Below, in pieces: positions 1 to 64,000 of a DNA stretch of 64,000 bases. The position numbers were made by a program, and so were the translations under genes. The notes below the pieces were generated by a model, which had not been told where the DNA came from, made no database searches, and saw only the letters and a list, made by a program, of their open reading frames with translations. Origin of the DNA: Synechococcus sp. PROS-7-1 (GTDB lineage Bacteria > Cyanobacteriota > Cyanobacteriia > PCC-6307 > Cyanobiaceae); assembly GCF_014279795.1 (NCBI RefSeq), contig NZ_CP047945.1, positions 640,572-704,571 on the forward strand. The letters run 5' to 3'. Numbering within the stretch: position 1 is the stretch's first letter; each line of letters starts with the position of its first letter.

Positions 1-350
1 CGTACCGTTCGGATTGCGCTGAAGCCGTCCAGGGCCTGTCGCTGGCAATGGTTCCCGGCTGCTTCGGCCGCGGCTTCAGTGGGATAGGGCCAACAGCTGT
101 ATCCAGTTGACGGCGCCAATCCAGACTCCTTCAGTGCCAGATCCGCCAGTTCCCTGACCAGCGGATGCAGTCCGAAGCGTGGGTAAACCGCGCGAAGCGC
201 CGCACGGCACGAGGGTTCGTTTTCCTCGTAGGCGATCACGTCGCTCCAGCGTGGCAGCGCGACCGAAACCGCATGGGTGGCATCCGGCAGGGGATGGCCA
301 AGATCGTGCCCCTGCCAACAGGGATCCTCCAGCAGGTTGCGCGGACTCAT
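1..350 (-). CDS. PLP-dependent cystathionine gamma-synthase-type enzyme, N-terminal part (runs off left edge)
   Basis: An ATG at 348-350 opens a frame that stays open to the window edge, giving about 116 residues. The N-terminus (MSPRNLLEDPCWQGHDLG) resembles, from memory, the N-terminal extension of the divergent second cystathionine gamma-synthase of marine Synechococcus. The PLP lysine lies outside the window. The start overlaps the TGA of the upstream metB by one base (TGATG), so the two are very probably co-transcribed and translationally coupled in a methionine/transsulfuration operon. The family assignment rests on context and the N-terminus only. Confidence 0.7.
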   Translation of the reverse strand, partial: MSPRNLLEDPCWQGHDLGHPLPDATHAVSVALPRWSDVIAYEENEPSCRAALRAVYPRFGLHPLVRELADLALKESGLAPSTGYSCWPYPTEAAAEAAGNHCQRQALDGFSAIRTV

Positions 351-1504
351 CACAGCGTCGCTAAGGCCTGATCGAGATCCGAGATCAGGTCGGCGACGTC
401 TTCACAGCCAACTGACAGACGGATCAACCCATCGGTGATGCCCAGCTTGCTCTTGACTTCAGGGGACACAGCGGCGTGGGTCATGGTGGCGGGGTGGCAG
501 ATCAAGCTCTCCACGCCCCCCAAGCTTTCCGCCATGGTGAACCAGCGCAGTGCCTTGCACACCGCATAGGCCTGTTCTCGGCTGGTCTCTAGACCGATGG
601 TCACAATGGCTCCACCGCCGTGCATCTGTCTAAGGGCTACAGCTTGCTGGGGATGGTCAGAGCGATGGGGATAGCGAGTCCATTCCACCTGGGGGTGGTC
701 GGCCAGATGGTCGGCCAGTGCAGCCGCGTTTTCGATCTGTTGGCGCAGCCGCAGTGGCAGGGTTTTGATGCCTCGGGTGATCAACCAGCAGTCGAAGGGA
801 GACGGCATCAGGCCCAGAGCCTTCTGGGCGAACACCATGCGCTCATGCCATTCAGGGGCATCTGTGCAGACGGCGCCCCCGAGGGCATCGGAATGCCCAT
901 TGATGTATTTGGTGGTGCTGGTGAGCGAGAGCGTGGCACCCAGCTGTAAAGGGCGCTGCACCAGGGCTGTGGCGAAGGTGTTGTCGACCACAACAGGCAC
1001 CGCAACGCTGCGGGCTGCGTTGCAGACCGCTTCTAGATCAATCACCTTGAGCAGCGGGTTGGTTGGGCTCTCCAGCCAAATCATGGCGGGCTGGAGCTCG
1101 GCGATTGCCGTTAGTGATGAGGGATCTGTGAAATCCACCCATTCAGTGCGCACGCCGAATTTGGCGAACACCTGTTCGAACAAACGCACGGTGCAGCCGT
1201 AGAGGTTCTCCTCGCACAGCACCAGGTCTCCCTGTTGGAGGGTGGAGGCGATGGCTGTGATCGCACTCACCCCCGAGCCGAACACGGTGGCGTGGTCGCA
1301 CCGTTCCACCGAGGCCAGCACACCTTCAAGAATGCGGAAATTGGGGTTGCCTGAACGGGTGTAGTCAAAGCCTCCAGGATTGCCATGGGCGAAGGTGGAG
1401 GTGGCGTAAATCGGCGGCATCACCGTGCCGGTGTCATCCGCGAAGCTCTCGCCGTGATGGATGGCACGGGTGGCATCAGCGGGTGCGGTCGCGGGATGCT
1501 GCAA
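350..1504 (-). CDS. metB: cystathionine gamma-synthase / Cys-Met metabolism PLP enzyme
   Basis: This 384-residue protein is full length for the Cys/Met metabolism PLP-dependent family (fold type I). Such enzymes form cystathionine from an activated homoserine and cysteine, or cleave it. Visible landmarks are the phosphate-binding GSGVSAI, the substrate-side SPTNPLLKV, VVDNTFAT, and the PLP lysine in STTKYINGHSD around residue 200. The C-terminal SLGGVESLICHPATMTH segment is typical of the family. Sequence alone does not separate gamma-synthase from gamma-lyase. The start of the next gene overlaps the stop codon, so this is the first gene of a two-gene unit. Confidence 0.9.
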   Translation of the reverse strand: MQHPATAPADATRAIHHGESFADDTGTVMPPIYATSTFAHGNPGGFDYTRSGNPNFRILEGVLASVERCDHATVFGSGVSAITAIASTLQQGDLVLCEENLYGCTVRLFEQVFAKFGVRTEWVDFTDPSSLTAIAELQPAMIWLESPTNPLLKVIDLEAVCNAARSVAVPVVVDNTFATALVQRPLQLGATLSLTSTTKYINGHSDALGGAVCTDAPEWHERMVFAQKALGLMPSPFDCWLITRGIKTLPLRLRQQIENAAALADHLADHPQVEWTRYPHRSDHPQQAVALRQMHGGGAIVTIGLETSREQAYAVCKALRWFTMAESLGGVESLICHPATMTHAAVSPEVKSKLGITDGLIRLSVGCEDVADLISDLDQALATL

Positions 1505-1568
1505 GGGGTGACTCCGCTCAGCTTGTAAGGCTAGGAAATGGTCTTTGCGAACCCACTAGGGTCATGCC

Positions 1569-1841
1569 TTGTGTCCAGGCGTCATCGTGACTGAGAACCC
1601 TTTGCAGTCCCAGAAAGACGAGTGGAGAGATCACGTTCTCAGCGAAATCGTTACTTTTTTGAGCGAGAATAAGGAAGCAATCCACTCTCGCTATTTCGAA
1701 CAACGAGAGGGCAAGCTTTCTCGCGAATTCATTGAAGCGGCAGGGTTGATGGATTTTGAACTTGCGATCACCTTCCTCGAAGACAAGCCGAAAGGTTTTG
1801 GTTTGGGTCTTGGTTTCTTTAAGGCCAATCTCATTCGCTGA
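1569..1841 (+). CDS. small hypothetical protein
   Basis: A short frame of up to 90 residues starts at TTG 1569, or at GTG 1587, which gives 84 residues beginning VTENPLQSQ. I do not recognise the family. The protein is charged, predicted helical in the first half (EWRDHVLSEIVTFLSEN), and ends in a glycine-rich GFGLGLGFFKANLIR tail. No signal peptide or clear membrane segment is visible. It lies between metB and the desaturase, convergent with the latter and 9 bp from its stop. The amino-acid composition looks protein-like, so I think it is real. Confidence 0.5.
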   Translation: MCPGVIVTENPLQSQKDEWRDHVLSEIVTFLSENKEAIHSRYFEQREGKLSREFIEAAGLMDFELAITFLEDKPKGFGLGLGFFKANLIR

Positions 1842-1850
1842 CCAATGAAA

Positions 1851-2987
1851 TCAGTGTTTGAATGATTGTTTTGTGGAGACGAGTTGCAGCGTCTCATTGT
1901 CCCAAAGGATGAGCGAGAAGCAGTCCCAGAGCTGGTCTAGCCGGAGCCTCTTGACTCCGTCAAAATTGTTTTGTCGGTCTTCGTGGCAATGGCGGAGGCG
2001 ATAGTTGGGGATCCTTTCGGACAGGTGGTGCACGTGGTGATAAGCGATATCGGCGGTAAACCAGTTAAGAACAGGAGGCATGATCAGAAACGATGAACCA
2101 TCGATAGCCCCTTTGAAATAACTCCAATGATCTTCGTCACTCGCATAAGAACCTGGGAAGTTGTGTTGAACAAAGAAAACAGCAATCATAATTGCTGCGC
2201 TTGTGCTCATGATTAAGGTATAAAGAATCCAGAAATGCCAATATCCGATTGCGCTTCCGATCCACCACCATGCGAGCGAGATGCATAGGGTATTGGCAAG
2301 TGTGTCGTAAACCTCTTCCTTTGTGTAGAAGAAGCTGGATTTGTGATTGTTGATAAATATAAATGGGTTGAATAGCTTTCTGCTAGAAATTTTTCGGAAT
2401 CCATCAATGGTTCCATTGGTAATCAATTCAACAAACCCCAAAAGCAATGCCACTCTTGGCTTGATCACTAAGTAGTAGAAGCCTCCAGGGAAAAGAGTTA
2501 AAGGGTGGCGCAGTGCTTGGTAGAGAAACTGGGAATTCTTGCCCTTTTTCTCAAATTCGCGACGCGTCGTTAAGGCCGACGGGCCTCTGTATCGATTCCA
2601 ATTGCCATTGTGTTTGTGGTGGAAGGCATGACCTCTTGACCAGGGGTGGTGCGGCATTGCATGGAAAATGCTCAGTAGGAATGCGGCAGAGCGATTAGCG
2701 GTTTTAGACTTGAATAAGCTGTGATGACCACAGTCATGCATTAATGAGAAGCTTCTGCTTAAAAATAAAATGATTAAGGCGAACAGGCCTGGCGTTAGTA
2801 TCAACGACAATACGTTTAGCTGTTCTGTGGTTTTAACGATCGCAACGCAGCACAGGATTAAGGGAATGGCTGTATTGATGATCTGCCATGAGGCGATTTT
2901 GTCGTCACTTACCATGTAAGGCTTGATGTTTAAATCAATGCGCCTCAGTGGTGTTGTTGGCAAGGGTTTGGTGACGGCGCTGCTCAA
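1851..2987 (-). CDS. membrane fatty-acid desaturase family protein
   Basis: A 378-residue membrane di-iron desaturase of the FADS/DesA-like superfamily. The three diagnostic histidine boxes are present: HDCGHH near residue 85, HAFHHKH near residue 117, and HHVHH near residue 315. Hydrophobic pairs flank the boxes as expected for an acyl-lipid desaturase of the cytoplasmic or thylakoid membrane. The position of the introduced double bond cannot be read from the sequence. Base composition is more AT-rich than metB or rpsD, which may mean recent acquisition. It stands alone, transcribed away from the small gene at 3150. Confidence 0.85.
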   Translation of the reverse strand: MSSAVTKPLPTTPLRRIDLNIKPYMVSDDKIASWQIINTAIPLILCCVAIVKTTEQLNVLSLILTPGLFALIILFLSRSFSLMHDCGHHSLFKSKTANRSAAFLLSIFHAMPHHPWSRGHAFHHKHNGNWNRYRGPSALTTRREFEKKGKNSQFLYQALRHPLTLFPGGFYYLVIKPRVALLLGFVELITNGTIDGFRKISSRKLFNPFIFINNHKSSFFYTKEEVYDTLANTLCISLAWWWIGSAIGYWHFWILYTLIMSTSAAIMIAVFFVQHNFPGSYASDEDHWSYFKGAIDGSSFLIMPPVLNWFTADIAYHHVHHLSERIPNYRLRHCHEDRQNNFDGVKRLRLDQLWDCFSLILWDNETLQLVSTKQSFKH

Positions 2988-3149
2988 GGGAATGGCCTTC
3001 GTTGGTTAATGGTGTAGGCGCGAATCATTCGGAGAACTTTTTGTAGGGAGGTCGTGCCGAACGATGTGGCGAGTGGTAAAAATCAGTTCAACATGGCGCG
3101 AAATTTCACGGTTTCGCCATTGTTTCACTCACCTTAGTGGATTTTGTGA

Positions 3150-3341
3150 ATGGTTGACCCATCGCCGCTCCCTGGAAAGCCGAGAGCTCTCACGTATTCA
3201 GAGATGATGAATGGTGGTCGCGCGCAGATGGACGAGCAAGCTCATCAGCGAGAGCTCGAATTGAAACGACGCGAAGCGACCTTGGAACAACAGGTCAACC
3301 ATTTGGAGCTGTTGTTCAAAATTGCCGAAGAGCGACGTTGA
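3150..3341 (+). CDS. small charged, coiled-coil-like hypothetical protein
   Basis: A 63-residue protein with a short N-terminal proline-containing stretch followed from about residue 28 by a strongly charged helix (QAHQRELELKRREATLEQQ) likely to form a coiled coil. No known domain is recognised. It ends just before a strong hairpin that serves as the rpsD terminator from the opposite strand. Its low-complexity helix makes homology hard to judge. Confidence 0.5.
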   Translation: MVDPSPLPGKPRALTYSEMMNGGRAQMDEQAHQRELELKRREATLEQQVNHLELLFKIAEERR

Positions 3342-3357
3342 CTGGTGCCACATCTGA

Positions 3358-3402
3358 ATAAAAAAACTCCTGCCCGCCATCGATGGAGGGGGCAAGAGTT
3401 TG
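3358..3402 (-). terminator. Rho-independent terminator of rpsD
   Basis: Read on the minus strand, AAACTC-YTGCCC arms pair across a short loop containing ATCGAT, followed by a run of seven T (the A-run at 3360-3366 of the plus strand). It lies 46 bp past the rpsD stop. The stem is about 12 bp with one wobble. It is also close to the end of the convergent small gene. Confidence 0.8.
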
Positions 3403-3447
3403 TCTTGGCTCTCGGAATTGCCCCAAAAGCCAGTTGGTGACTGAAGG

Positions 3448-4056
3448 TTAGACCTTTCTGGAGTAGTACTCCACCACCAGCAGTTCGTTGATTTCAAGGG
3501 CGACCCACTCGCGTTCGCAGCGGCCCACCACCTTGGCGTTGAGCTTGGGTTTATCGAGCTCCAGGTGTGGCGGCACGTTGGCCAGGCCTGGAAATTCCAG
3601 GTTGCCTTCGGCAAGTTGCTTGCTGCACTTGCGCTCGCGGATTGCGATCACATCGCCAGGCTTGCACTGATAGCTGGCGATGTCGGTGACACGACCATTC
3701 ACAGTCACGTGTCCGTGGTTCACCAGCTGACGGGCACCGGGGACGGTGGGGCCGAATCCGAGGCGGAAGCAGACATTGTCGAGACGGTTCTCGAGCAGTT
3801 TCAGCAGGTTGGTTCCAGTGGAACCCTCCTGGGCGCGCGCTTTCTTCACATAGCGCACGAGCTGACGCTCGGAGACTCCGTAGTTGAAGCGGAGCTTTTG
3901 CTTTTCTTCGAGACGGATCGCGTATTCAGAGCGCTTGCGACGGGCTTGGCCGTGCTGACCGGGGGGATAGGACCGCTTTGCGGCCTTCCGGGTGAGACCG
4001 GGGAGGTCTCCCAAGCGCCGCGTGATCCTCAGGCGAGGGCCGCGGTAACGAGACAT
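3448..4056 (-). CDS. rpsD: 30S ribosomal protein S4
   Basis: A 202-residue S4, a primary 16S rRNA-binding protein of the small subunit. The start at ATG 4054-4056 ([16 protein letters not shown]) matches the family N-terminus; the open frame continues 14 codons further upstream but that is not expected in S4. The S4 RNA-binding domain is seen at [20 protein letters not shown] and [14 protein letters not shown]. The usual C-terminus VVEYYSRKV is complete. It is monocistronic, with a terminator downstream, and is divergent from yidD. Confidence 0.97.
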
Positions 4057-4128
4057 AGGGGAAGGAATGGTTGGACCTTCGCGCCGCTGGCACGCCATGC
4101 TGAACGCAGTGTCAGCATCGCGATCAAC

Positions 4129-4407
4129 ATGCGCGAATCGACCATCTTATCGGGCGATCGGAACACCTTCTTTGTGGGGCGCATCAATCGTGCGCTTGCT
4201 CAGGTGATGTTGGCCCTGATTGGCTTCTATCGCCGCTGGTTCTCGCCGCTGCTCGGCCCGCGCTGCCGCTTCATCCCGAGCTGCAGCGCTTATGGGCTCG
4301 AGGCGATCCAGCGACATGGTCCCTGGCGGGGCGGCTGGCTCACGTTGCGCAGAATCAGCCGTTGCCACCCTCTCACCCCCTGCGGGTGTGACCCCGTACC
4401 GGATTGA
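4129..4407 (+). CDS. yidD: YidD membrane protein insertion efficiency factor
   Basis: A small protein of the YidD/DUF37 family, thought to assist YidC-dependent insertion of inner-membrane proteins. The core signature is visible: [21 protein letters not shown], then PSCSAYG, then the closing [14 protein letters not shown]. From ATG 4129 it is 92 residues; an internal ATG at 4207 gives 66 residues beginning directly at the core. The family usually has a short N-terminal extension, so I prefer 4129 without certainty. It is followed 22 bp later by a glutaredoxin-like gene. Confidence 0.85.
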
Positions 4408-4429
4408 TCGGCTTGTGGTTCACCCTTCC

Positions 4430-4720
4430 ATGCTTCACGTGTTGACGCTCTACAGCCGCCAGGGCTGCTGTCTGTGTGAAGGGCTTGAGCAGCGGCTTCA
4501 TGCCCTTGATCTCACAGCTCTTGAGCCTCCGCTTGCTCTGCAGGTGGTGGATATTGATGCCCCTGGGGTGGAACCTGGCCTGAAGGCTCGTTATGACCTC
4601 GAGGTTCCAGTTCTGGCTCTGAACAGCAGCCCCCTGCCACGGGTGTCTCCCCGTCTTTCCGGAGAGGGACTGTTCAGCTGGTTGCAACGGGTCTGCGCCA
4701 ACGCTGCAGGATCGGTCTAG
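4430..4720 (+). CDS. glutaredoxin-like (DUF836-type) thiol-disulfide protein
   Basis: A 96-residue thioredoxin-fold protein starting at ATG 4430 ([18 protein letters not shown]). The N-terminal beta strand is followed by a CxxC-type motif CCLC near residues 13-16. A cis-proline region appears at [10 protein letters not shown], as in glutaredoxin-like DUF836 proteins. It is expected to be cytoplasmic and to act on disulfides; its partner is unknown. It lies between yidD and murE, and murE starts 26 bp downstream, so the three may be co-transcribed. Confidence 0.75.
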
Positions 4721-4746
4721 AACGATCTCTCATTCAGGGATTGGTG

Positions 4747-6246
4747 ATGACGCAGACGCTCCATGCCCTGCTCAATGCCGTGGGTTTGCCTATGCCTGCT
4801 GGGGTGGCGAATGCAACGGTGACAGCACTCACCTGTGATTCCCGCTGCGTTGGCAAGGGCAGCCTGTTCATCGGCCTGCCTGGAGAACGGGTGGATGGAG
4901 GCAGCTTCTGGCCTGCGGCACTGGCCTCGGGTGCCGCAGCGGTCCTGATCGGTGAGCGGGCGGCAGCGGCCCATCCACCGGCCCCTGGAGATTCCGTACT
5001 CGTAGTGCCGGATCCCGTGGCCTTCTGGGCTGGGGAGCTGGCGTCGGCCTTCTGGCAGCGGCCCTCCATGCGTATGGAGTTGATCGGTGTGACCGGCACC
5101 AATGGCAAAACCACCACCACCCACCTGATTGAACATCTCAGCCAGGCGTGCGGTCGGCCTGCTGCTTTGTTTGGAACCCTGGTGAATCGATGGCCCGGCC
5201 ACAGCCTCACCGCCACGCACACAACAGCGGCGGCCGATCGCTTGCAGGCTCAGCTGGCGGAAGCCCTGGAAGGGGGCACCCAGGTGGCAGCCATGGAAGT
5301 GAGCTCCCATGCCCTCGATCAGCAGCGCGTGGCGGGATGTCGCTTCTCGGGAGCCGTCTTTACCAATCTCACCCAGGACCATCTCGACTACCACCCGTCG
5401 ATGGAGGCCTATTTCGAGGCCAAGGCCCTGTTGTTCGCTTCGCCCTATCTGGTGGGCGAGGGGCCCAGGGCGGTGGTGAACGTGGATGATCCCTGGGGCC
5501 TGCAGCTGGCGGATCGGTTGGGTGAGCGAGCCTGGCGATGCAGTCTTGAGCACGAAGCTGATCTGACCATGGGCGACTTGCGCATGACGTCCAACGGCGT
5601 GGATGGAATGCTTGTCACGCCTCTTGGTGAAGGCCGGTTCCACTCACCGCTGGTGGGACGCTTCAATTTGATGAATCTTCTGCAAGCTGTGGGTGCCCTG
5701 CTTCAGCAGGGATTGCCCTTGGCCCTGCTGTTGCGCTCTCTTCCTTCGTTCCGCGGCGTGCCAGGTCGGATGGAACGGGTTGTTGTGACTGGCTCAGCCG
5801 CAGAGGATCATCCCGCCGTGCTTGTGGACTATGCCCACACACCGGATGGTTTGCGCAACGCACTGGAGGCCTGTCGTCCCTTTGTGAGGGGGCAGTTGAT
5901 CTGCGTGTTCGGCTGCGGCGGTGATCGCGACCGGGGCAAGCGACCGCAGATGGCGGCCATCGCTGCTGCGCTGGCGGATCGGGTGGTGGTGACCTCCGAT
6001 AATCCGCGAACGGAGGATCCTGGTCAGATTCTTGAGGATGTGGTGGCCGGTCTCCCGGCCGTTGCCGAGCGTCAGGTTGAGGTCGATCGTGCCAAGGCCA
6101 TTGCCTTGGCGATCGCGCAGGCGCGCTGCGGTGATCTGGTGTTAATCGCCGGCAAGGGGCATGAGGATTACCAGATCCTCGGCACTGAGAAAGTGCATTT
6201 CGATGATCGGGAAGAGGCGGAGCAAGCTCTGCGCCACTGGCCCTGA
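4747..6246 (+). CDS. murE: UDP-N-acetylmuramoyl-L-alanyl-D-glutamate-2,6-diaminopimelate ligase
   Basis: This 499-residue cytoplasmic ligase adds meso-diaminopimelate to the peptidoglycan precursor. The ATP-binding [14 protein letters not shown] motif lies near residue 115. [12 protein letters not shown] and [11 protein letters not shown] are typical Mur ligase signatures. The DNPRTEDP motif near residue 420 is the diaminopimelate-selective form. The start at ATG 4747 is preceded by AGGGA with about 6 nt spacing; TTG 4741 and GTG 4744 are alternatives in the same frame. It is the last GC-rich core gene before the AT-rich island. Confidence 0.95.
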
Positions 6247-6281
6247 CCCTGTCTAACAGGTCATGTTTCCTAGTGAACGCA

Positions 6282-6344
6282 TAGATATCGTCGTCTCAGG
6301 CAGATGCGGGTAAGCACTCTGAACCAAACTGTGGACGATATCTA
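6282..6344. repeat. long-loop perfect inverted repeat in the murE-island gap
   Basis: TAGATATCGTC at 6282-6292 is perfectly repeated in inverse orientation as GACGATATCTA at 6334-6344, separated by 41 nt. It lies in the 232 bp gap (6247-6478) between murE and the convergent JmjC-like gene, at the left edge of the AT-rich island. No convincing T-run follows the second arm, so it is not an obvious terminator. It could be an operator, an element end or chance. I see no gene in the gap. Confidence 0.4.
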
Positions 6345-6478
6345 CAAACATTGAGGGTTGAGCGAGGTGCTGCTCAAAATGTTCTCATCCGCCTCAGATC
6401 GACCTGACTTCCATGCCTTGTTTGCAATACGTCCTGTGCGCTAATGCAAGGGTAAGGTAATATTTTTTGCTAGTTCGT

Positions 6479-7174
6479 TCATTCCAGGATTGATTTTAAC
6501 GCATCATTCTGAAGGGTCAGATAGTTAGACCTCCATGAGTAGGAAATGCCGATGCAAGCTGTGAGATTGAGAGTGGCATGAAAGTATCGATCGGGTATGA
6601 ATAAAGCCTCACCTTCTTTGGTTCGTATGAATTGTGCTCCTTTCAACTGGGGCCATAGTTTTTTGATTTCTACGTCAAACCATTTTGAAAGCGACTGCGA
6701 ACTTGGCCCAGAAATCTCATGGTTGAATTTTGTAAGAGCAGAACTGTTTTGCACCGAATGGGGTGCGAGAAACCAGAGTTTTTCTCCTTGAAGGCATTCG
6801 AAACAGGCACGAGTATGTTGATGAACGTGGGTTCCGGTTCCACGACTGCCGGCAAAAAAACGCGCCATTCGAATCTGGTTATATTGTAAGTCAATCGTCT
6901 GCGGACCACCTATTCTAGAGTAAATTTCTGGGCTCAAAATAGATCCTTCAAATAGGAATGGATGTGAAACATAATTGCCGCAATCTTGTTGAGTTTGGTT
7001 GAGTTTTTCAAGGAATAAATCAAGCTGAAGCCAGCCATCGGGTTCGTTGACATAAGCATCAGATGAGTATTCGACAAAAATTCGCTGTTTGTTGCAGGCT
7101 TCGTATATCAAGCGCAGTTTGTGCTTGGAAATTTTCTGGAGATAAGGTTTGAGGAAATGCTGTTTTTGGTCCAT
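6479..7174 (-). CDS. JmjC/cupin-8-like iron oxygenase (putative peptide hydroxylase)
   Basis: A 231-residue protein resembling the cupin-8/JmjC fold of Fe(II)/2-oxoglutarate oxygenases. The first metal-binding strand reads GTGTHVHQHTRACFE (residues 112-126), followed by GEKLWFLAP as in JmjC proteins. The distal histidine sits in IPDRYFHATLNL at H199. The usual HxD/E pair appears as HxH (H116-H118-H120), so iron ligation may be atypical. It is the last gene of the transporter operon, 2 bp after the ABC gene, which suggests it modifies the exported peptide or protein. The function is inferred from fold and context only. Confidence 0.65.
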   Translation of the reverse strand: MDQKQHFLKPYLQKISKHKLRLIYEACNKQRIFVEYSSDAYVNEPDGWLQLDLFLEKLNQTQQDCGNYVSHPFLFEGSILSPEIYSRIGGPQTIDLQYNQIRMARFFAGSRGTGTHVHQHTRACFECLQGEKLWFLAPHSVQNSSALTKFNHEISGPSSQSLSKWFDVEIKKLWPQLKGAQFIRTKEGEALFIPDRYFHATLNLTACIGISYSWRSNYLTLQNDALKSILE

Positions 7175-7176
7175 TC

Positions 7177-9234
7177 TTACGACTCTTGATCTAGGTATTT
7201 GTTTTGAGTTTCAAGGCGAATAACTTCGTTGAATGAGTCTTCTGCGCTGAGGCGATGTAGGCAAGAAATGTGAATCGAACAGGATTGATGCAGCTTGTTC
7301 AATAGACTTAGATGGCTTTCTTCGTCTAGATACGATGTGGGTTCATCTGATAAAAGAACAGTTGGTTGGCCTAGCACAACGCGCGTGATGTGCAGGCGTT
7401 GCAGTTCTGCATTGGAGAGATCTTGGGAAGATTCACTTAAGTTGGTCTGGAGACCCATGGGTAGGCCTTTGAAGATTTGCTTGCAAGCACAATTATTTAA
7501 AGCCTCAATAATTTCGTCATCTGGATGATGATTCCAAGGGTCTAAAAATTCGCGTATGGTTGCACCGAAAAGTTTTGGACTCTGAGGAATAACCATGATT
7601 CTAGCGAAGTTTTTGATACTTTGTTTGTGCGACAAGAGAGTGTTGTTAATGATGATATCCCCCTCACTAGCATCATGAATTCCACCGAGCACTTTAATCA
7701 GCGTTGATTTACCTGACCCAGGCTCACCTGTGATTGCATATTTTCTTCCCTTCTCAAAAATAAGATTTAAGTTGCTAATGATGTTATATTTTGTATTGGT
7801 GTGCTTGTAAGCGATTTGTTTGAGTTCAATAGATTGGATTGGTTCAAACGGATCCATCGGCGAAGAAGGCTGCCACGAAAGTCTTAGGTGTTCAAATTGC
7901 TCAAGACCTCGTAAACTATTTTTACTGAAGTAAGTTGGCAAGGCAATCATGAGCGAGGAAATAGCCTCGGCTACTTGCGAAAAACCCGAAGAAATAAAAG
8001 AAAATGCTGTGAACATCACTAGATATTTTCCTTGCGATATTCCAGTAGTTGTTGAATAAGCAAATAGGATTAATGCAACCAACAGTGAGCTTACGATTCT
8101 CGAGAAAAGAACTCCATAGCTGCTCCATTGATTGACGGATCGAATCATCTTGTAATATCGATTTTTCGTATTTGTAAATGATTGATCGAATAAAGCTTCA
8201 AGCCCCATCGATCGGATTTCATTGATGTAGCGAACCGTATCAATAATAATTTGATTGTTTTCTGCTTGATTCCGAATCAATTGAAATGATATTCGACCTG
8301 TTATGTATCCAGATACAAGTGAAACCCATGCAGGAAGAGAGCTTAATAAAAGAATTAAAAAAACGATTCTTGGCTCTAGCAGGTAGAATCCAAAAACGAC
8401 CATATAGGTTCCAATTGTCAGTAATGCTATAGGTATCGAAATCAAAAGTGCTCTTGCACTGGAAGTAAATGCCAGAGCTGTCTTGAAATTTTGTTCCCAC
8501 AGGCTTAGTGATAATGATGGAAGTGCACTTGGCTTCGCAGCCAAATAGCGATTAACTAAACTAATGAGTCCATGGAAATCAATAGATGATTGCGCAAATG
8601 TAATAGAGACCGTTGAAACTGTTTTGAATAATGTGCCAATTAATTGGCTAGTGAAAAGACCAATGCAAATTATAATCAATTGATTGATTTGACCCGTTGG
8701 TATTAACTGATCAAAGATGGGCCCCATTGCTAAAACTGGCAATGTTGATAATAGTGTGAATATTGACAAGCCGACTAAGCTCAACACATAGCTTTTCCAA
8801 CGAGCTGTAATTTGCCACCATGAAAGCTCTAGTTTGCTTAATTTTCGTTGCGGCAATGAAGAAACCAGAGAGAAAAAATTGCAATTTTCACAAACTTGAT
8901 AATCTTGCTGAAGAAATAACTTGTATCTTTGATATGAATTAATATAGCACCACTTACTGTCCTTTTTATTGATAACTAGGATCTTCATTGGCAAGGAGGC
9001 AAGTGATTTAAATATCGGCTGTCGATCAAACTTAATAACTAATATCTTTATTTTAGATTCCATAAATGTAAGGCATTTGCTTGAGTCAGCATGATTCAGA
9101 GACTCGATTTGATGCATTACCGCATCTTCCTCTAATGCACTCATGCCCAGGCACAGAACAGGATCTTTAACGATCTTTTGCATGATGTCTGCGGGATCAC
9201 CCCAGCCCAAATTTTCTGGATTCGATTGCATCAT
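7177..9234 (-). CDS. NHLM-type ABC transporter subunit without peptidase (ABC2-like)
   Basis: A 685-residue exporter half: an N-terminal cytoplasmic region of about 150 residues without C39 residues, a transmembrane domain (about 155-440), and an ATPase domain. Length and arrangement match the NHLM bacteriocin ABC2 family. The ATPase has a canonical Walker A (GEPGSGKST), Walker B with catalytic Glu (VLLSDEPTS) and a switch histidine (CLHRLS). Its signature motif is degenerate: LSNAE instead of LSGGQ. The stop overlaps nothing downstream, but the start overlaps the upstream C39-ABC gene by 4 bp (ATGA), so the two subunits are made together and probably heterodimerise. Confidence 0.88.
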   Translation of the reverse strand: MMQSNPENLGWGDPADIMQKIVKDPVLCLGMSALEEDAVMHQIESLNHADSSKCLTFMESKIKILVIKFDRQPIFKSLASLPMKILVINKKDSKWCYINSYQRYKLFLQQDYQVCENCNFFSLVSSLPQRKLSKLELSWWQITARWKSYVLSLVGLSIFTLLSTLPVLAMGPIFDQLIPTGQINQLIIICIGLFTSQLIGTLFKTVSTVSITFAQSSIDFHGLISLVNRYLAAKPSALPSLSLSLWEQNFKTALAFTSSARALLISIPIALLTIGTYMVVFGFYLLEPRIVFLILLLSSLPAWVSLVSGYITGRISFQLIRNQAENNQIIIDTVRYINEIRSMGLEALFDQSFTNTKNRYYKMIRSVNQWSSYGVLFSRIVSSLLVALILFAYSTTTGISQGKYLVMFTAFSFISSGFSQVAEAISSLMIALPTYFSKNSLRGLEQFEHLRLSWQPSSPMDPFEPIQSIELKQIAYKHTNTKYNIISNLNLIFEKGRKYAITGEPGSGKSTLIKVLGGIHDASEGDIIINNTLLSHKQSIKNFARIMVIPQSPKLFGATIREFLDPWNHHPDDEIIEALNNCACKQIFKGLPMGLQTNLSESSQDLSNAELQRLHITRVVLGQPTVLLSDEPTSYLDEESHLSLLNKLHQSCSIHISCLHRLSAEDSFNEVIRLETQNKYLDQES

Positions 9235-11375
9235 TTTTCGCTTCTCCTCAATCGATGGATTTGACCTTGCGTTAATGTATAGGAGTGAATCTTATTCAAT
9301 AAATCATTGTCATTATCAACAAGAAAAATAGCACGTTTTTGATATTTAATAATCCCCTCAATAAAAGTGTCTTTAAGCTTTATTGGCAAGCTGTCAAGCA
9401 CATTATCTATGATCAACACTTTAGGTTGACGGATTAAAGCCCGAAGCACCTGCATGATCACTTTCTCTCCGCCGCTCAAGTTTTTGCAATCATTCAGTGG
9501 ACGATTTAGGTCTTTGAAAAGGTTTAAATTGGAAAGCCCTAAATGTTTTATCATGGCCATTATTTGTTCAAAGTCGCTTTCTTGAAATGGATCTATATTA
9601 AACATCAATGAGTTTTTAAATAACAAAGGCTCTGCCTCCACCATCAAAATTAACTGATTAAGTCTCTTCCCAGATTGCTGATTAATATTTTCGCCAAATA
9701 TTTTAATTTGTCCGGAATTAGGTCTTATACGACCTGATAGTAACTTCCCCAAGGTTGTTTTCCCCGATGATTGGCCTGCAGCAATAGCGATTGGAAATGC
9801 AAGCGTATTAAGCTTGCATGATGCATGAAGAAGAATATTTTTACTGAATAACGAATATTTAAAGCTAACATCTTCCATTTGTAGAATTTCAGATTCGTGC
9901 GGTTGATGAATTGCAATCGCAGGTTGATTGCCAAATGCGGGATTGTATCTCCCATCCAGTGGTGTTGTGGTAAGGTCTTCTAGTCGCTTATACGCAATCA
10001 ATGTCTCTTGCAGATTTTGAATCGTTGAAGCGAGTCCAGATAATGGTGCTAAAGACATGCTCACTAAAGTATCTAAAGCGGCATATTGACCAAGTGTGAT
10101 TTGGCCATTGAGAATCAGTAGTGACGCCGCAAATAACAGAACAACCGTGGATAGGCTATCAATTAGGCTGAGAAAAAAACCTTGTTGTGCATAGGTAATA
10201 TTCAATAGATTCTCCGATTGCTGCGCAATAATCAAGCTCTGCGTATATCGTGATAGGTGAAGATGCTCTTGCCCTTCCATCTTGATTTGATCATATCCAT
10301 TGATGATTTGATACAAATCTGATTGATTTTTCGCTAATGATTGCTGACTTTCTTGTTGAAGACCAACCTGAACTGGTATCATTACGATTGATGCTGTAAT
10401 GATAATGGCCATCAAGCAAGCAATGAAGATAAATAACCAAAATGAAGTTGCTAGTAATATAAAGAACAATATGAATAGATTAATAGCTGCGATCAGCAGC
10501 GTAATTAGAGAGGATTGATTCGCAAGTAAGAGTTGGTCAAGATTTTCAAACTTTGCGCTAATGTCTCCGGTATGTCGGCTTAAAAAATAGTTTTCTGGAA
10601 GTCTAATTAATTTACGATAAAAGTATTGATTGAGCCTTAGGCTTAATTGACTGATTCCAAAGCATATACACCCGAAGAGTAAAAAAGTTCCAAGACCACA
10701 AACAATTGCAATTATTATTTGAGAAATAGCAAGCGACCGACTCCATTGCGGAAGATTGAGCTCAACAACCCATGTAAAAAAGATATTTAAAATTTGTGCA
10801 TTTGCAAGCTCAAAAGTCGCAATAACGATCAAAAGAAGCGCGATAATGGTGAGAAGAGAAGCAGAAAAACTTTGCTTTACACTAGTAAGCCAAATCGCTT
10901 GTTTTTTTGAGTGATTGTTTGCATTGCTTGTCAGTGGACGCTCGTCAATCTTTCGTCCAACAAGAGCGTAGGGATCGATATTGCAAGCCAAAATGTTCTT
11001 TTCAATCTCTAAAAAACCGGTGGCTGGGTCATGTACGATGAAGTGCGACTCTGTTTTTTCAAGGATCAGAATAAAATGTTTACTATTCCAGCAAACAATT
11101 GTGGGCAATTCTAAGCTTGCGAGCACATCCACTTCATTCCTTGTGTTGTGAAGTACGATGCGAATCCCAATATGCTCTGCAAGTCTTAGCAGTTGGCTTG
11201 CATTAATTCCTCCATGACATGATCCATAGATTGCTCGAATTTGTTGTAATGAGATATTGACATTTAACGAGTGTGCCATCATTGCTAGGCAGACTAACCC
11301 ACACTCAGATTCATCAGATTGAAAGATTAGTCGTGTGCTTTTGTTTGTAGATAATCCGAGGATTGAGTTCATCAT
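9231..11375 (-). CDS. NHLM-type ABC transporter with C39 leader peptidase (ABC1-like)
   Basis: A 714-residue bifunctional exporter. Residues 1-140 form a C39 peptidase with all expected active-site residues: Gln and Cys in FQSDESECGLVCLAMM, His in WNSKHFILIL and Asp in VHDPATG. Such domains cut leader peptides after a double glycine. A transmembrane domain follows (about 165-450), then an ATPase domain. The ATPase keeps LSGGEK, but Walker A is AGQSSGKT, the catalytic Glu after Walker B is Asn (LIIDNVLD) and the switch His is absent (FLVDNDND). It therefore probably needs the neighbouring ABC subunit for hydrolysis. It is co-transcribed with the HlyD-like gene 5 bp upstream. Confidence 0.92.
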   Translation of the reverse strand: MMNSILGLSTNKSTRLIFQSDESECGLVCLAMMAHSLNVNISLQQIRAIYGSCHGGINASQLLRLAEHIGIRIVLHNTRNEVDVLASLELPTIVCWNSKHFILILEKTESHFIVHDPATGFLEIEKNILACNIDPYALVGRKIDERPLTSNANNHSKKQAIWLTSVKQSFSASLLTIIALLLIVIATFELANAQILNIFFTWVVELNLPQWSRSLAISQIIIAIVCGLGTFLLFGCICFGISQLSLRLNQYFYRKLIRLPENYFLSRHTGDISAKFENLDQLLLANQSSLITLLIAAINLFILFFILLATSFWLFIFIACLMAIIITASIVMIPVQVGLQQESQQSLAKNQSDLYQIINGYDQIKMEGQEHLHLSRYTQSLIIAQQSENLLNITYAQQGFFLSLIDSLSTVVLLFAASLLILNGQITLGQYAALDTLVSMSLAPLSGLASTIQNLQETLIAYKRLEDLTTTPLDGRYNPAFGNQPAIAIHQPHESEILQMEDVSFKYSLFSKNILLHASCKLNTLAFPIAIAAGQSSGKTTLGKLLSGRIRPNSGQIKIFGENINQQSGKRLNQLILMVEAEPLLFKNSLMFNIDPFQESDFEQIMAMIKHLGLSNLNLFKDLNRPLNDCKNLSGGEKVIMQVLRALIRQPKVLIIDNVLDSLPIKLKDTFIEGIIKYQKRAIFLVDNDNDLLNKIHSYTLTQGQIHRLRRSEK

Positions 11376-11380
11376 AGAAG

Positions 11381-12688
11381 TTACCTTCCATACCCTAGAT
11401 TTTTTCTCATTAGTGGCACCAAATAGCTAATCGGAGTCCATGTGTCGTAAATACAATCCACAGTCGCGGCTCCACCTGTCTTGAATCCCCAACTTGGAGG
11501 ACGTTGGGTTGTCCATTGAAGATTTCCCTTTTTAGTGCGATCCATAGTAATTACAAGCAAGTATGGAAAAGCAGAAAATTCTTGGAAAGTAGACCGGTTT
11601 GTCAATTCTGCGAAGAGAGAATTAGCAGTGTATTCAAGGCCTAAGATTCTCGTTAATTCCTGCGGATTTGTTGGGAGCTCCCCTACCGACTTTACTTTTG
11701 CGAGGATGTAGCCATATCGAGACGCAGGTGTTTCAGCTGGACTTAAAAAACATCGACTCCCTTTCTTAAGTCTTTTAGCTGCTTCTGCTGAGAGAAGAAA
11801 AACTCCTAACTCAGGTCCATCCTTTAAAGCAATTGTGGCAACTGTCTGCCCTTCTTGTAGATAATCACCTTCATTCACATCAATAACACTGACAACACCA
11901 TTTGTACCTGAGAGGATATCTTGCGAGAGTTTTAGTTGGTTATTCGCAATCTCGGCATTGTTATCACTAGTTATTTGAGAAGACTTGGCAGAAATTTTTA
12001 ACTGTATTAGCTCAGATTGTTTCTGCTCAATGGATCCTTGCAATTGCATCAGTTGTGTTTTAATCTCATCGACCTGATTCAGCTGAGACAAATACTCTGC
12101 TTGACTGATGTCTTGATTGCCAACTAGTTTTTGATATCGATCAAGCTGTTCTTGATTCAAAGTCAATTGCTGCTGAAGAGTCTCTTGGGTTTGGAGCAAT
12201 CCACCGATGCTTTTTTGGGTTGAAATTAACATTTCATTGAGCTGTTCTGGTGTCATTGCATTGGTTAGATCTTGAATTGCTTCATTCGATGCTGCTTGAA
12301 TTTTCTGAACCTGGTTATCAAGACTGACGAGAGCTTGTCCTTTGGTAACGCGTTGTCCTGTGTCAATATGGACTTTATTCACTCTTCCGGAAATCTGAGC
12401 GTATGCACGAACATTTTTTCCTTGATTAAGTGTAAATCCAATACCACCAACGGTTGCATTCACACGATAAATACAAGCCCAGATCAAAAAACAGCCACTT
12501 ATCGCTATCAAGCCGTAGCTCGCTAGACCAAAAGGCTGTTGTGTCACGAACCCAAGAAAGGGATAAACCTTCTTCAGTCGCTTCGTGTTAGATCTCATGT
12601 AGGTAAGATAGCTGTCATTACTTGATTGGCAATCATATGTTTTGTTTCCTTTCTGCTCTGGTGGGAGTTTGCTTCTCAATTGCCACAT
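11381..12688 (-). CDS. HlyD-family periplasmic adaptor of the NHLM-type exporter
   Basis: A 435-residue membrane fusion protein. It has a cytoplasmic N-terminus, one transmembrane helix (about residues 57-75), a lipoyl/barrel-sandwich half (RVNKVHIDTGQRVTKGQALV), a long coiled-coil hairpin rich in Gln and Leu (about 130-250), the second lipoyl half (GVVSVIDVNEGDYLQEGQ) and a beta-barrel domain. The C-terminal SYLVPLMRKNLGYGR ends much like the NHLM bacteriocin secretion protein family. It bridges the ABC pair to TolC. The start could also be ATG 12598, which would shorten it by 30 residues. It is the first gene of the minus-strand operon. Confidence 0.88.
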   Translation of the reverse strand: MWQLRSKLPPEQKGNKTYDCQSSNDSYLTYMRSNTKRLKKVYPFLGFVTQQPFGLASYGLIAISGCFLIWACIYRVNATVGGIGFTLNQGKNVRAYAQISGRVNKVHIDTGQRVTKGQALVSLDNQVQKIQAASNEAIQDLTNAMTPEQLNEMLISTQKSIGGLLQTQETLQQQLTLNQEQLDRYQKLVGNQDISQAEYLSQLNQVDEIKTQLMQLQGSIEQKQSELIQLKISAKSSQITSDNNAEIANNQLKLSQDILSGTNGVVSVIDVNEGDYLQEGQTVATIALKDGPELGVFLLSAEAAKRLKKGSRCFLSPAETPASRYGYILAKVKSVGELPTNPQELTRILGLEYTANSLFAELTNRSTFQEFSAFPYLLVITMDRTKKGNLQWTTQRPPSWGFKTGGAATVDCIYDTWTPISYLVPLMRKNLGYGR

Positions 12689-12700
12689 TTATGGTGCTCG

Positions 12701-12728
12701 TTGCTTTTGCTTCTGATGGGGCTAAAAT
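12701..12728 (+). promoter_or_regulatory. putative sigma-70 promoter for the TolC-like gene
   Basis: TTGCTT at 12701-12706 and TAAAAT at 12723-12728 are separated by 16 nt and lie 24 bp before the ATG at 12753. They sit in the short divergent gap between the HlyD-like and TolC-like genes, so both transcription units of the export system may be controlled from this point. AT-rich DNA makes chance matches likely. Confidence 0.35.
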
Positions 12729-12752
12729 TTGAGAATTAAACAGATATCTTCT

Positions 12753-14522
12753 ATGTCTAGGCGTTTTTTCAATACATTTTGGGTGTCTTGTACTCTTCTT
12801 GTTGGCATTTTTCCAACTGGCTCAAGCAAGGCAGATCAGTTACTACCACTTGACGTATCGGATCTAACCCTTGAGATCTCAACCTCCAATTCCCATTCAT
12901 ATCAAAAACTCTCGCAACTGCTTTCGGTCATGCCGCCTGAAGTGAAGGAATCGATTAGTCCAGTCCGATTCCAGCCTGACGCAGGCATGAATTCCTATGA
13001 ATTTGCTGGATTGAGCTTCCAATGTGATCAATTATTTGGCTCTCACATCGTCTATTCGTTGTCCAGTCAGCGATGTCGCCCTTATGACCCGTCATTGGAT
13101 CATCACGCTCTTGGCTTTAAAAACCTACTTTTGAGATCAGTCGTTTTATCTCCTTCTATTGCTGCCTCGCTCAGCACTGTTGACTCCAACCGTTGGCTGG
13201 TTCGTCAGTCGTTTAGTTCTTGGTATCCATCATTGAGCTTATCCTCTGGTTCCTTGATGTCTGTCAATATTTCCAATACTCAAAATTACACTTCTTCCGG
13301 TTCTGGTGGATCAAATCCATCTGCAAGCGGCACTTCCTTTCAACCTACAACAGAGATCGGTAATAGCCGTCGTAGGATTTCTCAGACTCAGATGAATCAA
13401 GATAACTCTGGATTGGTGCCACCATATACTCAGACTTCATCTTACTTGCAAGCATACCCAGTTTTAACACTTAATTGGCAGCTCTTTGATTTATCACGAT
13501 CATCCTCAATATCTGCTTCAAAAGAACAGCTCACTGCTTCACAGTTCCAGGCTTTGGATCAAGCTAGGCAAACAATTCTGTCTGTTGCGACCCTTTACAG
13601 TCAACTTCAAGCTTCTGAATACCAAATAGCTACAATTTTATCACTTTGCGTCTCTTCTCAAAAGTTACTGGAACGCTATCAAAATCAATTAGAGCAAGGC
13701 TTAATTTCTAAAGCTGTATTTCTATCACAACGCTCCAATCTGGAATTATCAAAAAGTCAGTTGATGTCTGCAGTTGCCACCTATCAATCGACTTTAGAGC
13801 AGATTAAAGTCTCAGCAATGATCTCTCAAATGGCGACTAATTTTGTATTGCCGCAAACACTTGCATTGCCTCAATCTTGGCCAATCAGCCTCGATCAGAC
13901 AAAAGAACTGGTTTCTCAATATCCCAGTATTTTGGCTTATGAGCACCAAGCTCGTCAGTATTCTCAACTATCTCAGGGTAGTATGAACGGTTACTGGCCT
14001 GTGATTTCCATCCTTGGATATCTCACCTATGTCGGTACACAAGGTAGTCAAGATTACTCACCCCCACAGCAGCCGTCAGGTGCGTGGTCTTCACAGGTAT
14101 CTAATTACATCGGCCTGAATTTTACCTGGAATATTTTCGATGGGTTTTCTTCTTATAACCAGGCCCGTAGTTACGCCTCTCAATCTTTGTCTTACACACA
14201 ACAGAGCCTTGCGGAAAGTCAATCGTTGTTGTCTGAGGCAATGTCGAGTATTGAAGAAATTAAATATACCTTGCCATTATTGACGTCACTTGATTCTAGT
14301 TATCAAGCTGAGGCACAGGCTTACTACTCATACTTGCTGAGGATGCAAGCTGGCATTGATGACTATTCAGTCATTTTTCAATCCCAACAACAGCTTTCTT
14401 CTTTGTTGTCTTCTTATAGTTCTTCTTATCAGAACTTATTCTCATCTTACTTTCAGTTGATTGCTCTGACAGGGATGCATCTAAATGCTTCTTTTTTTCA
14501 TCAATACCAAGACGGGAATTAA
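12753..14522 (+). CDS. TolC-like outer-membrane channel of a type I secretion system
   Basis: A 589-residue outer-membrane efflux protein. From ATG 12753 (MSRRFFNTFWVSCTLL) it has a clear signal peptide with likely cleavage after SSKA; a TTG 9 codons upstream is less likely. Two repeated helical-barrel halves are visible, with heptad-like Gln/Ser/Leu stretches, for example QARQTILSVATLYSQL and SYASQSLSYTQQSLAE. A serine/glycine-rich insert lies around residues 170-220. It completes the ABC-HlyD-TolC conduit and heads a plus-strand unit together with the candidate cargo 74 bp downstream. Confidence 0.88.
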   Translation: MSRRFFNTFWVSCTLLVGIFPTGSSKADQLLPLDVSDLTLEISTSNSHSYQKLSQLLSVMPPEVKESISPVRFQPDAGMNSYEFAGLSFQCDQLFGSHIVYSLSSQRCRPYDPSLDHHALGFKNLLLRSVVLSPSIAASLSTVDSNRWLVRQSFSSWYPSLSLSSGSLMSVNISNTQNYTSSGSGGSNPSASGTSFQPTTEIGNSRRRISQTQMNQDNSGLVPPYTQTSSYLQAYPVLTLNWQLFDLSRSSSISASKEQLTASQFQALDQARQTILSVATLYSQLQASEYQIATILSLCVSSQKLLERYQNQLEQGLISKAVFLSQRSNLELSKSQLMSAVATYQSTLEQIKVSAMISQMATNFVLPQTLALPQSWPISLDQTKELVSQYPSILAYEHQARQYSQLSQGSMNGYWPVISILGYLTYVGTQGSQDYSPPQQPSGAWSSQVSNYIGLNFTWNIFDGFSSYNQARSYASQSLSYTQQSLAESQSLLSEAMSSIEEIKYTLPLLTSLDSSYQAEAQAYYSYLLRMQAGIDDYSVIFQSQQQLSSLLSSYSSSYQNLFSSYFQLIALTGMHLNASFFHQYQDGN

Positions 14523-14596
14523 TCCTGAATTCTTTCGATACTTTTTTGTAGTTTTGATGTTGATTGCTAGGTTGAATTATCCCATCCATTCTTGTT

Positions 14597-16339
14597 ATGG
14601 CTGCAAGTGTTGCGCTGGACGAGTTTTTGGCGTTCATACTTTTACTTCAGTCCAGACAGGCTTTGCGTCGTCGCTTCCTACAGCTACCGAGTAGAGAAGC
14701 AAGAGGCCAGATGATGACCAGGCTTGGTTTTGACAAGTTCCAGATCTGGGCAGCTTTGGATACTCTTAATTTTGATGCAGACGGGAAAACATATACCTTT
14801 GCGTCCTGGATTGCTGATCGTCAGAAAGGAAATGGAGCGCCAATTATTCCTTTCTCAACGATTATTGATAGTGCTCGCCAATTGGGTGCTGACGATACCC
14901 ATGCCTCGATACGTATTCAGTTGTTATCGCTACAAGGGACGCTCCGTGCCGTTGCTGGTGGTTCCGGTCGGCCTGCACCTCAACGTTCTGGGAACGTATC
15001 GGCTGCATTCGCTGGTGGGCGTCAATTGGAATATGAGCCCCTCCAAGATTCCCAGGGTTTTGATGATCGCCAGCCCTTGAGTGTGGAGCCTGATTTCTTT
15101 TCAGATCAAACAACGGGGCCCGCTTCGAGTGACGTTCCCGGCGTTCTTAATATGTCTGATGATGTATTTGAGGGGGGTACTCCACAAGCATTTCGTGAGG
15201 ACTTTACCTCTGATTCAACGTCTGATCGTTCTGAAAGTAATTCCTTTTCACCTGACCAAACTCAAGTCTCCCCGGATCGCGTGGAGCCGTCGGACTCGTC
15301 AGGCTCACAGATCCAAGAGTCATCGTCTCGTGATGACTTGTCGCGTGCGGAATTTGGTTCTTCGTTTGACTCTGCCGCTATGGGAGAGGATTCCGGCACC
15401 GTTTTGAGCAACGCGCGTGAGCAAATCGATCAGAAAACTTCAATTCCGATCGACTGGACTAGTTCTTCTGTTGATGTTTATGATGGAAAATATGGGGAAG
15501 TTTCACTCTCTGCAAGTATCGATGGTACGTTGAATCCTTCAATTGAGCGAGATGGAAAGGGTGACTATAGTCTCACACTTGATCAGTCTGACTTAGATTT
15601 TAATCTCACACTCAGCGCCGAAGGTACATATACAAAGGAAATTCCTCGTTATAACCTCGAGCTTTCTGCAACATTGGGGACAAGCTTAACGCTGACACTC
15701 GAAAAAAATCCAGGACAGCAAGGAATTAGTGGTTATAATATTTCTTCCTCTGGTTTGGAGCTGGAGATGGTTGCCGGCTTTATTGTTAATCCTGAATACA
15801 ATGGCGTTTATTTATCTGCTTCAATTGACCCTGAATTGAGTTGGACAATTGATGCCTCGCTGCAGGATGGCATTCAGGTTGCCAAGCCAGAATTTGGTTT
15901 GAACTTTGACTATAGCCTCAACAAACCCGATTTCTTGGATGCGGTGACGGGTGCATTTGAGAATGTTGGTGACGAATTTGCTGACTTTTTCAAGAACCCT
16001 TCTTGGTCTAGTTTTGTCGATAGTGTTGACTCGTTGGTCAATCTAGGTGAGTTTCTGACGAGTCCGGAATTTATGAATTGGGCTGTCAATCAAGCGGCTT
16101 CGTATGTGACCAGTGTTGTTAACGAGGCTTCTGCATATGCTCAACAGCTCCTTTCAGATGCCTATGCAGGGCTTCAATCGACCGTGGACGAGGTGACATC
16201 TGCAGTTAGTAACGCTGCCGATGAAGCCTGGACAGCCGCAAGTGATTGGACGTCTGACGCGAGTAGTTGGGCGTCGGATGCCTGGGATTCCACCTCTGAC
16301 TGGGCTTCAGATACTTGGGACGATGTGTCCTCATGGTGA
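14597..16339 (+). CDS. candidate exported cargo: large cysteine-free protein with Trp-repeat tail
   Basis: 580 residues, not assigned to a known family. Residues 1-120 form a helical N-terminal region (DEFLAFILLLQSRQALRR, then TRLGFDKFQIW) vaguely like a Nif11-type leader, ending in LRAVAGG|S with a double glycine at 121-122. Leu at -7 and Val at -4 fit C39 cleavage sites. Residues 123-270 are a Ser/Asp-rich linker. Residues 275-430 are beta-rich (SLSASIDG, LELSATLG). Residues 430-540 are amphipathic helices, and the last 36 residues carry seven Trp. There is no Cys, no Sec signal and no RTX nonapeptide. Its position after tolC and near a halogenase suggests a secreted, modified substrate; this is inference. 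Confidence 0.7.
   Translation: MAASVALDEFLAFILLLQSRQALRRRFLQLPSREARGQMMTRLGFDKFQIWAALDTLNFDADGKTYTFASWIADRQKGNGAPIIPFSTIIDSARQLGADDTHASIRIQLLSLQGTLRAVAGGSGRPAPQRSGNVSAAFAGGRQLEYEPLQDSQGFDDRQPLSVEPDFFSDQTTGPASSDVPGVLNMSDDVFEGGTPQAFREDFTSDSTSDRSESNSFSPDQTQVSPDRVEPSDSSGSQIQESSSRDDLSRAEFGSSFDSAAMGEDSGTVLSNAREQIDQKTSIPIDWTSSSVDVYDGKYGEVSLSASIDGTLNPSIERDGKGDYSLTLDQSDLDFNLTLSAEGTYTKEIPRYNLELSATLGTSLTLTLEKNPGQQGISGYNISSSGLELEMVAGFIVNPEYNGVYLSASIDPELSWTIDASLQDGIQVAKPEFGLNFDYSLNKPDFLDAVTGAFENVGDEFADFFKNPSWSSFVDSVDSLVNLGEFLTSPEFMNWAVNQAASYVTSVVNEASAYAQQLLSDAYAGLQSTVDEVTSAVSNAADEAWTAASDWTSDASSWASDAWDSTSDWASDTWDDVSSW
16229..16336 (+). repeat. periodic tryptophan tail encoded at the 3' end of the cargo gene
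   Basis: Seven TGG codons at 16229, 16247, 16268, 16283, 16301, 16316 and 16334 encode Trp at residues 545, 551, 558, 563, 569, 574 and 580, with spacings of 6, 7, 5, 6, 5 and 6 residues. The intervening residues are almost all Ser, Asp, Ala and Thr. The final Trp is the last residue of the protein. Similar units such as SDW, SSW and DAW recur, which points to short internal duplication. Confidence 0.85.
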
Positions 16340-16340
16340 T

Positions 16341-17387
16341 CTAGCCGCTTGCTTGATTGATTCGCTCGTTCCATTGTCTCCAGATCTCTAAGGCTTCCTC
16401 GTCAGTGATCTTTGAATTATTCATTTGATATTGTTCATGTTGAGCTAATGTTTCATTGTTTTCTATTTTTTCTAGATAGTTTATGCCTAGAGTCTGTTTT
16501 AGCCATGTGTCTGACGCGTGGTAGTAGTTAGAGAAGCCTATTGCTTGTTCTTTTGTTGCTTTGTACTTGGTGTGTCCTTGGCAATTCTTGATCACATGGT
16601 CGATGAAGCGGAATCTTTTTTGGCTTTGAACTTTAATGCTATTTGCTATCATGTAGCGATTTAGGCTTGTTATGATCTGAAGTCCATCTACGCTAAGACT
16701 TTGATTTGATCGTGGCGTTTTGTCAAAGGCTTCCCTCCATGCAATATCTGTTTTCTCGCAAAAGTCTTGGAGCAGTTTTCCATTCTGCTGTAGTTCATCA
16801 AAGTTGCTGACTTTTAAATGATCTGGTTGAAATGCTCTTTGCCACATCGTGATGGTTTTTTTGTGATTGCATAGGTTTCGGTAATAGGCTGGACTTTCGA
16901 TGCCAAACTTGGGTTTACCCATTTTCACCTCTGTTGACATCATTGATATGGCAGCTCTAATTGGTTTTCGTACATAGAGGAGAAGATTGATTTCCTTGAA
17001 GTATTCTCTAAGCATTTCGGCGAGTGACGTTATTTCGTGTTCTGCCTGCAGTGTGTGTTGGAGGAATTCGCTTGAAATGATCCATTTCTGAGTTGTCTTG
17101 CTTTCAATTTCTCCTTTTAGTTTGTATTCTAGCTCAGCTTTGAATTGTAGGCGTTTATGTGCCGAATCTAAGTTATTGTTTTTGGCGAGGAAGTCTAGTT
17201 TATGATTTGTGCTGTAAAACATCAGGGCCAATTTGTAGTGCGAGTAAGCTCCAAGGCACTGTGGTGTCTCAATGGATTGTTTGGTTAGCTCTCTGTGTTG
17301 CGTGTGTAAAAATGTTTGAATTGTTGAGCTGCCTGTTTTTGGGAGCCCGATGTGAAGAGTTAGTTTGCGTTTTTTTTGCATGATCAT
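16341..17387 (-). CDS. sulfotransferase family protein
   Basis: A 348-residue PAPS-dependent sulfotransferase-like protein. The 5'-phosphosulfate-binding loop is LHIGLPKTGSSTIQ near the N-terminus. The 3'-phosphate-binding segment reads LYVRKPIRAAISMM around residue 140. The frame stays open upstream to 17429, but ATG 17385-17387 makes a classic ATGA overlap with the halogenase-like gene, so I choose that start. The substrate is unknown; coupling to the halogenase-like gene and the exporter suggests a tailoring role on the secreted product. It is convergent with the cargo gene, one base apart. Confidence 0.75.
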   Translation of the reverse strand: MIMQKKRKLTLHIGLPKTGSSTIQTFLHTQHRELTKQSIETPQCLGAYSHYKLALMFYSTNHKLDFLAKNNNLDSAHKRLQFKAELEYKLKGEIESKTTQKWIISSEFLQHTLQAEHEITSLAEMLREYFKEINLLLYVRKPIRAAISMMSTEVKMGKPKFGIESPAYYRNLCNHKKTITMWQRAFQPDHLKVSNFDELQQNGKLLQDFCEKTDIAWREAFDKTPRSNQSLSVDGLQIITSLNRYMIANSIKVQSQKRFRFIDHVIKNCQGHTKYKATKEQAIGFSNYYHASDTWLKQTLGINYLEKIENNETLAQHEQYQMNNSKITDEEALEIWRQWNERINQASG

Positions 17388-18628
17388 TCGATGCTTCTGC
17401 GAATTGCATCGAACGAGTGAGCATTCCATGCAAAAAACATTTGATCTCTTCCCTTGCTGGGTTTTCTACTGCATTCTTCTGTGTACTGTGTGTCTCGCCA
17501 AATCAAGAATTCTCGGGCTGTTGCTTTGCTGACCTGATTATTGACTAATCGTTCATGATTTCGCTTGGCTTTTCTCCAGTAGTCAGTGTTGTAAATTGAC
17601 CCGTTAGAGTAGTGCCAGCTTACGAACAATGCGATCCTCTCCATGTTGCTTGACGCGATCGAGTTGAAGCGCTGCTCACTTCTTGCGATCATCCAGTAAT
17701 TTCCACTTATGCGCTCTCGATTTTTGATATGTGCTGCGATCAGTTTGCAGTGATGAATTGTCAACTCAATAGTTGTCGCTTCTAGGGGTTCGATAAACCC
17801 AGCTCGATTCCCTAGGCTGTACACTCTTCCTTCCAGGTGTTTATCTCCTAGATGACTCTCAAATTGAACCGTTTTCCTTGTGTTGATTGCAAGCAGGCCC
17901 CTCTCCTCAAGGTAGCGGTCTAAATCTTGGTTGATGACTTTTGCAGTACTCAGGCTTGAGTCATGGACGTATCCAATTGATAGCCTATTGTTAAGAGGTA
18001 TCTGAAAAATCCAACCGAATGGTCTTGCGACTGCTTTTGTGGTTTTTAAGTTAGGCCGAGGTGATGAGTCTAATTTTTCCTCTTGACATTTTTGTAAAGT
18101 TGCCATATTGGCTATTAAGGGCCGTGCTTTTTCGCCCTGTGGATTCTTTTCTGCATGTTTGAAGCCCCGGCAATCAATCACATAGTCAAAGAGTTCTTTC
18201 TCTCCTCGATCAAGCTCTACTGCAACTTTTTGATGATTTTGTGCTAGGTGCTCTGATGCTGTTCGCTTGATTACATTGATATCAATATTCCTTAGTAGGA
18301 TATTTGCAGTCTTGGCGGCATCAAAGTGGTAGGAATAGCCTATTCCTGTGGGTGTAAAGAGGTGATTGTATTTCTTTGCATGGTTGCCCCAGTTTTCAAA
18401 GCAAATGCCTCTTTTTTTGGTGGCATTGGCTTCGTTCGTCATGATCTCTGCTGTGATGTCTTCTTCGTCTAGCCATCGACGAAACCATGGGCCTCCGCCC
18501 TCCCCGACTCCAATGGTTGGGATCACAGGTGAGTGAATGATACAGATTGTGGCGTTGGGAAATTGGCGCCTCAGCATGCGCGTTGCGATAGCTCCTGCCG
18601 TTCCCGCTCCAAGAATGGCTAGCCGCAT
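17384..18628 (-). CDS. flavin-dependent tryptophan-halogenase family protein
   Basis: A 414-residue FAD enzyme. The dinucleotide fold GAGTAG is at residues 7-12. PTIGVGEGG and then ATKKRGICFENW match the halogenase core, with K72 aligned to the catalytic lysine. RAGFIEPLEATT (about 276-287) matches the typical GFxEPLE segment with its acidic residue. The diagnostic WxWxIP motif is present as WIFQIP (residues 206-211), with the second Trp replaced by Phe. Such enzymes chlorinate or brominate indoles; relatives in cyanobacteria act on peptide tryptophans. It needs reduced flavin from a reductase that is not encoded nearby. It is translationally coupled to the sulfotransferase. Confidence 0.85.
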   Translation of the reverse strand: MRLAILGAGTAGAIATRMLRRQFPNATICIIHSPVIPTIGVGEGGGPWFRRWLDEEDITAEIMTNEANATKKRGICFENWGNHAKKYNHLFTPTGIGYSYHFDAAKTANILLRNIDINVIKRTASEHLAQNHQKVAVELDRGEKELFDYVIDCRGFKHAEKNPQGEKARPLIANMATLQKCQEEKLDSSPRPNLKTTKAVARPFGWIFQIPLNNRLSIGYVHDSSLSTAKVINQDLDRYLEERGLLAINTRKTVQFESHLGDKHLEGRVYSLGNRAGFIEPLEATTIELTIHHCKLIAAHIKNRERISGNYWMIARSEQRFNSIASSNMERIALFVSWHYSNGSIYNTDYWRKAKRNHERLVNNQVSKATAREFLIWRDTQYTEECSRKPSKGRDQMFFAWNAHSFDAIRRSIE

Positions 18629-18974
18629 TGAGACATACTCTTTTTCGAAAGCTAGTGCTTTCTTCTTTGATGATCAGCACTTTTTAAGGCCTTCGGCTCT
18701 TCTTGAGATTTGCTTAGGGTTCTAGCTCAACACAGAGTTGGTGCTGTGTCTTCAACCTCGTCCCTCTCTACGGCTCTCTCTCTGAGTGATTCTCATGCAT
18801 CCGCTTTTTGATTAATTCGCATTGAGAGGTCGTCATCACGCTCTCGTGACGGATTGATTGGGTTGTTGTGCCGGTCCCGCCGTTGTTATCCACCTGGTTC
18901 GTTTCTCTTCTCTTGTTGATGACCGCGACTTTTCCAAGCTCATTGCCCTGCGCCACTGGCGGTGAGATCGCTGT
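18629..18974. other. intergenic region at the right edge of the AT-rich island
   Basis: The 346 bp between the halogenase-like gene and the TauE-type gene hold no gene I can support. A minus-strand frame of 62 codons (18768-18956) begins 19 bp after the TauE stop but shows no recognisable features. Base composition rises toward the GC-rich flank within this stretch, so the island boundary probably lies here. I saw no tRNA, integrase or attachment repeat. Confidence 0.5.
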
Positions 18975-19808
18975 TCAGATCAGCGTGTCCAGAACACGCA
19001 GGCAGGGAATCCGGCCGATCAGCAACCCAAGGCTGACTGCAAATCCCATCACGAGCAGCAGCACATAGAGACCGAAGAACTGGGTTTCTGAGGCCTTCAG
19101 GAAAAACCGTTTTCCAGCAAGGCTGCCGGCCAGTGTGACTGGAATCAAGATTAAGCCGGCGGTCGCGTTGATGGGAGTGAGCAGTCCCAGGCTGATCAGA
19201 GGGATCAGCTTGAGGATGTTCTGAACCAGCATGTAACTCAGCTGGGCAGGCACAAAGGTCCCTCGGTTCAGCCCGTGGCGCAGAAAGTAGAGCGTCATCA
19301 GCGGGCTGCCGGTGTTGCTCACGGTTTGGCTGATACCCACCGCTGATCCCATCAGCACGAGACCGCTGGCGCGGGGGGCTTCAGCTCCTCCGCCGAGGTG
19401 CGCCAGCCTGTCCCTTAGGACCAACAGCAGGCCATACACCAGACAGAGCAGGGCCACGAGCAGTTCGAGGCGCCGGTGTACCTCGGCTTCCTCCCCGTTG
19501 GAGACCAGACCCCAGAGGATCAGTCCGCCGATGGCAGTGCCGATCGCTGCACTGGGTAAGAGGGGCAGGAGCAGAGTGCGTCGCGCTCCTGCGCGATGCT
19601 GCCATACACCGAGCAGGGCCGCTGGAAGCATCAGTAGCGCCACAACGGCTACACCGTTCACAGCGCCGATGGCGAAGACCATCAGAGGTGAGGCGATGAA
19701 TCCCCCTGTGCCCAGGCCACTGCGGCCGAATCCCATCAGAAAGGCTGAAAGGATCGCGAGAACGACGGCGAGCCACGGGATGGGCTGGCTGAAAAAGGTT
19801 TCCAGCAA
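18975..19808 (-). CDS. TauE/SafE family membrane permease
   Basis: A 277-residue polytopic protein with about eight hydrophobic segments and family-like patterns: GRSGLGTGGFIASPLMVFAI early, and SQTVSNTGSPLMTLYFL at the start of the second half. TauE/SafE proteins export or import sulfite, organosulfonates or related anions. It lies downstream of a PLP-dependent aminotransferase-class-V enzyme on the same strand, 54 bp away, so a link to sulfur metabolism is plausible but not shown. Confidence 0.8.
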   Translation of the reverse strand: MLETFFSQPIPWLAVVLAILSAFLMGFGRSGLGTGGFIASPLMVFAIGAVNGVAVVALLMLPAALLGVWQHRAGARRTLLLPLLPSAAIGTAIGGLILWGLVSNGEEAEVHRRLELLVALLCLVYGLLLVLRDRLAHLGGGAEAPRASGLVLMGSAVGISQTVSNTGSPLMTLYFLRHGLNRGTFVPAQLSYMLVQNILKLIPLISLGLLTPINATAGLILIPVTLAGSLAGKRFFLKASETQFFGLYVLLLVMGFAVSLGLLIGRIPCLRVLDTLI

Positions 19809-19862
19809 TGGATTAGCCCGTTCGGATCAAACCTAGCAATGAACGCTTGCGTTGCGCTGGCG

Positions 19863-21107
19863 TTACGTCCATGACGCGGTGACGTGGCGAATGGCGTTGG
19901 CGAGGGTCTGCAGTTCGCTGTCGTTGCTGCACACGTGGGTGCAGGCTCTCAGGCAGCTCGGATCGGCGAGGTCGCGGATCCAGATTCCTTGCTCTCCAAG
20001 TCGTTTCACCACCTGAGCTGGTTGAAGCGTGGTGGTGTTCGGGTCAAGCTCAAAACTCACTAATCCTGCAGCGGGAGGACCATCGAGCAGAGGCACCACC
20101 CCAGGAACGTTCGAGAGCTCTTGCCAGAGACGCTCACTCAGAAGGCGAATGCGTTCCAGGCGCTGGCCTGGTCCCCCCTCTTGTTCCAGTTGATCCAGGG
20201 AACAGCGCAGCCCTGCCATCAAGGGCACGCAACTGGTGGCCACTTCGAACCGGCGGCTGTCGGCGTGGAAAGGATGGGGATCGTCGAGGGACGCTCGGGT
20301 TTCATCGCGCAGGCTCCGCCATCCGATCAGGGTTGGGTTGGACTCCTCCAGAACGCGCTCCGACAGAGCGACGCCGCCAAGCCCCTCAGGTCCGCAGGCC
20401 CATTTGTGACCCGTGAAGGCATAGATGTCTGCGGCAGCAGCAGCCTCATCCACTGGAATCTGGCCCATGCTCTGGGCGGCATCCACGAGCAGAAACGGTT
20501 GGCCCGGGTGCTGTTGAAGTTGGGCGGCGACGGCCGCGATCGGCATCCGCTGGCCGGTGTTCCAGAGCAGATGGGAGAGCACCACCAGGCGGGTTTTTGC
20601 CGTGAGCTGCTGCTCGAGGGCCTCCAGCACGGCGGCGTCCGTCTGGTCCTGATCGTTGCGCCCTCCCCGCAGATGCTTCACGGGAAGGGCGTGCACGCTA
20701 AGGCCCATGCGGCGGGCAAGTTCCAGGCAGGCTGCCACGACACCGGGGTGCTCGCAGTCGCTGATGAGGATGTGATCGCCTTTGCTGATAGGGAGTCCCC
20801 AGAGCGGCAGAACGCAGCCACTGGTGACGTTTTCACTCAGGGCCAGGCGATGGGGAGGGACGCCGCAAAGCATGGCCAGCTGAGCCCGCGTGCTGTTCAC
20901 TTCGGCGCTGATGTAGGGCCAGACATCCGTGGTGAACGGACCCAGCTGCTGAATTCGTTTCCAGCTGGCTGTGATCGCATCCAAAGAGGGATCGGGCAAG
21001 GGTCCCTGCCCCCCGTAGTTGAAATAGGTCTTGCCGCTAAGGGCTGGACAGAGATCTCTCAGCATGCGATCAGGCTGGGTGGCATGGATGGGTCGGTTCA
21101 GGCTCAT
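19863..21107 (-). CDS. class V aminotransferase family enzyme (cysteine desulfurase / cystine lyase-like)
   Basis: A 414-residue PLP enzyme of fold type I, class V. The PLP lysine is in YAFTGHKWACGPEGLGG near residue 220. LVDAAQSMGQIP supplies the Asp that contacts the pyridine nitrogen. The ATG at 21107 is preceded by AAGAGGAGG at 9 nt spacing, a strong ribosome-binding site, so I reject the longer TTG start at 21128. It is related to cyanobacterial L-cysteine/cystine C-S lyases; the substrate is uncertain. It lies just downstream of a 57-residue Cys-rich protein. Confidence 0.85.
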   Translation of the reverse strand: MSLNRPIHATQPDRMLRDLCPALSGKTYFNYGGQGPLPDPSLDAITASWKRIQQLGPFTTDVWPYISAEVNSTRAQLAMLCGVPPHRLALSENVTSGCVLPLWGLPISKGDHILISDCEHPGVVAACLELARRMGLSVHALPVKHLRGGRNDQDQTDAAVLEALEQQLTAKTRLVVLSHLLWNTGQRMPIAAVAAQLQQHPGQPFLLVDAAQSMGQIPVDEAAAAADIYAFTGHKWACGPEGLGGVALSERVLEESNPTLIGWRSLRDETRASLDDPHPFHADSRRFEVATSCVPLMAGLRCSLDQLEQEGGPGQRLERIRLLSERLWQELSNVPGVVPLLDGPPAAGLVSFELDPNTTTLQPAQVVKRLGEQGIWIRDLADPSCLRACTHVCSNDSELQTLANAIRHVTASWT

Positions 21108-21124
21108 GATCGCGAACCTCCTCT

Positions 21125-21298
21125 TCAACTCGCATCACGAAGCTGCCGGGTGCAGGAGATGGTGCAGTCTCTGTCGTTGAGATCGCATTCGCTGATGCAG
21201 TTGAAGTAAACCTCCACGGCATCCCAGGTGGTTTCGCGATCTTTTGAATCCACCAAGACCTGCACCGATTGGATCCGATGGCACTGACTTTGGTTCAT
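21125..21298 (-). CDS. small cysteine-rich conserved-type protein
   Basis: A 57-residue frame read directly from the minus strand, beginning MNQSQCHRIQSVQVLVDSKD and containing a later cluster FNCISECDL and RDCTISC. Five cysteines in 57 residues suggest metal or disulfide binding. The spacing to the aminotransferase is 17 bp and that gene's ribosome-binding site overlaps its 3' end, so the two are probably one transcript. The function is unknown. Sense-like codon usage and operon position support it. Confidence 0.6.
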   Translation of the reverse strand: MNQSQCHRIQSVQVLVDSKDRETTWDAVEVYFNCISECDLNDRDCTISCTRQLRDAS

Positions 21299-21425
21299 GA
21301 CCGGCTCTGCTGACTGGTTTCAGCTTCCTCCTGCTGAAGGGTGAGAGCGCGCCAGGCAACGAGCGGGTTCCCACCCGGTGGATCTGCCTATCCCATGGCT
21401 ACGTTTCCGGTGCGGAGAGATCCCT

Positions 21426-22151
21426 ATGACGACCGTCGACTGGCTCGGCATCCTTCACCCCGTGTTGGCGGTGGTGATCATCTACCCCCTGATCGGGATG
21501 GTGGTGCGATTGGCGATCCAGACCCGGGCACGACGGTTGCAGACGCTGAAGTGTCCTCCCACTGTGGGGCGTGAACACAGTGATCTGGGCCGCTGGCTGG
21601 CGGTGGGCGTGGTGGTGCTGGTGCTCGTGGCCCTCACCGTGGCGATTGCCACTGATCAACCCTTGATGGCCTTTCAAGGCGGAGCCGCAAGGGCTGCGCA
21701 GTTGCTGCTGGTGCTTGCCGGCAGCGTTGCGGGATTGGCAGCGCTTTGGGTGTCAAAGGCGCCTGGACTGAGGCTTGCCTTCGTGCTGATCACCTGGGCC
21801 GGGGTCCTCGGTTTGGGCGCGCAGCCTGAGGTCTGGCGGCTTTCCGACGATCCGTTTTCGCCTGCCTTCTGGCAGTCCCATTACTGGGCAGGTGTTGCTG
21901 TGGTGGGCCTGATGCTGTTTTCTCTCGGTGCCCAGCCAGAGATTCAGCGTGACCTGCGCCTGCGGCGTCTGCACGTCAGCGCCAATGTGCTGGCTGCCGT
22001 GCTGTTTGTGGTGCAGGGCATCACCGGCAGCAGAGATCTGCTTGAAATCCCCCTGAGCTGGCAGAAGTCAACGATCTATTCCTGCAACTTCACGGCGCGC
22101 ACCTGTCCTCCGCTTGCAGCCCCAACCTCGGCGCCGGCCGTCACTCCTTAA
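21426..22151 (+). CDS. DUF4079-type integral membrane protein
   Basis: A 241-residue cyanobacterial membrane protein with about six transmembrane segments. The start at ATG 21426 (MTTVDWLGILHPVLAVVI) has GAGAGAT upstream; the frame extends 16 codons further but without a better start. The N-terminal HPVLAVV and later QSHYWAGVAV segments are typical of the DUF4079 family, whose role is unknown. The 3' end overlaps the convergent solute-binding gene by 11 bp. The C-terminus after KSTIYSCNF is poorly structured and Pro/Ala-rich. Confidence 0.75.
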   Translation: MTTVDWLGILHPVLAVVIIYPLIGMVVRLAIQTRARRLQTLKCPPTVGREHSDLGRWLAVGVVVLVLVALTVAIATDQPLMAFQGGAARAAQLLLVLAGSVAGLAALWVSKAPGLRLAFVLITWAGVLGLGAQPEVWRLSDDPFSPAFWQSHYWAGVAVVGLMLFSLGAQPEIQRDLRLRRLHVSANVLAAVLFVVQGITGSRDLLEIPLSWQKSTIYSCNFTARTCPPLAAPTSAPAVTP

Positions 22152-23415
22152 GAGGCACTGCTCCCACGTGGTTACAGGTCAATCCGGCTGATTCAGGTAA
22201 CTCAGGGTTCCAGGGTTGAGGCTCGATCATCCCGAAATCCTTGATGACCTGGAAACGCCCTTCGGAATCGGATCGCGCCAGGAGGGACCGTTTCTTGAAA
22301 TGCAGGCTCGGCATCATTTGAAGAGAGCCCTGGGGAGCCATCACACGGCGGCCAATCAAGGCGGACCGCACAGCATTGGTTTCTGTGCTGCCAGCGGTCT
22401 CCACAGCCTGAGCCCACAGGTGCACCAGGCTGTAGCCAGCCTCTGCTGGGTCGTTGATCACGCGGTGGTAGCCGTAGCGTCGCCGAAAGCGTTGCGCGAA
22501 AGCGGTGGATTCCGGCGTCTGCAGGCTCTCAAAAAAACTCCAGCTTGCGTAACTGCCGGCGATATTGCGTCCTCCGATCGCGATCGCCTCCTCTTCCGAC
22601 ACGGAAAGGCTGAGCACCTTGAGTGCAGAACGCTGATTCAATCCTTGTTTTTGCAGGTCCTGGAAGAAAGCGATATTGCTGTCGCCGTTGAGGGTATTCA
22701 CCACGGCAACCGGACCTTCGTTAAGAGCGGCTTGAATGTCTGCGATCAGCGGTTCAACAGCTGCACTCCCCAGCGGCAAGTAGCGCTCTTTAAGCACACG
22801 CGCTTGTGCGCGCTGCGCCTGGGCGCGGATGATGCGATTGGCTGTTCTCGGGTAGACGTAATCCGAGCCGATCAGCAGCAGCCGTTTGCTGTGATTGTTC
22901 AGCATCCAATTCAGGGCCGGCTCGGATTGCTGGTTGGGAACCGATCCTCCATACACCACAACAGCAGAGCACTCCTGTCCCTCGTATTGCACCGGGTAGA
23001 ACAGAAGTTTGTTGTTGGTCTCCATCACTGGAACCATGGCTTTGCGGCTGGCGGAGGTCCATCCACCGAAGATCGCCACCACCTTGTCTTCGTTCAGCAG
23101 TCGTTGTGCCTTGCGAGCGAACTCGGCGGGGTCAGACATGCCGTCCTCTTCGATGGCCTCAACCAGCACTACCCGACCGTTGAGTTTGAGGCCGCCAGCG
23201 GCATTGATCTCTTCGATCGCCAGACGCTCCGCCTCGGCCACTGTGGCTTCAGAGAGCGCCATGGTGCCGGTCCGCGAGTGCAGGATGCCAACGCGGATTG
23301 TGCCTGTGTTCTGCGGCCCACTGCGCTGCCCGCAGCTGAGGAGCAACAGCGAGCCCAGCAGGCTGATCACGCCTGAAAGGCCTCTCCGCGTCGCAGTCGC
23401 GATTCCCTGGTTCAT
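22141..23415 (-). CDS. lipoprotein solute-binding protein, urea/short-chain amide type
   Basis: A 424-residue type I periplasmic binding protein of the UrtA/AmiC branch. It starts with a lipoprotein signal; the lipobox is LLSC with Cys28. RVGILHSRTGTMALSE, FGGWTSASRKA, and FYPVQYEGQECS (which lines the ligand pocket in UrtA-like proteins) are all present. It is not followed by permease or ATPase genes as in a urea transporter. Instead its ATG overlaps by 4 bp the stop of an upstream pentameric ligand-gated channel homologue, suggesting it works as a periplasmic sensor partner. The ligand is not known. Confidence 0.85.
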   Translation of the reverse strand: MNQGIATATRRGLSGVISLLGSLLLLSCGQRSGPQNTGTIRVGILHSRTGTMALSEATVAEAERLAIEEINAAGGLKLNGRVVLVEAIEEDGMSDPAEFARKAQRLLNEDKVVAIFGGWTSASRKAMVPVMETNNKLLFYPVQYEGQECSAVVVYGGSVPNQQSEPALNWMLNNHSKRLLLIGSDYVYPRTANRIIRAQAQRAQARVLKERYLPLGSAAVEPLIADIQAALNEGPVAVVNTLNGDSNIAFFQDLQKQGLNQRSALKVLSLSVSEEEAIAIGGRNIAGSYASWSFFESLQTPESTAFAQRFRRRYGYHRVINDPAEAGYSLVHLWAQAVETAGSTETNAVRSALIGRRVMAPQGSLQMMPSLHFKKRSLLARSDSEGRFQVIKDFGMIEPQPWNPELPESAGLTCNHVGAVPLKE

Positions 23416-24572
23416 CGTCGTCCCCAGCTGATCACCGCGGTCAGCACCAGCAGGCCCAGGGAGAGGTACTGAAAACGCATGTCGGCTTGATTGATCCGCC
23501 GCATGGTGCTGGCCTTCTGCTCATCCGGTGCAGCCACATAGACGTTGTACCCCCACGTGAACAACCCGAATAGAGCCATGGCAATCAGATAGCTCGTTGT
23601 GAAGAGATCATCGAGGAAGGTGGTGTAGGGAAGCTTCGGCAAGGAGGAGTGGTACGACTGCTGCAGAAAAATCAGCGTGAGCAGGGCCGTTGACGGAATG
23701 GCAAGGCGTACATCGGAGAGGGTTCCCTCCACCGATGGCGCCATCAGCACGATCGAATTGATGATCATCAGGGGGATGATCCAGTTCACAATCCCTGGCC
23801 ACAAATTCGACTGATAAGTCACTTCCAAGCGAACCTGGCTGAGCTGGGGGCGATACCAGGAGCCCAGGCTGTTGGAGCTCCGGCGCAGAAATGGTTTGAA
23901 ACTGGCGCCCTGAAGCTGGTAGCCGCTGAGAGAGCCCAATTCCCCCACGAGATCGTCGTTGGAGGGGGCAGGCAGTAGACGCAGATCGGCGTATTTCTGG
24001 GAGGTCCAGAGCGGTTCGAGCTCGATGATGATCGGCACCTTCAGCACATCGAAGGGATCTCTTCGGAAGTCCACAGCATCGTCGTAGAACCGACTCGAGA
24101 AGCGGAAGAGCAGCTGACGTCGTCCACCCGAGAGCTCCCGCGGCCCTGCAGCGGATGGCTCAAAGGTGGAGTCCCATGTCTCGATGCGATTGGTCAGTGA
24201 AATCAGATCGGCGGGGTCAGTGTCGTAACGCTGGAGCAGCTCTTCCACCTCGGGGAGCCACTCCAACCAGATCTCACCATCTGCTGTGAAGGTGCGCGAG
24301 TTGAGATTGAGTTCGTAGATCTTGTCGAGATGAATACCCGCATAGATGAACGGGTGTTTGGCGACGAGCTCCTCCGAGGGCTGAACGGCCTCCAGACCTG
24401 CGGTGCCTTCCATCTCCTGCTGCACCGCGGCAGGGTGAATTGTTTCCGCGCTCGGGCCGCGATCAACGATCGCGCGTGTGCCCAGCAGGAGAGTGATTGC
24501 CAGAACCGAGGCAATGAGCAGAAACCCGAAGCGTCTTGAGATGGTCCGGCGCATTCGTCGACTGACGTTCAC
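23412..24572 (-). CDS. pentameric ligand-gated ion channel (Cys-loop family) homologue
   Basis: 386 residues. An N-terminal membrane anchor or signal segment (about 15-33) is followed by a beta-rich extracellular domain (IHLDKIYELNLNSRTFTADG, then RIETWDSTFEP). Four hydrophobic segments follow: M1 in GIVNWIIPLMIINSIVL, the pore helix around STALLTLIFLQQS, the M2-M3 loop SLPKLPYTTFLDD as in GLIC-like channels, then M3, and M4 at the C-terminus. It has no disulfide Cys-loop, as expected for bacterial members. It is translationally coupled (ATGA) to a solute-binding lipoprotein. It probably conducts ions in response to a periplasmic ligand; selectivity is unknown. Confidence 0.8.
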   Translation of the reverse strand: MNVSRRMRRTISRRFGFLLIASVLAITLLLGTRAIVDRGPSAETIHPAAVQQEMEGTAGLEAVQPSEELVAKHPFIYAGIHLDKIYELNLNSRTFTADGEIWLEWLPEVEELLQRYDTDPADLISLTNRIETWDSTFEPSAAGPRELSGGRRQLLFRFSSRFYDDAVDFRRDPFDVLKVPIIIELEPLWTSQKYADLRLLPAPSNDDLVGELGSLSGYQLQGASFKPFLRRSSNSLGSWYRPQLSQVRLEVTYQSNLWPGIVNWIIPLMIINSIVLMAPSVEGTLSDVRLAIPSTALLTLIFLQQSYHSSLPKLPYTTFLDDLFTTSYLIAMALFGLFTWGYNVYVAAPDEQKASTMRRINQADMRFQYLSLGLLVLTAVISWGRR

Positions 24573-24631
24573 CCAGGATGGCTGAAGGGAAGGTTGGCGT
24601 CAGTGTGCTGGTATCCCCTGTCGTTCACCCC

Positions 24632-24877
24632 TCAGAGCACCTGCACCACTTCGCTCACCTCGGGAATGGACTCACGCATTTTGCGTTCGATCCCCATCTT
24701 CAGCGTCATGGTGCTGCTGGGGCAGCTGCCGCAGGCTCCTTGAAGCCGTACCTTCACCACAGGCCCGTCAATCTCAACCACTTCCACGTTGCCGCCGTCG
24801 GCCATCAGGAAGGGGCGAAGCTCGTCGAGCACCTTCTCCACGTTTTCGCTGGTCAGCGGCATCGTTTCGGAGCTCAT
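24632..24877 (-). CDS. nifU: NifU-like Fe-S cluster scaffold (Nfu domain)
   Basis: An 81-residue single Nfu domain. [17 protein letters not shown] begins at ATG 24877; the frame stays open far upstream but the family starts here. The Fe-S-binding CxxC is in [14 protein letters not shown] near residue 49, preceded by the conserved [15 protein letters not shown]. Nfu proteins deliver Fe-S clusters, in cyanobacteria notably toward photosystem I. It is divergent from mqo, 34 bp away. Confidence 0.93.
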
Positions 24878-24911
24878 GGCCGGAATTAAGACGTTTAGAA
24901 CCAGCGTAGGC

Positions 24912-26444
24912 ATGCGCCCGTCACGGTTGATCCATACGCTTGGTGAAGGGTGCCCTTCTGCTGTGGATCGATACGACGCTGTGCTAGTGGGCGCTGGGAT
25001 CATGAGTGCCACCCTGGCATCGCTCCTGCATGCCCTGGACCCCAGGCTCAGGCTGCTGTTGGTGGAGGGCTTGGAGGCCCCAGCGTTGGAGAGCAGTGCA
25101 GCGATGAACAACGCCGGCACCGGTCATGCGGCCAATTGCGAACTCAATTACACCCCCCAGCGGGATGATGGATCGGTCGCGATAGAGCAGGCCCTCGCGA
25201 TCAATGCGTCCTTTGAACGCAGTCTTGAGTTCTGGGCATCGCTGGTGGAGCTGGGATCCCTGCAACCAAACCGTTTTCTGCATCGGGTTCCCCACTTGAG
25301 CTTCGTATGGGGGGAGAAGGATGTGGCGTTTCTGCGGCAGCGGCACAGCCAACTCAGTGCCCTGCCGGCGTTTGCGGCGATGGAATGGAGCACGGATGCC
25401 GGAGAGATCGCCGACTGGATTCCGCTGATGATGGAAGGACGGAATGGTGGTGAGCTGGTCGCCGCCACCAGGGTTCAGCGAGGGATGGATCTGGATTTCG
25501 GCAGCCTGACGCAGATGCTGCTGGCACCACTGCAGAGTGCGGGCGCTCTGGATGTGGTGTTCGGCACCCGTGTGCAGAGGCTCAAGCGCTTTCGCACACC
25601 ACAGATGACTGCTGGTGATTGGCAGCTTGATCTGCGCAGTCCCTCCGGTGCCCGTCAGGTCAGGGCTCCGTTTGTGTTCCTAGGTGCTGGAGGCGGTGCC
25701 TTACCGCTGCTTCAGAGCAGCGGGATCCCCGAGGCTGCCGACTTTGCTGGGTTTCCGGTGAGCGGCCAGTGGTTGGTGTGCCAGCAACCAGAACTTGTGG
25801 ATCATCACTTCGCCAAGGTGTACGGAAAAGCGAAGGTGGGAGCACCACCGATGTCGGTTCCCCATCTCGACACCCGCTGGATTGATGGGAAGAGGTCGTT
25901 GCTGTTCGGTCCCTACGCCGGCTTCAGCAGCAAGTTCCTCAAGACGGGTTCGTTGTTGGATCTGCCGAAGTCGGTTCGCATCAGCAATCTGCAGCCCATG
26001 CTTCAAGTGGGAGTGAACAACCTCCCCTTGGTGAACTACCTGATCACGCAGCTGCGCCAAAGCCCTGCTGATCGCATGGATGCCCTTCGGGATTTCCTTC
26101 CGCAAGCCAGGGAGCAGGACTGGACTCTTTCCGTGGCCGGTCAGCGTGTGCAGATCATCAAGCGAACGCCTGAAGGTGGTCGCCTGCAGATGGGCACCGA
26201 AGTCGTGAGCTCCGCGGATGGCTCTTTGGCTGCCCTGCTCGGAGCCTCCCCGGGGGCCAGCACTTCAGTGTCGATCATGCTCACCGTGCTTGAGCGTTGT
26301 TTCGCAGAGCCACTGGCGACAGCCGCCTGGCAAGAGCGGCTCAGAGCACTGATCCCCTCCTTCGGCCAAGACCTCAACGCGGATGGCGATGCTCTGCGCC
26401 GAACTCGTGAGCGCAGCGATGTGCTTCTTGGATTAGCTGGCTGA
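24912..26444 (+). CDS. mqo: malate:quinone oxidoreductase
   Basis: 510 residues, membrane-associated FAD enzyme oxidising malate to oxaloacetate with reduction of quinone. The FAD-binding motif is [18 protein letters not shown] near residue 20. [17 protein letters not shown] and [15 protein letters not shown] are typical of the Mqo family. ATG 24912 is chosen; the later GTG at VDRYDAV would shorten it by 17 residues. The last 12 bp overlap the convergent VTT-domain gene. Confidence 0.93.
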
Positions 26445-27089
26445 TCCATCGTGTCGCTGCTGGGCACGCTGCTTCACCAGCCCGGCGACCAATGCCAGTG
26501 CGAACACCCCGAGCAGGGCTGCGCCCAGGAGAAGCTTGCCTCCGCTGAGAATCCCCGCCCCAAGTGCCACGATCGGGGCATCACTGAGCAGCACACTCAC
26601 CAGCAAGGGCAAGGAAAAAGCACGCCAGCTGGTGCCACCGAGGCCAGCGGCGTAACTCACGAAATCAAACAGACCTGTCATCAGAAGACCCGTGAGTAAA
26701 AACGGGTTTCCCTCCAGTTGATTGCGACTGAATCCTTCCACCTTGGCCATGGCCTTGTCTCCGACAAGACGTTTGATCGGCCCCCGGCCATAGCTGCGCG
26801 CCAACAGAAAAGCGCATTGGCAGAACAGCAAATCTGCGATCACGATGGCGATGAAGCCGGTCTGAAAGCCCAGCAGAGCGCCGGCGAGTAGGGAGTAAGC
26901 CGTGCTCGGCAAGGCCGGCAACAGGATGCTGACTCCGCGGAGCAACACGATGCCGACCGGAGCCCAGACTCCCAGGCGTTCCACCTGGTTGCGTAGCGGC
27001 TCGAGTCCGTGCACCTGGACCAGGTGAAACAGCACAGCGAGTCCTGCAATGCTCGCAGCGATCAGCAGGAATCGGCGGAGGCGAAGCAT
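26433..27089 (-). CDS. VTT-domain (DedA/TVP38-like) membrane protein
   Basis: 218 residues with about five hydrophobic segments and the family pattern [20 protein letters not shown] followed by a Gly-rich loop and [22 protein letters not shown] proteins are proposed lipid scramblases or transporters; the exact role here is unknown. Its 3' end overlaps mqo on the opposite strand. The C-terminal tail is positively charged and likely cytoplasmic. Confidence 0.8.
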
Positions 27090-27173
27090 GGGCTGATGCG
27101 CGTTTCACACCATCGAAGTTCCCACAGGGAGTGTGATGTCTGTGCCTCGCTCGGCGATACCGCAATGCTGTTT

Positions 27174-27515
27174 TCAGCCTTTCGTCAGGGGAGACGACAG
27201 ATTCACGATCAGTACACCCGCTGTGATCAGCCCCATCCCGATGAGCTGACCTCCTGTGGGGACCTGTCGGTAGGCCACCACGCCAATCAGCACGATCGCC
27301 ACAATGCCGATCCCGCTCCAGAGGGCATAGCTGATGCCCATGGGAATGGTCTTCACCACCCGTGACATCAGCGTCATCGAAAGCCCATACGCAGTGAGCA
27401 CAACCAGAGTTGGCCATGGACGGCTGAATCCGTCCGAAACCTTCAGGCAAGAGGTGCCGATCACCTCAGCGCCGATGGCGAGCAGCAACAGAGCCCAGGG
27501 AGAGAGGGACGGCAT
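27174..27515 (-). CDS. small multidrug resistance (SMR/EmrE) family transporter
   Basis: 113 residues with four transmembrane helices. The membrane-embedded glutamate is in LLLAIGAEVIGTSCLK (Glu17, equivalent to EmrE E14). YALWSGIGIV in helix 3 and a closing helix at GMGLITAGVLIVNL complete the SMR pattern. It would act as a dimeric proton-coupled exporter of cationic compounds or guanidinium. It is a single gene followed by a VTT protein on the same strand with an 84 bp gap. Confidence 0.9.
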   Translation of the reverse strand: MPSLSPWALLLLAIGAEVIGTSCLKVSDGFSRPWPTLVVLTAYGLSMTLMSRVVKTIPMGISYALWSGIGIVAIVLIGVVAYRQVPTGGQLIGMGLITAGVLIVNLSSPLTKG

Positions 27516-27588
27516 GGAATCGGATCGCTGATCGTTTCAGTGTGCCGATCCAGCCCCCGTAGGATCACCGCGCTGAATGCCGTCTCCA

Positions 27589-28176
27589 ATGGCCAATCTC
27601 GACCAGGCTCCCAGCCGCAGCATGCCCAATCTGTTGCATGTGCTCCCGGCCTTCGCCGATGAATCTGAGCTGCGTCTGAACACGATCGTGGAACTCAACT
27701 CCAACACGATCAACAAGTACGAGCTGATCACAGAAACCGGTCATCTGAAGCTGGATCGCGTCGGTTATTCCTCGCTGGCCTATCCCTTCGCCTACGGCTG
27801 CATTCCTCGCACCTGGGATGAGGATGGCGATCCACTTGACATTGAAATCGTCAACGTCACCGAACCGCTCATCCCCGGATCAATTGTTGAGGCCCGCATC
27901 ATCGGCATCATGACGTTTGATGATGGTGGAGAAGTCGACGACAAAGTGATCGCTGTGCTGGCTGACGACAAGCGCATGGATCACATCAAGAGCTTCGAGG
28001 ATCTTGGTGATCACTGGAAAAAGGAAACCACCTATTACTGGGAGCACTACAAAGATCTCAAGAAGCCAGGAACCTGCACGGTGAACGGATTCTTCGGCAC
28101 TGAGAAGGCCGTGGAGATCATCAAGACCTGTGAGGCCAGGTACATGGCGGAGATCGATCCCAAGCTCGTTGACTGA
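27589..28176 (+). CDS. ppa: inorganic pyrophosphatase, family I, with all catalytic residues
   Basis: 195 residues from ATG 27589 (MANLDQAPSRSM); ATG 27577 is an in-frame alternative. The metal-site residues of family I enzymes are all visible: Glu and Lys in INKYELIT, Arg in LDRVGYSS, the triple Asp in DEDGDPLDIEI, and the DDGGEVDDKV loop with its Asp and Lys. HYKDLK gives the late Tyr-Lys pair. It hydrolyses cytosolic pyrophosphate. A strong terminator follows 45 bp after the stop. A second, more divergent copy lies at 47470. Confidence 0.95.
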   Translation: MANLDQAPSRSMPNLLHVLPAFADESELRLNTIVELNSNTINKYELITETGHLKLDRVGYSSLAYPFAYGCIPRTWDEDGDPLDIEIVNVTEPLIPGSIVEARIIGIMTFDDGGEVDDKVIAVLADDKRMDHIKSFEDLGDHWKKETTYYWEHYKDLKKPGTCTVNGFFGTEKAVEIIKTCEARYMAEIDPKLVD

Positions 28177-28220
28177 ATTGGCTTGATGGTCTGAGACCTC
28201 TCACATCTCTCCCATCCTTG

Positions 28221-28254
28221 ATGCCGCTCGCGAAACCGTGAGCGGCATTTTTTT
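28221..28254 (+). terminator. Rho-independent terminator of ppa
   Basis: A perfect 9 bp stem ATGCCGCTC / GAGCGGCAT around a 10-nt loop is followed by a run of seven T. It lies 45 bp after the ppa stop and before the convergent COQ4-like gene. Confidence 0.95.
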
Positions 28255-28267
28255 GGTTTGATCGTTC

Positions 28268-29245
28268 TTAAGGTTTGATCAGCAAGGGGCCGGGGGTGGC
28301 TGGGATGTTGTACGTCACCCTCAAGTCCGCAACGGGTTGATCGGCGACCGCCCAGAAATCAAGGTCTTGAATGAGATTGACGGAGCAGGCCAAGCCTTTT
28401 TCATATCCAGCCATCGCTGCATCAGGAATGAATTGCCCCGTTTCTGGAGGGATGATGCTGTTACTCGTGCTGAAAGCCTTGCCGAGGTGGAAGTCGAGAA
28501 TCACCTCCAGCAGGGATTCAAATCCGAATCCATCAGTGAACAGACCTGCCTGAAAGGCCGCCACATTCATCTCTCCAGCACTGTCTGTGTTGAATCCGCC
28601 CAGGATGTGGCAGCAGTCGTGATTCACCAGAAGCTCTGAGGTGCTTTTGTGCTCCCCTGGTAGGGCCCAGCCGCGATCGCGGTACCAGTGAAAGAACGTG
28701 TGGCCGAGGGTTCCCTCAGCAAACGTGCTGAGAGTGGCATACCGGCTGGCGATGGACGCATCCCCGATGGCCTGATGCACGGCCGTGATGACGCCACGAA
28801 CGAAGCGAGAGGGAGTGTCCAGTCCTAAAAATTCACCCATGCTTCTGCGCCCATAGTCGAGCAGTAAGCGTCTGAGATGGTTGTCTCTTACCTGGTGCAG
28901 GTCTTGCAGAGTCTGGGGGGCGATGTTGAGGAATGAGGCGAAATCGTCCACAACGCCCACCATGCGTGGATCCACGTTCATGTCCACATAGGGAATGAGC
29001 ACGAGGATTTGAATCAGCTGTTCTCGCTTGCTTGGATCCGTAATCAGCGCGGGGTAATCGGGTGGATGGCGAATCTCAAGGCTTTCGAGATCCACTGAGG
29101 AATGAAGAACATGGCGCTGTATGGCCTCCATCATTTCCAGCGTGATCGGCTCCAGTGGAAGCACACCTCCCGCTGTTCCAACGGTCTTGATCGCCTGCAA
29201 AAAGAGGCGCGCTTCCGCGTCTGTCCACTGAAGCTGCTTGGGCAT
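28268..29245 (-). CDS. COQ4-like protein with an N-terminal TerB-like helical region
   Basis: 325 residues from ATG 29245 (MPKQLQWTDAEARLFLQ). The frame remains open another 96 codons upstream, but that part lies over the divergent transpeptidase and looks like noise. The N-terminal 150 residues are helical with acidic features reminiscent of TerB domains. The C-terminal half contains HDCCH, then 11 residues, then Glu, which is the HDxxHx11E metal/lipid-binding motif of COQ4 proteins. COQ4 organises ubiquinone synthesis in mitochondria; cyanobacteria make plastoquinone, so the role here is unclear. Confidence 0.6.
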   Translation of the reverse strand: MPKQLQWTDAEARLFLQAIKTVGTAGGVLPLEPITLEMMEAIQRHVLHSSVDLESLEIRHPPDYPALITDPSKREQLIQILVLIPYVDMNVDPRMVGVVDDFASFLNIAPQTLQDLHQVRDNHLRRLLLDYGRRSMGEFLGLDTPSRFVRGVITAVHQAIGDASIASRYATLSTFAEGTLGHTFFHWYRDRGWALPGEHKSTSELLVNHDCCHILGGFNTDSAGEMNVAAFQAGLFTDGFGFESLLEVILDFHLGKAFSTSNSIIPPETGQFIPDAAMAGYEKGLACSVNLIQDLDFWAVADQPVADLRVTYNIPATPGPLLIKP

Positions 29246-29404
29246 TGATCGCGTTCCGGTGCCCGGGTCTAGCACCCAGGCCTGGGATGACGTTGTCGTT
29301 GCTTTGACCCACTGTTCGCTTTCTTCAGAAAGTCCTCCAATGGTGGACGGTTTTTGCTCTGACCAATGAATAGCTTGAGACCAGTAAGTCTTGAGTGTCT
29401 CGAG

Positions 29405-29914
29405 ATGAAACACGTCTGTTTCGGGCGGGCAGCCTGCTCTGCTGGCGCCGTCGCTGCAGTTCTCCTCGGCGGTGCTGCTCCCGGTTTGGCCTCGATGGCG
29501 CCTGCTCCGGTCGCTGAGGACACGCATATTCATCTCGATCTGAGACAGCGTCGCATCAGCGTGATTCGCAATGGCGAGCGCATCGGGCCTTGGCCTGTGG
29601 CGATCGGAGACCCAAAGACTCCCACTCCGACCGGCGTGTTCCAGGTTGAGAACAAGCGGGTGAATCCTCAGTACCAGAGCACCAAGTCAGGTCGCGTTCA
29701 TCCGGTGACTGGACCCTCCAGTCCCCTGGGCCATCGCTGGATCGGTTTTCTCCAGCATGGGCCGAATCAGTTCGGGATTCACGGAACCCCCTGGCCCCAT
29801 TGGGTGAAGATCAGGGCGGCAGTCTCCAATGGCTGCGTGCGCATGCTCAACGCCCACGTGCAAAAGCTCTATGAACTGGTGGATGTGGGCACCCCGGTGA
29901 AGATCACGCGCTGA
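29405..29914 (+). CDS. L,D-transpeptidase (YkuD domain), exported
   Basis: 169 residues starting MKHVCFGRAACSAG with a signal peptide ending near GLASMAPA. The YkuD domain covers most of the rest: IHLDLRQRRISVIRNG, then TPTGVF, IHGTPWP and the active-site SNGCVRM near residue 144. Such enzymes form L,D-crosslinks or anchor lipoproteins in peptidoglycan. ATG 29366 would add 13 residues and break the signal peptide, so I prefer 29405. The product is expected in the periplasm. Confidence 0.88.
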   Translation: MKHVCFGRAACSAGAVAAVLLGGAAPGLASMAPAPVAEDTHIHLDLRQRRISVIRNGERIGPWPVAIGDPKTPTPTGVFQVENKRVNPQYQSTKSGRVHPVTGPSSPLGHRWIGFLQHGPNQFGIHGTPWPHWVKIRAAVSNGCVRMLNAHVQKLYELVDVGTPVKITR

Positions 29915-29917
29915 GCA

Positions 29918-30550
29918 TCAACTGCTCGCACCATGCTGAAGAAGCACTGGAAAGCCTGCGCTTAAGCCTGTGAAAATCATCTGCACCGCGATGGAGGTGA
30001 GGAGGAGACCCATGATCTTGGTGAGCACTTGAAGCGCTGATGCACTGATCTTCGAGGAGAGCATCTCCCCCGCTTCGAAAATCAGATACACCACCAGGGT
30101 GAGCAGCAGCACAACCCCACTCAGGCCAATCTTGCCGCCCATGCTGGCTGCATTGGGGTCTGCGATCACCACGGTGAGTGTGCCCGGGCCTGCCAATAGG
30201 GGGATGCCGAGGGGCACAATCCCCTTGACCGCGGAGTTCTGATCCCGTTCGATGGACTCTGGATCATGGTGAACCTTGGATGGTTCTGAGCGCAGCATGG
30301 AGAGGCCGATCAGAACCACGATCACCCCGCCGGCCACCTGGAATGCCGGGCGTGAAATTCCGAAAAATCCAAGTAGGTCGTTGCCCAGCCAGGTGGCCAG
30401 CATCAGGCTGACCAAAAATGTGATCGCACTGCTGCGGGCGATGGCGCGATCTTTGCGCCGGTTCCCATCCGTAAACGACAGGTAGATCGGCAGATTGCCG
30501 ATGGGGTTTGAGATCGTGAAGATGCCGACGGCTGTGTGCAGAAGAGACAT
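29918..30550 (-). CDS. MarC family integral membrane protein
   Basis: 210 residues with about six transmembrane segments. IFTISNPIGNLPIYLSFT near the N-terminus and GIPLLAGPGTLTVVI in the middle are typical of the MarC/UPF0056 family, whose function remains unresolved. It follows hemC by 2 bp on the same strand, so the two are probably co-transcribed. The 3' end is 3 bp from the convergent transpeptidase gene. Confidence 0.85.
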   Translation of the reverse strand: MSLLHTAVGIFTISNPIGNLPIYLSFTDGNRRKDRAIARSSAITFLVSLMLATWLGNDLLGFFGISRPAFQVAGGVIVVLIGLSMLRSEPSKVHHDPESIERDQNSAVKGIVPLGIPLLAGPGTLTVVIADPNAASMGGKIGLSGVVLLLTLVVYLIFEAGEMLSSKISASALQVLTKIMGLLLTSIAVQMIFTGLSAGFPVLLQHGASS

Positions 30551-30552
30551 GG

Positions 30553-31506
30553 TTACGCTTCGGGGCGCATTTCTGCAAAGATCTCCTGAAGGATCTCGCC
30601 TGCACCGCGGGATTTCAAGTCTGCAGCCAGGGCGCGGCCGATGGCTTCAGGATCGGTGAGGCTCCCGCGGCGCTCGTCACGGATCAAGCGTTGGCCATCC
30701 AGGCTGGCCACCATGCCGGTGAGGATCAGTTCCTGTCCATCGATGCGGCTGTTCACACCAATCGGAACCTGGCATCCGCCCTCCAGTTCGCGCAGGAAAG
30801 CCCGTTCGGCCAGGCAGCGCCCGGCTGTGGGCGCATGCTCAAGAACCTGAATGAGCTTGAGCACCTCAGGCCGGTCACAGACGCACTCAATTCCGAGAGC
30901 ACCCTGCCCCACAGCATGAAGGGAGATGTGGCCAGGGATGATCTGGTGGATGCGGTCACCGAATCCCAGTCGGCTCAGGCCAGCGGCCGCGAGAATCAGG
31001 CAGTCGTATTGCCCCGCATCGAGCTTCTCGAGGCGAGTGATCACATTCCCGCGCACATCCTTGAACTGGAGATGGGGGAAGTGATGGCGTAGCTGGGCCA
31101 GTCTGCGCAGGGAGCTTGTGCCAACCACCGAGCCTTCCGGGAGGGTTTCCAGGGTGTGATCCGCGTTTTTGCTGTTGACCACAAGGGCGTCCGCGGGATC
31201 CTCTCTCTCGGTGATGCATCCCAGCATCAGCCCCTCAGGAAGGTTGGTGGGCAGATCCTTCAGGGAATGGACGGCAATCTCCGCCCTGCCCACGAGCATC
31301 TGTGCTTCGAGTTCTTTGGTGAACAGGCCCTTGTCACCGATCTTCGCCAGGGCCACATCGAGAATCTTGTCGCCCTGGGTGGCCATCGCCTCAACTGAGA
31401 TCGCCAAGCCGGGATGTGCCGACTCGAGTTCTGCCTTCACCCAGTTGGTTTGAACCATGGCCAGCTGGCTGCGGCGGGATGCAATGCGCAGGTGCTCGAG
31501 AGCCAT
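30553..31506 (-). CDS. hemC: porphobilinogen deaminase (hydroxymethylbilane synthase)
   Basis: 317 residues from ATG 31506 ([19 protein letters not shown]); eight upstream codons are open but not expected. It polymerises four porphobilinogens to hydroxymethylbilane for heme and chlorophyll. The cofactor-binding Cys is in [12 protein letters not shown] near residue 244. [13 protein letters not shown] and [11 protein letters not shown] are further family signatures. It heads a short unit with the MarC gene. Confidence 0.96.
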
Positions 31507-31586
31507 GGACATTTCAAAACGATGGGTCACCCTACGAAGCCATCGGATCCAAAACTCCTTAGGTTGAAGAGAGTGACACGGAATTC

Positions 31587-31805
31587 ATGCGGTGGATTCC
31601 ATCGCTGCCGTTGCCTCTTCGCGCGTTGCTGACCATCGGTCTGTTGACGCCGAGCCTGGTGATCCATCAGGTGCTGGCCTTCGACCTGCCTGCATTGGTT
31701 CTCCCATCATTGGCCTTGTGGCTCGGTCCTCTCGCCGCTGTGACCTGGGTAATTGTTGTGATTTGTGGGCTTTGGGTGATCTGGATCGGGGCCGATCACC
31801 CCTAG
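31587..31805 (+). CDS. small hydrophobic membrane protein
   Basis: 72 residues, mostly two hydrophobic helices (ALLTIGLLTPSLVIHQVLAF and a C-terminal VTWVIVVICGLWVIWI) separated by a Pro/Leu-rich hinge. There is no recognised family. The start ATG is well placed after the divergent hemC promoter region, and the downstream gene begins 71 bp later. The function is unknown. Confidence 0.55.
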   Translation: MRWIPSLPLPLRALLTIGLLTPSLVIHQVLAFDLPALVLPSLALWLGPLAAVTWVIVVICGLWVIWIGADHP

Positions 31806-31876
31806 GGCCTGATTGCGCGGTGCATCCCAGGAACCTCACGAGCCGGCCTAACATCAGTTCCCATCGATTGGGTTTC

Positions 31877-32329
31877 ATGCCAGGACCTGTCGTTAACGGT
31901 GTGAAAGTGGGACGTTCCGCATCCGGAGAGGCAGCCTCTCAAGTGGCTGAAGCCCTTCCGTTTCTGCCAGTGCTCAGTGAGGGAACCATCCGCGTGGTGC
32001 TACTCACCAGCGGACATTTGATCGTGGCGCGTCTCCGGCAGACCACCGATCCTGATGGTGATCGTGCTTATCAATTGATCCGCCCCCTGCGCCTGGTCGG
32101 CGATCTCGATGGGGATGAATGGTCCCTGCAACCGTTTCTGGCGGGGCTGACACCGCAACGCAACATCGTGATGCTGAAGGCAGCAGTGGCCGCAGTGCTT
32201 GAGCCCGAAGCCCGAATTCTTCAGGTCTATACCCGCTCAACGAATCAGGAATGCCCGCCGTCAGAAACCCCTGTAGAGCGTTTGAAAAAAGCGTTCCAGG
32301 AATTCACAGACAGCATCGAGCCTGGTTAA
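31877..32329 (+). CDS. conserved-type hypothetical protein
   Basis: 150 residues from ATG 31877 (MPGPVVNGVKVGRSASG); the open frame extends further upstream across the small membrane gene, which is not credible. The protein is soluble with alternating beta-like segments (TIRVVLLTSGHLIVARLRQT, then NIVMLKAAVAAVLEP) and an acidic C-terminal helix. No domain is recognised. It reads like a typical core protein in composition. Confidence 0.65.
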   Translation: MPGPVVNGVKVGRSASGEAASQVAEALPFLPVLSEGTIRVVLLTSGHLIVARLRQTTDPDGDRAYQLIRPLRLVGDLDGDEWSLQPFLAGLTPQRNIVMLKAAVAAVLEPEARILQVYTRSTNQECPPSETPVERLKKAFQEFTDSIEPG

Positions 32330-32377
32330 GAGGCTGACATCATCGAGGTTTGTGATGTCAGTCAAACTCTGATCTGA

Positions 32378-32545
32378 TTATTTGATGTCATCTTTCTTTC
32401 CCAGTCCACGACGAAAGGCATACTCCAACATGTAGATGCCATTGACGAAGTGTTCAAGAGAAACACCTTCGAGCTTGTGTTGATCAATTACTTTGTCGGC
32501 TGCTTCGTGAAGTACAGCCACATATTCTTCTGAATAGATGCCCAT
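32378..32545 (-). CDS. small hypothetical protein of 55 residues
   Basis: Read directly from the minus strand: MGIYSEEYVAVLHEAADKV, then a central LEGVSLEHFVNGIYMLEYAF and a basic C-terminus (RRGLGKKDDIK). The composition is balanced and strongly helical, and the stop is TAA. No family is recognised. It lies at the left of a small AT-richer islet and is divergent from the secreted protein at 32633. Confidence 0.6.
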   Translation of the reverse strand: MGIYSEEYVAVLHEAADKVIDQHKLEGVSLEHFVNGIYMLEYAFRRGLGKKDDIK

Positions 32546-32632
32546 TGCCCTGATGATAATGATGTAAGTCAGCGCTCTATCTGATAAAATTATTTAGTGT
32601 GGTTATATTGGCGTTATAAAGCTGAGAGCAGT

Positions 32633-33097
32633 GTGAAACTCCCGCTTCTCCTCTCAAGTCTGCTTCTTTCAGCATCACCTGTTGTGGCTGATAATTCCTT
32701 GCACTTACAGTGTGAGACAAATCTCGATGTGGATGTATTTCATGCAGAAACATCAAATTTTATCAAGAATGACAAGCAAGTTAAATCTATGGTTTTTAGG
32801 ATAGATTTTATAGATAAAACACTTCAAGGTGTTACCCTTGGTCGTAAAGAGCCGGTGGATACTTGTGATATTGAGGTAGCCAATGATCGACTGGCCTTCT
32901 CTGGGGCTAAGGTTAACGTCCATGGCAAATCTAAGTTTCAGTGGACGATTGCTTTGCTACCTCCATTTGACGTGGCGGCCAAGGGAATATTCATTTCTTC
33001 CAAACTTCCAATAGTTCTAGACATGAAGATCCAAGGTGATTGTAAAAAGGCTGATCCTTCAGTTTTTGAGAATGCCTTGAAAGAGTCACAGAGCTGA
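32633..33097 (+). CDS. small secreted hypothetical protein
   Basis: 154 residues from GTG 32633 (VKLPLLLSSLLLSASP), with a clean Sec signal peptide and likely cleavage after VVA. The mature part contains four cysteines (LQCETN, DTCDIEV, GDCKK and one in between is absent), many charged residues, and no recognised domain. An upstream TTG/ATG-less extension of 12 codons is less convincing because it lacks the signal pattern. A near-identical signal peptide recurs at 33183. It probably acts in the periplasm or outside the cell. Confidence 0.65.
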   Translation: MKLPLLLSSLLLSASPVVADNSLHLQCETNLDVDVFHAETSNFIKNDKQVKSMVFRIDFIDKTLQGVTLGRKEPVDTCDIEVANDRLAFSGAKVNVHGKSKFQWTIALLPPFDVAAKGIFISSKLPIVLDMKIQGDCKKADPSVFENALKESQS

Positions 33098-33182
33098 CGC
33101 AAGATGATCTTATTCAGATAATGAGTGTGAAGGGCACTTTTGAAAGTTAATATGAGGCATCTTTTAAGAAAGCTGTAAGCCA

Positions 33183-33534
33183 ATGAAACTTCCACTTCTC
33201 CTCACAACCTTGCTTCTCACAGCAATGCCTGCTCTTGCAAGCAAGACTTATAAAGGTGGCGTATTTAAGGGGGGAGAACTATGTGATGACCTTTTATCGT
33301 TCTGACCACGCTGAAGATCTGTATTCTGTTTCAGTAGTTGAACCTAGATCTGCTAAACAGTATGGATACATAGTCCCTTCTTCCTTTTCATTTGATTGTG
33401 CGAAGGGAAAGGGGAGTGGGTTTGTTGCAATGGGGATCAATCGATCACAGGACTTTATTGTGGACGTTGTTAAATTTTACCTTTTGGAGTTCTGTACTCG
33501 TAACGGATATCAATACGAAGATCAGGTGAAGTAA
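33183..33534 (+). pseudogene. secreted protein gene split by a frameshift in a G6 tract
   Basis: ATG 33183 encodes a signal peptide (MKLPLLLTTLLLTAMPALA) in one frame that ends at a stop shortly after YKGGVFKGGELC. The plausible mature protein (ENYVMTFYRSDHAEDLYS to NGYQYEDQVK) lies in the +1-shifted frame and ends at 33534. The switch falls in a run of six G at about 33269-33274. Removing one G fuses both parts into an intact protein of about 116 residues. This may be a true mutation, a phase-variable tract or a sequencing error. Confidence 0.65.
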
Positions 33535-33562
33535 TAAAGCTTCTTGCTGGGCAATCCTTGTT

Positions 33563-33685
33563 TTACATGCTACCCATTTCACGAGCCAGTGCATAATGAC
33601 AGAGTTGAGAGACTTTTAATCCAGAGGACTCAGTAAAGACTTTTAACTTGTCGTGGAACTGTGCATCTGCTTGAAACGAAATCAT
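33563..33685 (-). CDS. 40-residue ribbon-helix-helix-like protein
   Basis: Minus-strand frame MISFQADAQFHDKLKVFTES followed by SGLKVSQLCHYALAREMGSM. The beta strand ISFQAD, helix and SGLKVSQL helix pattern match the ribbon-helix-helix fold of CopG/Arc-like DNA-binding proteins and antitoxins. The frame is open upstream without a start for at least 12 codons, so a longer protein is not excluded. No toxin gene is seen beside it. It lies between the frameshifted secreted gene and the rpoD terminator. Confidence 0.5.
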   Translation of the reverse strand: MISFQADAQFHDKLKVFTESSGLKVSQLCHYALAREMGSM

Positions 33686-33715
33686 TTTTTTGTCTTGTTC
33701 ACGAGGAATCCATGA

Positions 33716-33760
33716 AAATAGCCCCTGAGAACCCTTGATGTGAAAGGGAACTTAGGGGCT
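33716..33760 (-). terminator. hairpin terminator downstream of rpoD
   Basis: AGCCCCT and AGGGGCT arms (33720-33726 and 33754-33760) pair, with further pairing of CCCTT with AAGGG inside. On the minus strand the stem is followed by ATTTT. It lies 18 bp after the rpoD stop, as expected for its terminator. Confidence 0.75.
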
Positions 33761-33777
33761 GATTAATGGTGTAACTG

Positions 33778-35127
33778 CTATTTGATGTATTCCTTGAGTA
33801 CCCCATTGCGGTTGGGATGGCGCAGCTTGCGCAGAGCCTTGGCCTCGATCTGACGGATCCGTTCACGGGTCACATCGAAGATCTGTCCGATCTCTTCAAG
33901 GGTCTTCATGCGACCGTCATCGAGGCCGTAGCGAAGTCGCAATACATCCCGTTCCCGTGGGCTCAGGGTGGCGAGAACACCCTCAAGGTCTTCCCTGAGC
34001 AAGTTCTTGGCGACATCCTGTTCTGGATTCTCGATGTCGGCTTCAATGAAGTCGCCAAGACGGGAATCTTCCTCCTTGCCGATCGGTGTCTCCAAGGAAA
34101 TCGGTAGCTGGGCGCTCTTGGCGATGAAACGCAGTTTTTCGATGGTCATCTCCATCGATTCAGCGATTTCTTCTTCCGTGGGCTTGCGTCCGAATTCCTG
34201 GCTCAGAACTTTGGTGGTTTTTTTGATCCGGGAAATGGTCTCGTAGAGGTGAACCGGCAGGCGGATCGTGCGGCTCTGGTCGGCAATCGCGCGCGTGATC
34301 GCCTGGCGAATCCACCACGTGGCATAGGTGGAGAATTTGTAACCCTTCTCATGATCAAATTTTTCGGCGGCTCGGATCAGACCCAGGCTGCCCTCCTGAA
34401 TCAGGTCTTGGAAGCTCAGCCCCCGGTTCATGTATTTCTTGGCAATCGATACAACCAGCCTCAGGTTGGATTGCACCATCTTTTCCTTAGCTCTGCGACC
34501 CAACATCAGTCGCCGGCGGAAGCGAATGAGTGGCATTTCCACCAGAGCAGCCCACTCCTTGTTGTCGGGAAGCTTGCCGTTGTCGCTTTCAAACTGGGCT
34601 GCGAGTTCCTCGAGGTAGAGCAAATCGGCAATCTTTCGGGCCAGTTCGATCTCTTCGTCGGGACGTAGAAGCCGGATGCGACCAATTTCCTGGAGGTACA
34701 CGCGAATGGAGTCTTCGGTGTAAACACCTTTTGGCCCCACCTTGATGCTGGCGAGAACCTTGGCTTTGGCGTCTGCTTTGGCTTTCTCTTCCTTGCCAGC
34801 GGTTGCAGCATCCGCAGATGCCTTGGTGGCCTCCGTACCCTTACCTGCGGCCTTGGCCAGCAGCTGGTCAGCCGCTGCATTGAGATCGTCAGCAGCGGGG
34901 GCAGCAGTCTTGCTGCGGCTGCGTGTGGTGGTTTTGGCCGCTTTGGTTGTCTTTGCGGCGGGTTTGGCTTTGCTGCTCTTGGGCGACGTCGAAGCCGCTT
35001 TGCTCTTGGGCTTGGCCTTGGCTTTAACAGTCAACTCCTTGGGTTGGCCGCTGGCATCAGCCACCATCACAATTGCTGGGGATGATTTGGCGTCAGCCTG
35101 AGCTGACTTGCTCGCAGCAGGGCTCAT
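33778..35127 (-). CDS. rpoD: principal RNA polymerase sigma factor (sigma-70, group 1)
   Basis: 449 residues from ATG 35127 ([14 protein letters not shown]); 18 upstream codons are open but lack a better start. The first 140 residues are an Ala/Lys-rich low-complexity extension. Region 1.2 is seen at [16 protein letters not shown], region 2 with the -10 recognition and melting residues at [20 protein letters not shown], region 3 after it, and region 4.2 with the -35-binding helix at [17 protein letters not shown]. It directs housekeeping transcription. A hairpin terminator follows. It is divergent from priA across a 297 bp gap in which I see no gene. Confidence 0.95.
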
Positions 35128-35424
35128 GGGAATCAGGCGAAGAACTTCGATGTCGAACTTGCAACTGTGGCGGCTGAGCAATGCTCAGAAACGCTTCACT
35201 GTGTTTTGATCTCCCCGTTGCTCAGGGGCAGACAACACGAGACAGTGATCAAGGTCAGGGTGATGGGTCGGGTTGATGCAGGGCTGTCAGGGGCTTTCTC
35301 AGACCGGTGAGCCGACGGGTAAACCATGGCTCGAGCTTCGTGTCTTCCCACTGGACGGAACTCTGCATTGTTCCGACAACAGCCTATGAGCTGTCCAACT
35401 TCACCATCTTAAGAAAAACATGTG

Positions 35425-37713
35425 ATGTCGGCAACCCCTGAGGAATCCTTTCAATCGAAGGGTGTTGCCCGCCCGATGCAGGTGGTGGACGTCTGGCTCG
35501 AGGCGGGTCGGGAGGGGCGGACGTTCACCTACGCGGACCATCGCCAACTGGGAGTATCCCTCGGTGATCTTGTCGTCGTGCGTCTGCGCGGTCGGCGTCT
35601 GCAGGGGCTGGTGACAGCATCCCGTCCCTTGCGCGATGACGAGCAAGCGCGATCCCCTCACCTTCAACCCGTGGAAGCCCTGCTCCAGCGAGCTGCCGTG
35701 GACTCTGATTGGCAGGCCTGGCTCGATGCGATGGCGGCCTCCTGTCACACCAGTTCCTTCCGGATGCTCAAAGCAGCACTACCGCCAGGCTGGCTGGGGC
35801 AGCGGGCCAAGCCGCCGGCATCCGGTCGAAAACTCTGGTGGGTCGCTCTCCTGCCCGCAGGCGGTGCGCCTCCTCCGAAATCCGCGCGTCAGCAAGCCTT
35901 GCTGGAGAGCCTGAAAGCAGCTGGGGGCGGGGCTTGGCAACGCGATCTGCTGACCCAGGGATTTCACGCCGGGATGGTGCAGTCTTTACAGACCAACGGA
36001 TATTTGCTTCGAGAGCAGCGACTTGCTCCGGCCTCCGGGCCTTCCTTAGAGCTCCATGGCGATCATTGCGATGAGGGCGGGCTGGAACCACCGCGGGATC
36101 TCACTGGGGAGCAGCAGGCTGCGCTCGAACGTTTTCAGGAATTGCCTGAGGGTGGCGGTCTTCTCCTATGGGGAATCACTGGCTCAGGCAAAACAGAGGT
36201 GTACCTGCAGTTGGCAGCTGCGGAGATCGCCCGGGGTCGTCATTGCCTTCTGCTCACGCCTGAAATTGGCTTGATTCCCCAGTTAACGGACCGCTGTCGC
36301 AACCGTTTCGGCCGGCGAGTGCTCGAATATCACAGCGGTTGCAGCGATGGGGAGAGGGTGCGCTGCTGGCGTCGCTGCCTCGAAGCGGAGGAGCCTCTGG
36401 TTGTGGTTGGAACTCGCTCAGCGATCTTTCTCCCCTTGCGTCCCCTCGGCCTTGTGGTGCTCGATGAAGAGCACGACAGTTCTTATAAGCAGGAATCCCC
36501 GATGCCCTGCTACCACGCCCGCAACCTCGCTCTGGATCGGATTCGCCGTCAGGGAGGACGACTTCTGCTCGGTAGTGCCACCCCCTCTCTGGAGTCTTGG
36601 AGCCGGTTGAAGCCGAAGGGCCCCCTTGAACTGGCAAGGCTTTCCTCCCGGATCTCCCGGCAACCCCTGCCCCCAGTTCGTGTCATCGACATGCGTCACG
36701 AGCTTGCGGAAGGCCATAAGCAGCTCATCAGTCGCGCTCTGATGGATCGGTTGGCGGCCCTGCCTGCTAAGGGAGAACAGGCTGTCGTTTTGGTTCCGCG
36801 CCGCGGCTACAGCACGTTTCTCAGCTGCCGCAGCTGCGGTGAGGTGGTGATGTGTCCACATTGCGATGTGGCCATGACCGTTCATGGCAGCCGTTCGCAG
36901 CAGCAGTGGCTGCGCTGTCATTGGTGTGACCATCGCGCTGCAGTGACCGATCACTGCACAGCCTGCGGCTCATCAGCTTTCAAGCCGTTCGGTGCGGGTA
37001 CGCAAAGGGTGATGGAGCGCTTGTCCGAGGAGCTGGATGGGCTGCGTCTGCTCCGATTTGATCGCGATACAACAGGAGGGCGAGACGGTCATCGGCGCCT
37101 GTTGGCAAGATTCGCCGACGGTGAAGCTGATGTTTTGGTTGGAACCCAGATGCTTGCCAAGGGAATGGATCTGCCTCAGGTCACCCTGGCTGCGGTGCTC
37201 GCGGCTGATGGTCTTCTGCATCGCCCTGATCTGCGGGCTGGTGAGCACTCTCTGCAGCTCATGCTCCAACTGGCTGGAAGGGCAGGCCGCGGAGAGAAAC
37301 CTGGTGAAGTGCTTGTGCAGACCTACAGCCCCGATCACCCGGTGATTCAGCATCTGATCGATGGCCGCTATGAACGGTTTCTCGAGGAGGAAGCGACTCT
37401 CAGGCAGCAGGCGGGTTTGGTTCCCTATGCCCGAGCCTGTCTGCTGCGATTGGCGGGGCGTTCCGCAGCCGCCACGGCGACTGCCGGAACTCTCCTGGCT
37501 GAGCAACTTCGCCCTCTTTGCCTCGCTGCCGGGTGGCAGCTGCTTGGACCAGCGCCAGCGCCGGTCGCCCGTGTGGCAGGGCGCAGCCGCTGGCAGCTGT
37601 TGCTTCACGGTCCGCCGGAGTCGCCCATCCCTCTGCCTGAGGGCTCGGACCTTTGGGATGGGCTGCCCAAGGATGTAACCCTCTCCGTGGACCCCGATCC
37701 CCTTCAGCTCTGA
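35425..37713 (+). CDS. priA: primosomal replication restart helicase PriA
   Basis: 762 residues from ATG 35425; GTG 35422 is directly upstream. Walker A is GITGSGKTEVYL near residue 252. The DEAH-type box is VLDEEHDSSYK. Zinc-binding cysteines appear in SCRSCGEVVMCPHCD, RCHWC and CTACGS. Helicase C motifs include VGTQMLAKGMD and QLAGRAGRG. PriA reloads the replicative helicase at stalled forks. The 3' end is 2 bp from the convergent DUF3153-type gene. Confidence 0.95.
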   Translation: MSATPEESFQSKGVARPMQVVDVWLEAGREGRTFTYADHRQLGVSLGDLVVVRLRGRRLQGLVTASRPLRDDEQARSPHLQPVEALLQRAAVDSDWQAWLDAMAASCHTSSFRMLKAALPPGWLGQRAKPPASGRKLWWVALLPAGGAPPPKSARQQALLESLKAAGGGAWQRDLLTQGFHAGMVQSLQTNGYLLREQRLAPASGPSLELHGDHCDEGGLEPPRDLTGEQQAALERFQELPEGGGLLLWGITGSGKTEVYLQLAAAEIARGRHCLLLTPEIGLIPQLTDRCRNRFGRRVLEYHSGCSDGERVRCWRRCLEAEEPLVVVGTRSAIFLPLRPLGLVVLDEEHDSSYKQESPMPCYHARNLALDRIRRQGGRLLLGSATPSLESWSRLKPKGPLELARLSSRISRQPLPPVRVIDMRHELAEGHKQLISRALMDRLAALPAKGEQAVVLVPRRGYSTFLSCRSCGEVVMCPHCDVAMTVHGSRSQQQWLRCHWCDHRAAVTDHCTACGSSAFKPFGAGTQRVMERLSEELDGLRLLRFDRDTTGGRDGHRRLLARFADGEADVLVGTQMLAKGMDLPQVTLAAVLAADGLLHRPDLRAGEHSLQLMLQLAGRAGRGEKPGEVLVQTYSPDHPVIQHLIDGRYERFLEEEATLRQQAGLVPYARACLLRLAGRSAAATATAGTLLAEQLRPLCLAAGWQLLGPAPAPVARVAGRSRWQLLLHGPPESPIPLPEGSDLWDGLPKDVTLSVDPDPLQL

Positions 37714-37715
37714 CG

Positions 37716-38807
37716 TCAGGAAGGGAGCTGCGGGTATCCAAAGCCGAGGGATTGCCGGATCGCCTGCAACAGGGTGCTGACCAGCAGGAGCCCCAGGATT
37801 GCGAGGCCGCCGAGGCCGAGGCGGCTCCATTGCCATCGGTGCAATTCCAGATGGTTCACCTCTCCTTGAGCCAGGGGCCAAAGGATGCGTTGCTCCTCGA
37901 GACGCGCCGGGATCGGCACGCTGCTCACGTGACGCAGGTCGGTGCTTGGGCCGATGGTCACCGACAGGGAATCGTTGGGTAGGGAGACGATCTCCGTCAG
38001 ATCCAGGTTCAGAGTCAGGTTCTGCTGCACGCCGATCAACCAGTTCCGTTCGTGCATGCTGAGATCGGGTGGTGGCAGCGACAGGCCTGCGGAGCGCCCC
38101 GCGCGTTCAACGGTGTCGGCCATCAACCTTGCGGCCGTTTCAGCGTTCAGAGGCCGACTGGTGAGATTGAGTTCTCCATCTCGCAGGAAGGTTTGAGTCC
38201 AGTTCGGCTCCTGATCGCGCACCGCTGCTTGGAAATTGCTCTGCCAGGGAAGTGTGCGGCCGCTCAGGCTGTTGATGTGCCAAGACATCTCAAGGCGGTC
38301 GGGGCCCACCAGATCCAGGTCCGCCCGGATCTGCATGCAGCCTCCCAGAAGAAGGGTGAGACCCACGAGCACCACGAGCACCACCGCGGCAAATCCTGCT
38401 GATGGGCCTTGCGTTGGTCCTGTTGGTGGTGGTGGCGGCGGTGTCGGTTGCCGACGACGTCGGCTGATGCGTGGACGCTGGCCCATGCGCGGCGTCATCT
38501 CGAGGCTGGGGAGCTGCATCGACCAGCGCGCAGGTCGCTCCAGGCTTGGTGCTTCCAGCACATTCAGAAGCTGTTTCGCCCGGTTGCGTAGGTCTGGGTC
38601 TTTGCAGCGAGTGAGAAGCCTGCAGGTGCTGATCGCGCGTCGTTCTTCTCCTTGCCCCATCCAGGCTGTGACCATCAGCATGCGGATCATCGCCCCTTCG
38701 GGTTCGCTGATGGGGTGAGTGGATGCCAACGGGTCTAGAAGACGAAGGCACCGGCCATAGTCACCCCGATCCAGTGCCTGCTGCGCTTCTGCCAGGCCGA
38801 TGGTCAT
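37716..38807 (-). CDS. DUF3153-type membrane protein with N-terminal helical-repeat region
   Basis: 363 residues. The first 90 form a helical, TPR-like region (AEAQQALDRGDYGRCLRLL). A basic, proline-rich linker (about 110-135, RRRRQPTPPPPPP) leads into a transmembrane segment ending LLLGGCMQI, which also looks like an internal lipobox. The following domain (IRADLDLVGPDRLEMSWHI) resembles DUF3153 of cyanobacteria, and a second transmembrane helix lies near residue 335. The function is unknown. It lies 3 bp upstream-to-downstream from argB on the same strand. Confidence 0.7.
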   Translation of the reverse strand: MTIGLAEAQQALDRGDYGRCLRLLDPLASTHPISEPEGAMIRMLMVTAWMGQGEERRAISTCRLLTRCKDPDLRNRAKQLLNVLEAPSLERPARWSMQLPSLEMTPRMGQRPRISRRRRQPTPPPPPPTGPTQGPSAGFAAVVLVVLVGLTLLLGGCMQIRADLDLVGPDRLEMSWHINSLSGRTLPWQSNFQAAVRDQEPNWTQTFLRDGELNLTSRPLNAETAARLMADTVERAGRSAGLSLPPPDLSMHERNWLIGVQQNLTLNLDLTEIVSLPNDSLSVTIGPSTDLRHVSSVPIPARLEEQRILWPLAQGEVNHLELHRWQWSRLGLGGLAILGLLLVSTLLQAIRQSLGFGYPQLPS

Positions 38808-38810
38808 GGT

Positions 38811-39692
38811 TCAGCTGCGTCCCAGCACCATGGTGCCGATTCCAGCATCGGTGAACACCTCCAGGAGCAACGCATGGGGGACCCTGCCATCCAAGATGTG
38901 AGCGGCGGAGACACCCTGGGCGAGTGCACGGATGCAGCATTCGGTTTTCGGGGTCATGCCACCGGCCACGATGCCGTCGTCGATCAGCTGCCGGGCCTCC
39001 GAAAGCTTGAGCTGCCGGATCAGCGACTCCGGTGACTCCCGATCTCTGAGAATGCCTGGGGTATCGGTGAGCAGGATCAGCTTCTCGGCCTCCAATGCCG
39101 CTGCTAGCTCGCCAGCGACGGTGTCAGCGTTGATGTTGTGCGCGACCCCCTCATGATTGGCGGCAACACTGGAGATCACCGGGACGTAGCCACGATCTAA
39201 AAGGGGCTCGAGCACATCCGGGTTGACGCGGGCGACATCGCCGACCAGTCCGTGGCTGCCGTCTCCCCAGGAGCGGGCTTCCACCAGGCTGCCATCGCTT
39301 CCACTCAGGCCGACCGCCTTGGCCCCGAGGCGATTCAGTCCATTCACAATTTGTTTGTTGACCCGGCCCACTAAAACCATTTCCACCACATCCATCGTCG
39401 ATGGATCAGTGACCCGCAAGCCCTCGCGGAATTCAGGTGCAATGTCGAGCCGCTTCAGCCAATGGTTGATCTCAGGTCCTCCGCCGTGAACAACCACCGG
39501 TTGCACACCCACGCTGCGCAAGAGGGCGAGATCCCTGAACACAGCGGTTTGGAGTTCGGCATGGGCCATGGCCGCGCCGCCGTACTTCACCACAATCCGT
39601 CGCCCGGCAAATCGCTGGATATACGGAAGGGCTTCGCTCAGGACGGAAACCCTGAGAGCGTCATCCATCGGTTCGTGATCAGGACTCACCAT
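38811..39692 (-). CDS. argB: acetylglutamate kinase
   Basis: 293 residues from ATG 39692 ([15 protein letters not shown]); an internal ATG gives MDDALRV. It phosphorylates N-acetylglutamate in arginine synthesis and in cyanobacteria is controlled by PII. The ATP-binding glycine loop is [10 protein letters not shown], the substrate loop [11 protein letters not shown], and the C-terminal [22 protein letters not shown] segment is typical. Its start overlaps the DUF2854 gene by 14 bp, so the two are coupled. Confidence 0.95.
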
Positions 39693-40245
39693 GCTCGCCT
39701 GCCGAGGAGGCGCCAGCCGGCAGAAGGGTGAGATCGAGGCTGTCCCCGTCGAGTGGCGTGATGGTTGCAGTGAGCCCTTTGGCGAAGAATCGACCAAGAC
39801 GTTCCCGGCGCTCTTGCCAGCGCTCGAGCGGGACCGCCTCGCAGGCGAAGCGCATGCGCAGGCCATAACCGCACGCACCGTGGAGTTCCTCGATCTCGAG
39901 TAGCTGAGGCGGTCGATCCTCGTCCCAGAGTTTCAATGCCTCAAGGGAGCTCTCCAGATGGGCTTTTTGACCGTATCTCCAGCGCGTCACATCGCCGAGC
40001 AGTTTGCCGAGTTCAGGGGCTGCAGCCTCCCTTTCCTGCTGAAGATGGTTCTTGGGAACAACGCGTCTTGCGGGAGGCAGTTCCGATGACTTCAGGGCCA
40101 AGCCTCCGAGCAGGATCGGGATTCCGTAGAAAATTGTGGGGAGGCTGAGGTTGGCGTTGCCTGTGCTGTAAGCCACTGCACCGACCACCGTGAGCACGCC
40201 TCCGGCAACAGTGACCAAACTTCCCGGTGAAAGCAGATCCTTCAT
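39679..40245 (-). CDS. DUF2854 membrane protein
   Basis: 188 residues from ATG 40245 ([18 protein letters not shown]); the frame continues 43 codons upstream without a better signal. Two closely spaced hydrophobic segments ([17 protein letters not shown] and [13 protein letters not shown]) are followed by a soluble domain with [16 protein letters not shown], a cyanobacterial and plastid DUF2854 pattern. The function is unknown. It overlaps argB and is divergent from the small gene at 40313. Confidence 0.75.
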
Positions 40246-40312
40246 TCGCTCACGACAGTGGCGACATTCTGCCGGCGTGGGGGCCAGGATGGGCTGATCA
40301 CGGATCACTCCG

Positions 40313-40522
40313 ATGGAGAGCACGACAACGCCGGACACCTCTTCGCAGCCCGGGGAGGGTGCGTCGGAGCTCATCCAACAGTTGGAACAAGACAGAGCCT
40401 GGCTGCTTGAGCAGATCGATCGTGGGCGCTGGTCAGACTTCCGGTTGGACCTGGCCGCCTTGGAACGGGAACTCGGTCAGCTGCTCCGCAGAGCCGCGGA
40501 GCAGCGACCGGCCGATCGCTAA
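40313..40522 (+). CDS. small acidic helical hypothetical protein
   Basis: 69 residues with a disordered, Ser/Thr/Pro-rich N-terminus and a long charged helix (ASELIQQLEQDRAWLLEQID, then RLDLAALERELGQLLRR). Convergent with ssb, stop to stop. No domain is recognised, but the helix composition looks like a genuine coiled-coil protein. Confidence 0.55.
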   Translation: MESTTTPDTSSQPGEGASELIQQLEQDRAWLLEQIDRGRWSDFRLDLAALERELGQLLRRAAEQRPADR

Positions 40523-40987
40523 TCAGAAGGGAATGTCGTCGGTATCAGGCACCAGCGGAGCGCTGTTCCACTGCGCGGCGGGTTCTGCAGCAGGAGGTTG
40601 GGAAGCTGCTGGACGGGGCGTTGCCGGTTGAGAGGCTTGCTTGGCCTGCGGGGCGGAGGGAGCTGCCTGCAGTCCAGACGGCGTTTCGCCAACTGCATGC
40701 AGGCGCGACAAGGTGAACTCAGCCTTTTTCTCTTTAGTGCCGTCCTGCCTGGGAACAGTGTTCATCCGGAGTCGGCCTTCGATCACCAGCCGTTGCCCAA
40801 CCTGCACGCGGTTCTGGAGGTCTTGGGCAAGGTTGCCCCACCCCACAACTTTCAGTTGCCCCCTGGGATCATCCGGTCGAAGAGCATCGAAGCCCACGTC
40901 CATTTCGGCGATCGGAGTTTGATTGTCCTGGGTGTAACGAAGGGTGGGAGCCTGGAGCACATCCACTTCCAGAACGCAGTGATTCAT
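40523..40987 (-). CDS. ssb: single-stranded DNA-binding protein
   Basis: 154 residues. The N-terminal OB-fold domain covers about residues 1-100 (MNHCVLEVDVLQAPTLRYT, LKVVGWGNLAQDLQNRV, GQRLVIEGRLRM). A long Ala/Pro/Gln-rich linker follows, ending in the acidic tip DTDDIPF used to recruit replication and repair partners. It lies convergent with a small hypothetical gene and is divergent from cobK. Confidence 0.9.
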   Translation of the reverse strand: MNHCVLEVDVLQAPTLRYTQDNQTPIAEMDVGFDALRPDDPRGQLKVVGWGNLAQDLQNRVQVGQRLVIEGRLRMNTVPRQDGTKEKKAEFTLSRLHAVGETPSGLQAAPSAPQAKQASQPATPRPAASQPPAAEPAAQWNSAPLVPDTDDIPF

Positions 40988-41001
40988 CCTCGATCGATGC
41001 G

Positions 41002-41811
41002 GTGAGCGCCATCCTGATGCACCGACGTACGAATCGCCAGATCCACGTTCTTGTGTTCGCAGGCACCGGCGAGGGCCCTGCGCTGGTTGCGGCCCTTGCC
41101 CATGCAGGCCGGGGCGTCAGCGTCAGCGTCGTCACGGAATCCGCGGCAGACGCCTATCGATTCGCAGACCTTAAAAATTTGCATGTGGGTTCGTTCCGCT
41201 CATTCGAGGATCTCGGCGCCCACTGTCTGACCCACGCCGCTGATGCGGTAGTGGATGCGACCCATCCCTTCGCGCTCACAATCAGCGCTCAGCTGCATCA
41301 GGTGTGCATGGTCCATGGTTTACCCCTGGTGCGGTTTGAACGTCCGGGGTGGAGCACAGACCGGGCGTCCTTGCTCAGCGGGGTGCACGAGCTCGCCCAT
41401 CAGCCTCTGCAGGGTCACAGGGTGTTACTGGCTTTGGGCGCCAGACATCTGGCAGCGGCCAAGCAAGCCGGGCAGGCTGCTGGCGCGATCGTGAAGGCTC
41501 GCGTGCTGCCGACGCCAGCCGCGATCCGGCTTGCGGGAGCCGCGGGTTTCTCCGGAGACGATCTGGCGGTGCTGCGACCGCTGAGGGGAATTCGCCCAGG
41601 GGCTGTTGAGGCCGCTCTCTGCCGCCGCTGGGCCATTACCGACGTGCTCTGCAGACAGTCAGGAGGTGCGGCTGATGCGCTTTGGAGCGCTCTCGCCGAG
41701 TCCGTCGGATTCCATCTGTGGAAATTGAAGCGTCCTTCCCCCCCAGACACTGTCCCTGTCGTTCAGAGCACGCAAGAGCTCCTTACGTGTCTGGATGGTC
41801 TGTCGGTTTAG
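41002..41811 (+). CDS. cobK: precorrin-6A reductase
   Basis: 269 residues from GTG 41002, or 264 from ATG 41017. It reduces precorrin-6A with NADPH in cobalamin synthesis. The N-terminal nucleotide-binding segment is IHVLVFAGTGEGPALV; VVDATHPFALTISA and RFERPGW are family signatures. It overlaps the convergent PfkB-type gene by 4 bp. No cobalamin riboswitch was recognised upstream. Confidence 0.88.
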   Translation: MSAILMHRRTNRQIHVLVFAGTGEGPALVAALAHAGRGVSVSVVTESAADAYRFADLKNLHVGSFRSFEDLGAHCLTHAADAVVDATHPFALTISAQLHQVCMVHGLPLVRFERPGWSTDRASLLSGVHELAHQPLQGHRVLLALGARHLAAAKQAGQAAGAIVKARVLPTPAAIRLAGAAGFSGDDLAVLRPLRGIRPGAVEAALCRRWAITDVLCRQSGGAADALWSALAESVGFHLWKLKRPSPPDTVPVVQSTQELLTCLDGLSV

Positions 41812-42821
41812 CTCAGGTGCTGGGCGACCAAGTCCTTCAGCGATACCTGGGAACGTGGCCCGAGCTGGGTCACCACCTGTCCGGCACAGATAGAGCCGAT
41901 CTGTCCACAGGTTTCCAACGCAAGTCCCTGGGTGTACCCGTGCAGAAAGCCGCCGGCGTAGAGATCGCCAGCACCTGTGGTGTCAATCAAATCTCCTAGT
42001 GCATAGGAAGGGATGTCCCAGCGCTGGTCACCACTGAGCACCACAGACCCCTGCTCGCTGCGGGTGAGTGCGGCCACACTGCAGCAGCCTTTCACCTGTG
42101 CGAGTGCGGAGTCGAAATCATCCGTGCTGTAGAGCGATGTGATTTCACTCTCATTGGCGAACAGCACATCCACATGGCCGTTCACCAGTTCGAGAAAACT
42201 GTCGCGGTGTCGGTCGACGCAGAAGCCATCGGACAGGGAGAGTGCGACCTGGCCACCTTCTCCCTTGCAGGCTTCAGCTGCAGCGATGAAGGCTCGTTTC
42301 GCTGCCGGACTGTCCCAGAGGTATCCCTCGAGGTAAAGCACTTTTGTTTGTTTCACCATCGACAGATCCAAGTCATCCGGCTCGAGCTGCGTGGATGCAC
42401 CGAGAAACGTGCACATGGTGCGTTCGGCATCTGGGGTGACGTAGATCAGGCAGCGTGCGGTCGTGGAGCCGCTGGTGGCCGCTGGTGTGTCAAATCGGGC
42501 TCCCACGGCGCGGATGTCGTGGCTGAAGATCGATCCGAGCTGGTCATCCCGCACCCGTCCGATGAAACCGACTTGGCCGCCGAGTTGGGCGATGCCCACC
42601 ATCGTGTTGGCCACAGAGCCACCGGAGGTCTCCAATCCTGGACCGCTGGCGCTGTAGAGCGCCTCTGCCTGCTGCTCATCAATCAGGGCCATGCCGCCTT
42701 TCTGCAGGCCCTGCTGCTCGAGAAATGCGTCATCGGTCTGCACGAGCACATCAACGATGGCGTTGCCGATCCCCACCACGTCAAACGTGGTGGAGGAGTT
42801 GGCGAATCGTGATGTGCTCAT
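41808..42821 (-). CDS. PfkB-family carbohydrate/nucleoside kinase
   Basis: 337 residues. The Gly-rich N-terminal signature is near SGGSVANTMVGIAQLGG, and the catalytic anion-hole motif DTTGAGDLYAGGFLHG is near residue 285. The family phosphorylates sugars or adenosine; VVGIGNAIVDVLV resembles adenosine-kinase-like members. The substrate is uncertain. It follows purA on the same strand by 70 bp, compatible with purine salvage. Confidence 0.85.
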   Translation of the reverse strand: MSTSRFANSSTTFDVVGIGNAIVDVLVQTDDAFLEQQGLQKGGMALIDEQQAEALYSASGPGLETSGGSVANTMVGIAQLGGQVGFIGRVRDDQLGSIFSHDIRAVGARFDTPAATSGSTTARCLIYVTPDAERTMCTFLGASTQLEPDDLDLSMVKQTKVLYLEGYLWDSPAAKRAFIAAAEACKGEGGQVALSLSDGFCVDRHRDSFLELVNGHVDVLFANESEITSLYSTDDFDSALAQVKGCCSVAALTRSEQGSVVLSGDQRWDIPSYALGDLIDTTGAGDLYAGGFLHGYTQGLALETCGQIGSICAGQVVTQLGPRSQVSLKDLVAQHLS

Positions 42822-42891
42822 GGGGGCTGGATGGGTGAATTGGGGCAGTCTCGCTGTTCGTGGCCCCCTCGTTACGGCACGCCCTGGTTGA

Positions 42892-44205
42892 TCAAGCGCT
42901 CAGTAGTGCCCGTTTCGGTCCGTGAATCGGATCCTCCACAACGATGGTCTGATCGCGGCTGGCACCGAGGGACACGATGGCGATGGGAACTTCCATCAGG
43001 TCGGCGAGAAAGCGCAGATAGGCCATGGCTTTCTCAGGCAGATCCTCCAAGCGGCGACAGTCCGCAGTGGAACATTGCCACCCCGGCAGCGTTTCGTAGA
43101 TCGGCTTGCAGCGGGCGAATGCCTCAGAACAGCTGGGGAAGTGATCGATGCGTTCGCCATCGAGTTCGTAGGCCACGCAGACCTGAAGGGCATCGATCTC
43201 ATCGAGCACATCCAGTTTGGTGACCGCGAGGCAATCGAGACCGTTGACCTCGACGGCATAGCGTCCAATAACGCCATCAAACCAGCCACAGCGGCGACGG
43301 CGCCCAGTGGTGGTGCCAAATTCACCCCCGCGGTCGCAGAGGTGGTCGTTGAGGCTGCCGTCGAGTTCGGTGGGGAAGGGCCCTTCCCCCACGCGGGTGG
43401 TGTAGGCCTTGGCGACGCCGATCACGCGGTCGATCAGAGTTGGTCCAACCCCTGCACCGATGCAAGCTCCTCCGGATACGGGGTTGGAGGAGGTGACGTA
43501 GGGATAGGTGCCGTGATCCAGATCCAGGAGTGTTCCCTGAGCACCTTCGAAAAGGATGTTTTTCCTGTTACGGGCAGCTCCGTGGATGGCTCGGGAGCAA
43601 TCCACAACATGGGGTGCCAATCGCTGGCCGTAGTCCAGATACTCGGCGATCACCTCGTCGGCGTTGAGGGGATCCATGCCATAGATGGTTTGTAGGAGCT
43701 GATTCTTCTCCTGCAGCGGTCCCTCAAGGCGATCCCTCAGCCGTTGTTCATCGAGCAGATCGATCACTCGAATGCCGCTTCTCTGCGATTTATCGGCGTA
43801 GGTCGGACCAATCCCCCTGCCGGTGGTCCCGATTCTGCGGTCGCCCCGTTGTCGTTCCATCGCCTGATCCAGCAGGCGGTGATACGGCATCGTGACGTGG
43901 GCTGTCGATGCGAGCTGCAGGCCTGAGATGTCGATGCCGTTTTTGATGAGCATGTCGAGCTCACCGAGCATCACCCGCGGATCCACCACGGTTCCCGATC
44001 CGATCAGACAGATCGTGTCTGGATAGAGGATCCCGGAGGGAATCAGGTGGAGCTTCAGGACCTGGCCATCAACAACGATGGTGTGCCCGGCGTTGACGCC
44101 GCCCTGATAACGCACCACCACATCCGCGGAACGACTCAGAAGGTCGGTGATCTTTCCTTTTCCCTCGTCACCCCACTGAGCACCGATGACGACAACGTTG
44201 GCCAA
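42892..44205 (-). CDS. purA: adenylosuccinate synthetase
   Basis: 437 residues. It catalyses the GTP-dependent first step from IMP to [20 protein letters not shown] at the N-terminus holds the P-loop and catalytic Asp. [21 protein letters not shown] and [20 protein letters not shown] are all standard. The C-terminal [15 protein letters not shown] is complete. An inverted repeat lies just upstream. Confidence 0.96.
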
Positions 44206-44224
44206 AGACTCGGCGGCCCGAAGC

Positions 44225-44270
44225 CGCGGTTCTGCACAATCCGTAAGTCTCTCAGACTTACCCGCCGCGG
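44225..44270. repeat. nested inverted repeat upstream of purA
   Basis: A perfect hairpin GTAAGTCT-CTC-AGACTTAC occupies 44243-44261, flanked by outer CCGCGG copies near 44225 and 44265. It is 38-56 bp upstream of the purA start and about 50 bp beyond the psb27 stop. There is no T-run on either strand, so a leader element or operator is as likely as a terminator. Confidence 0.45.
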
Positions 44271-44317
44271 GTCAAAGAGACTTCGGATTCTGTGATGGAG
44301 ACCGATCGGTCGTTGTG

Positions 44318-44743
44318 TCAGGTTCCGCGAAGAGCCGCTTTTTCCGCCTTGGTGAGCTCTTTCTCAACGCGGGTCTTCAGAGCATCCGGCACAGGACGAT
44401 TGGTGTACGTGTTGTAGTGACCCTGCAGTGAATTGAGCGCTGTCTGCATCGTTGTGAATGAGCTCAATCCGTTCACCTGAGGCCTGGGACGGTACCGAGA
44501 CATGTAGTCATTAATAAGATCGTGGGCTTCATGTTCGGAGTTCTGCAGCCCCTCAGCGTCGGAAGGCAGCGCCAGAGTGTTCTGAAGCATGTGGACCACC
44601 GCCACGGTGTCTTCGACGTAATCCCCGGAAAGCAAGGAGGTTGTGCTGTCACCACAGGCGGTGAGCAGAAGAGAGAGTCCGAGGCAGAGCGACAGGGTGA
44701 GGCTGGTGAGATGTCGGCCCAGACGGGTCAGCGCGGCGTGCAT
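44318..44743 (-). CDS. psb27: photosystem II assembly lipoprotein Psb27
   Basis: 141 residues with a lipoprotein signal; the lipobox is LLTAC with Cys30. The mature part is a four-helix bundle with the typical SGDYVEDTVAVVHMLQNTL, YMSRYRPRPQV and FTTMQTALNSLQGHY segments. Psb27 binds CP43 in the thylakoid lumen and keeps PSII assembly intermediates from binding manganese early. It lies between proS and purA, same strand. Confidence 0.93.
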   Translation of the reverse strand: MHAALTRLGRHLTSLTLSLCLGLSLLLTACGDSTTSLLSGDYVEDTVAVVHMLQNTLALPSDAEGLQNSEHEAHDLINDYMSRYRPRPQVNGLSSFTTMQTALNSLQGHYNTYTNRPVPDALKTRVEKELTKAEKAALRGT

Positions 44744-44775
44744 GGCTTGAAGGATTTGGGGAACTTTAATGGGGG

Positions 44776-46572
44776 TCAGATCCCTGGTCGCAGGGGATGC
44801 AGGATCGAATCATGCACCTGTCGGAAGGCCTCTTGATGGTCCATCGATGTGGAACTGCGTGCAGATCGCTCAACCACCTCAACCTTCCCATCGCCAGCAT
44901 CCCTTCCCACCACAATTCTCCAGGGAATGCCAATGAGGTCAGCATCCTTGAACTTCACGCCGGCCCGTTCATCTCGGTCATCTAGCAGGGCATCGATGCC
45001 GGCATCGAGAAACGACTGATACAGACCTTCTCCCAGGGCGGCCTGGGTTGAATCTTGGATCTTGGCAATGACCACGATCACTTGAAATGGGGCAATACCC
45101 ACAGGCCAGCAGATGCCGGCATCATCGTGGTGCTGTTCCACAGCAGCCTGGGCAAGCCTGGAGATGCCGATGCCGTAGCAGCCCATCAGCAGCGCTTCCT
45201 GCTGGCCGTCACTGTTGGTGAACCGAGCATCCAGGGCTTCTGAATATTTCCTCCCGAGTTGAAAGATGTGCCCCACTTCAATTCCCCGGCATTCCGAAAG
45301 GGTCTGGGCAGGATCGTGAACACATCGCTCTCCGGCATGAGCTGTCCTTAGGTCAGCTCTGATCTGCGCCGGTATCTCCTCCCAGGTGCGGCCCCAGCTG
45401 TGTTGATCCCTGCGATTGGCTCCACAGACGAATCGAGGTAGATCGAGTGCTGTTGCATCGGCCAGTCGCAGAAAATGGCTCTGCCAGGAGCGGCATCCTT
45501 TCAATGCGGTGTCGCTGAGATCGGGGCCAATGGATCCAAAAGGAAGCTCTGCAAGCCCTTGCTGGCGAAGCTGATTTTCGGAGATTGGACTGATCTCAAG
45601 AACGGTGGCATCAAGCGATCGACCGACCGCATTCGCCAGCTTCACATCATTGAGAACCTGATCTCCCCGCAGGCTGACCAGGGTCGGCTGCTCCCGTCCA
45701 TCGTCGAGGCGGGCGAGCAGTACGAGTACTTTTACGGTCTGGGTAGGGTCCAAACCATTGGCGGCACACAGCTGTTCGATGGAGACCTGATCAGGTGTGT
45801 CGATCGTTCGCTCTGCGCCGTCCTCGAGGGGTTGGGCCACGGCAGGCAGCGACATTGCTTTCTCCTGATTTGCCGCGTACAGGCCGTCGCTGCTAGTGAG
45901 AATCAGATCCTCGCCAGCTTCGGCGGTCACCATGTATTCCTGAGATGCCGCGCCGCCAATGGCGCCGCTGTCGGCGTCCACGGCCACGGCCTCAAGTCCA
46001 CACCTCTTGAAGATCCGTGCATAGGCCGCAGCCATCGCCTGATAGGTGCTTTCGAGGTCGTCCTGGTTGGCGTGGAACGAATAGGCATCTTTCATGATGA
46101 ATTCCCTCCCGCGCATTAAGCCGAAGCGGGGACGGATCTCATCTCTGAATTTGGTCTGGATCTGATAGAGCGTGACCGGCAGCTGTCGATAGGAGCGGAG
46201 CAGATCGCCCGCCAGTTCGGTGATGACCTCTTCATGGGTTGGGCCGAGGCCAAGTTGACGGTTCTGTCGATCCTCAAGGTGGAACATGATTCCCTCCCCA
46301 GCGGTGTAGCCCTGCCAACGGCCGCTTCTTTCCCAGAGATCAGAAGGCTGGAGCTGGGGGAGCAAAGTCTCGAGAGCCCCAAGGCTGTTCAGCTCATCGC
46401 GCACAATCGCATTGATCTTGCGAAGCACCCTCCACATCATCGGCAAATAGGCATAGATCCCAGAGCCGATTCGACGGATGTATCCCCCCCGCACAAGTAA
46501 TTGATGGGAGGGGATTTCTGCGTCAGCAGGGACGTCCCTCAGCGTCACCAGCATCAGGCGGGAGACGCGCAT
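44776..46572 (-). CDS. proS: prolyl-tRNA synthetase
   Basis: 598 residues from ATG 46572 (MRVSRLMLVTLRDVPADAE); a TTG three codons upstream is ignored. It is the bacterial-type class II enzyme: motif 1 region at RRIGSGIYAYLPM, motif 2 around FRDEIRPRFGLMRGREF, and motif 3 near GCYGIGISRLAQAAVEQ. An editing insertion (about residues 225-395) is present. It charges tRNA-Pro. It is 32 bp upstream of psb27. Confidence 0.95.
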   Translation of the reverse strand: MRVSRLMLVTLRDVPADAEIPSHQLLVRGGYIRRIGSGIYAYLPMMWRVLRKINAIVRDELNSLGALETLLPQLQPSDLWERSGRWQGYTAGEGIMFHLEDRQNRQLGLGPTHEEVITELAGDLLRSYRQLPVTLYQIQTKFRDEIRPRFGLMRGREFIMKDAYSFHANQDDLESTYQAMAAAYARIFKRCGLEAVAVDADSGAIGGAASQEYMVTAEAGEDLILTSSDGLYAANQEKAMSLPAVAQPLEDGAERTIDTPDQVSIEQLCAANGLDPTQTVKVLVLLARLDDGREQPTLVSLRGDQVLNDVKLANAVGRSLDATVLEISPISENQLRQQGLAELPFGSIGPDLSDTALKGCRSWQSHFLRLADATALDLPRFVCGANRRDQHSWGRTWEEIPAQIRADLRTAHAGERCVHDPAQTLSECRGIEVGHIFQLGRKYSEALDARFTNSDGQQEALLMGCYGIGISRLAQAAVEQHHDDAGICWPVGIAPFQVIVVIAKIQDSTQAALGEGLYQSFLDAGIDALLDDRDERAGVKFKDADLIGIPWRIVVGRDAGDGKVEVVERSARSSTSMDHQEAFRQVHDSILHPLRPGI

Positions 46573-46718
46573 GACATCCAAACAAAAGAACCCGGGAAAG
46601 TTATCACCGCTGATAAAACGGTCGATCCGAGAAGTGTCCCTTTGGCTGTGATCGTTGCTGGCATCACGAGTCTCAGCTGCTAGGGTCAGCCAATTCCAAG
46701 CCGTCCCAGAGCCGTCTC

Positions 46719-47183
46719 ATGTTTCCTCGTCCGCTTGATGGTTCAGTAACTTCTGCGGCCGATTCAGCTGGATTGAATGGAGATATTGGGGCAGTCCTTT
46801 CTCAGTCGGATTCATTGGTGGGAATCGATGATGTGCAGAAGTCGCTGAACCGCTCACGAGCTTCTGTGTACCGCTACACAAATACTGACCCTCGTAATCT
46901 CAATCCTCCCTTTAACCCCAGAAAGCTCAACCCTGAATATCGCAGCGATCAAAAAGATCCTTTGCTGTTTCACCCCAACGAGGTTGCACGCTTCGCCAAG
47001 GATGTGCTCCGGATCAAAGAGGTCACCGTTGAGGTGTTGAATTCACCCTCAACGGCAACCCAACAGGTTCTCGCTGCAATTCTCGAGGAGCTGCGTCTCA
47101 TTCGGTCTCAGCTGGATGGCATTCCTGCCGCTCCATCGGACCTGGCTTCCAGGCGAGACCGTCAGGATCGACCCGCTGCATAG
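46719..47183 (+). CDS. hypothetical protein with a MerR/HTH-like segment
   Basis: 154 residues. VGIDDVQKSLNRSRASVYRY around residues 34-53 looks like a helix-turn-helix in which a DNA-recognition helix precedes YTNTDPRNLN. The middle is rich in Asn, Pro and Arg (PPFNPRKLNPEYRS), and a C-terminal amphipathic helix (ATQQVLAAILEELRLIRSQL) may mediate oligomerisation. The exact family is not recognised. It may be a small cyanobacterial DNA-binding protein. Confidence 0.6.
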   Translation: MFPRPLDGSVTSAADSAGLNGDIGAVLSQSDSLVGIDDVQKSLNRSRASVYRYTNTDPRNLNPPFNPRKLNPEYRSDQKDPLLFHPNEVARFAKDVLRIKEVTVEVLNSPSTATQQVLAAILEELRLIRSQLDGIPAAPSDLASRRDRQDRPAA

Positions 47184-47300
47184 GTCGTCTGAAAGTGCCA
47201 CAATGATCGTGGCAATGCGATGTTTTGCCATTCCCGGTCGAAGACTCCGCTCTTCGATTCAGCCTTTCGGCTGAAGCCGGGTGTCCCTGTATCCCCCTGA

Positions 47301-47552
47301 ATGGATCCCGAGCCTGTCTTCGAGAGCACCCCAGCGTCTGGTCCGCTGGTGGCCATCCCTTTGCTTGTTCTTTTGGGATTCATGTTGGCTGTCACAGGGC
47401 TAGGTATTCCGATGGCAGCGGTTTTGAGCGACCGACCATCACCAAAGTCTTCCCTTGTCACGAAGAGCAATGGATCTCAGGGCTCTTTCCCCATCTCCCT
47501 CTCCAGGACTGGTCAATCTTCTCGTGGAGATTCCAGCGGGAAGTCGCAATAA
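47301..47552 (+). CDS. small single-pass membrane protein overlapping the second pyrophosphatase
   Basis: 83 residues with one strong hydrophobic stretch ([18 protein letters not shown]) and a polar Ser-rich tail. It overlaps the start of the second pyrophosphatase by 83 bp in another frame. The hydrophobic half looks selected; the tail may be just read-through in the overlap. I rate it as plausible, not certain. Confidence 0.5.
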
Positions 47553-47982
47553 ATACGAATATTTTGAAGCCTGTGGGGTGATGGCCCTTGATCGGGTTCT
47601 CCACTCTTCAGTCCGTTACCCCTTCGACTACGGATTCATCCCCAACACACTGGCTGAGGATGGATCTCCTCTCGATGCCATGGTGATCATGGAAGAGCCC
47701 ACATTTGCGGGATGTCTGATTCAGGCACGACCGATTGGGGTCCTCGATATGCACGACATGGGGCATTACGACGGGAAAATCTTGTGTGTGCCGGTGGCAG
47801 ATCCCCGCCAAGCGAAGATCCACAGCATTCATCAAATCGCTCCCAATCAGTTGGAGGACGTGGCTGAGTTCTTTCGCACTTACAAAAACATGGAAGGACG
47901 GGTCACGGAAATCGGTGGTTGGAGAGATTCGGAGGCTGTGCAGCCCTTGCTTCAGGCCTGCATCAAGGCTGCAGGGTGCTGA
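47470..47982 (+). CDS. second family I inorganic pyrophosphatase-like protein
   Basis: 170 residues from ATG 47470 ([13 protein letters not shown]). Family I residues visible are Glu in LLVEIPAG, Lys and Glu in NKYEYFE, Arg in LDRVLHSS, Tyr in FDYGFI, and Asp/Lys in [10 protein letters not shown]. In the metal-binding EDGSPLDAM loop the middle Asp of the usual DGDPxD is Ser, so it is not a perfect catalyst by inspection. It may be a moonlighting or low-activity paralogue of the enzyme at 27589. It is followed by ferredoxin. Confidence 0.8.
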
Positions 47983-48075
47983 ATTGAAGGTGACGTTCGA
48001 GCAAAGTTTGGCTCCTGGCTCCCGAGAAGTCCCCTGCTGCTTGTAAGTTGGTTCGCGCCAAGCCTGTGATCGACC

Positions 48076-48435
48076 GTGCCCACCATCCGTTTTGAGCAGG
48101 AAGGCCAGCAGGTCGGTTGTATTGAGGGTGCCAATCTGCGCAAGGCGGCCCTCGATGCAGGGATCAACCCCTACAAAGGGCTCAATAATCTGAACAACTG
48201 CGGTGGCGTGGGGCAGTGCGGCACCTGTGTCGTTGAAGTGCTGGAGGGATCCCAGAACCTCTCACCCCGCAGCGATGTCGAAGAGGTTTATCTCTCCGAC
48301 CGTCCGGCCAACTACCGCCTGAGCTGCCGTACGAGTGTCAATGGAGATGTCACGATCCGCACCCGTCCGGATGATGGAGTCGGTAAAGGCTCCAACAGCC
48401 TTCTTGGCGCCGTGAAGAGTCTCCTTGGTCGCTGA
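48076..48435 (+). CDS. 2Fe-2S ferredoxin (plant-type fold)
   Basis: 119 residues from GTG 48076. The cluster-binding cysteines are in NNCGGVGQCGTCVVEV with a fourth in RLSCRTS. The N-terminal TIRFEQEGQQVGCIEG and glycine-rich tail complete a plant-type 2Fe-2S fold. The GGxGxC spacing suggests it is related to chloroplast-like ferredoxins with a C-terminal extension of about 20 residues. The electron partner is unknown. Confidence 0.9.
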   Translation: MPTIRFEQEGQQVGCIEGANLRKAALDAGINPYKGLNNLNNCGGVGQCGTCVVEVLEGSQNLSPRSDVEEVYLSDRPANYRLSCRTSVNGDVTIRTRPDDGVGKGSNSLLGAVKSLLGR

Positions 48436-48443
48436 TCAGGGCC

Positions 48444-48803
48444 ATGGCGCTCCTGAAGGTTTACAGCTACTCCCGCTGTTCAACATGCCGAAAAGCTTTG
48501 GCATGGCTTGAGTCCCACGGAATCGATGCTGATGTCGTCGACATCACCGTCACGCCTCCTGACCGGAAGACCCTCCTTGATGCTCTTCAGCAATTCGGGG
48601 AGGTGAAGCCTTTGTTCAATACGAGCGGTCAGAGTTACAGGGCCCTTGGCGCTGCTGTCGTTAAGGCCATGACAGCCGATGAAGCCATCGATGCACTTGC
48701 TGCTGATGGAAAGCTGATCAAGCGCCCCTTCGTGTGTGGCGCTGATGGATCCTTCCTTGTTGGATTCAAGCCTGAGGTTTGGGCGGAAGCGCTTCGGAGC
48801 TGA
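48444..48803 (+). CDS. ArsC/Spx/MgsR family thiol protein
   Basis: 119 residues. A thioredoxin-like fold with an N-terminal CxxC (SRCSTCRKALAWL) and LFNTSGQSYRALG, as in the ArsC/Spx/MgsR family. In arsenate reductases and Spx-like regulators this pattern reads thiol state. It follows the ferredoxin by 8 bp, so they are likely co-transcribed. The 3' end overlaps the convergent gene by 38 bp. The arsenate role is not proven. Confidence 0.8.
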   Translation: MALLKVYSYSRCSTCRKALAWLESHGIDADVVDITVTPPDRKTLLDALQQFGEVKPLFNTSGQSYRALGAAVVKAMTADEAIDALAADGKLIKRPFVCGADGSFLVGFKPEVWAEALRS

Positions 48804-50271
48804 AGTTCAGACCATCCAGCTCCGTGATCAGCTCATCAACGTCTTTCTGAAGACGCAGCTGGCTCATGCTCGATCTCTTGAGATCCTCAAGGAAAACGGC
48901 GATGAGCTCTTGACTGCGTTCGAGTACTGCGCCGGTCTCAAGTTTGTGGGCCAGCTCTTCCCAGAAGCGATCTGCTGTCTCCACCCCAAGACTTTCAAGG
49001 ACTGGGTCTTTCTGGCCGAGCCGATCTCCGGCATTGCGCGACAGATTCAAAAGCGAGTCGACCAGACCGGCGGACAGTGTTTGGCTCAATTTCTGTTCGG
49101 CACTGTCAACTCCCGGAAGTGTTCTTAGGGCTCCTGGAATCGCTGCCTCCTCCAGATTGCGGCGCAAAACATGGCCGACGAGGGCAACCAGCTGGGGGCG
49201 AAGTGCAGGACCCACTTGGATGAGAATGAGTGGGAGCCAGAGCCTGAGAAGTTCGGCAAGTTCCGGTTCCCCCTCCTCGACAACACTCTGATGGGTGCAC
49301 AACCTTCGAATCTTTTCAGGCAAGCGGGGTGATCTCACCACATCCTGCACGGTGTCCAGGATTCGGAGGGTGATGACTTCGAAGAGCTCGATGGCGAGAA
49401 CAGCCACCACGCCGCGACTGATCACAGCCCGCAATGGCTCCAGTTGGATCAGTCCGGCATTGGACAGACGCTCGGTGACTGGAATGATGCGCAGCAATCT
49501 CCAGAAAGGAATCAAAAGCGGCAGATCAATCCAGCGGCGGAGCAGTGCGTCACGCCATGTGATTCCCGGGTAACGCCGTTTCAGTCGGAAGCTGCGGATC
49601 AGGATGTCGAGAAGGAACAGGATCTGGAAGGGGGTATCGATCTGCCAGGAGCGATCGATCGCCTGTCCGTTCTCATCGGTTCCGCGCCAGTAATTGGTCG
49701 CGGCCAGTGGAAGGATGCTCTTGTTCCAGAAGCGCCTTTCCTCCTCCCAATTCTGTTCCGAGAGGTGGTCGTCTCCCAGGAGATGGGCGGCAGCCTGTTT
49801 TGCCGAATCCATGCCTGCTCTGGAGCGGAGGCGGTTCTTGAGCTTTTCGAGTGTGCTCGCCTTCCCCGAGCTCACGAAGGGATTTTCGTCGATCAGTTGG
49901 CTGTTGCGAACCACCATCTCGAGGCGGAGCTGTCGGACCTCTTGGCTGTCGATTCCTTGTGTGGCCGCGGCCGTTTCCAAGCGCCGGAAATGGTCGATGT
50001 AACTCTGCGTGTCCCTTTGGGGTTCGATTCCCTTGACCTTGTCGTACGCAGGCGTGATGTCTGGCAGCCATGGCAGAGGAATCGCCAGGTTGATCGATGG
50101 CAGCGGAAATAGGGTTCGCTGCAGCCAGAAATTCCGCAGCGGAACGTAGGTCACATCAAAGAGGACCCAGGCGAGATTGAGCGCAGCGATTGTTGCGATA
50201 ACTCTGTCCCAGCCCAGCCAGAAGCGCCTGGCCGCGCTGGGCCGCACGCCTTGCCAGCGGGGTCTGACCAT
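48766..50271 (-). CDS. large conserved-type membrane-associated protein
   Basis: 501 residues. A hydrophobic N-terminal segment (DRVIATIAALNLAWVLFDVTY) and a second near residue 215 (DTPFQILFLLDILIRSF) frame a charged domain rich in Arg and Glu. A later LPLLIPFWRLLRIIPV stretch and an IELFEVITLRIL stretch suggest membrane association through most of the second half. No domain is recognised. It is divergent from lepB and convergent with the ArsC-family gene. Confidence 0.65.
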   Translation of the reverse strand: MVRPRWQGVRPSAARRFWLGWDRVIATIAALNLAWVLFDVTYVPLRNFWLQRTLFPLPSINLAIPLPWLPDITPAYDKVKGIEPQRDTQSYIDHFRRLETAAATQGIDSQEVRQLRLEMVVRNSQLIDENPFVSSGKASTLEKLKNRLRSRAGMDSAKQAAAHLLGDDHLSEQNWEEERRFWNKSILPLAATNYWRGTDENGQAIDRSWQIDTPFQILFLLDILIRSFRLKRRYPGITWRDALLRRWIDLPLLIPFWRLLRIIPVTERLSNAGLIQLEPLRAVISRGVVAVLAIELFEVITLRILDTVQDVVRSPRLPEKIRRLCTHQSVVEEGEPELAELLRLWLPLILIQVGPALRPQLVALVGHVLRRNLEEAAIPGALRTLPGVDSAEQKLSQTLSAGLVDSLLNLSRNAGDRLGQKDPVLESLGVETADRFWEELAHKLETGAVLERSQELIAVFLEDLKRSSMSQLRLQKDVDELITELDGLNFSSEALPPKPQA

Positions 50272-50349
50272 GGCTCCTCCATCGTGAAATGAGGCTAGGA
50301 GCTCATCGTTCCACGCCTATCTTGGATTCCTTCAGGCCATAGGTTCCCG

Positions 50350-51051
50350 TTGCCCAACGTGCAGCACGACCCATCGTCATCGGGTCCCGATCCCTCAGCA
50401 CCCTCCCGTTCCCATCCCTTCTGGGATTTCTGGGGCCCTGTTCTGTTCACCCTGGCCCTCTATTTCGGAATCCGTCACTTCGTTGCTGAAGCACGCTTCA
50501 TTCCTTCAGGATCCATGCTCCCCGGCCTGCAGATTCAGGACCGGTTGTTGGTGGAAAAACTCACCTATGGCGGACGGAGCCCCCAGCGCGGCGAGATTGT
50601 GGTGTTCAACTCGCCCCATGCGTTCGACCCCGCTCTCAAATCAGCTGGGTCCCCCTCTGCGTTGCGCTGTGCATTGGTGAGTTTTCCATTGGTCGGCCTG
50701 ATTCCAGGGCTGGGGCATCCCGCCTGCGACGCTTACATCAAACGTGTGGTCGCCGTTGGTGGGGATCGGGTTGTGGTCAATCCCCGCGGCGAGGTCTCTG
50801 TCAACGGCAAGGCGTTGAACGAGCCCTATGTCACAAAGTTCTGCCCCTTGGATGACCAGGGCATGAGTCTCTGCCGCACCCTCAACGTGACGGTTCCCGA
50901 GGGACATGTGCTGGCACTCGGGGATAACCGCAGTAACAGCTGGGATGGTCGTTACTGGCCAGGAGGTCCTTTCCTGCCGGAGGACCAGATCATCGGCAGA
51001 GCGTTCTGGCGTTTCTGGCCCCTCAACAGGCTCGGCTCGCTGGGGTCCTAA
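50350..51051 (+). CDS. lepB: signal peptidase I
   Basis: 233 residues from TTG 50350; GTG 50359 is an alternative start. One N-terminal transmembrane helix (PVLFTLALYFGIRHFV) leads to the catalytic Ser in FIPSGSMLPGLQIQD and the catalytic Lys in AYIKRVVAVGGD. The GDNRSNSWDGRYWP box closes the fold. It removes signal peptides from secreted and thylakoid-targeted proteins. It overlaps the convergent dihydroorotase-like gene by 29 bp. Confidence 0.94.
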   Translation: MPNVQHDPSSSGPDPSAPSRSHPFWDFWGPVLFTLALYFGIRHFVAEARFIPSGSMLPGLQIQDRLLVEKLTYGGRSPQRGEIVVFNSPHAFDPALKSAGSPSALRCALVSFPLVGLIPGLGHPACDAYIKRVVAVGGDRVVVNPRGEVSVNGKALNEPYVTKFCPLDDQGMSLCRTLNVTVPEGHVLALGDNRSNSWDGRYWPGGPFLPEDQIIGRAFWRFWPLNRLGSLGS

Positions 51052-52303
51052 GCCCGCAATGCGTCACCCGGCCACGCAGCGCCTTGCCCTGCAGAGGCAG
51101 ATTGGCGGCGCGGGGACCCATTGGGTCGGAACGTAAGGGCGTCCACGAGAGCTCCGGATCAAACAGCAGCCAGCGGTTGCTGCCCACTGCCAGGCATTCT
51201 TCCCCTAACCCCAGCAAGCGGGATGGTCCGAAGCTGACGACCTGCCAAAGCTGCTCAGGGGTCCAACCTTCATCCACGACCAGGGTCTGCCAAAGGGTCG
51301 GCAGCACCAAGTGATGTCCCGAGACCCCTCGAGAGCGCTGATCGGGCGGCAAGAGGCATTCCTCGTCGTCCAGTGGCGTGGCCTGAACGGCGACGGCCTG
51401 AATCAGGTTATCCGCCAGTCCCCTGATCAAAGCTTTGCGATCCGATTGTGACCCCAGCGATGGGTCCACAAACCATGTGGATGCGGTGGCGCTGCTGTCA
51501 AAGGAATCAGCCACCACATGCCACCAGTTCACGGTGGCTTTCGGGCGTAATGGCATCTGTTGCAGCAGCTCCACAGCGCCGGCGGTGGAGAGTGCCATCA
51601 GGACCAGCCGGCGGTCGGGGTGACACTGCTGGAGTTGCCCAAGCTGGCTGAGGGGCAAAGTCTCACTGCTCACTGGGTCCGAAGGCCATCCGGCCCTCAA
51701 GGCGTTCACTCCCTCCCGCAGGAGTCCCTCGCCCCGCAGCGCCAAATCCAGCGCTGGGATCAGCACCGGCGATGCGTTCATGTCTCCAAGCGTCAGAGCG
51801 CGATCCAGAAGAGCAATCGGTGGCATGGATCTGCCGTCAGTCAGGCCAATAGCCCCTGCTTCCAGCAGGTCGGCATGGGCTGTTAACTCCACCCCGGAGC
51901 TACCGCTGCTGAAACCTCCCCAGAGGTGAACGTTGACGTCGCAGTCGCTCTGCTGAAATCCCTGCAGCTGATCCGGCTGCTCCCGTGGGCCATGCAATGT
52001 TCCAGGGAGCAGCGCGAGCTGGCCGAAGCCTGCCGATCCAGCAGTTCGCAGCAAACTCGCCAAGGTTTCTCCTTTGCCGTGGAACGGTTCTGGGAGTTCA
52101 GAGTGACAATCCACCAGGCAAGGAGCCAGAAGCTGATGGCCGGCGTCCTGTGGCTCCAATGCCTCGGACCGGCCCATTCGGCGGGCCTCGTCCCCAAAGG
52201 CTTCAAGGCGCCGGTTTCTGATCAGAACGGCCGATTGTTTCTCGACAGCCTGACCCGGTCCGCCCAGGACCTGGACCGGATCCAGCAGCATTGATGCATC
52301 CAT
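51023..52303 (-). CDS. dihydroorotase-like protein lacking key metal ligands
   Basis: 426 residues from ATG 52303 (MDASMLLDPVQVLGG). The amidohydrolase-like outline is visible: LAPCLVDCHSELPEPF corresponds to the metal-binding HxH strand but reads HSE, and the usual HxE strand is replaced by LIPALDLAL. A late PTLWQTLVVDEGWTPEQL also matches the PyrC C-terminal region. Missing ligands suggest a non-catalytic dihydroorotase homologue. It shares a unit with the histidine phosphatase gene, 5 bp downstream of its stop. Confidence 0.7.
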   Translation of the reverse strand: MDASMLLDPVQVLGGPGQAVEKQSAVLIRNRRLEAFGDEARRMGRSEALEPQDAGHQLLAPCLVDCHSELPEPFHGKGETLASLLRTAGSAGFGQLALLPGTLHGPREQPDQLQGFQQSDCDVNVHLWGGFSSGSSGVELTAHADLLEAGAIGLTDGRSMPPIALLDRALTLGDMNASPVLIPALDLALRGEGLLREGVNALRAGWPSDPVSSETLPLSQLGQLQQCHPDRRLVLMALSTAGAVELLQQMPLRPKATVNWWHVVADSFDSSATASTWFVDPSLGSQSDRKALIRGLADNLIQAVAVQATPLDDEECLLPPDQRSRGVSGHHLVLPTLWQTLVVDEGWTPEQLWQVVSFGPSRLLGLGEECLAVGSNRWLLFDPELSWTPLRSDPMGPRAANLPLQGKALRGRVTHCGLRTPASRAC

Positions 52304-52308
52304 CAGGT

Positions 52309-53664
52309 TCAGAGTGCTCCAGCAGCTGTTCTGTCCAGAACCCCTCCGAGATGGGAGGTGAGGTTCAGGCAAGCAACAACCGCAGGCTGCCCTGCTTCTG
52401 TGGGCATGTCGACCACGGTGACACCTCCATTACCCTGTTTGACAGCCCAGATGTCACCAGGACTGAGGCCGAGGAGCGAACAGAGAATGGTCTTGTTTAC
52501 CGCATCGTGAGCGACCACGAGAGCGGTTTCAGACCGATCCAGGGATTCCGCAATCGTGTTCCAGCTGCGGACTGAGCGTTCCCAAACATCCTGGATGGTC
52601 TCTCCCTCTGGCATCTGCACCGTTTCAGGCGTGCGTTTCCATTCATCAAGAAGTTCAGACCATTCGGCCCTGATCTCTGATTCCAGCTTCCCTTCCCAGA
52701 GTCCATGGCCGATCTCAACCAGTCCGCGTGTCACCGTCAGCGGCACTCCAGGGTGAGAGCGCAGGATTCCTTCGGCGGTCTCTCGCGGCCTGGACATCGC
52801 GCTGCTGTAAGCACGCTGAATCGACACGCTTTCCAGAAACGCCCGTGCTGCTTCGGCTTGAGCGTGACCATTGCTGTTGAGGGGGATGTCGATCTGTCCC
52901 TGAAAGCGCCCATCACGGTTCCAGTTGGTTTCCCCGTGCCGCACCAAAATCATCCTTGCGCCGGCTCCTTTGGGAGGGAGCGGTGGGTTGAGATGCGCCG
53001 TGCTGTTCAGGCACTCGATCTGCACCTGGTGGCCACTCCCTTGAGGAATGAGATTGAAAACAGACAAAGAGGCGTTGTCGAGCCGCAACCGGCGGAAGCC
53101 TCCCGCAGGGTTGCCCAGCAATGTTGTGATCAGGCAGCGCAGGATGGCGTTGTGCCCAACCAGCAGCACTGTGTCGTTGCCGTCCACGGGATGTCGGGCC
53201 AGCAGTGCGTCCAGAAACTGGCTGGCCTGTTGCATCAGTTCCTGCAGGGGCCGGTAGCGGGTGCCGTCGTGACGGGACAGTTCCAGCTGCTCGGGATGGC
53301 TCCTCCAGGCTGCGTACTCCTCTGGAAAACGCTCAGCACGCTCGGCTGCCGTTAGGCCGCTCCAGGGTTCCAGATCGATCTCAAGCAGGCCTTCCTCGAA
53401 ACACGGCTCAAGCGCATCGCTCCGGGCTGCCAGAACCCCTGCCGTGGTTGATGCAGCCCGTTGGAGCGGTGAGCTGTAGACAGCTGTGATCGGTACGTCC
53501 GCAAGGGCCGTGCCGGTGCGGCGTGCCTGGTCTTCGCCTGTTTCAGTCAGCGTAGAGAGGTCATCCCGCCCCTGGATTCTGCGCTCCACATTGAAGCTGC
53601 TGAGTCCGTGGCGAACGAGGAGAAGACGCAGGGTCACGGCTTCGTGCGTGCAGGGCGCCGCCAT
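52309..53664 (-). CDS. tandem histidine phosphatase (phosphoglycerate-mutase-like) protein
   Basis: 451 residues from ATG 53664 (MAAPCTHEAVTLRLLLVRHG). There are two histidine phosphatase domains: the first has VRHGLSSFN with an unusual SS after RHG and a later VGHNAILRCL; the second has the standard VRHGETNWN and VVAHDAVNK. The frame extends 70 codons upstream but over the divergent CPBP gene. Such two-domain proteins in cyanobacteria are annotated as phosphoglycerate mutase-like or CobC-like; the substrate is uncertain. Confidence 0.8.
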   Translation of the reverse strand: MAAPCTHEAVTLRLLLVRHGLSSFNVERRIQGRDDLSTLTETGEDQARRTGTALADVPITAVYSSPLQRAASTTAGVLAARSDALEPCFEEGLLEIDLEPWSGLTAAERAERFPEEYAAWRSHPEQLELSRHDGTRYRPLQELMQQASQFLDALLARHPVDGNDTVLLVGHNAILRCLITTLLGNPAGGFRRLRLDNASLSVFNLIPQGSGHQVQIECLNSTAHLNPPLPPKGAGARMILVRHGETNWNRDGRFQGQIDIPLNSNGHAQAEAARAFLESVSIQRAYSSAMSRPRETAEGILRSHPGVPLTVTRGLVEIGHGLWEGKLESEIRAEWSELLDEWKRTPETVQMPEGETIQDVWERSVRSWNTIAESLDRSETALVVAHDAVNKTILCSLLGLSPGDIWAVKQGNGGVTVVDMPTEAGQPAVVACLNLTSHLGGVLDRTAAGAL

Positions 53665-53744
53665 CGTATGAGTGAGCCCCGGTTTGCTCTGGCTTCGCCC
53701 GCTGCACCCGTCACCCACCAGAATCGCATCGAGTTGCCTGCGGC

Positions 53745-55115
53745 GTGTTGACCAGCCCACCTGCCGGACGTCCATCGGCTGACCGGTTCTTGAAGGTGTT
53801 TCTGGCCTTCGTCTCACTGGTTCTGGCCACCTTGGTGTGGATCCTGGGATTGGTGGACAGCTTTGGAAAGCCATCCGTTGCTCCGGCTTTGTCGTTGGAG
53901 CAGCAAGAGCTGTCCCTTTTGGCTCAGCCGAAGGTTCCAGAATCGCTTCAACCGCTGGTGGTCGGCGATGACCCTGCTGCGGCCCTGCTGCGCACCCTGC
54001 GCGATACCCCGCTGGACCGATTGGATGATCGCCAGATTCTTTTGTTCACGGCCCTGGAACAAGAGGAGGACTACAAGCAAAGCCTTCGCCGGGTGACCGT
54101 TGGCCAACCGGAACTCATCCCGCTTCAGCAGGCGCTGAATGGGAACAACGCTCCTGGGCTGGAACGATCAGAATTATTGGCTCTGGCGCCGGATCCCTTG
54201 ATCCGAACCGTGGCATGCAGTGCCTTGGGAGGCCCACCCGCTGACTGCGTGGATCCAGCTCCGGCCTCCGCCGCAGCACGTCGGCTGATCTTCAGCGAAG
54301 TGTTCCCACTCGCGGCCCTGATCCTTGGAGGCCTGCTTTTGCTCAGGCACGGGTGGCAGCTGCTGGGTCGCAGGTTGCCGCCCTGGCCGCCGCTCGTGTC
54401 AGCCCCCCTCGGCCCCCTCGACATGATTCTGCTGGTGGCCGGTGGCTTCGTTGTCTTAGGCGAGGTGCTGGTCCCACTGCTTATTGCTCCATTCACAGGC
54501 TGGCTGAGCCGTGACATGTCTCCTGCACTGATGCAGGGAGTGACCGTCCTCTTCGGTTATGCCGCCCTGGCGATTCCGCCTCTGCTCATCCTTCGCCAGC
54601 AGTTATCGCAGTGCGATCAAGAGGCGCTTCCTCCGGGTGGGTGGCTGCAATGGCAGGCGCGTCCCATCCCTCTGGCTTTTCTCCAGGGTGCGAGGGGATG
54701 GCTGATGGTGATGCCCCCGGTGGTCATGAGCGGCTGGCTCGTGAGTCGATGGATCGGGGATCAGGGGGGGAGCAATCCCCTGCTTGAGATTGTGCTGAAC
54801 AGCCGAGACCCATTGGCCTTGTCCCTGCTGGCCATCACCGCTGTTGTGCTGGCACCGCTGTTTGAGGAAACGATCTTCCGAGGGGTCTTGCTGCCGGTTT
54901 TGGGGCGGTCCCTCGGGCGTTCCGGCAGTGTGATGGTCAGCGCACTCGTGTTCGCGATTGCTCACCTGAGCATCGGTGAACTTCCTCCATTGCTGGTTCT
55001 CGGCCTCGGATTGGCATTGCTCAGGCTGAGTACTGGGCGCCTGTTCCCATGCGTGGTGATGCATGCACTCTGGAATGGCGTGACATTTCTCAATCTCTTG
55101 CTGCTTGGGGGTTGA
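53745..55115 (+). CDS. CPBP-family intramembrane metalloprotease
   Basis: 456 residues from GTG/TTG 53745. An N-terminal transmembrane helix and a Gln/Leu-rich extracytoplasmic region (about 45-170) lead to a multi-helix C-terminal domain with the CPBP motifs: FEETIFRG (EExxxR) near residue 375 and FAIAHLS near residue 405, then VVMHALWN. Homologues are CAAX-type proteases or bacteriocin-immunity-like proteins. The substrate is unknown. Confidence 0.8.
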   Translation: MLTSPPAGRPSADRFLKVFLAFVSLVLATLVWILGLVDSFGKPSVAPALSLEQQELSLLAQPKVPESLQPLVVGDDPAAALLRTLRDTPLDRLDDRQILLFTALEQEEDYKQSLRRVTVGQPELIPLQQALNGNNAPGLERSELLALAPDPLIRTVACSALGGPPADCVDPAPASAAARRLIFSEVFPLAALILGGLLLLRHGWQLLGRRLPPWPPLVSAPLGPLDMILLVAGGFVVLGEVLVPLLIAPFTGWLSRDMSPALMQGVTVLFGYAALAIPPLLILRQQLSQCDQEALPPGGWLQWQARPIPLAFLQGARGWLMVMPPVVMSGWLVSRWIGDQGGSNPLLEIVLNSRDPLALSLLAITAVVLAPLFEETIFRGVLLPVLGRSLGRSGSVMVSALVFAIAHLSIGELPPLLVLGLGLALLRLSTGRLFPCVVMHALWNGVTFLNLLLLGG

Positions 55116-55126
55116 GCAAAGCCCCA

Positions 55127-55654
55127 GTGTTGATCAAGGTTTCAGCCTTGCGGCTCCCCTCTCCAGGTGGTTCACTGGCGCATTGCAGAACCTCAGCCGT
55201 GGTCGCGGTTCCCCAACCCCAGCCGGTGTCCCCGCAGCGGTCGTCCAGTGCCGGAACCTTTGAGGTCATCCAAGGCTCACTGTCGGCCCGTCGTGCTGCC
55301 CGCCATTCCCCTCTGCTGGCCGGACTTCATCGCGCTGCCGACGGAGGACTTCTCGGGGTTTTCGCCGCCGTTCTCGTGCTCAGTGGCCTCACGCTGCACT
55401 GGCAGCACCGCTGGACGATGGCGTTTCGGCAGCTCGAATTGACCCGAACGCTCTCCCATCGGCTCACAGAGTCGACGGCGATGCTCGAAAGGCACTTGTT
55501 GGAACGCTCCAAGGTCCCCGGGCGAATGGTGCCCACCACCGTGGCCAATCTTCTGTATCTCGATCGACCCGGAACGGTTTCGTCGCAAGACCAACCCGAC
55601 CACCTGGCCATGCTGGGCTCCCTCATGGAGCGTCCGATCAAGAACGGTTATTAA
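55127..55654 (+). CDS. FtsL-like single-pass division protein
   Basis: 175 residues from GTG 55127. A basic, disordered N-terminal half is followed by one transmembrane helix (GLLGVFAAVLVLSGLTLHW) and a heptad-like coiled coil (LELTRTLSHRLTESTAMLER), then a short C-terminal tail. This is the FtsL layout and it is immediately upstream of ftsI (3 bp gap), as in many division clusters. The start and the identity are inferred; a direct FtsL family match was not tested. Confidence 0.6.
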   Translation: MLIKVSALRLPSPGGSLAHCRTSAVVAVPQPQPVSPQRSSSAGTFEVIQGSLSARRAARHSPLLAGLHRAADGGLLGVFAAVLVLSGLTLHWQHRWTMAFRQLELTRTLSHRLTESTAMLERHLLERSKVPGRMVPTTVANLLYLDRPGTVSSQDQPDHLAMLGSLMERPIKNGY

Positions 55655-55657
55655 TTC

Positions 55658-57463
55658 ATGGGTCGCTCGCCTGCCGCAGGACGGCCGAACAAGATCTCTG
55701 CCCGTCGGCGCGTTGTGCCCTTGGAACAGATTCCCGCCACACGGATGCGCTGGGTGTTCGCTCTGTTGTGTGTCGGGCTGGTTGGCCTAATGGGCCGGAT
55801 GGCCTGGCTGCAGATGTTCCAGGCTTCAGAGCTTGAAGCACGCGCTCGATCCGTTCAGACCCAGCGCACCCAGCCGCTGGGGACGCGTCGGCCGATCATC
55901 GATCGCACGGGACGGCTCATCGCGCTCGACGAGGAGCGCTATCGCCTGTGGCTGCACCCCCGTTATTTCAATCTCCCAGGCGATGATCCGGCCCTGATTC
56001 GGCCATCAGCCGATGTCGCTGAGCGTTTGGCGCCGCTCCTGTCCTTGAGCTCGGCCGAGATTCTCAAGCGGATTGGCAACCGGCCCTCCGGTATCAAGCT
56101 TTTGGAAGGGCTTGACCCGGAAACGGCGGCTGCTGTTCGAGGGGCTGGAATCAGTGGTGTCGATCTGGAGTCTTACCCCCATCGGGTGTATCCCCAGGGT
56201 GATCTGTTCGCCAATGTGGTGGGATTTCTCAATCAGGAGCGTGTCCCCCAGGCCGGCCTGGAACAGAGCCGCCACGACGACCTTCAGCGTCATGAGCAGG
56301 CCCGCAGCCTGCGGCGTGGTGCTGATGGCACCCCATTGCCAGACAACCTTGATGCTGGCGTTTTCTTTGGAGATGACCTCCGGCTTCAGCTCACTCTTGA
56401 TGCGCGCCTGCAGGCTCTGGCTGCAAAGGCTCTGGCCTCACAGGTGAAGCAATGGAAGGCGAAGAAAGGGGTTGCCATCGTGATGGATGTCACCAACGGC
56501 GAGTTGCTGGCTCTCGCTTCAGCTCCCACCTACGACCCAAACCGTTATTGGGACTTTTCTGCGAGTCGATTCAGGGAATGGTCTGTGCAAGACCTTTATG
56601 AGCCCGGCTCCACTTTCAAGCCCATCAATTTGGCTCTCGCGCTTCAAGAGGGTGCGATCAAGGCTGATGGACAGGTGCATGACAACGGCACCCTCACGAT
56701 TGGTGGATGGCCGATCAACAATCACGATCGCCGGGCGAATGGAGTCATCGATTACGCCACGGTGCTGCAGGTTTCTAGCAATGTGGGGATGGTGCAGGCG
56801 ATGCGTCGTCTACCGGCCGATCGCTACTGGGACTTGCTCAGTCGGTTGCGTCTCGATGCCCGTCCCGATACCGATCTGCCAGGGGCTGTGGCTGGTCAGC
56901 TCAAGTCGAAAGAACAATTCACCAGCCAACCGATTGAGCCTGCCACCGCATCCTTTGGCCAGGGATTTTCACTAACGCCACTCAAGCTTGTGCAATTGCA
57001 TGCGCTGCTGGCAAACGGAGGCCGGCTTGTTAGTCCCCATATCACCAGGGGATTGCGCACCGGTGATGCCCTTGCGCCTGCAGGAACGCGCCAAGGCCAG
57101 CAACTGCTCAGGCCTGAGGTGACTCGCACGGTGCTCGCATGGATGGAGTCTGTGGTGGAGAAGGGCAGCGGCAAGGGAGCGCGAACTCCGGGATATCGGA
57201 TCGGAGGCAAGACAGGAACTGCGCAGAAAGCGCTCAATGGTGTGTATGTCCCTGGCGCCCTGATTTGCAGTTTTGTTGCCACGCTTCCTATCGACGACCC
57301 GCGTTACGTCGTGCTGGTTGTCGTGGATGAGCCTCAAGGTGGCAATGCCTACGGTTCAACGGTGGCACTGCCTGTGGCGAAATCCATCATCGACGGTCTT
57401 CTTGTGATCGAGAAGATCCCTCCGAGTACGGCCCAATCCCAGGATTTGAGTCGTCAGGGCTGA
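55658..57463 (+). CDS. ftsI: penicillin-binding protein 3 / FtsI-type transpeptidase
   Basis: 601 residues. An N-terminal membrane anchor (RWVFALLCVGLVGLMGRMAW) is followed by a dimerisation domain with RRPIIDRTGRLIALDEERY. The transpeptidase motifs are SxxK in EPGSTFKPINL, SxN in VSSNVG and KTG in GGKTGTAQKAL. It crosslinks septal peptidoglycan. It is coupled to the FtsL-like gene. Confidence 0.93.
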   Translation: MGRSPAAGRPNKISARRRVVPLEQIPATRMRWVFALLCVGLVGLMGRMAWLQMFQASELEARARSVQTQRTQPLGTRRPIIDRTGRLIALDEERYRLWLHPRYFNLPGDDPALIRPSADVAERLAPLLSLSSAEILKRIGNRPSGIKLLEGLDPETAAAVRGAGISGVDLESYPHRVYPQGDLFANVVGFLNQERVPQAGLEQSRHDDLQRHEQARSLRRGADGTPLPDNLDAGVFFGDDLRLQLTLDARLQALAAKALASQVKQWKAKKGVAIVMDVTNGELLALASAPTYDPNRYWDFSASRFREWSVQDLYEPGSTFKPINLALALQEGAIKADGQVHDNGTLTIGGWPINNHDRRANGVIDYATVLQVSSNVGMVQAMRRLPADRYWDLLSRLRLDARPDTDLPGAVAGQLKSKEQFTSQPIEPATASFGQGFSLTPLKLVQLHALLANGGRLVSPHITRGLRTGDALAPAGTRQGQQLLRPEVTRTVLAWMESVVEKGSGKGARTPGYRIGGKTGTAQKALNGVYVPGALICSFVATLPIDDPRYVVLVVVDEPQGGNAYGSTVALPVAKSIIDGLLVIEKIPPSTAQSQDLSRQG

Positions 57464-57555
57464 TTCCTTTCATCACGGCCTGTGCAGAGGAATACCTCCA
57501 TGGATGCCACTCTTAAAAACGTGGCTACGTTGCGCACATCAAGACTTTCAGCGCT

Positions 57556-58728
57556 ATGGCCAGTCTGCTCGAGCAGCTCTCTGCGATGACCGTTGTGGTC
57601 GCAGACACAGGGGATCTAGAGGCAATCCGCAAGTTCACGCCGAGGGATGCCACGACTAACCCTTCCTTGATCCTGGCGGCAGCCCAGATTCCCGCGTATC
57701 AGAATCTGATCGATGAATCTCTGCGCTCCTCTCGGCGACTGATTGGCGACAACGCACCGGTGGAACAGGTTGTGCGAGAAGCGCTGGATGAAATCAGCGT
57801 GATCTTCGGCAAAGAAATTCTCAAGATCGTTCCCCGGCGTGTCTCCACCGAGGTCGATGCCCGTCTCAGCTTTGACACCGACGCCACGATCGAAAAAGGT
57901 CGCAAGCTGATTCGCCTTTACAACGATGCGGGCATCAGCAATGACCGTGTGCTGATCAAGATTGCCTCCACTTGGGAAGGTATCAAAGCTGCCGAAGTTC
58001 TCGAGCAAGAGGGGATTCACTGCAATCTCACGCTTCTGTTCGGTTTCGGTCAGGCCGTTGCTTGTGCCGAGGCTGGTGTGACCCTGATTTCACCTTTCGT
58101 CGGTCGCATCCTTGACTGGTATAAAGCGGACACCGGTCGCGATTCCTACCCCGGCCCTGAGGATCCCGGCGTGCTGTCTGTGACCCGGATCTTCAATTAC
58201 TTCAAAACCTACGGCTACAAAACCGAGGTGATGGGGGCCAGCTTCCGAAACATCGACGAAATCACAGAGCTCGCTGGCTGCGATCTGTTGACGATTTCAC
58301 CCAAACTGCTCGATCAGCTGCGTGAGAGCCAGGCCACTCTCTCCCGCAAGCTCGACGGTGAGAATCCCTCCAGTAGCGAGGCTCAGATCCATGTGGATCG
58401 TGAGCAGTTCGACGCCATGATGAAGACTGACCGTATGGCCTCCGACAAACTCGCTGAGGGCATCAAGGGATTCAGCAAAGCGATCGAAACGCTCGAGAGC
58501 ATGCTGGCCCACCGATTGGCTGAACTTGAGGGTGGTCAGGCTTTTGGCCACGCCGTTCAGGAAATCTTTCTGCTCAATGACATGAACGGTGATGGCTGCA
58601 TCACCCGTGATGAGTGGCTTGGTAGCGATGCAGTGTTCGACGCATTGGATCTCGACCACGATGGTCGTCTCACCCCTGAAGATGTGCGCCGGGGATTTGG
58701 TGCTGCCCTGTCGCTCACAACAGCCTGA
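57556..58728 (+). CDS. tal: transaldolase with C-terminal EF-hand pair
   Basis: 390 residues. The N-terminal 330 residues are a TalB-type transaldolase: Schiff-base Lys in [12 protein letters not shown], and ATTNPSLIL. It moves dihydroxyacetone units between sugars in the pentose phosphate pathway. The C-terminal 60 residues carry two EF-hand loops, [13 protein letters not shown] and [12 protein letters not shown], so calcium may influence activity. It stands alone, 92 bp after ftsI. Confidence 0.93.
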
Positions 58729-58794
58729 ATCAGGGATTCCATTACCGGCTCTTGATCTGCGCCAATCACAATCCAATTAGTTCCATCAGTTGAC

Positions 58795-59181
58795 GTGAAC
58801 GCTCTCGACACCATGCGTGCCCTCGCTCAGAAGAGCGAGGTGCACACGTTCAATACCGGAGACATTATTTTCAAAGCTGACGATCCCGGATCTTCGATGT
58901 TTGGGGTCCTCGAAGGATCAGTGCGCCTGTCTTGGCGGAACGACCACGGTCACGAGGGATACGAGCTCATTCAAGCCGGCAACGTGTTTGGAGCTGGAGC
59001 TCTGGTGATGGATGGGCACCGTCGCCTCGGGACTGCCCAGGCGGAAGGCCCCTGCCGTCTCATTGAGATGAACAGGGAGAAGTTCCTGTTTGCCGTTCAA
59101 GAAGCGCCGATGTTCGCCATCGAGCTGCTGGCTTCTGTGGATTCCCGTCTTCGCGATCTGAAAATTACGTCTGTCAGCTGA
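58795..59181 (+). CDS. cyclic nucleotide-binding domain protein without DNA-binding domain
   Basis: 128 residues from GTG 58795. A single cNMP/Crp-like beta-barrel: VHTFNTGDIIFKADDPGSSM, then GVLEGSVRLSW, and the GAGALVMDGHRRLGTAQA phosphate-cassette-like stretch. It lacks the C-terminal helix-turn-helix of CRP, so it is a stand-alone sensor. The ligand is not predictable. It precedes the photolyase-family gene by 48 bp. Confidence 0.8.
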   Translation: MNALDTMRALAQKSEVHTFNTGDIIFKADDPGSSMFGVLEGSVRLSWRNDHGHEGYELIQAGNVFGAGALVMDGHRRLGTAQAEGPCRLIEMNREKFLFAVQEAPMFAIELLASVDSRLRDLKITSVS

Positions 59182-59229
59182 TCGGTTTTTCTAAGGTCTG
59201 CAGATTGAAGCCGGCTTTGGCCGTGATCC

Positions 59230-60702
59230 ATGACCCTTCAGTTGGTCTGGTTCAAACGTGATCTCAGACTGGTGGATCATCAGCCCCTGGCCAGAGCTCT
59301 GGCCAGGGGCCCTGTTTTGCCTCTCTACATCCTTGAACCTGAACTCTGGTCTCAACCGGATTGTTCAGCCAGGCAATGGGCGTTCTGCCGAGAATCCCTT
59401 CAGGATCTCCAGGAGGCCTGTGCCTCTCTTGGCCAGCCGCTGATCATCCGGAGCGGCGATGCCGTGGATGTGCTGGAACGCGCCTGGCGTCAACTCGGCG
59501 TATCGGCACTTTGGAGCCATGAGGAAACAGGCAATGCCTGGACCTATGCCCGTGACCGTCGGGTGGCTTCATGGGCGAGGGAACGGGGCATCCCTTGGCA
59601 TGAACTGCCCCAATTCGGAGTGGTTCGTCGGTTGGGCACGCGCAGGGGGTGGGCCCGCCGCTGGGAAGCGCGGATGGGGGAGGCCATGACCCCGGCACCC
59701 ACAGGCTTGACGCCCCTGCCGGGCATCGCTCCCGGTGATCTGCCAACCAGCGAAGCGCTGGCTCTGCGCTCTGATCCTTGCCCATACCGGCAGCTTGGCG
59801 GCAGGCGGTTGGCCCTTCAGGAGCTTGATGATTTCCTTGCGCACCGGGTGCAGCGCTACTGCCGTTCCATCTCCAGTCCGAATCTGGCTTTCAACGGCTG
59901 CTCAAGGCTTTCCGCTTACATCACCTGGGGCTGCCTCTCCATGCGTGAGGTGCTGCAACGCAGTCGTGAACTTCAAGGCCGTGGGGTGAGCAGCTTCAGC
60001 TCGAGGCTGCACTGGCATTGCCACTTCATCCAGAAACTGGAAGATCAACCGCCGATCGAATGGGAGGACTTTCACCCCTTCATGCGCGGCATCCGCTCTC
60101 TGGATCACGAGCGCTTTGCGGCCTGGGCCGAGGGTCAAACAGGCGTTCCCTTCGTGGATGCTTGCATGCGGGCTCTGCGAGCCCATGGCTGGATCAACTT
60201 CCGCATGCGGGCCATGTTGATGTCGTTCGCCAGCTACAACCTCTGGCTTCCCTGGCGTGAGACAGGTCTGCATCTGGCCAGACAGTTTGTGGATTACGAG
60301 CCGGGCATTCATTGGAGTCAGTGCCAGATGCAGTCGGGCAGCACCTCCATCAACACAATCCGCATCTACAACCCGATCAAGCAGGGGCTTGATCACGACC
60401 CTGATGGGACCTTTATCCGCCGCTGGTGTCCGGAACTCGAGGATGTTCCTGCTGTGCATTTGCATGAGCCCTGGTCTCTCGGCGGTGCCAGGCCGATGCC
60501 AATTGTTGATTGCGCTCTTTCAGCGCGTGAAGCCAAAGAGAGAATTTTCGAGATTCGTCGTTCCGCAGGATTTGATCGCCATGCGGATGCCATCCAGCAG
60601 CGCCATGGCTCCCGACGTTCAGGTCTGCCCGCAACCCGGCGGAGACGATCGAGGCAGCAGACCACTGACCCTGGTGTTGAACAACTGGCGCTGGATCTTT
60701 AG
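59230..60702 (+). CDS. DNA photolyase / cryptochrome family flavoprotein
   Basis: 490 residues. An N-terminal Rossmann domain (LQLVWFKRDLRLVDHQPLA) binds the antenna, and the C-terminal FAD domain has SRLSAYITWGCLS, LEDQPPIEW, DACMRALRAHGWINFRMR and HWSQCQMQSGSTSINT. It repairs UV lesions or acts as a blue-light cryptochrome; lesion type cannot be told by eye. The C-terminus is basic and disordered. It overlaps the convergent geranylgeranyl-reductase-like gene by 4 bp. Confidence 0.9.
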   Translation: MTLQLVWFKRDLRLVDHQPLARALARGPVLPLYILEPELWSQPDCSARQWAFCRESLQDLQEACASLGQPLIIRSGDAVDVLERAWRQLGVSALWSHEETGNAWTYARDRRVASWARERGIPWHELPQFGVVRRLGTRRGWARRWEARMGEAMTPAPTGLTPLPGIAPGDLPTSEALALRSDPCPYRQLGGRRLALQELDDFLAHRVQRYCRSISSPNLAFNGCSRLSAYITWGCLSMREVLQRSRELQGRGVSSFSSRLHWHCHFIQKLEDQPPIEWEDFHPFMRGIRSLDHERFAAWAEGQTGVPFVDACMRALRAHGWINFRMRAMLMSFASYNLWLPWRETGLHLARQFVDYEPGIHWSQCQMQSGSTSINTIRIYNPIKQGLDHDPDGTFIRRWCPELEDVPAVHLHEPWSLGGARPMPIVDCALSAREAKERIFEIRRSAGFDRHADAIQQRHGSRRSGLPATRRRRSRQQTTDPGVEQLALDL

Positions 60703-61829
60703 CCCCGCTGCAGCAGAAGGCGACGGATCACTCGTTGGGCGATGTCCCCGTAGCCCATCTCCCCGGAGAGAATCTGAGCAATCCGCCGTGGTGCAGTGGG
60801 CCGCTTGATCCCCAGCTGATACCCCACACCGGGGAAGCGATAGAACACCTGGGCAATGCGCCGACCCCAGGCCATGGAGTCGCCCCAGCGGCGACGCATC
60901 ACCGTGGAGTAGTCCTCAAGGGTCGTCACCTCATTGTTGAGCCAGCGGTCGAGACATGTCGCTGCCTCACATCCGCTCAACAGTGCCGGTCGCAATCCCT
61001 CCGCCAGAAAGGGATCACACAGTGATGCCGCATCGCCGACAGCCACCATCCCATTGCCGTGCAGCGGACTGTGGCCATTCCAGACTCTCAGTGCCGCCTG
61101 TTGGCGGAGCCCTGAATCAGCAGGGAAACCAAGATCAGGAAGCAAGGCGTTGAGAATAGTGTCTGCATCCATCGGATTCCGGCCGATGAATGTGCCCACT
61201 CCCACATTGATGCCTCCATTCAGGGGGAAAGCCCAGGCGAAACCGTGGTGGACAAGACCGAATTCGAAGCGGGCGACACCAGGGTTGAGTGTTCCAAGCC
61301 CCTCCAGACGGACGGAGAGTGTGCTGGCGAGATGGAGATCTCGGGGCCCAAGCCCAAACTGAGCCGACCAGGGCGACGCTGAACCATCTGCAATCACCAC
61401 CGCTTTGCTCTTCAACGTGATGCCGCAGTCGCTGCGGATCATCCATTGACCATCCTCACGGCCGATCGTCTGCACCAGAAAGGGGCAGTGGAGCGTGGCT
61501 CCGACTTCCTGGGCCTTCTCCAGTAGCAATCCATCGAGACGTTCGCGTCTCACAATCCAGAACGGTGCCTCTCCTGGAAGCTCAGCAACAACCGGATCGT
61601 CCAGGCACCAGCTGAAGTCCACCTGGCGGATCACATCGTCGACCGCTGGGCTGAGATCGAAGGGGAACCATTGCTGAACTGATGACGCCATGCCGCCACC
61701 GCAGGGTTTGACGCGTGGCCCATCGACAGCTTCCAGAACGGACACGCGATGCCCGGCCTTAGCGAGATGAAAAGCTGCTGCGGAGCCGGCGGCCCCGGCT
61801 CCGATCACGGCGACGTCGTAGACGCTCAC
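60699..61829 (-). CDS. geranylgeranyl-reductase family FAD protein
   Basis: 376 residues from GTG 61829. FAD-binding [17 protein letters not shown] at the N-terminus, KPCGGGM after it, [11 protein letters not shown] and [16 protein letters not shown] are typical of the geranylgeranyl reductase family, which hydrogenates isoprenoid side chains. A specific role in chlorophyll or tocopherol synthesis is not shown here. GTG overlaps the frr stop by 4 bp, so it belongs to the pyrH-frr unit. Confidence 0.85.
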
Positions 61830-62374
61830 ACCTTCAGGATGTCGGCTTCCTTGTTGGCGAGATGCTTTTCCAGTTCGGCGATGAACTGATCGGTCAACTT
61901 CTGGATCTCATCCTGTTGATCACGGCTCTGGTCTTCGGAGAACTCGCCCTCCTTTTCCTGCTTCTTGATCTTGTCGATCGCGTCGCGGCGCAGGTTGCGC
62001 AGGGCCACCTTGCCTTCTTCGGCGTACTTGGAGGCCAGCTTGCAGAACTCCTTGCGACGCTCCTCAGTCAGCGGGGGAACGTTGATGCGGATCACCTTGC
62101 CATCGTTGTTCGGGGTGAAACCCAGTTCACTCATGGCGATCGCTTTTTCGATCAATGCCAGAGCACTGATGTCAAACGGCTGAATCTGAATCGTCTGAGA
62201 ATCCGGTGTGGAGAGGGTGGCCAGCGACTTCAGCGGTGTTTCGGCGCCGTAGTACTCCACGCTGATCCGATCCAGCAGGGAGGAGTTCGCCCTTCCGGTG
62301 CGGATGGTGTTGAAGTTGCGCTGGGTGGCTTCCACCGACTTGCGCATGCTGGATTCGAGATCGGATTGAGACAT
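61826..62374 (-). CDS. frr: ribosome recycling factor
   Basis: 182 residues. Standard RRF layout: [21 protein letters not shown], the hinge [14 protein letters not shown], and the C-terminal helix [26 protein letters not shown]. It splits post-termination ribosomes with EF-G. It lies 8 bp after pyrH and overlaps the following flavoprotein gene by 4 bp. Confidence 0.96.
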
Positions 62375-62382
62375 GACGATGA

Positions 62383-63090
62383 TTAGTTGCTGATGCGAGA
62401 ACCGATGGGCTCACCTGCCACGGCACGGCCGATATTGCCGGCTTCGAACAGATTGAAGACCACGATGGGGATGTTGTTGTCTTTGCAGAGGGCGATGGCC
62501 GTGCTGTCCATCACCGCCAATTCACCACTGAGAACCTGCTGGAAGGTCAGTGCGTCGTAGCGCACTGCATCAGCATGAATGTGGGGGTCTTTGTCGTAGA
62601 CCCCATCCACCTTGGTGGCCTTGAAAACCACATCCGCTCCGATCTCTGCAGCCCTTAAGGCTGCGGTGGTATCGGTGGTGAAGAAGGGGTTCCCACACCC
62701 TGCGCCGAAGACCACCACACGCCCTTTCTCGAGGTGTCGGATGGCTCGCCTGCGGATGTAGGGCTCAGCAACTTCTTGCATTTCGATGGCTGTCTGCACC
62801 CTGGTGGGGATGCCAGCCCGCTCGAGGCCATCTTGCAAGGTGATGGCATTCATCACAGTGGCGAGCATCCCCACGTAATCCGCCGTGGCCCGATCCATCC
62901 CCGCGGCTGACCCCTTCAGCCCTCGGAAAATGTTGCCACCACCTACAACGATTGCCAGCTGGGTGCCGCTGGCGACAACACCGGCCACGTCACGGGCGAT
63001 GGCCTGAACAATGGCTGGATCGATCCCGTAGCCCTGGTCTCCCATCAGCGCTTCCCCGCTGAGTTTCAGGAGTGCGCGCGCGTAGGCCAT
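62383..63090 (-). CDS. pyrH: uridylate kinase
   Basis: 235 residues. The amino-acid-kinase fold with [32 protein letters not shown], and [30 protein letters not shown]. It makes UDP from UMP. It is the first gene of the pyrH-frr-flavoprotein unit. It is divergent from the small gene at 63193. Confidence 0.96.
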
Positions 63091-63192
63091 TCATCCACCT
63101 GATCCTGCTGACAGTAGCAAGCGAGATCGGACAGCCCCATCACTGGCGCCACAGGGCCTTAGCCGCTTGGATGGGGAAACGACAGGGATTCC

Positions 63193-63378
63193 ATGGCTGA
63201 GGAGAACGGCGCACGCAGTTCGGTGATGGCCCGTCTGACCCTTTCGGCCCTTGATCGGGCCAGCCAGGACCCTTCCTGCTGGCGTGACCCACTGGTTCAC
63301 CGTGCACTCCTGGTGAGTGGATTGTCAGTGCTGACAGCAGCGATGGGGCTGTTGCGCAGCGATCTCGACCGACAGTGA
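63193..63378 (+). CDS. small hypothetical protein with one hydrophobic segment
   Basis: 61 residues. The N-terminal half is polar; a short hydrophobic stretch lies at ALLVSGLSVLTAAMGLL near the C-terminus. No domain is recognised. It is convergent with cobO, 3 bp apart. Moderate confidence because of its length. Confidence 0.5.
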   Translation: MAEENGARSSVMARLTLSALDRASQDPSCWRDPLVHRALLVSGLSVLTAAMGLLRSDLDRQ

Positions 63379-63381
63379 TCT

Positions 63382-64000
63382 CTAAAACTCAATGCCAGGC
63401 TGCGCTTTGACGCCCTGCTCGCGGAACGGGTGGTGAATCAGGGTCATTTCTGTGACCAGATCGGCTGCGTCCACAAGCTCTGTAGGCGCGCCGCGCCCCG
63501 TCACGGCCACGTGGGTCAGCGCGGGCCGTTCCCTCAACCCGTTAATCACGGTGTTTGCATCGATGTAGCCCAGCTTCAGAGCCACGTTCAATTCATCGAG
63601 CAGCACCAGCTTCACTGCTGCATCACGCAGATACTCCAGGGCTGTCTGCCAGGCCGTTTCCACCAGCTGCTGATCCCGTTCCCGGTCTTGGGTCTCCCAA
63701 GTGAAGCCCTCGCCTAGGGCATGCCAGCGCACCTGGTCGCCGAACGCTTTCAGCGCCCGTGCTTCTCCTGGTTCCCAGCCGCCCTTAATGAACTGCACGA
63801 TGGCCACTCGCTCACCATGACCGAGCGTGCGCAAGACGAGACCCAGTCCTGCCGTTGTTTTCCCTTTGCCCTGGCCTGTGAACACGAGAATCAGGCCCTT
63901 TTCCTTGTTGCGTTCTTCCACCCGCTGTTTTTGGACCTGCTGACGTCGCTCCATCCGTTTGCGATAACCGGCATCGTCTGATTCAGGGGCAAGCTTTCCG
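63382..64000 (-). CDS. cobO: cob(I)yrinic acid a,c-diamide adenosyltransferase (partial at right edge)
   Basis: The C-terminal 190 residues and at least 15 more N-terminal codons (GKLAPESDDAGYRKR) are open to the window edge, so the true start lies outside. The P-loop is FTGQGKGKTTAGLGL, and LLDELNVALKLGY and TGRGAPTEL follow. It transfers adenosyl to cobalt in the late cobalamin pathway, consistent with cobK in the same window. Confidence 0.93.
   Translation of the reverse strand, partial: GKLAPESDDAGYRKRMERRQQVQKQRVEERNKEKGLILVFTGQGKGKTTAGLGLVLRTLGHGERVAIVQFIKGGWEPGEARALKAFGDQVRWHALGEGFTWETQDRERDQQLVETAWQTALEYLRDAAVKLVLLDELNVALKLGYIDANTVINGLRERPALTHVAVTGRGAPTELVDAADLVTEMTLIHHPFREQGVKAQPGIEF

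Follow-up and report, generated by a model that had tools for sequence, protein, structure and literature searches.

An operon of two overlapping genes in Synechococcus sp. PROS-7-1, one encoding a subunit of a ligand-gated ion channel of the pLGIC type and the other an UrtA-like periplasmic binding protein (referred to below as the SBP), probably specifies a two-part sensory receptor, in which ligand recognition falls to a tethered urea-binding protein that partners a cation channel. The partnership of the two gene products is well supported by the comparisons described below, and urea would be both the ligand of the SBP and the gating signal. A broader formulation, in which the pair is a widespread two-gene-product urea-gated cation channel whose agonist is recognised by a tethered SBP derived from ABC importers, even in organisms that do not use urea, is advanced more tentatively, its chances being put slightly below even. 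Bacterial pLGICs serve as structural models for nerve receptors, yet most of them have no known natural ligand or role; because the binding protein here is conserved and its pocket can be read, it suggests a candidate natural agonist (urea), together with a gating design based on a detachable ligand-binding subunit. The features considered here lie on the minus strand of the window (the whole stretch of 64,000 nucleotides that was analysed):

22141..23415, minus strand: gene of the UrtA-like type-I periplasmic binding lipoprotein (SBP), 424 aa, ATG start (Pfam, PDB matches)
23332..23334, minus strand: Cys28 of the SBP, in the lipobox LLSC, the predicted site of lipid anchoring (sequence)
23412..23415, minus strand: 4-bp overlap (ATGA) between the end of the channel gene and the start of the SBP gene (ORF coordinates)
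23412..24572, minus strand: pLGIC subunit gene, 386 aa, GTG start (ORF list, phmmer, AlphaFold2, Foldseek)
23646..23726, minus strand: M2 pore helix, residues 283-309 (AlphaFold2 secondary structure, alignment invariants)
24632..25120, minus strand: NifU-like ORF upstream of the channel, true start probably internal (ORF list, Pfam)

An earlier note on this DNA had described a GLIC-like four-segment channel, containing an SLPKLPYTTF loop, whose stop overlaps by 4 bp the start of an UrtA-like lipoprotein, with neither a transporter permease nor an ATPase alongside. Every element of that description has been borne out. The two open reading frames share the four bases of the ATGA overlap, which is kept in all eight clade-A1 genomes (the clade to which the window’s pair belongs), and the genes are likely to be translationally coupled through it. 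The genes flanking the pair are assigned by Pfam to DUF4079, NifU-like and Mqo, so that no importer permease or ATPase adjoins it, and a Pfam search of the window’s ORFs placed no ABC importer gene of any kind beside it. The NifU-like ORF lies on the same strand, ends 59 bp ahead of the channel gene and may share a transcript with the two genes; the conserved pair, as recognised here, is that of channel and SBP. No sigma-70-like promoter was found between positions 21900 and 25200, and control of the operon by NtcA was rejected: no GTAN8TAC site lies near the pair, and the only two matches in the window (at about 14.0 kb) are more than 8 kb away and at chance level.

The channel subunit comprises an N-terminal helix (residues 3-35), an ectodomain (59-255) and the membrane segments M1-M4 (257-384). 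Its AlphaFold2 model (pLDDT 82.3, pTM 0.72) displays a beta-rich ectodomain and helices at the positions of M1-M4 (257-280, 283-309, 319-347 and 350-384); a GLIC chain was the first match of that model in the PDB (Foldseek, E 1.4e-19, 20% identity), and a sequence search with phmmer recovered ELIC and GLIC chains (best E 2.9e-5). No family in Pfam or NCBIfam was matched at E<=0.001, which is ascribed to sequence divergence because the beta-sandwich ectodomain, the four transmembrane helices and the GLIC-like fold that characterise a pLGIC are all present in the model; a relative of the channel (locus L071) scores 23.5 bits against Neur_chan_memb, below the cut-off of 28.1. Across 40 aligned sequences, P173 and F174 of the Pro-loop and P312 of the M2-M3 loop (the loop formed by SLPKLPYTTF) are invariant, as are Arg289 and Leu298 within M2, and Asp287 stands two residues ahead of that arginine. 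By analogy with GLIC, the pore is predicted to be cation-selective, and the subunit would assemble as a homopentamer. The likeness to GLIC and ELIC thus covers the predicted fold, the Pro-loop, an M2-M3 LPxxPY motif and an acidic residue near the inner pore mouth, whereas identity to the window’s channel is only about 20%. Protons gate GLIC and amines gate ELIC, and neither is known to have a separate binding protein. Values of dN/dS for the channel fall between 0.09 and 0.18 in seven orthologue comparisons, of which the four most distant are close to saturation at synonymous sites. Translation might alternatively begin at an ATG lying in frame six codons after the GTG.

The SBP matches Pfam Peripla_BP_5 (425 bits), and its top PDB and fold matches are the urea-bound UrtA structures 7s6e, 8hic and 7s6f. 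It resembles importer UrtA in its type-I PBP fold, its urea-contact positions and its identity of about 45% to 7s6e, and differs in lacking an adjacent urtBCDE, in scoring below the NCBIfam cut-off for UrtA (TIGR03407, 445.3 bits against 492.75) and in having a channel gene as its neighbour in every clade-A1 genome; its dN/dS ranges from 0.12 to 0.33 in seven orthologue comparisons. The residues of UrtA that contact urea, taken from the available part of PMC10392092, are all identical in the SBP (W120, S122, Y141, Q144, E146, Y190, N246 and S274), and position 192 is Tyr, as in 21 of the 22 other UrtAs compared, rather than the Phe of MIT9313. The same eight contacts and Tyr192 are found in 11/11 clade-A1 rows (10 distinct), 18/18 clade-A3 rows and the SBP of genome G106, a comparison that covered 30 channel-linked SBP rows (29 distinct). 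With the urea pocket complete, the ‘nitrogenous ligand’ of the earlier note narrows to urea or a near analogue. A lipobox-like cysteine was recognised by eye in 8/8 clade-A1 SBPs and in 18/18 channel-linked SBPs from outside the cyanobacteria. Where three non-cyanobacterial genomes carry both kinds of protein, the signal peptide of the transporter-type UrtA lacks that cysteine, whereas the channel-linked SBP has the lipobox; cyanobacterial transporter UrtAs possess one as well, so the anchor is not distinctive within the cyanobacteria.

The earlier note had proposed a survey of the pair across picocyanobacteria, and would have abandoned its reading if the genes proved usually separate in related genomes. 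Among 24 sampled genomes of the genus, both genes are adjacent in eight, all with the 4-bp overlap, and neither is present in the other 16. The pair is therefore together in 8/8 genomes of its own clade, whereas in the sister clade A2 three of four channels have no neighbouring SBP; the fourth, in G106, has a convergent SBP gene that clusters with ordinary UrtA in the tree, and it was rejected as an orthologue of the pair and counted separately. More distantly, 18 of 19 related channel loci (clade A3) have an UrtA-like gene immediately upstream on the same strand, and the contig of the 19th has no upstream sequence. These 19 loci are labelled Myxococcota, Deltaproteobacteria, Gammaproteobacteria and Verrucomicrobiota and all come from MAGs, which makes their phylum labels, and any gene absences, uncertain. 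Gene order is reversed between the cyanobacterial and non-cyanobacterial pairs, yet five of 15 listed non-cyanobacterial loci also show a 4-bp overlap. The channel of HTCC2143 (L250) is partial (59% identity across 118 residues), and its 12-kb locus contains no SBP. The pairing is beyond chance, since it is found again in further genomes and, going by the MAG labels, in further phyla.

The carriers differ in their genes for the uptake and use of urea. UrtB and urease are found in five of the eight clade-A1 genomes; the other three (G204, G246 and G265, among them Synechococcus WH7803) have no UrtB match, and in each of them urease is either without a match or reduced to a remnant interrupted by stops. 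The pair is nonetheless under purifying selection in these three (SBP dN/dS 0.31 for G204-G246 and 0.15 for G289-G265). Among non-cyanobacterial carriers (MAGs, and incomplete), no UrtB exceeds the cut-off in 10 of 13 and no urease in 11 of 13. WH7803 does not grow on urea, according to the available parts of PMC6737895 and PMC4923085. The recurrence of the pair in very different bacteria, some of which are unable to use urea, suggests that urea is sensed as a signal.

The alternative that fares best keeps the two-part receptor and replaces its natural ligand with a related small amide, carbamate, guanidine or other polar compound. The nearest fold relative of the SBP outside the urea-binding proteins is the amide receptor AmiC (1pea), identity between the SBP and the UrtA of its own genome is only 46%, and it is not obvious what carriers lacking an intact urease would do with urea; set against these points, all eight urea contacts are unchanged and Tyr192 is shared with nearly all the UrtAs compared, and such a ligand is judged unlikely, at somewhat under one chance in five. 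It is a good deal less probable that the SBP is a spare urea-uptake protein, serving UrtBCDE or another distant ABC importer, with the channel a mere neighbour. The sharing of binding proteins between importers is known, and provides a precedent for that arrangement; five of the eight clade-A1 genomes contain UrtB and urease, and in the window’s own genome, which holds a urt/ure cluster, the SBP may be shared with UrtBCDE. Retention of the pair under purifying selection in the three genomes without an UrtB match, the scarcity of UrtB among the non-cyanobacterial carriers and the presence of the pair, in both gene orders, in distant bacteria all argue against it.

The two proteins have also diverged in parallel: over 28 clade-A1 and clade-A3 pairs the Mantel correlation is 0.946 (0/2000 permutations as high), a value that still includes shared species history. 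In the SBP tree, the cyanobacterial channel-linked SBPs group with two myxobacterial ones (84/68 support), and a single clade of all 29 channel-linked SBP rows was not rejected (AU p 0.183, with 14 near-identical UrtA rows dropped). The pairs labelled Verrucomicrobiota nest among gammaproteobacterial pairs in both trees, which suggests either transfer as a unit or mis-binned contigs, and is the one observation in favour of hitchhiking, by which a mobile cassette would carry both genes without any joint function. That explanation, marginally weaker still than a spare uptake protein, is at odds with the tight spacing kept despite reversed order and with the parallel divergence. Against it, too, 57 flanking ORFs (picked by length rather than taken from a gene caller) at 15 of the 19 non-cyanobacterial loci yielded no Pfam family with more than four members, and a conserved third partner gene was rejected.

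A further argument against hitchhiking is that pLGICs have been paired again with another type-I PBP. In channel clade C/E, 49 of 61 scorable rows have a different protein (Peripla_BP_6 type) encoded within 1.5 kb and 12 do not, and this second pairing occurs in two further arrangements; outside clades A and C/E, a type-I PBP lies within 1.5 kb in 0 of 61 scorable rows. Mapped on the channel tree, pairing requires 7 changes, against at least 34 in 200 shuffles. Weak or distant matches beyond 1.5 kb were left uncounted (L124, at 3.6 kb; the first channel of L092, at 4.2 kb, where the PBP belongs to the other channel). On the broader formulation given above, type-I PBPs joined pLGICs at least twice (the UrtA type in clade A, the Peripla_BP_6 type in C/E), and bacterial pLGICs may in general be built to work with a ligand-binding subunit that can detach. 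An SBP beside every picocyanobacterial pLGIC was rejected as a rule: 76 of 134 scorable channels have neither SBP nor PBP within 1.5 kb, so a pLGIC does not require one in cis.

For the two-part receptor, the following mechanism is envisaged. The lipid-anchored SBP, on the periplasmic face of the membrane, would close around urea or a very similar small amide and, in its closed, ligand-bound form, would dock onto the ectodomain of the homopentameric channel (or, alternatively, pass the ligand to the channel’s own site), altering the opening of the predicted cation pore. Urea would then serve as a signal rather than as a nutrient for uptake, the binding protein having been recruited from transport into signalling; physical contact between the proteins, the direction of gating and the downstream response belong to the conjectural part of this scheme. 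The receptor reading offered by the earlier note is supported in part, by the conserved pair, its two gene orders, its parallel divergence and its persistence in genomes where no UrtB is found, and the urea pocket agrees with the ligand class it named. The least probable alternative is an SBP-assisted uptake channel whose pore itself passes urea or ammonium. In its favour, a urea pocket adjoins a channel and no permease would be needed; against it, some carriers have no intact urease, and the fold is that of ion channels, the presumed inner mouth of the pore bearing an acidic residue.

A precedent for the recruitment of such proteins into signalling is AmiC, an UrtA-related PBP that acts as the amide sensor of the Pseudomonas amidase operon. 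AmiC is cytoplasmic and acts on AmiR, whereas the SBP, which shares its fold, is predicted to be exported and tethered, and is linked to an ion channel. DeCLIC is a pLGIC that carries an additional periplasmic module and is modulated by calcium; it differs in that the module lies in the same chain and that calcium is bound.

Genetic links between PBPs and pLGICs have been known since 2004, and the stand-alone PBP-I partner of UrtA type is a new variation. The available text of Tasneem et al. 2004 (PMC549065) describes PBP-I domains fused to ART-LGICs (in alphaproteobacteria) and stand-alone PBP-II or Cache genes in operons with them, proposes a role for the partner in concentrating or sensing the ligand of the channel, and gives the cyanobacterial channels then known a simple architecture. 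The neighbourhoods with type-I binding proteins mentioned in the earlier note are confirmed by that text in spirit, PBP-I there being fused and the stand-alone partners being PBP-II or Cache. Both cases share a conserved genetic link between a pLGIC and a protein that binds ligand in the periplasm; what is different here is that the recurring partner is a separate PBP-I gene of UrtA type whose urea pocket is intact, present in Cyanobacteriota as well as in MAGs assigned by label to three further phyla. No earlier description of this pair was recognised among open PMC papers; the available parts of PMC4795631 mention no operon or binding protein, and those of PMC9430850 do not mention UrtA. The channel-linked SBP may bear on the role and partners of ‘orphan’ urtA genes in marine picocyanobacteria, posed as an open question in the available part of a 2021 review (PMC8786288), although the strains named there (clade IIIa) may carry a different gene. 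Identity of the two is unsupported: G253 has two UrtA copies 5 kb apart, in and after a urt-like cluster, and both are away from its channel. One-chain fusions were also sought in six long channel frames of relatives (ORFs of 668-778 aa) and rejected, none of these frames having a Pfam domain; in the two that were checked (L062 and L068), the additional stretch lies opposite a lycopene cyclase gene, in antisense orientation.

The gene pair occupies two overlapping reading frames of the window:

23412-24572, reverse strand: pLGIC channel subunit gene (ORF, 386 aa)
22141-23415, reverse strand: UrtA-like lipoprotein (SBP) gene (ORF, 424 aa)

In the window ORFs the channel stop and the SBP start share the bases ATGA, and a domain search of the window identified the neighbours of the pair as DUF4079, a NifU-like gene and malate:quinone oxidoreductase. 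The channel, which receives no family name from Pfam or NCBIfam, matches ELIC and GLIC in sequence searches (best E 2.9e-5), and GLIC is the top PDB match (E 1.4e-19) of its AF2 model (pLDDT 82.3, pTM 0.72). Its M2 helix carries Leu at 298 and an Asp two residues ahead of the invariant Arg289, which we take to be the pattern of cation-selective members. The SBP scores 425 bits against Peripla_BP_5 (Pfam) and 445.3 bits, below the cut-off of 492.75, against the NCBIfam UrtA model TIGR03407; fold comparison with urea-bound UrtA (7s6e) gave 45% identity and a TMq of 0.85. The window genome contains a single channel match, together with a second, canonical UrtA in its urt/ure region that is 46% identical to the SBP. 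A possible modified-peptide export cluster lies elsewhere in the window (7177-18628), with genes for a Peptidase C39-ABC exporter, a second ABC protein, an HlyD-like protein, an outer membrane efflux protein and a tryptophan halogenase family protein.

Across the cyanobacterial family, channel matches (E<=1e-5) were found in 101 of 300 genomes and SBP matches (E<=1e-20) in 228 of 300, the latter mostly ordinary UrtA by score. Among the 24 genomes of the genus in this sample, eight encode a channel with 69% identity or more, and in all eight it adjoins an SBP with 66% identity or more, with the 4-bp overlap kept in every one; judged by best scores, 16 of the 24 contain neither gene. Relative to the window, the channel has a dN/dS of 0.09-0.18 and the SBP one of 0.12-0.33 (seven comparisons each, with high dS in the four most distant), and these low values therefore indicate that selection keeps both genes. 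Additional partial clade-A channel copies, just upstream of the full copy, were observed at G231:C2:1032524-1032664 and L183 133-2545, which suggests tandem duplication and decay.

A scan of named bacterial genomes gave 140 related loci, and the 80 best, which were kept, include a set of 19 clade-A relatives (L189-L206 and L214; 46-53% identity), drawn throughout from MAG records and labelled as Myxococcota or Myxococcales, Deltaproteobacteria, Gammaproteobacteria (Halieaceae and others) and Verrucomicrobiota. Their channels cluster with cyanobacterial clade A (98% SH-aLRT, 33 rows). At 18 of the 19 loci an UrtA-like gene lies immediately upstream on the same strand, so that the order is opposite to the window's; the remaining locus, L201, is a 3-kb contig whose channel frame starts at base 2. 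The 4-bp overlap also occurs in L198, L200, L202, L204 and L205, among 15 MAG loci listed. No recurrent flanking genes were seen at the 15 non-cyanobacterial loci compared, and L250 (HTCC2143) holds a channel fragment alone, with no SBP at the locus. One myxobacterial MAG (G300) contains two channel-SBP pairs (L189 and L193).

The urea contacts described for Prochlorococcus UrtA (in PMC10392092) are W120, S122, Y141, Q144, E146, Y190, F192, N246 and S274. At these positions W S Y Q E Y Y N S is found in 11 of 11 SBP rows (10 distinct) of A1, the window's channel clade, in 18 of 18 of the MAG pairs (A3), and in the SBP of G106, a cyanobacterium with a sister-clade (A2) channel. The same residues occur in 21 of 22 other UrtAs, the exception being the window genome's own UrtA, with Phe at 192. 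A lipobox-like Cys is present in all eight A1 and all 18 A3 SBPs, and likewise in the cyanobacterial UrtAs examined; the transporter-type second UrtA of three non-cyanobacterial genomes (G302, G303 and G312, all with UrtB) has a signal peptide without Cys. In genome G253, a second UrtA-like gene lies directly 3' of an ORF run resembling urtABCDE:

L289 4266-5792, reverse strand: second UrtA-like protein of G253 (508 aa, hydrophobic N-terminal stretch)

When eight cyanobacterial carriers were searched for components of urea use, UrtB had no match in G204, G246 (Synechococcus WH7803, to which its channel and SBP rows are identical) and G265, and urease none in G204 and G246; the other five carry both. 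The urease of G265, which still keeps the channel-SBP pair, is reduced to a 77-residue remnant with stops:

G265:C1:2652002-2652232: urease alpha remnant (three in-frame stops)

WH7803 is described, in passages citing Collier 1999, as showing neither growth on urea nor urease activity (PMC6737895) and as being without urea assimilation genes (PMC4923085). Among 13 non-cyanobacterial carrier genomes, UrtB over cut-off was absent from 10 and urease over cut-off from 11 (one of which, G312, has a 94-residue urease fragment), absences that weigh little because these genomes are MAGs.

On the simplest account the pair is probably a two-part receptor: the tethered SBP would close around urea and would act on the channel ectodomain. 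Trp239 and Pro242 are kept in 26 of 26 clade-A channel sequences, within a stretch presumed to be loop C, which is one site of pLGIC agonist binding; the SBP may therefore pass its ligand to the channel or, when closed, dock on it. Across 28 A1 and A3 pairs the two proteins diverge in parallel (Mantel r 0.946, 0 of 2000 permutations), a figure in which shared ancestry remains.

Bacterial pLGICs have been tied to PBP-I fusions and to operonic PBP-II or Cache genes in the account of Tasneem et al. 2004 (PMC549065), where ligand collection was proposed as the role of the PBP/Cache partners and chemotaxis was suggested for such receptors generally. Whereas PBP-I is fused to the channel in those systems, the pair described here employs a separate UrtA-type partner gene. 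Within the open PMC literature, as far as our searches go, such a separate partner with an intact urea pocket, in distant bacteria and in both gene orders, is new, as is the persistence of the pair in genomes without detected UrtB or intact urease.

A wider survey took as input the channel matches listed among the family genomes, with their surroundings (the last 17 added after checking), and searched for a type-I binding protein no more than 1.5 kb from each channel, using a profile built from the PBPs found at these loci. Among these listed matches, 151 distinct rows comprised 58 with a PBP, 76 without (three of them fragments of one broken gene, L299) and 17 too close to a contig end. A PBP accompanies eight of eight A1 channels (downstream, same strand), one of four A2 channels (convergent) and, among listed matches, 49 of 61 scorable rows of clade C/E (44 divergent, five convergent, the latter without exception in sub-clade E), giving three kinds of cyanobacterial arrangement; none was found within 1.5 kb in the 61 scorable rows of all remaining channels. 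On the channel tree, pairing requires seven changes, versus at least 34 in 200 shuffles (six versus 32 before the last 17 rows were added).

The C/E partners, where examples were scanned, are Peripla_BP_6 proteins:

Clade C loci with Peripla_BP_6 PBP (examples): L070, L071, L078, L081, L140, L145
Clade E loci with Peripla_BP_6 PBP (examples): L077, L080, L146, L147, L158

They occupy a tree branch separate from the UrtA-like proteins, and thus pLGICs have become linked to no fewer than two types of binding protein; this second pairing in picocyanobacteria is also new to the open PMC literature, to the extent of our searches. Divergence is again parallel (Mantel r 0.910 over 46 C/E pairs, 0 of 2000 permutations, shared ancestry remaining in the figure), and two genomes carry two C pairs apiece, in both of which each PBP tracks its own channel's paralogue. 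The paired A2 locus of G106, matched by L188 of Synechococcus sp. CS-1330, is tail to tail, the UrtA-like gene ending 11 bp inside the channel:

L085 3563-4861, forward strand: G106 UrtA-like gene (not in a urt cluster)
L085 4851-6023, reverse strand: G106 clade-A2 channel

The G106 UrtA-like protein groups with ordinary UrtA, and therefore looks like a separate arrival next to a channel of the clade-A type. In another channel clade, the channels of L062 and L068 (both scanned) are divergent from a lycopene cyclase family gene, with a similar-sized ORF at that position in L063-L067 and L069. A broken pLGIC gene in G263 (L299 4351-5375, forward strand), with no PBP nearby, is decaying, its pieces spread over three frames.
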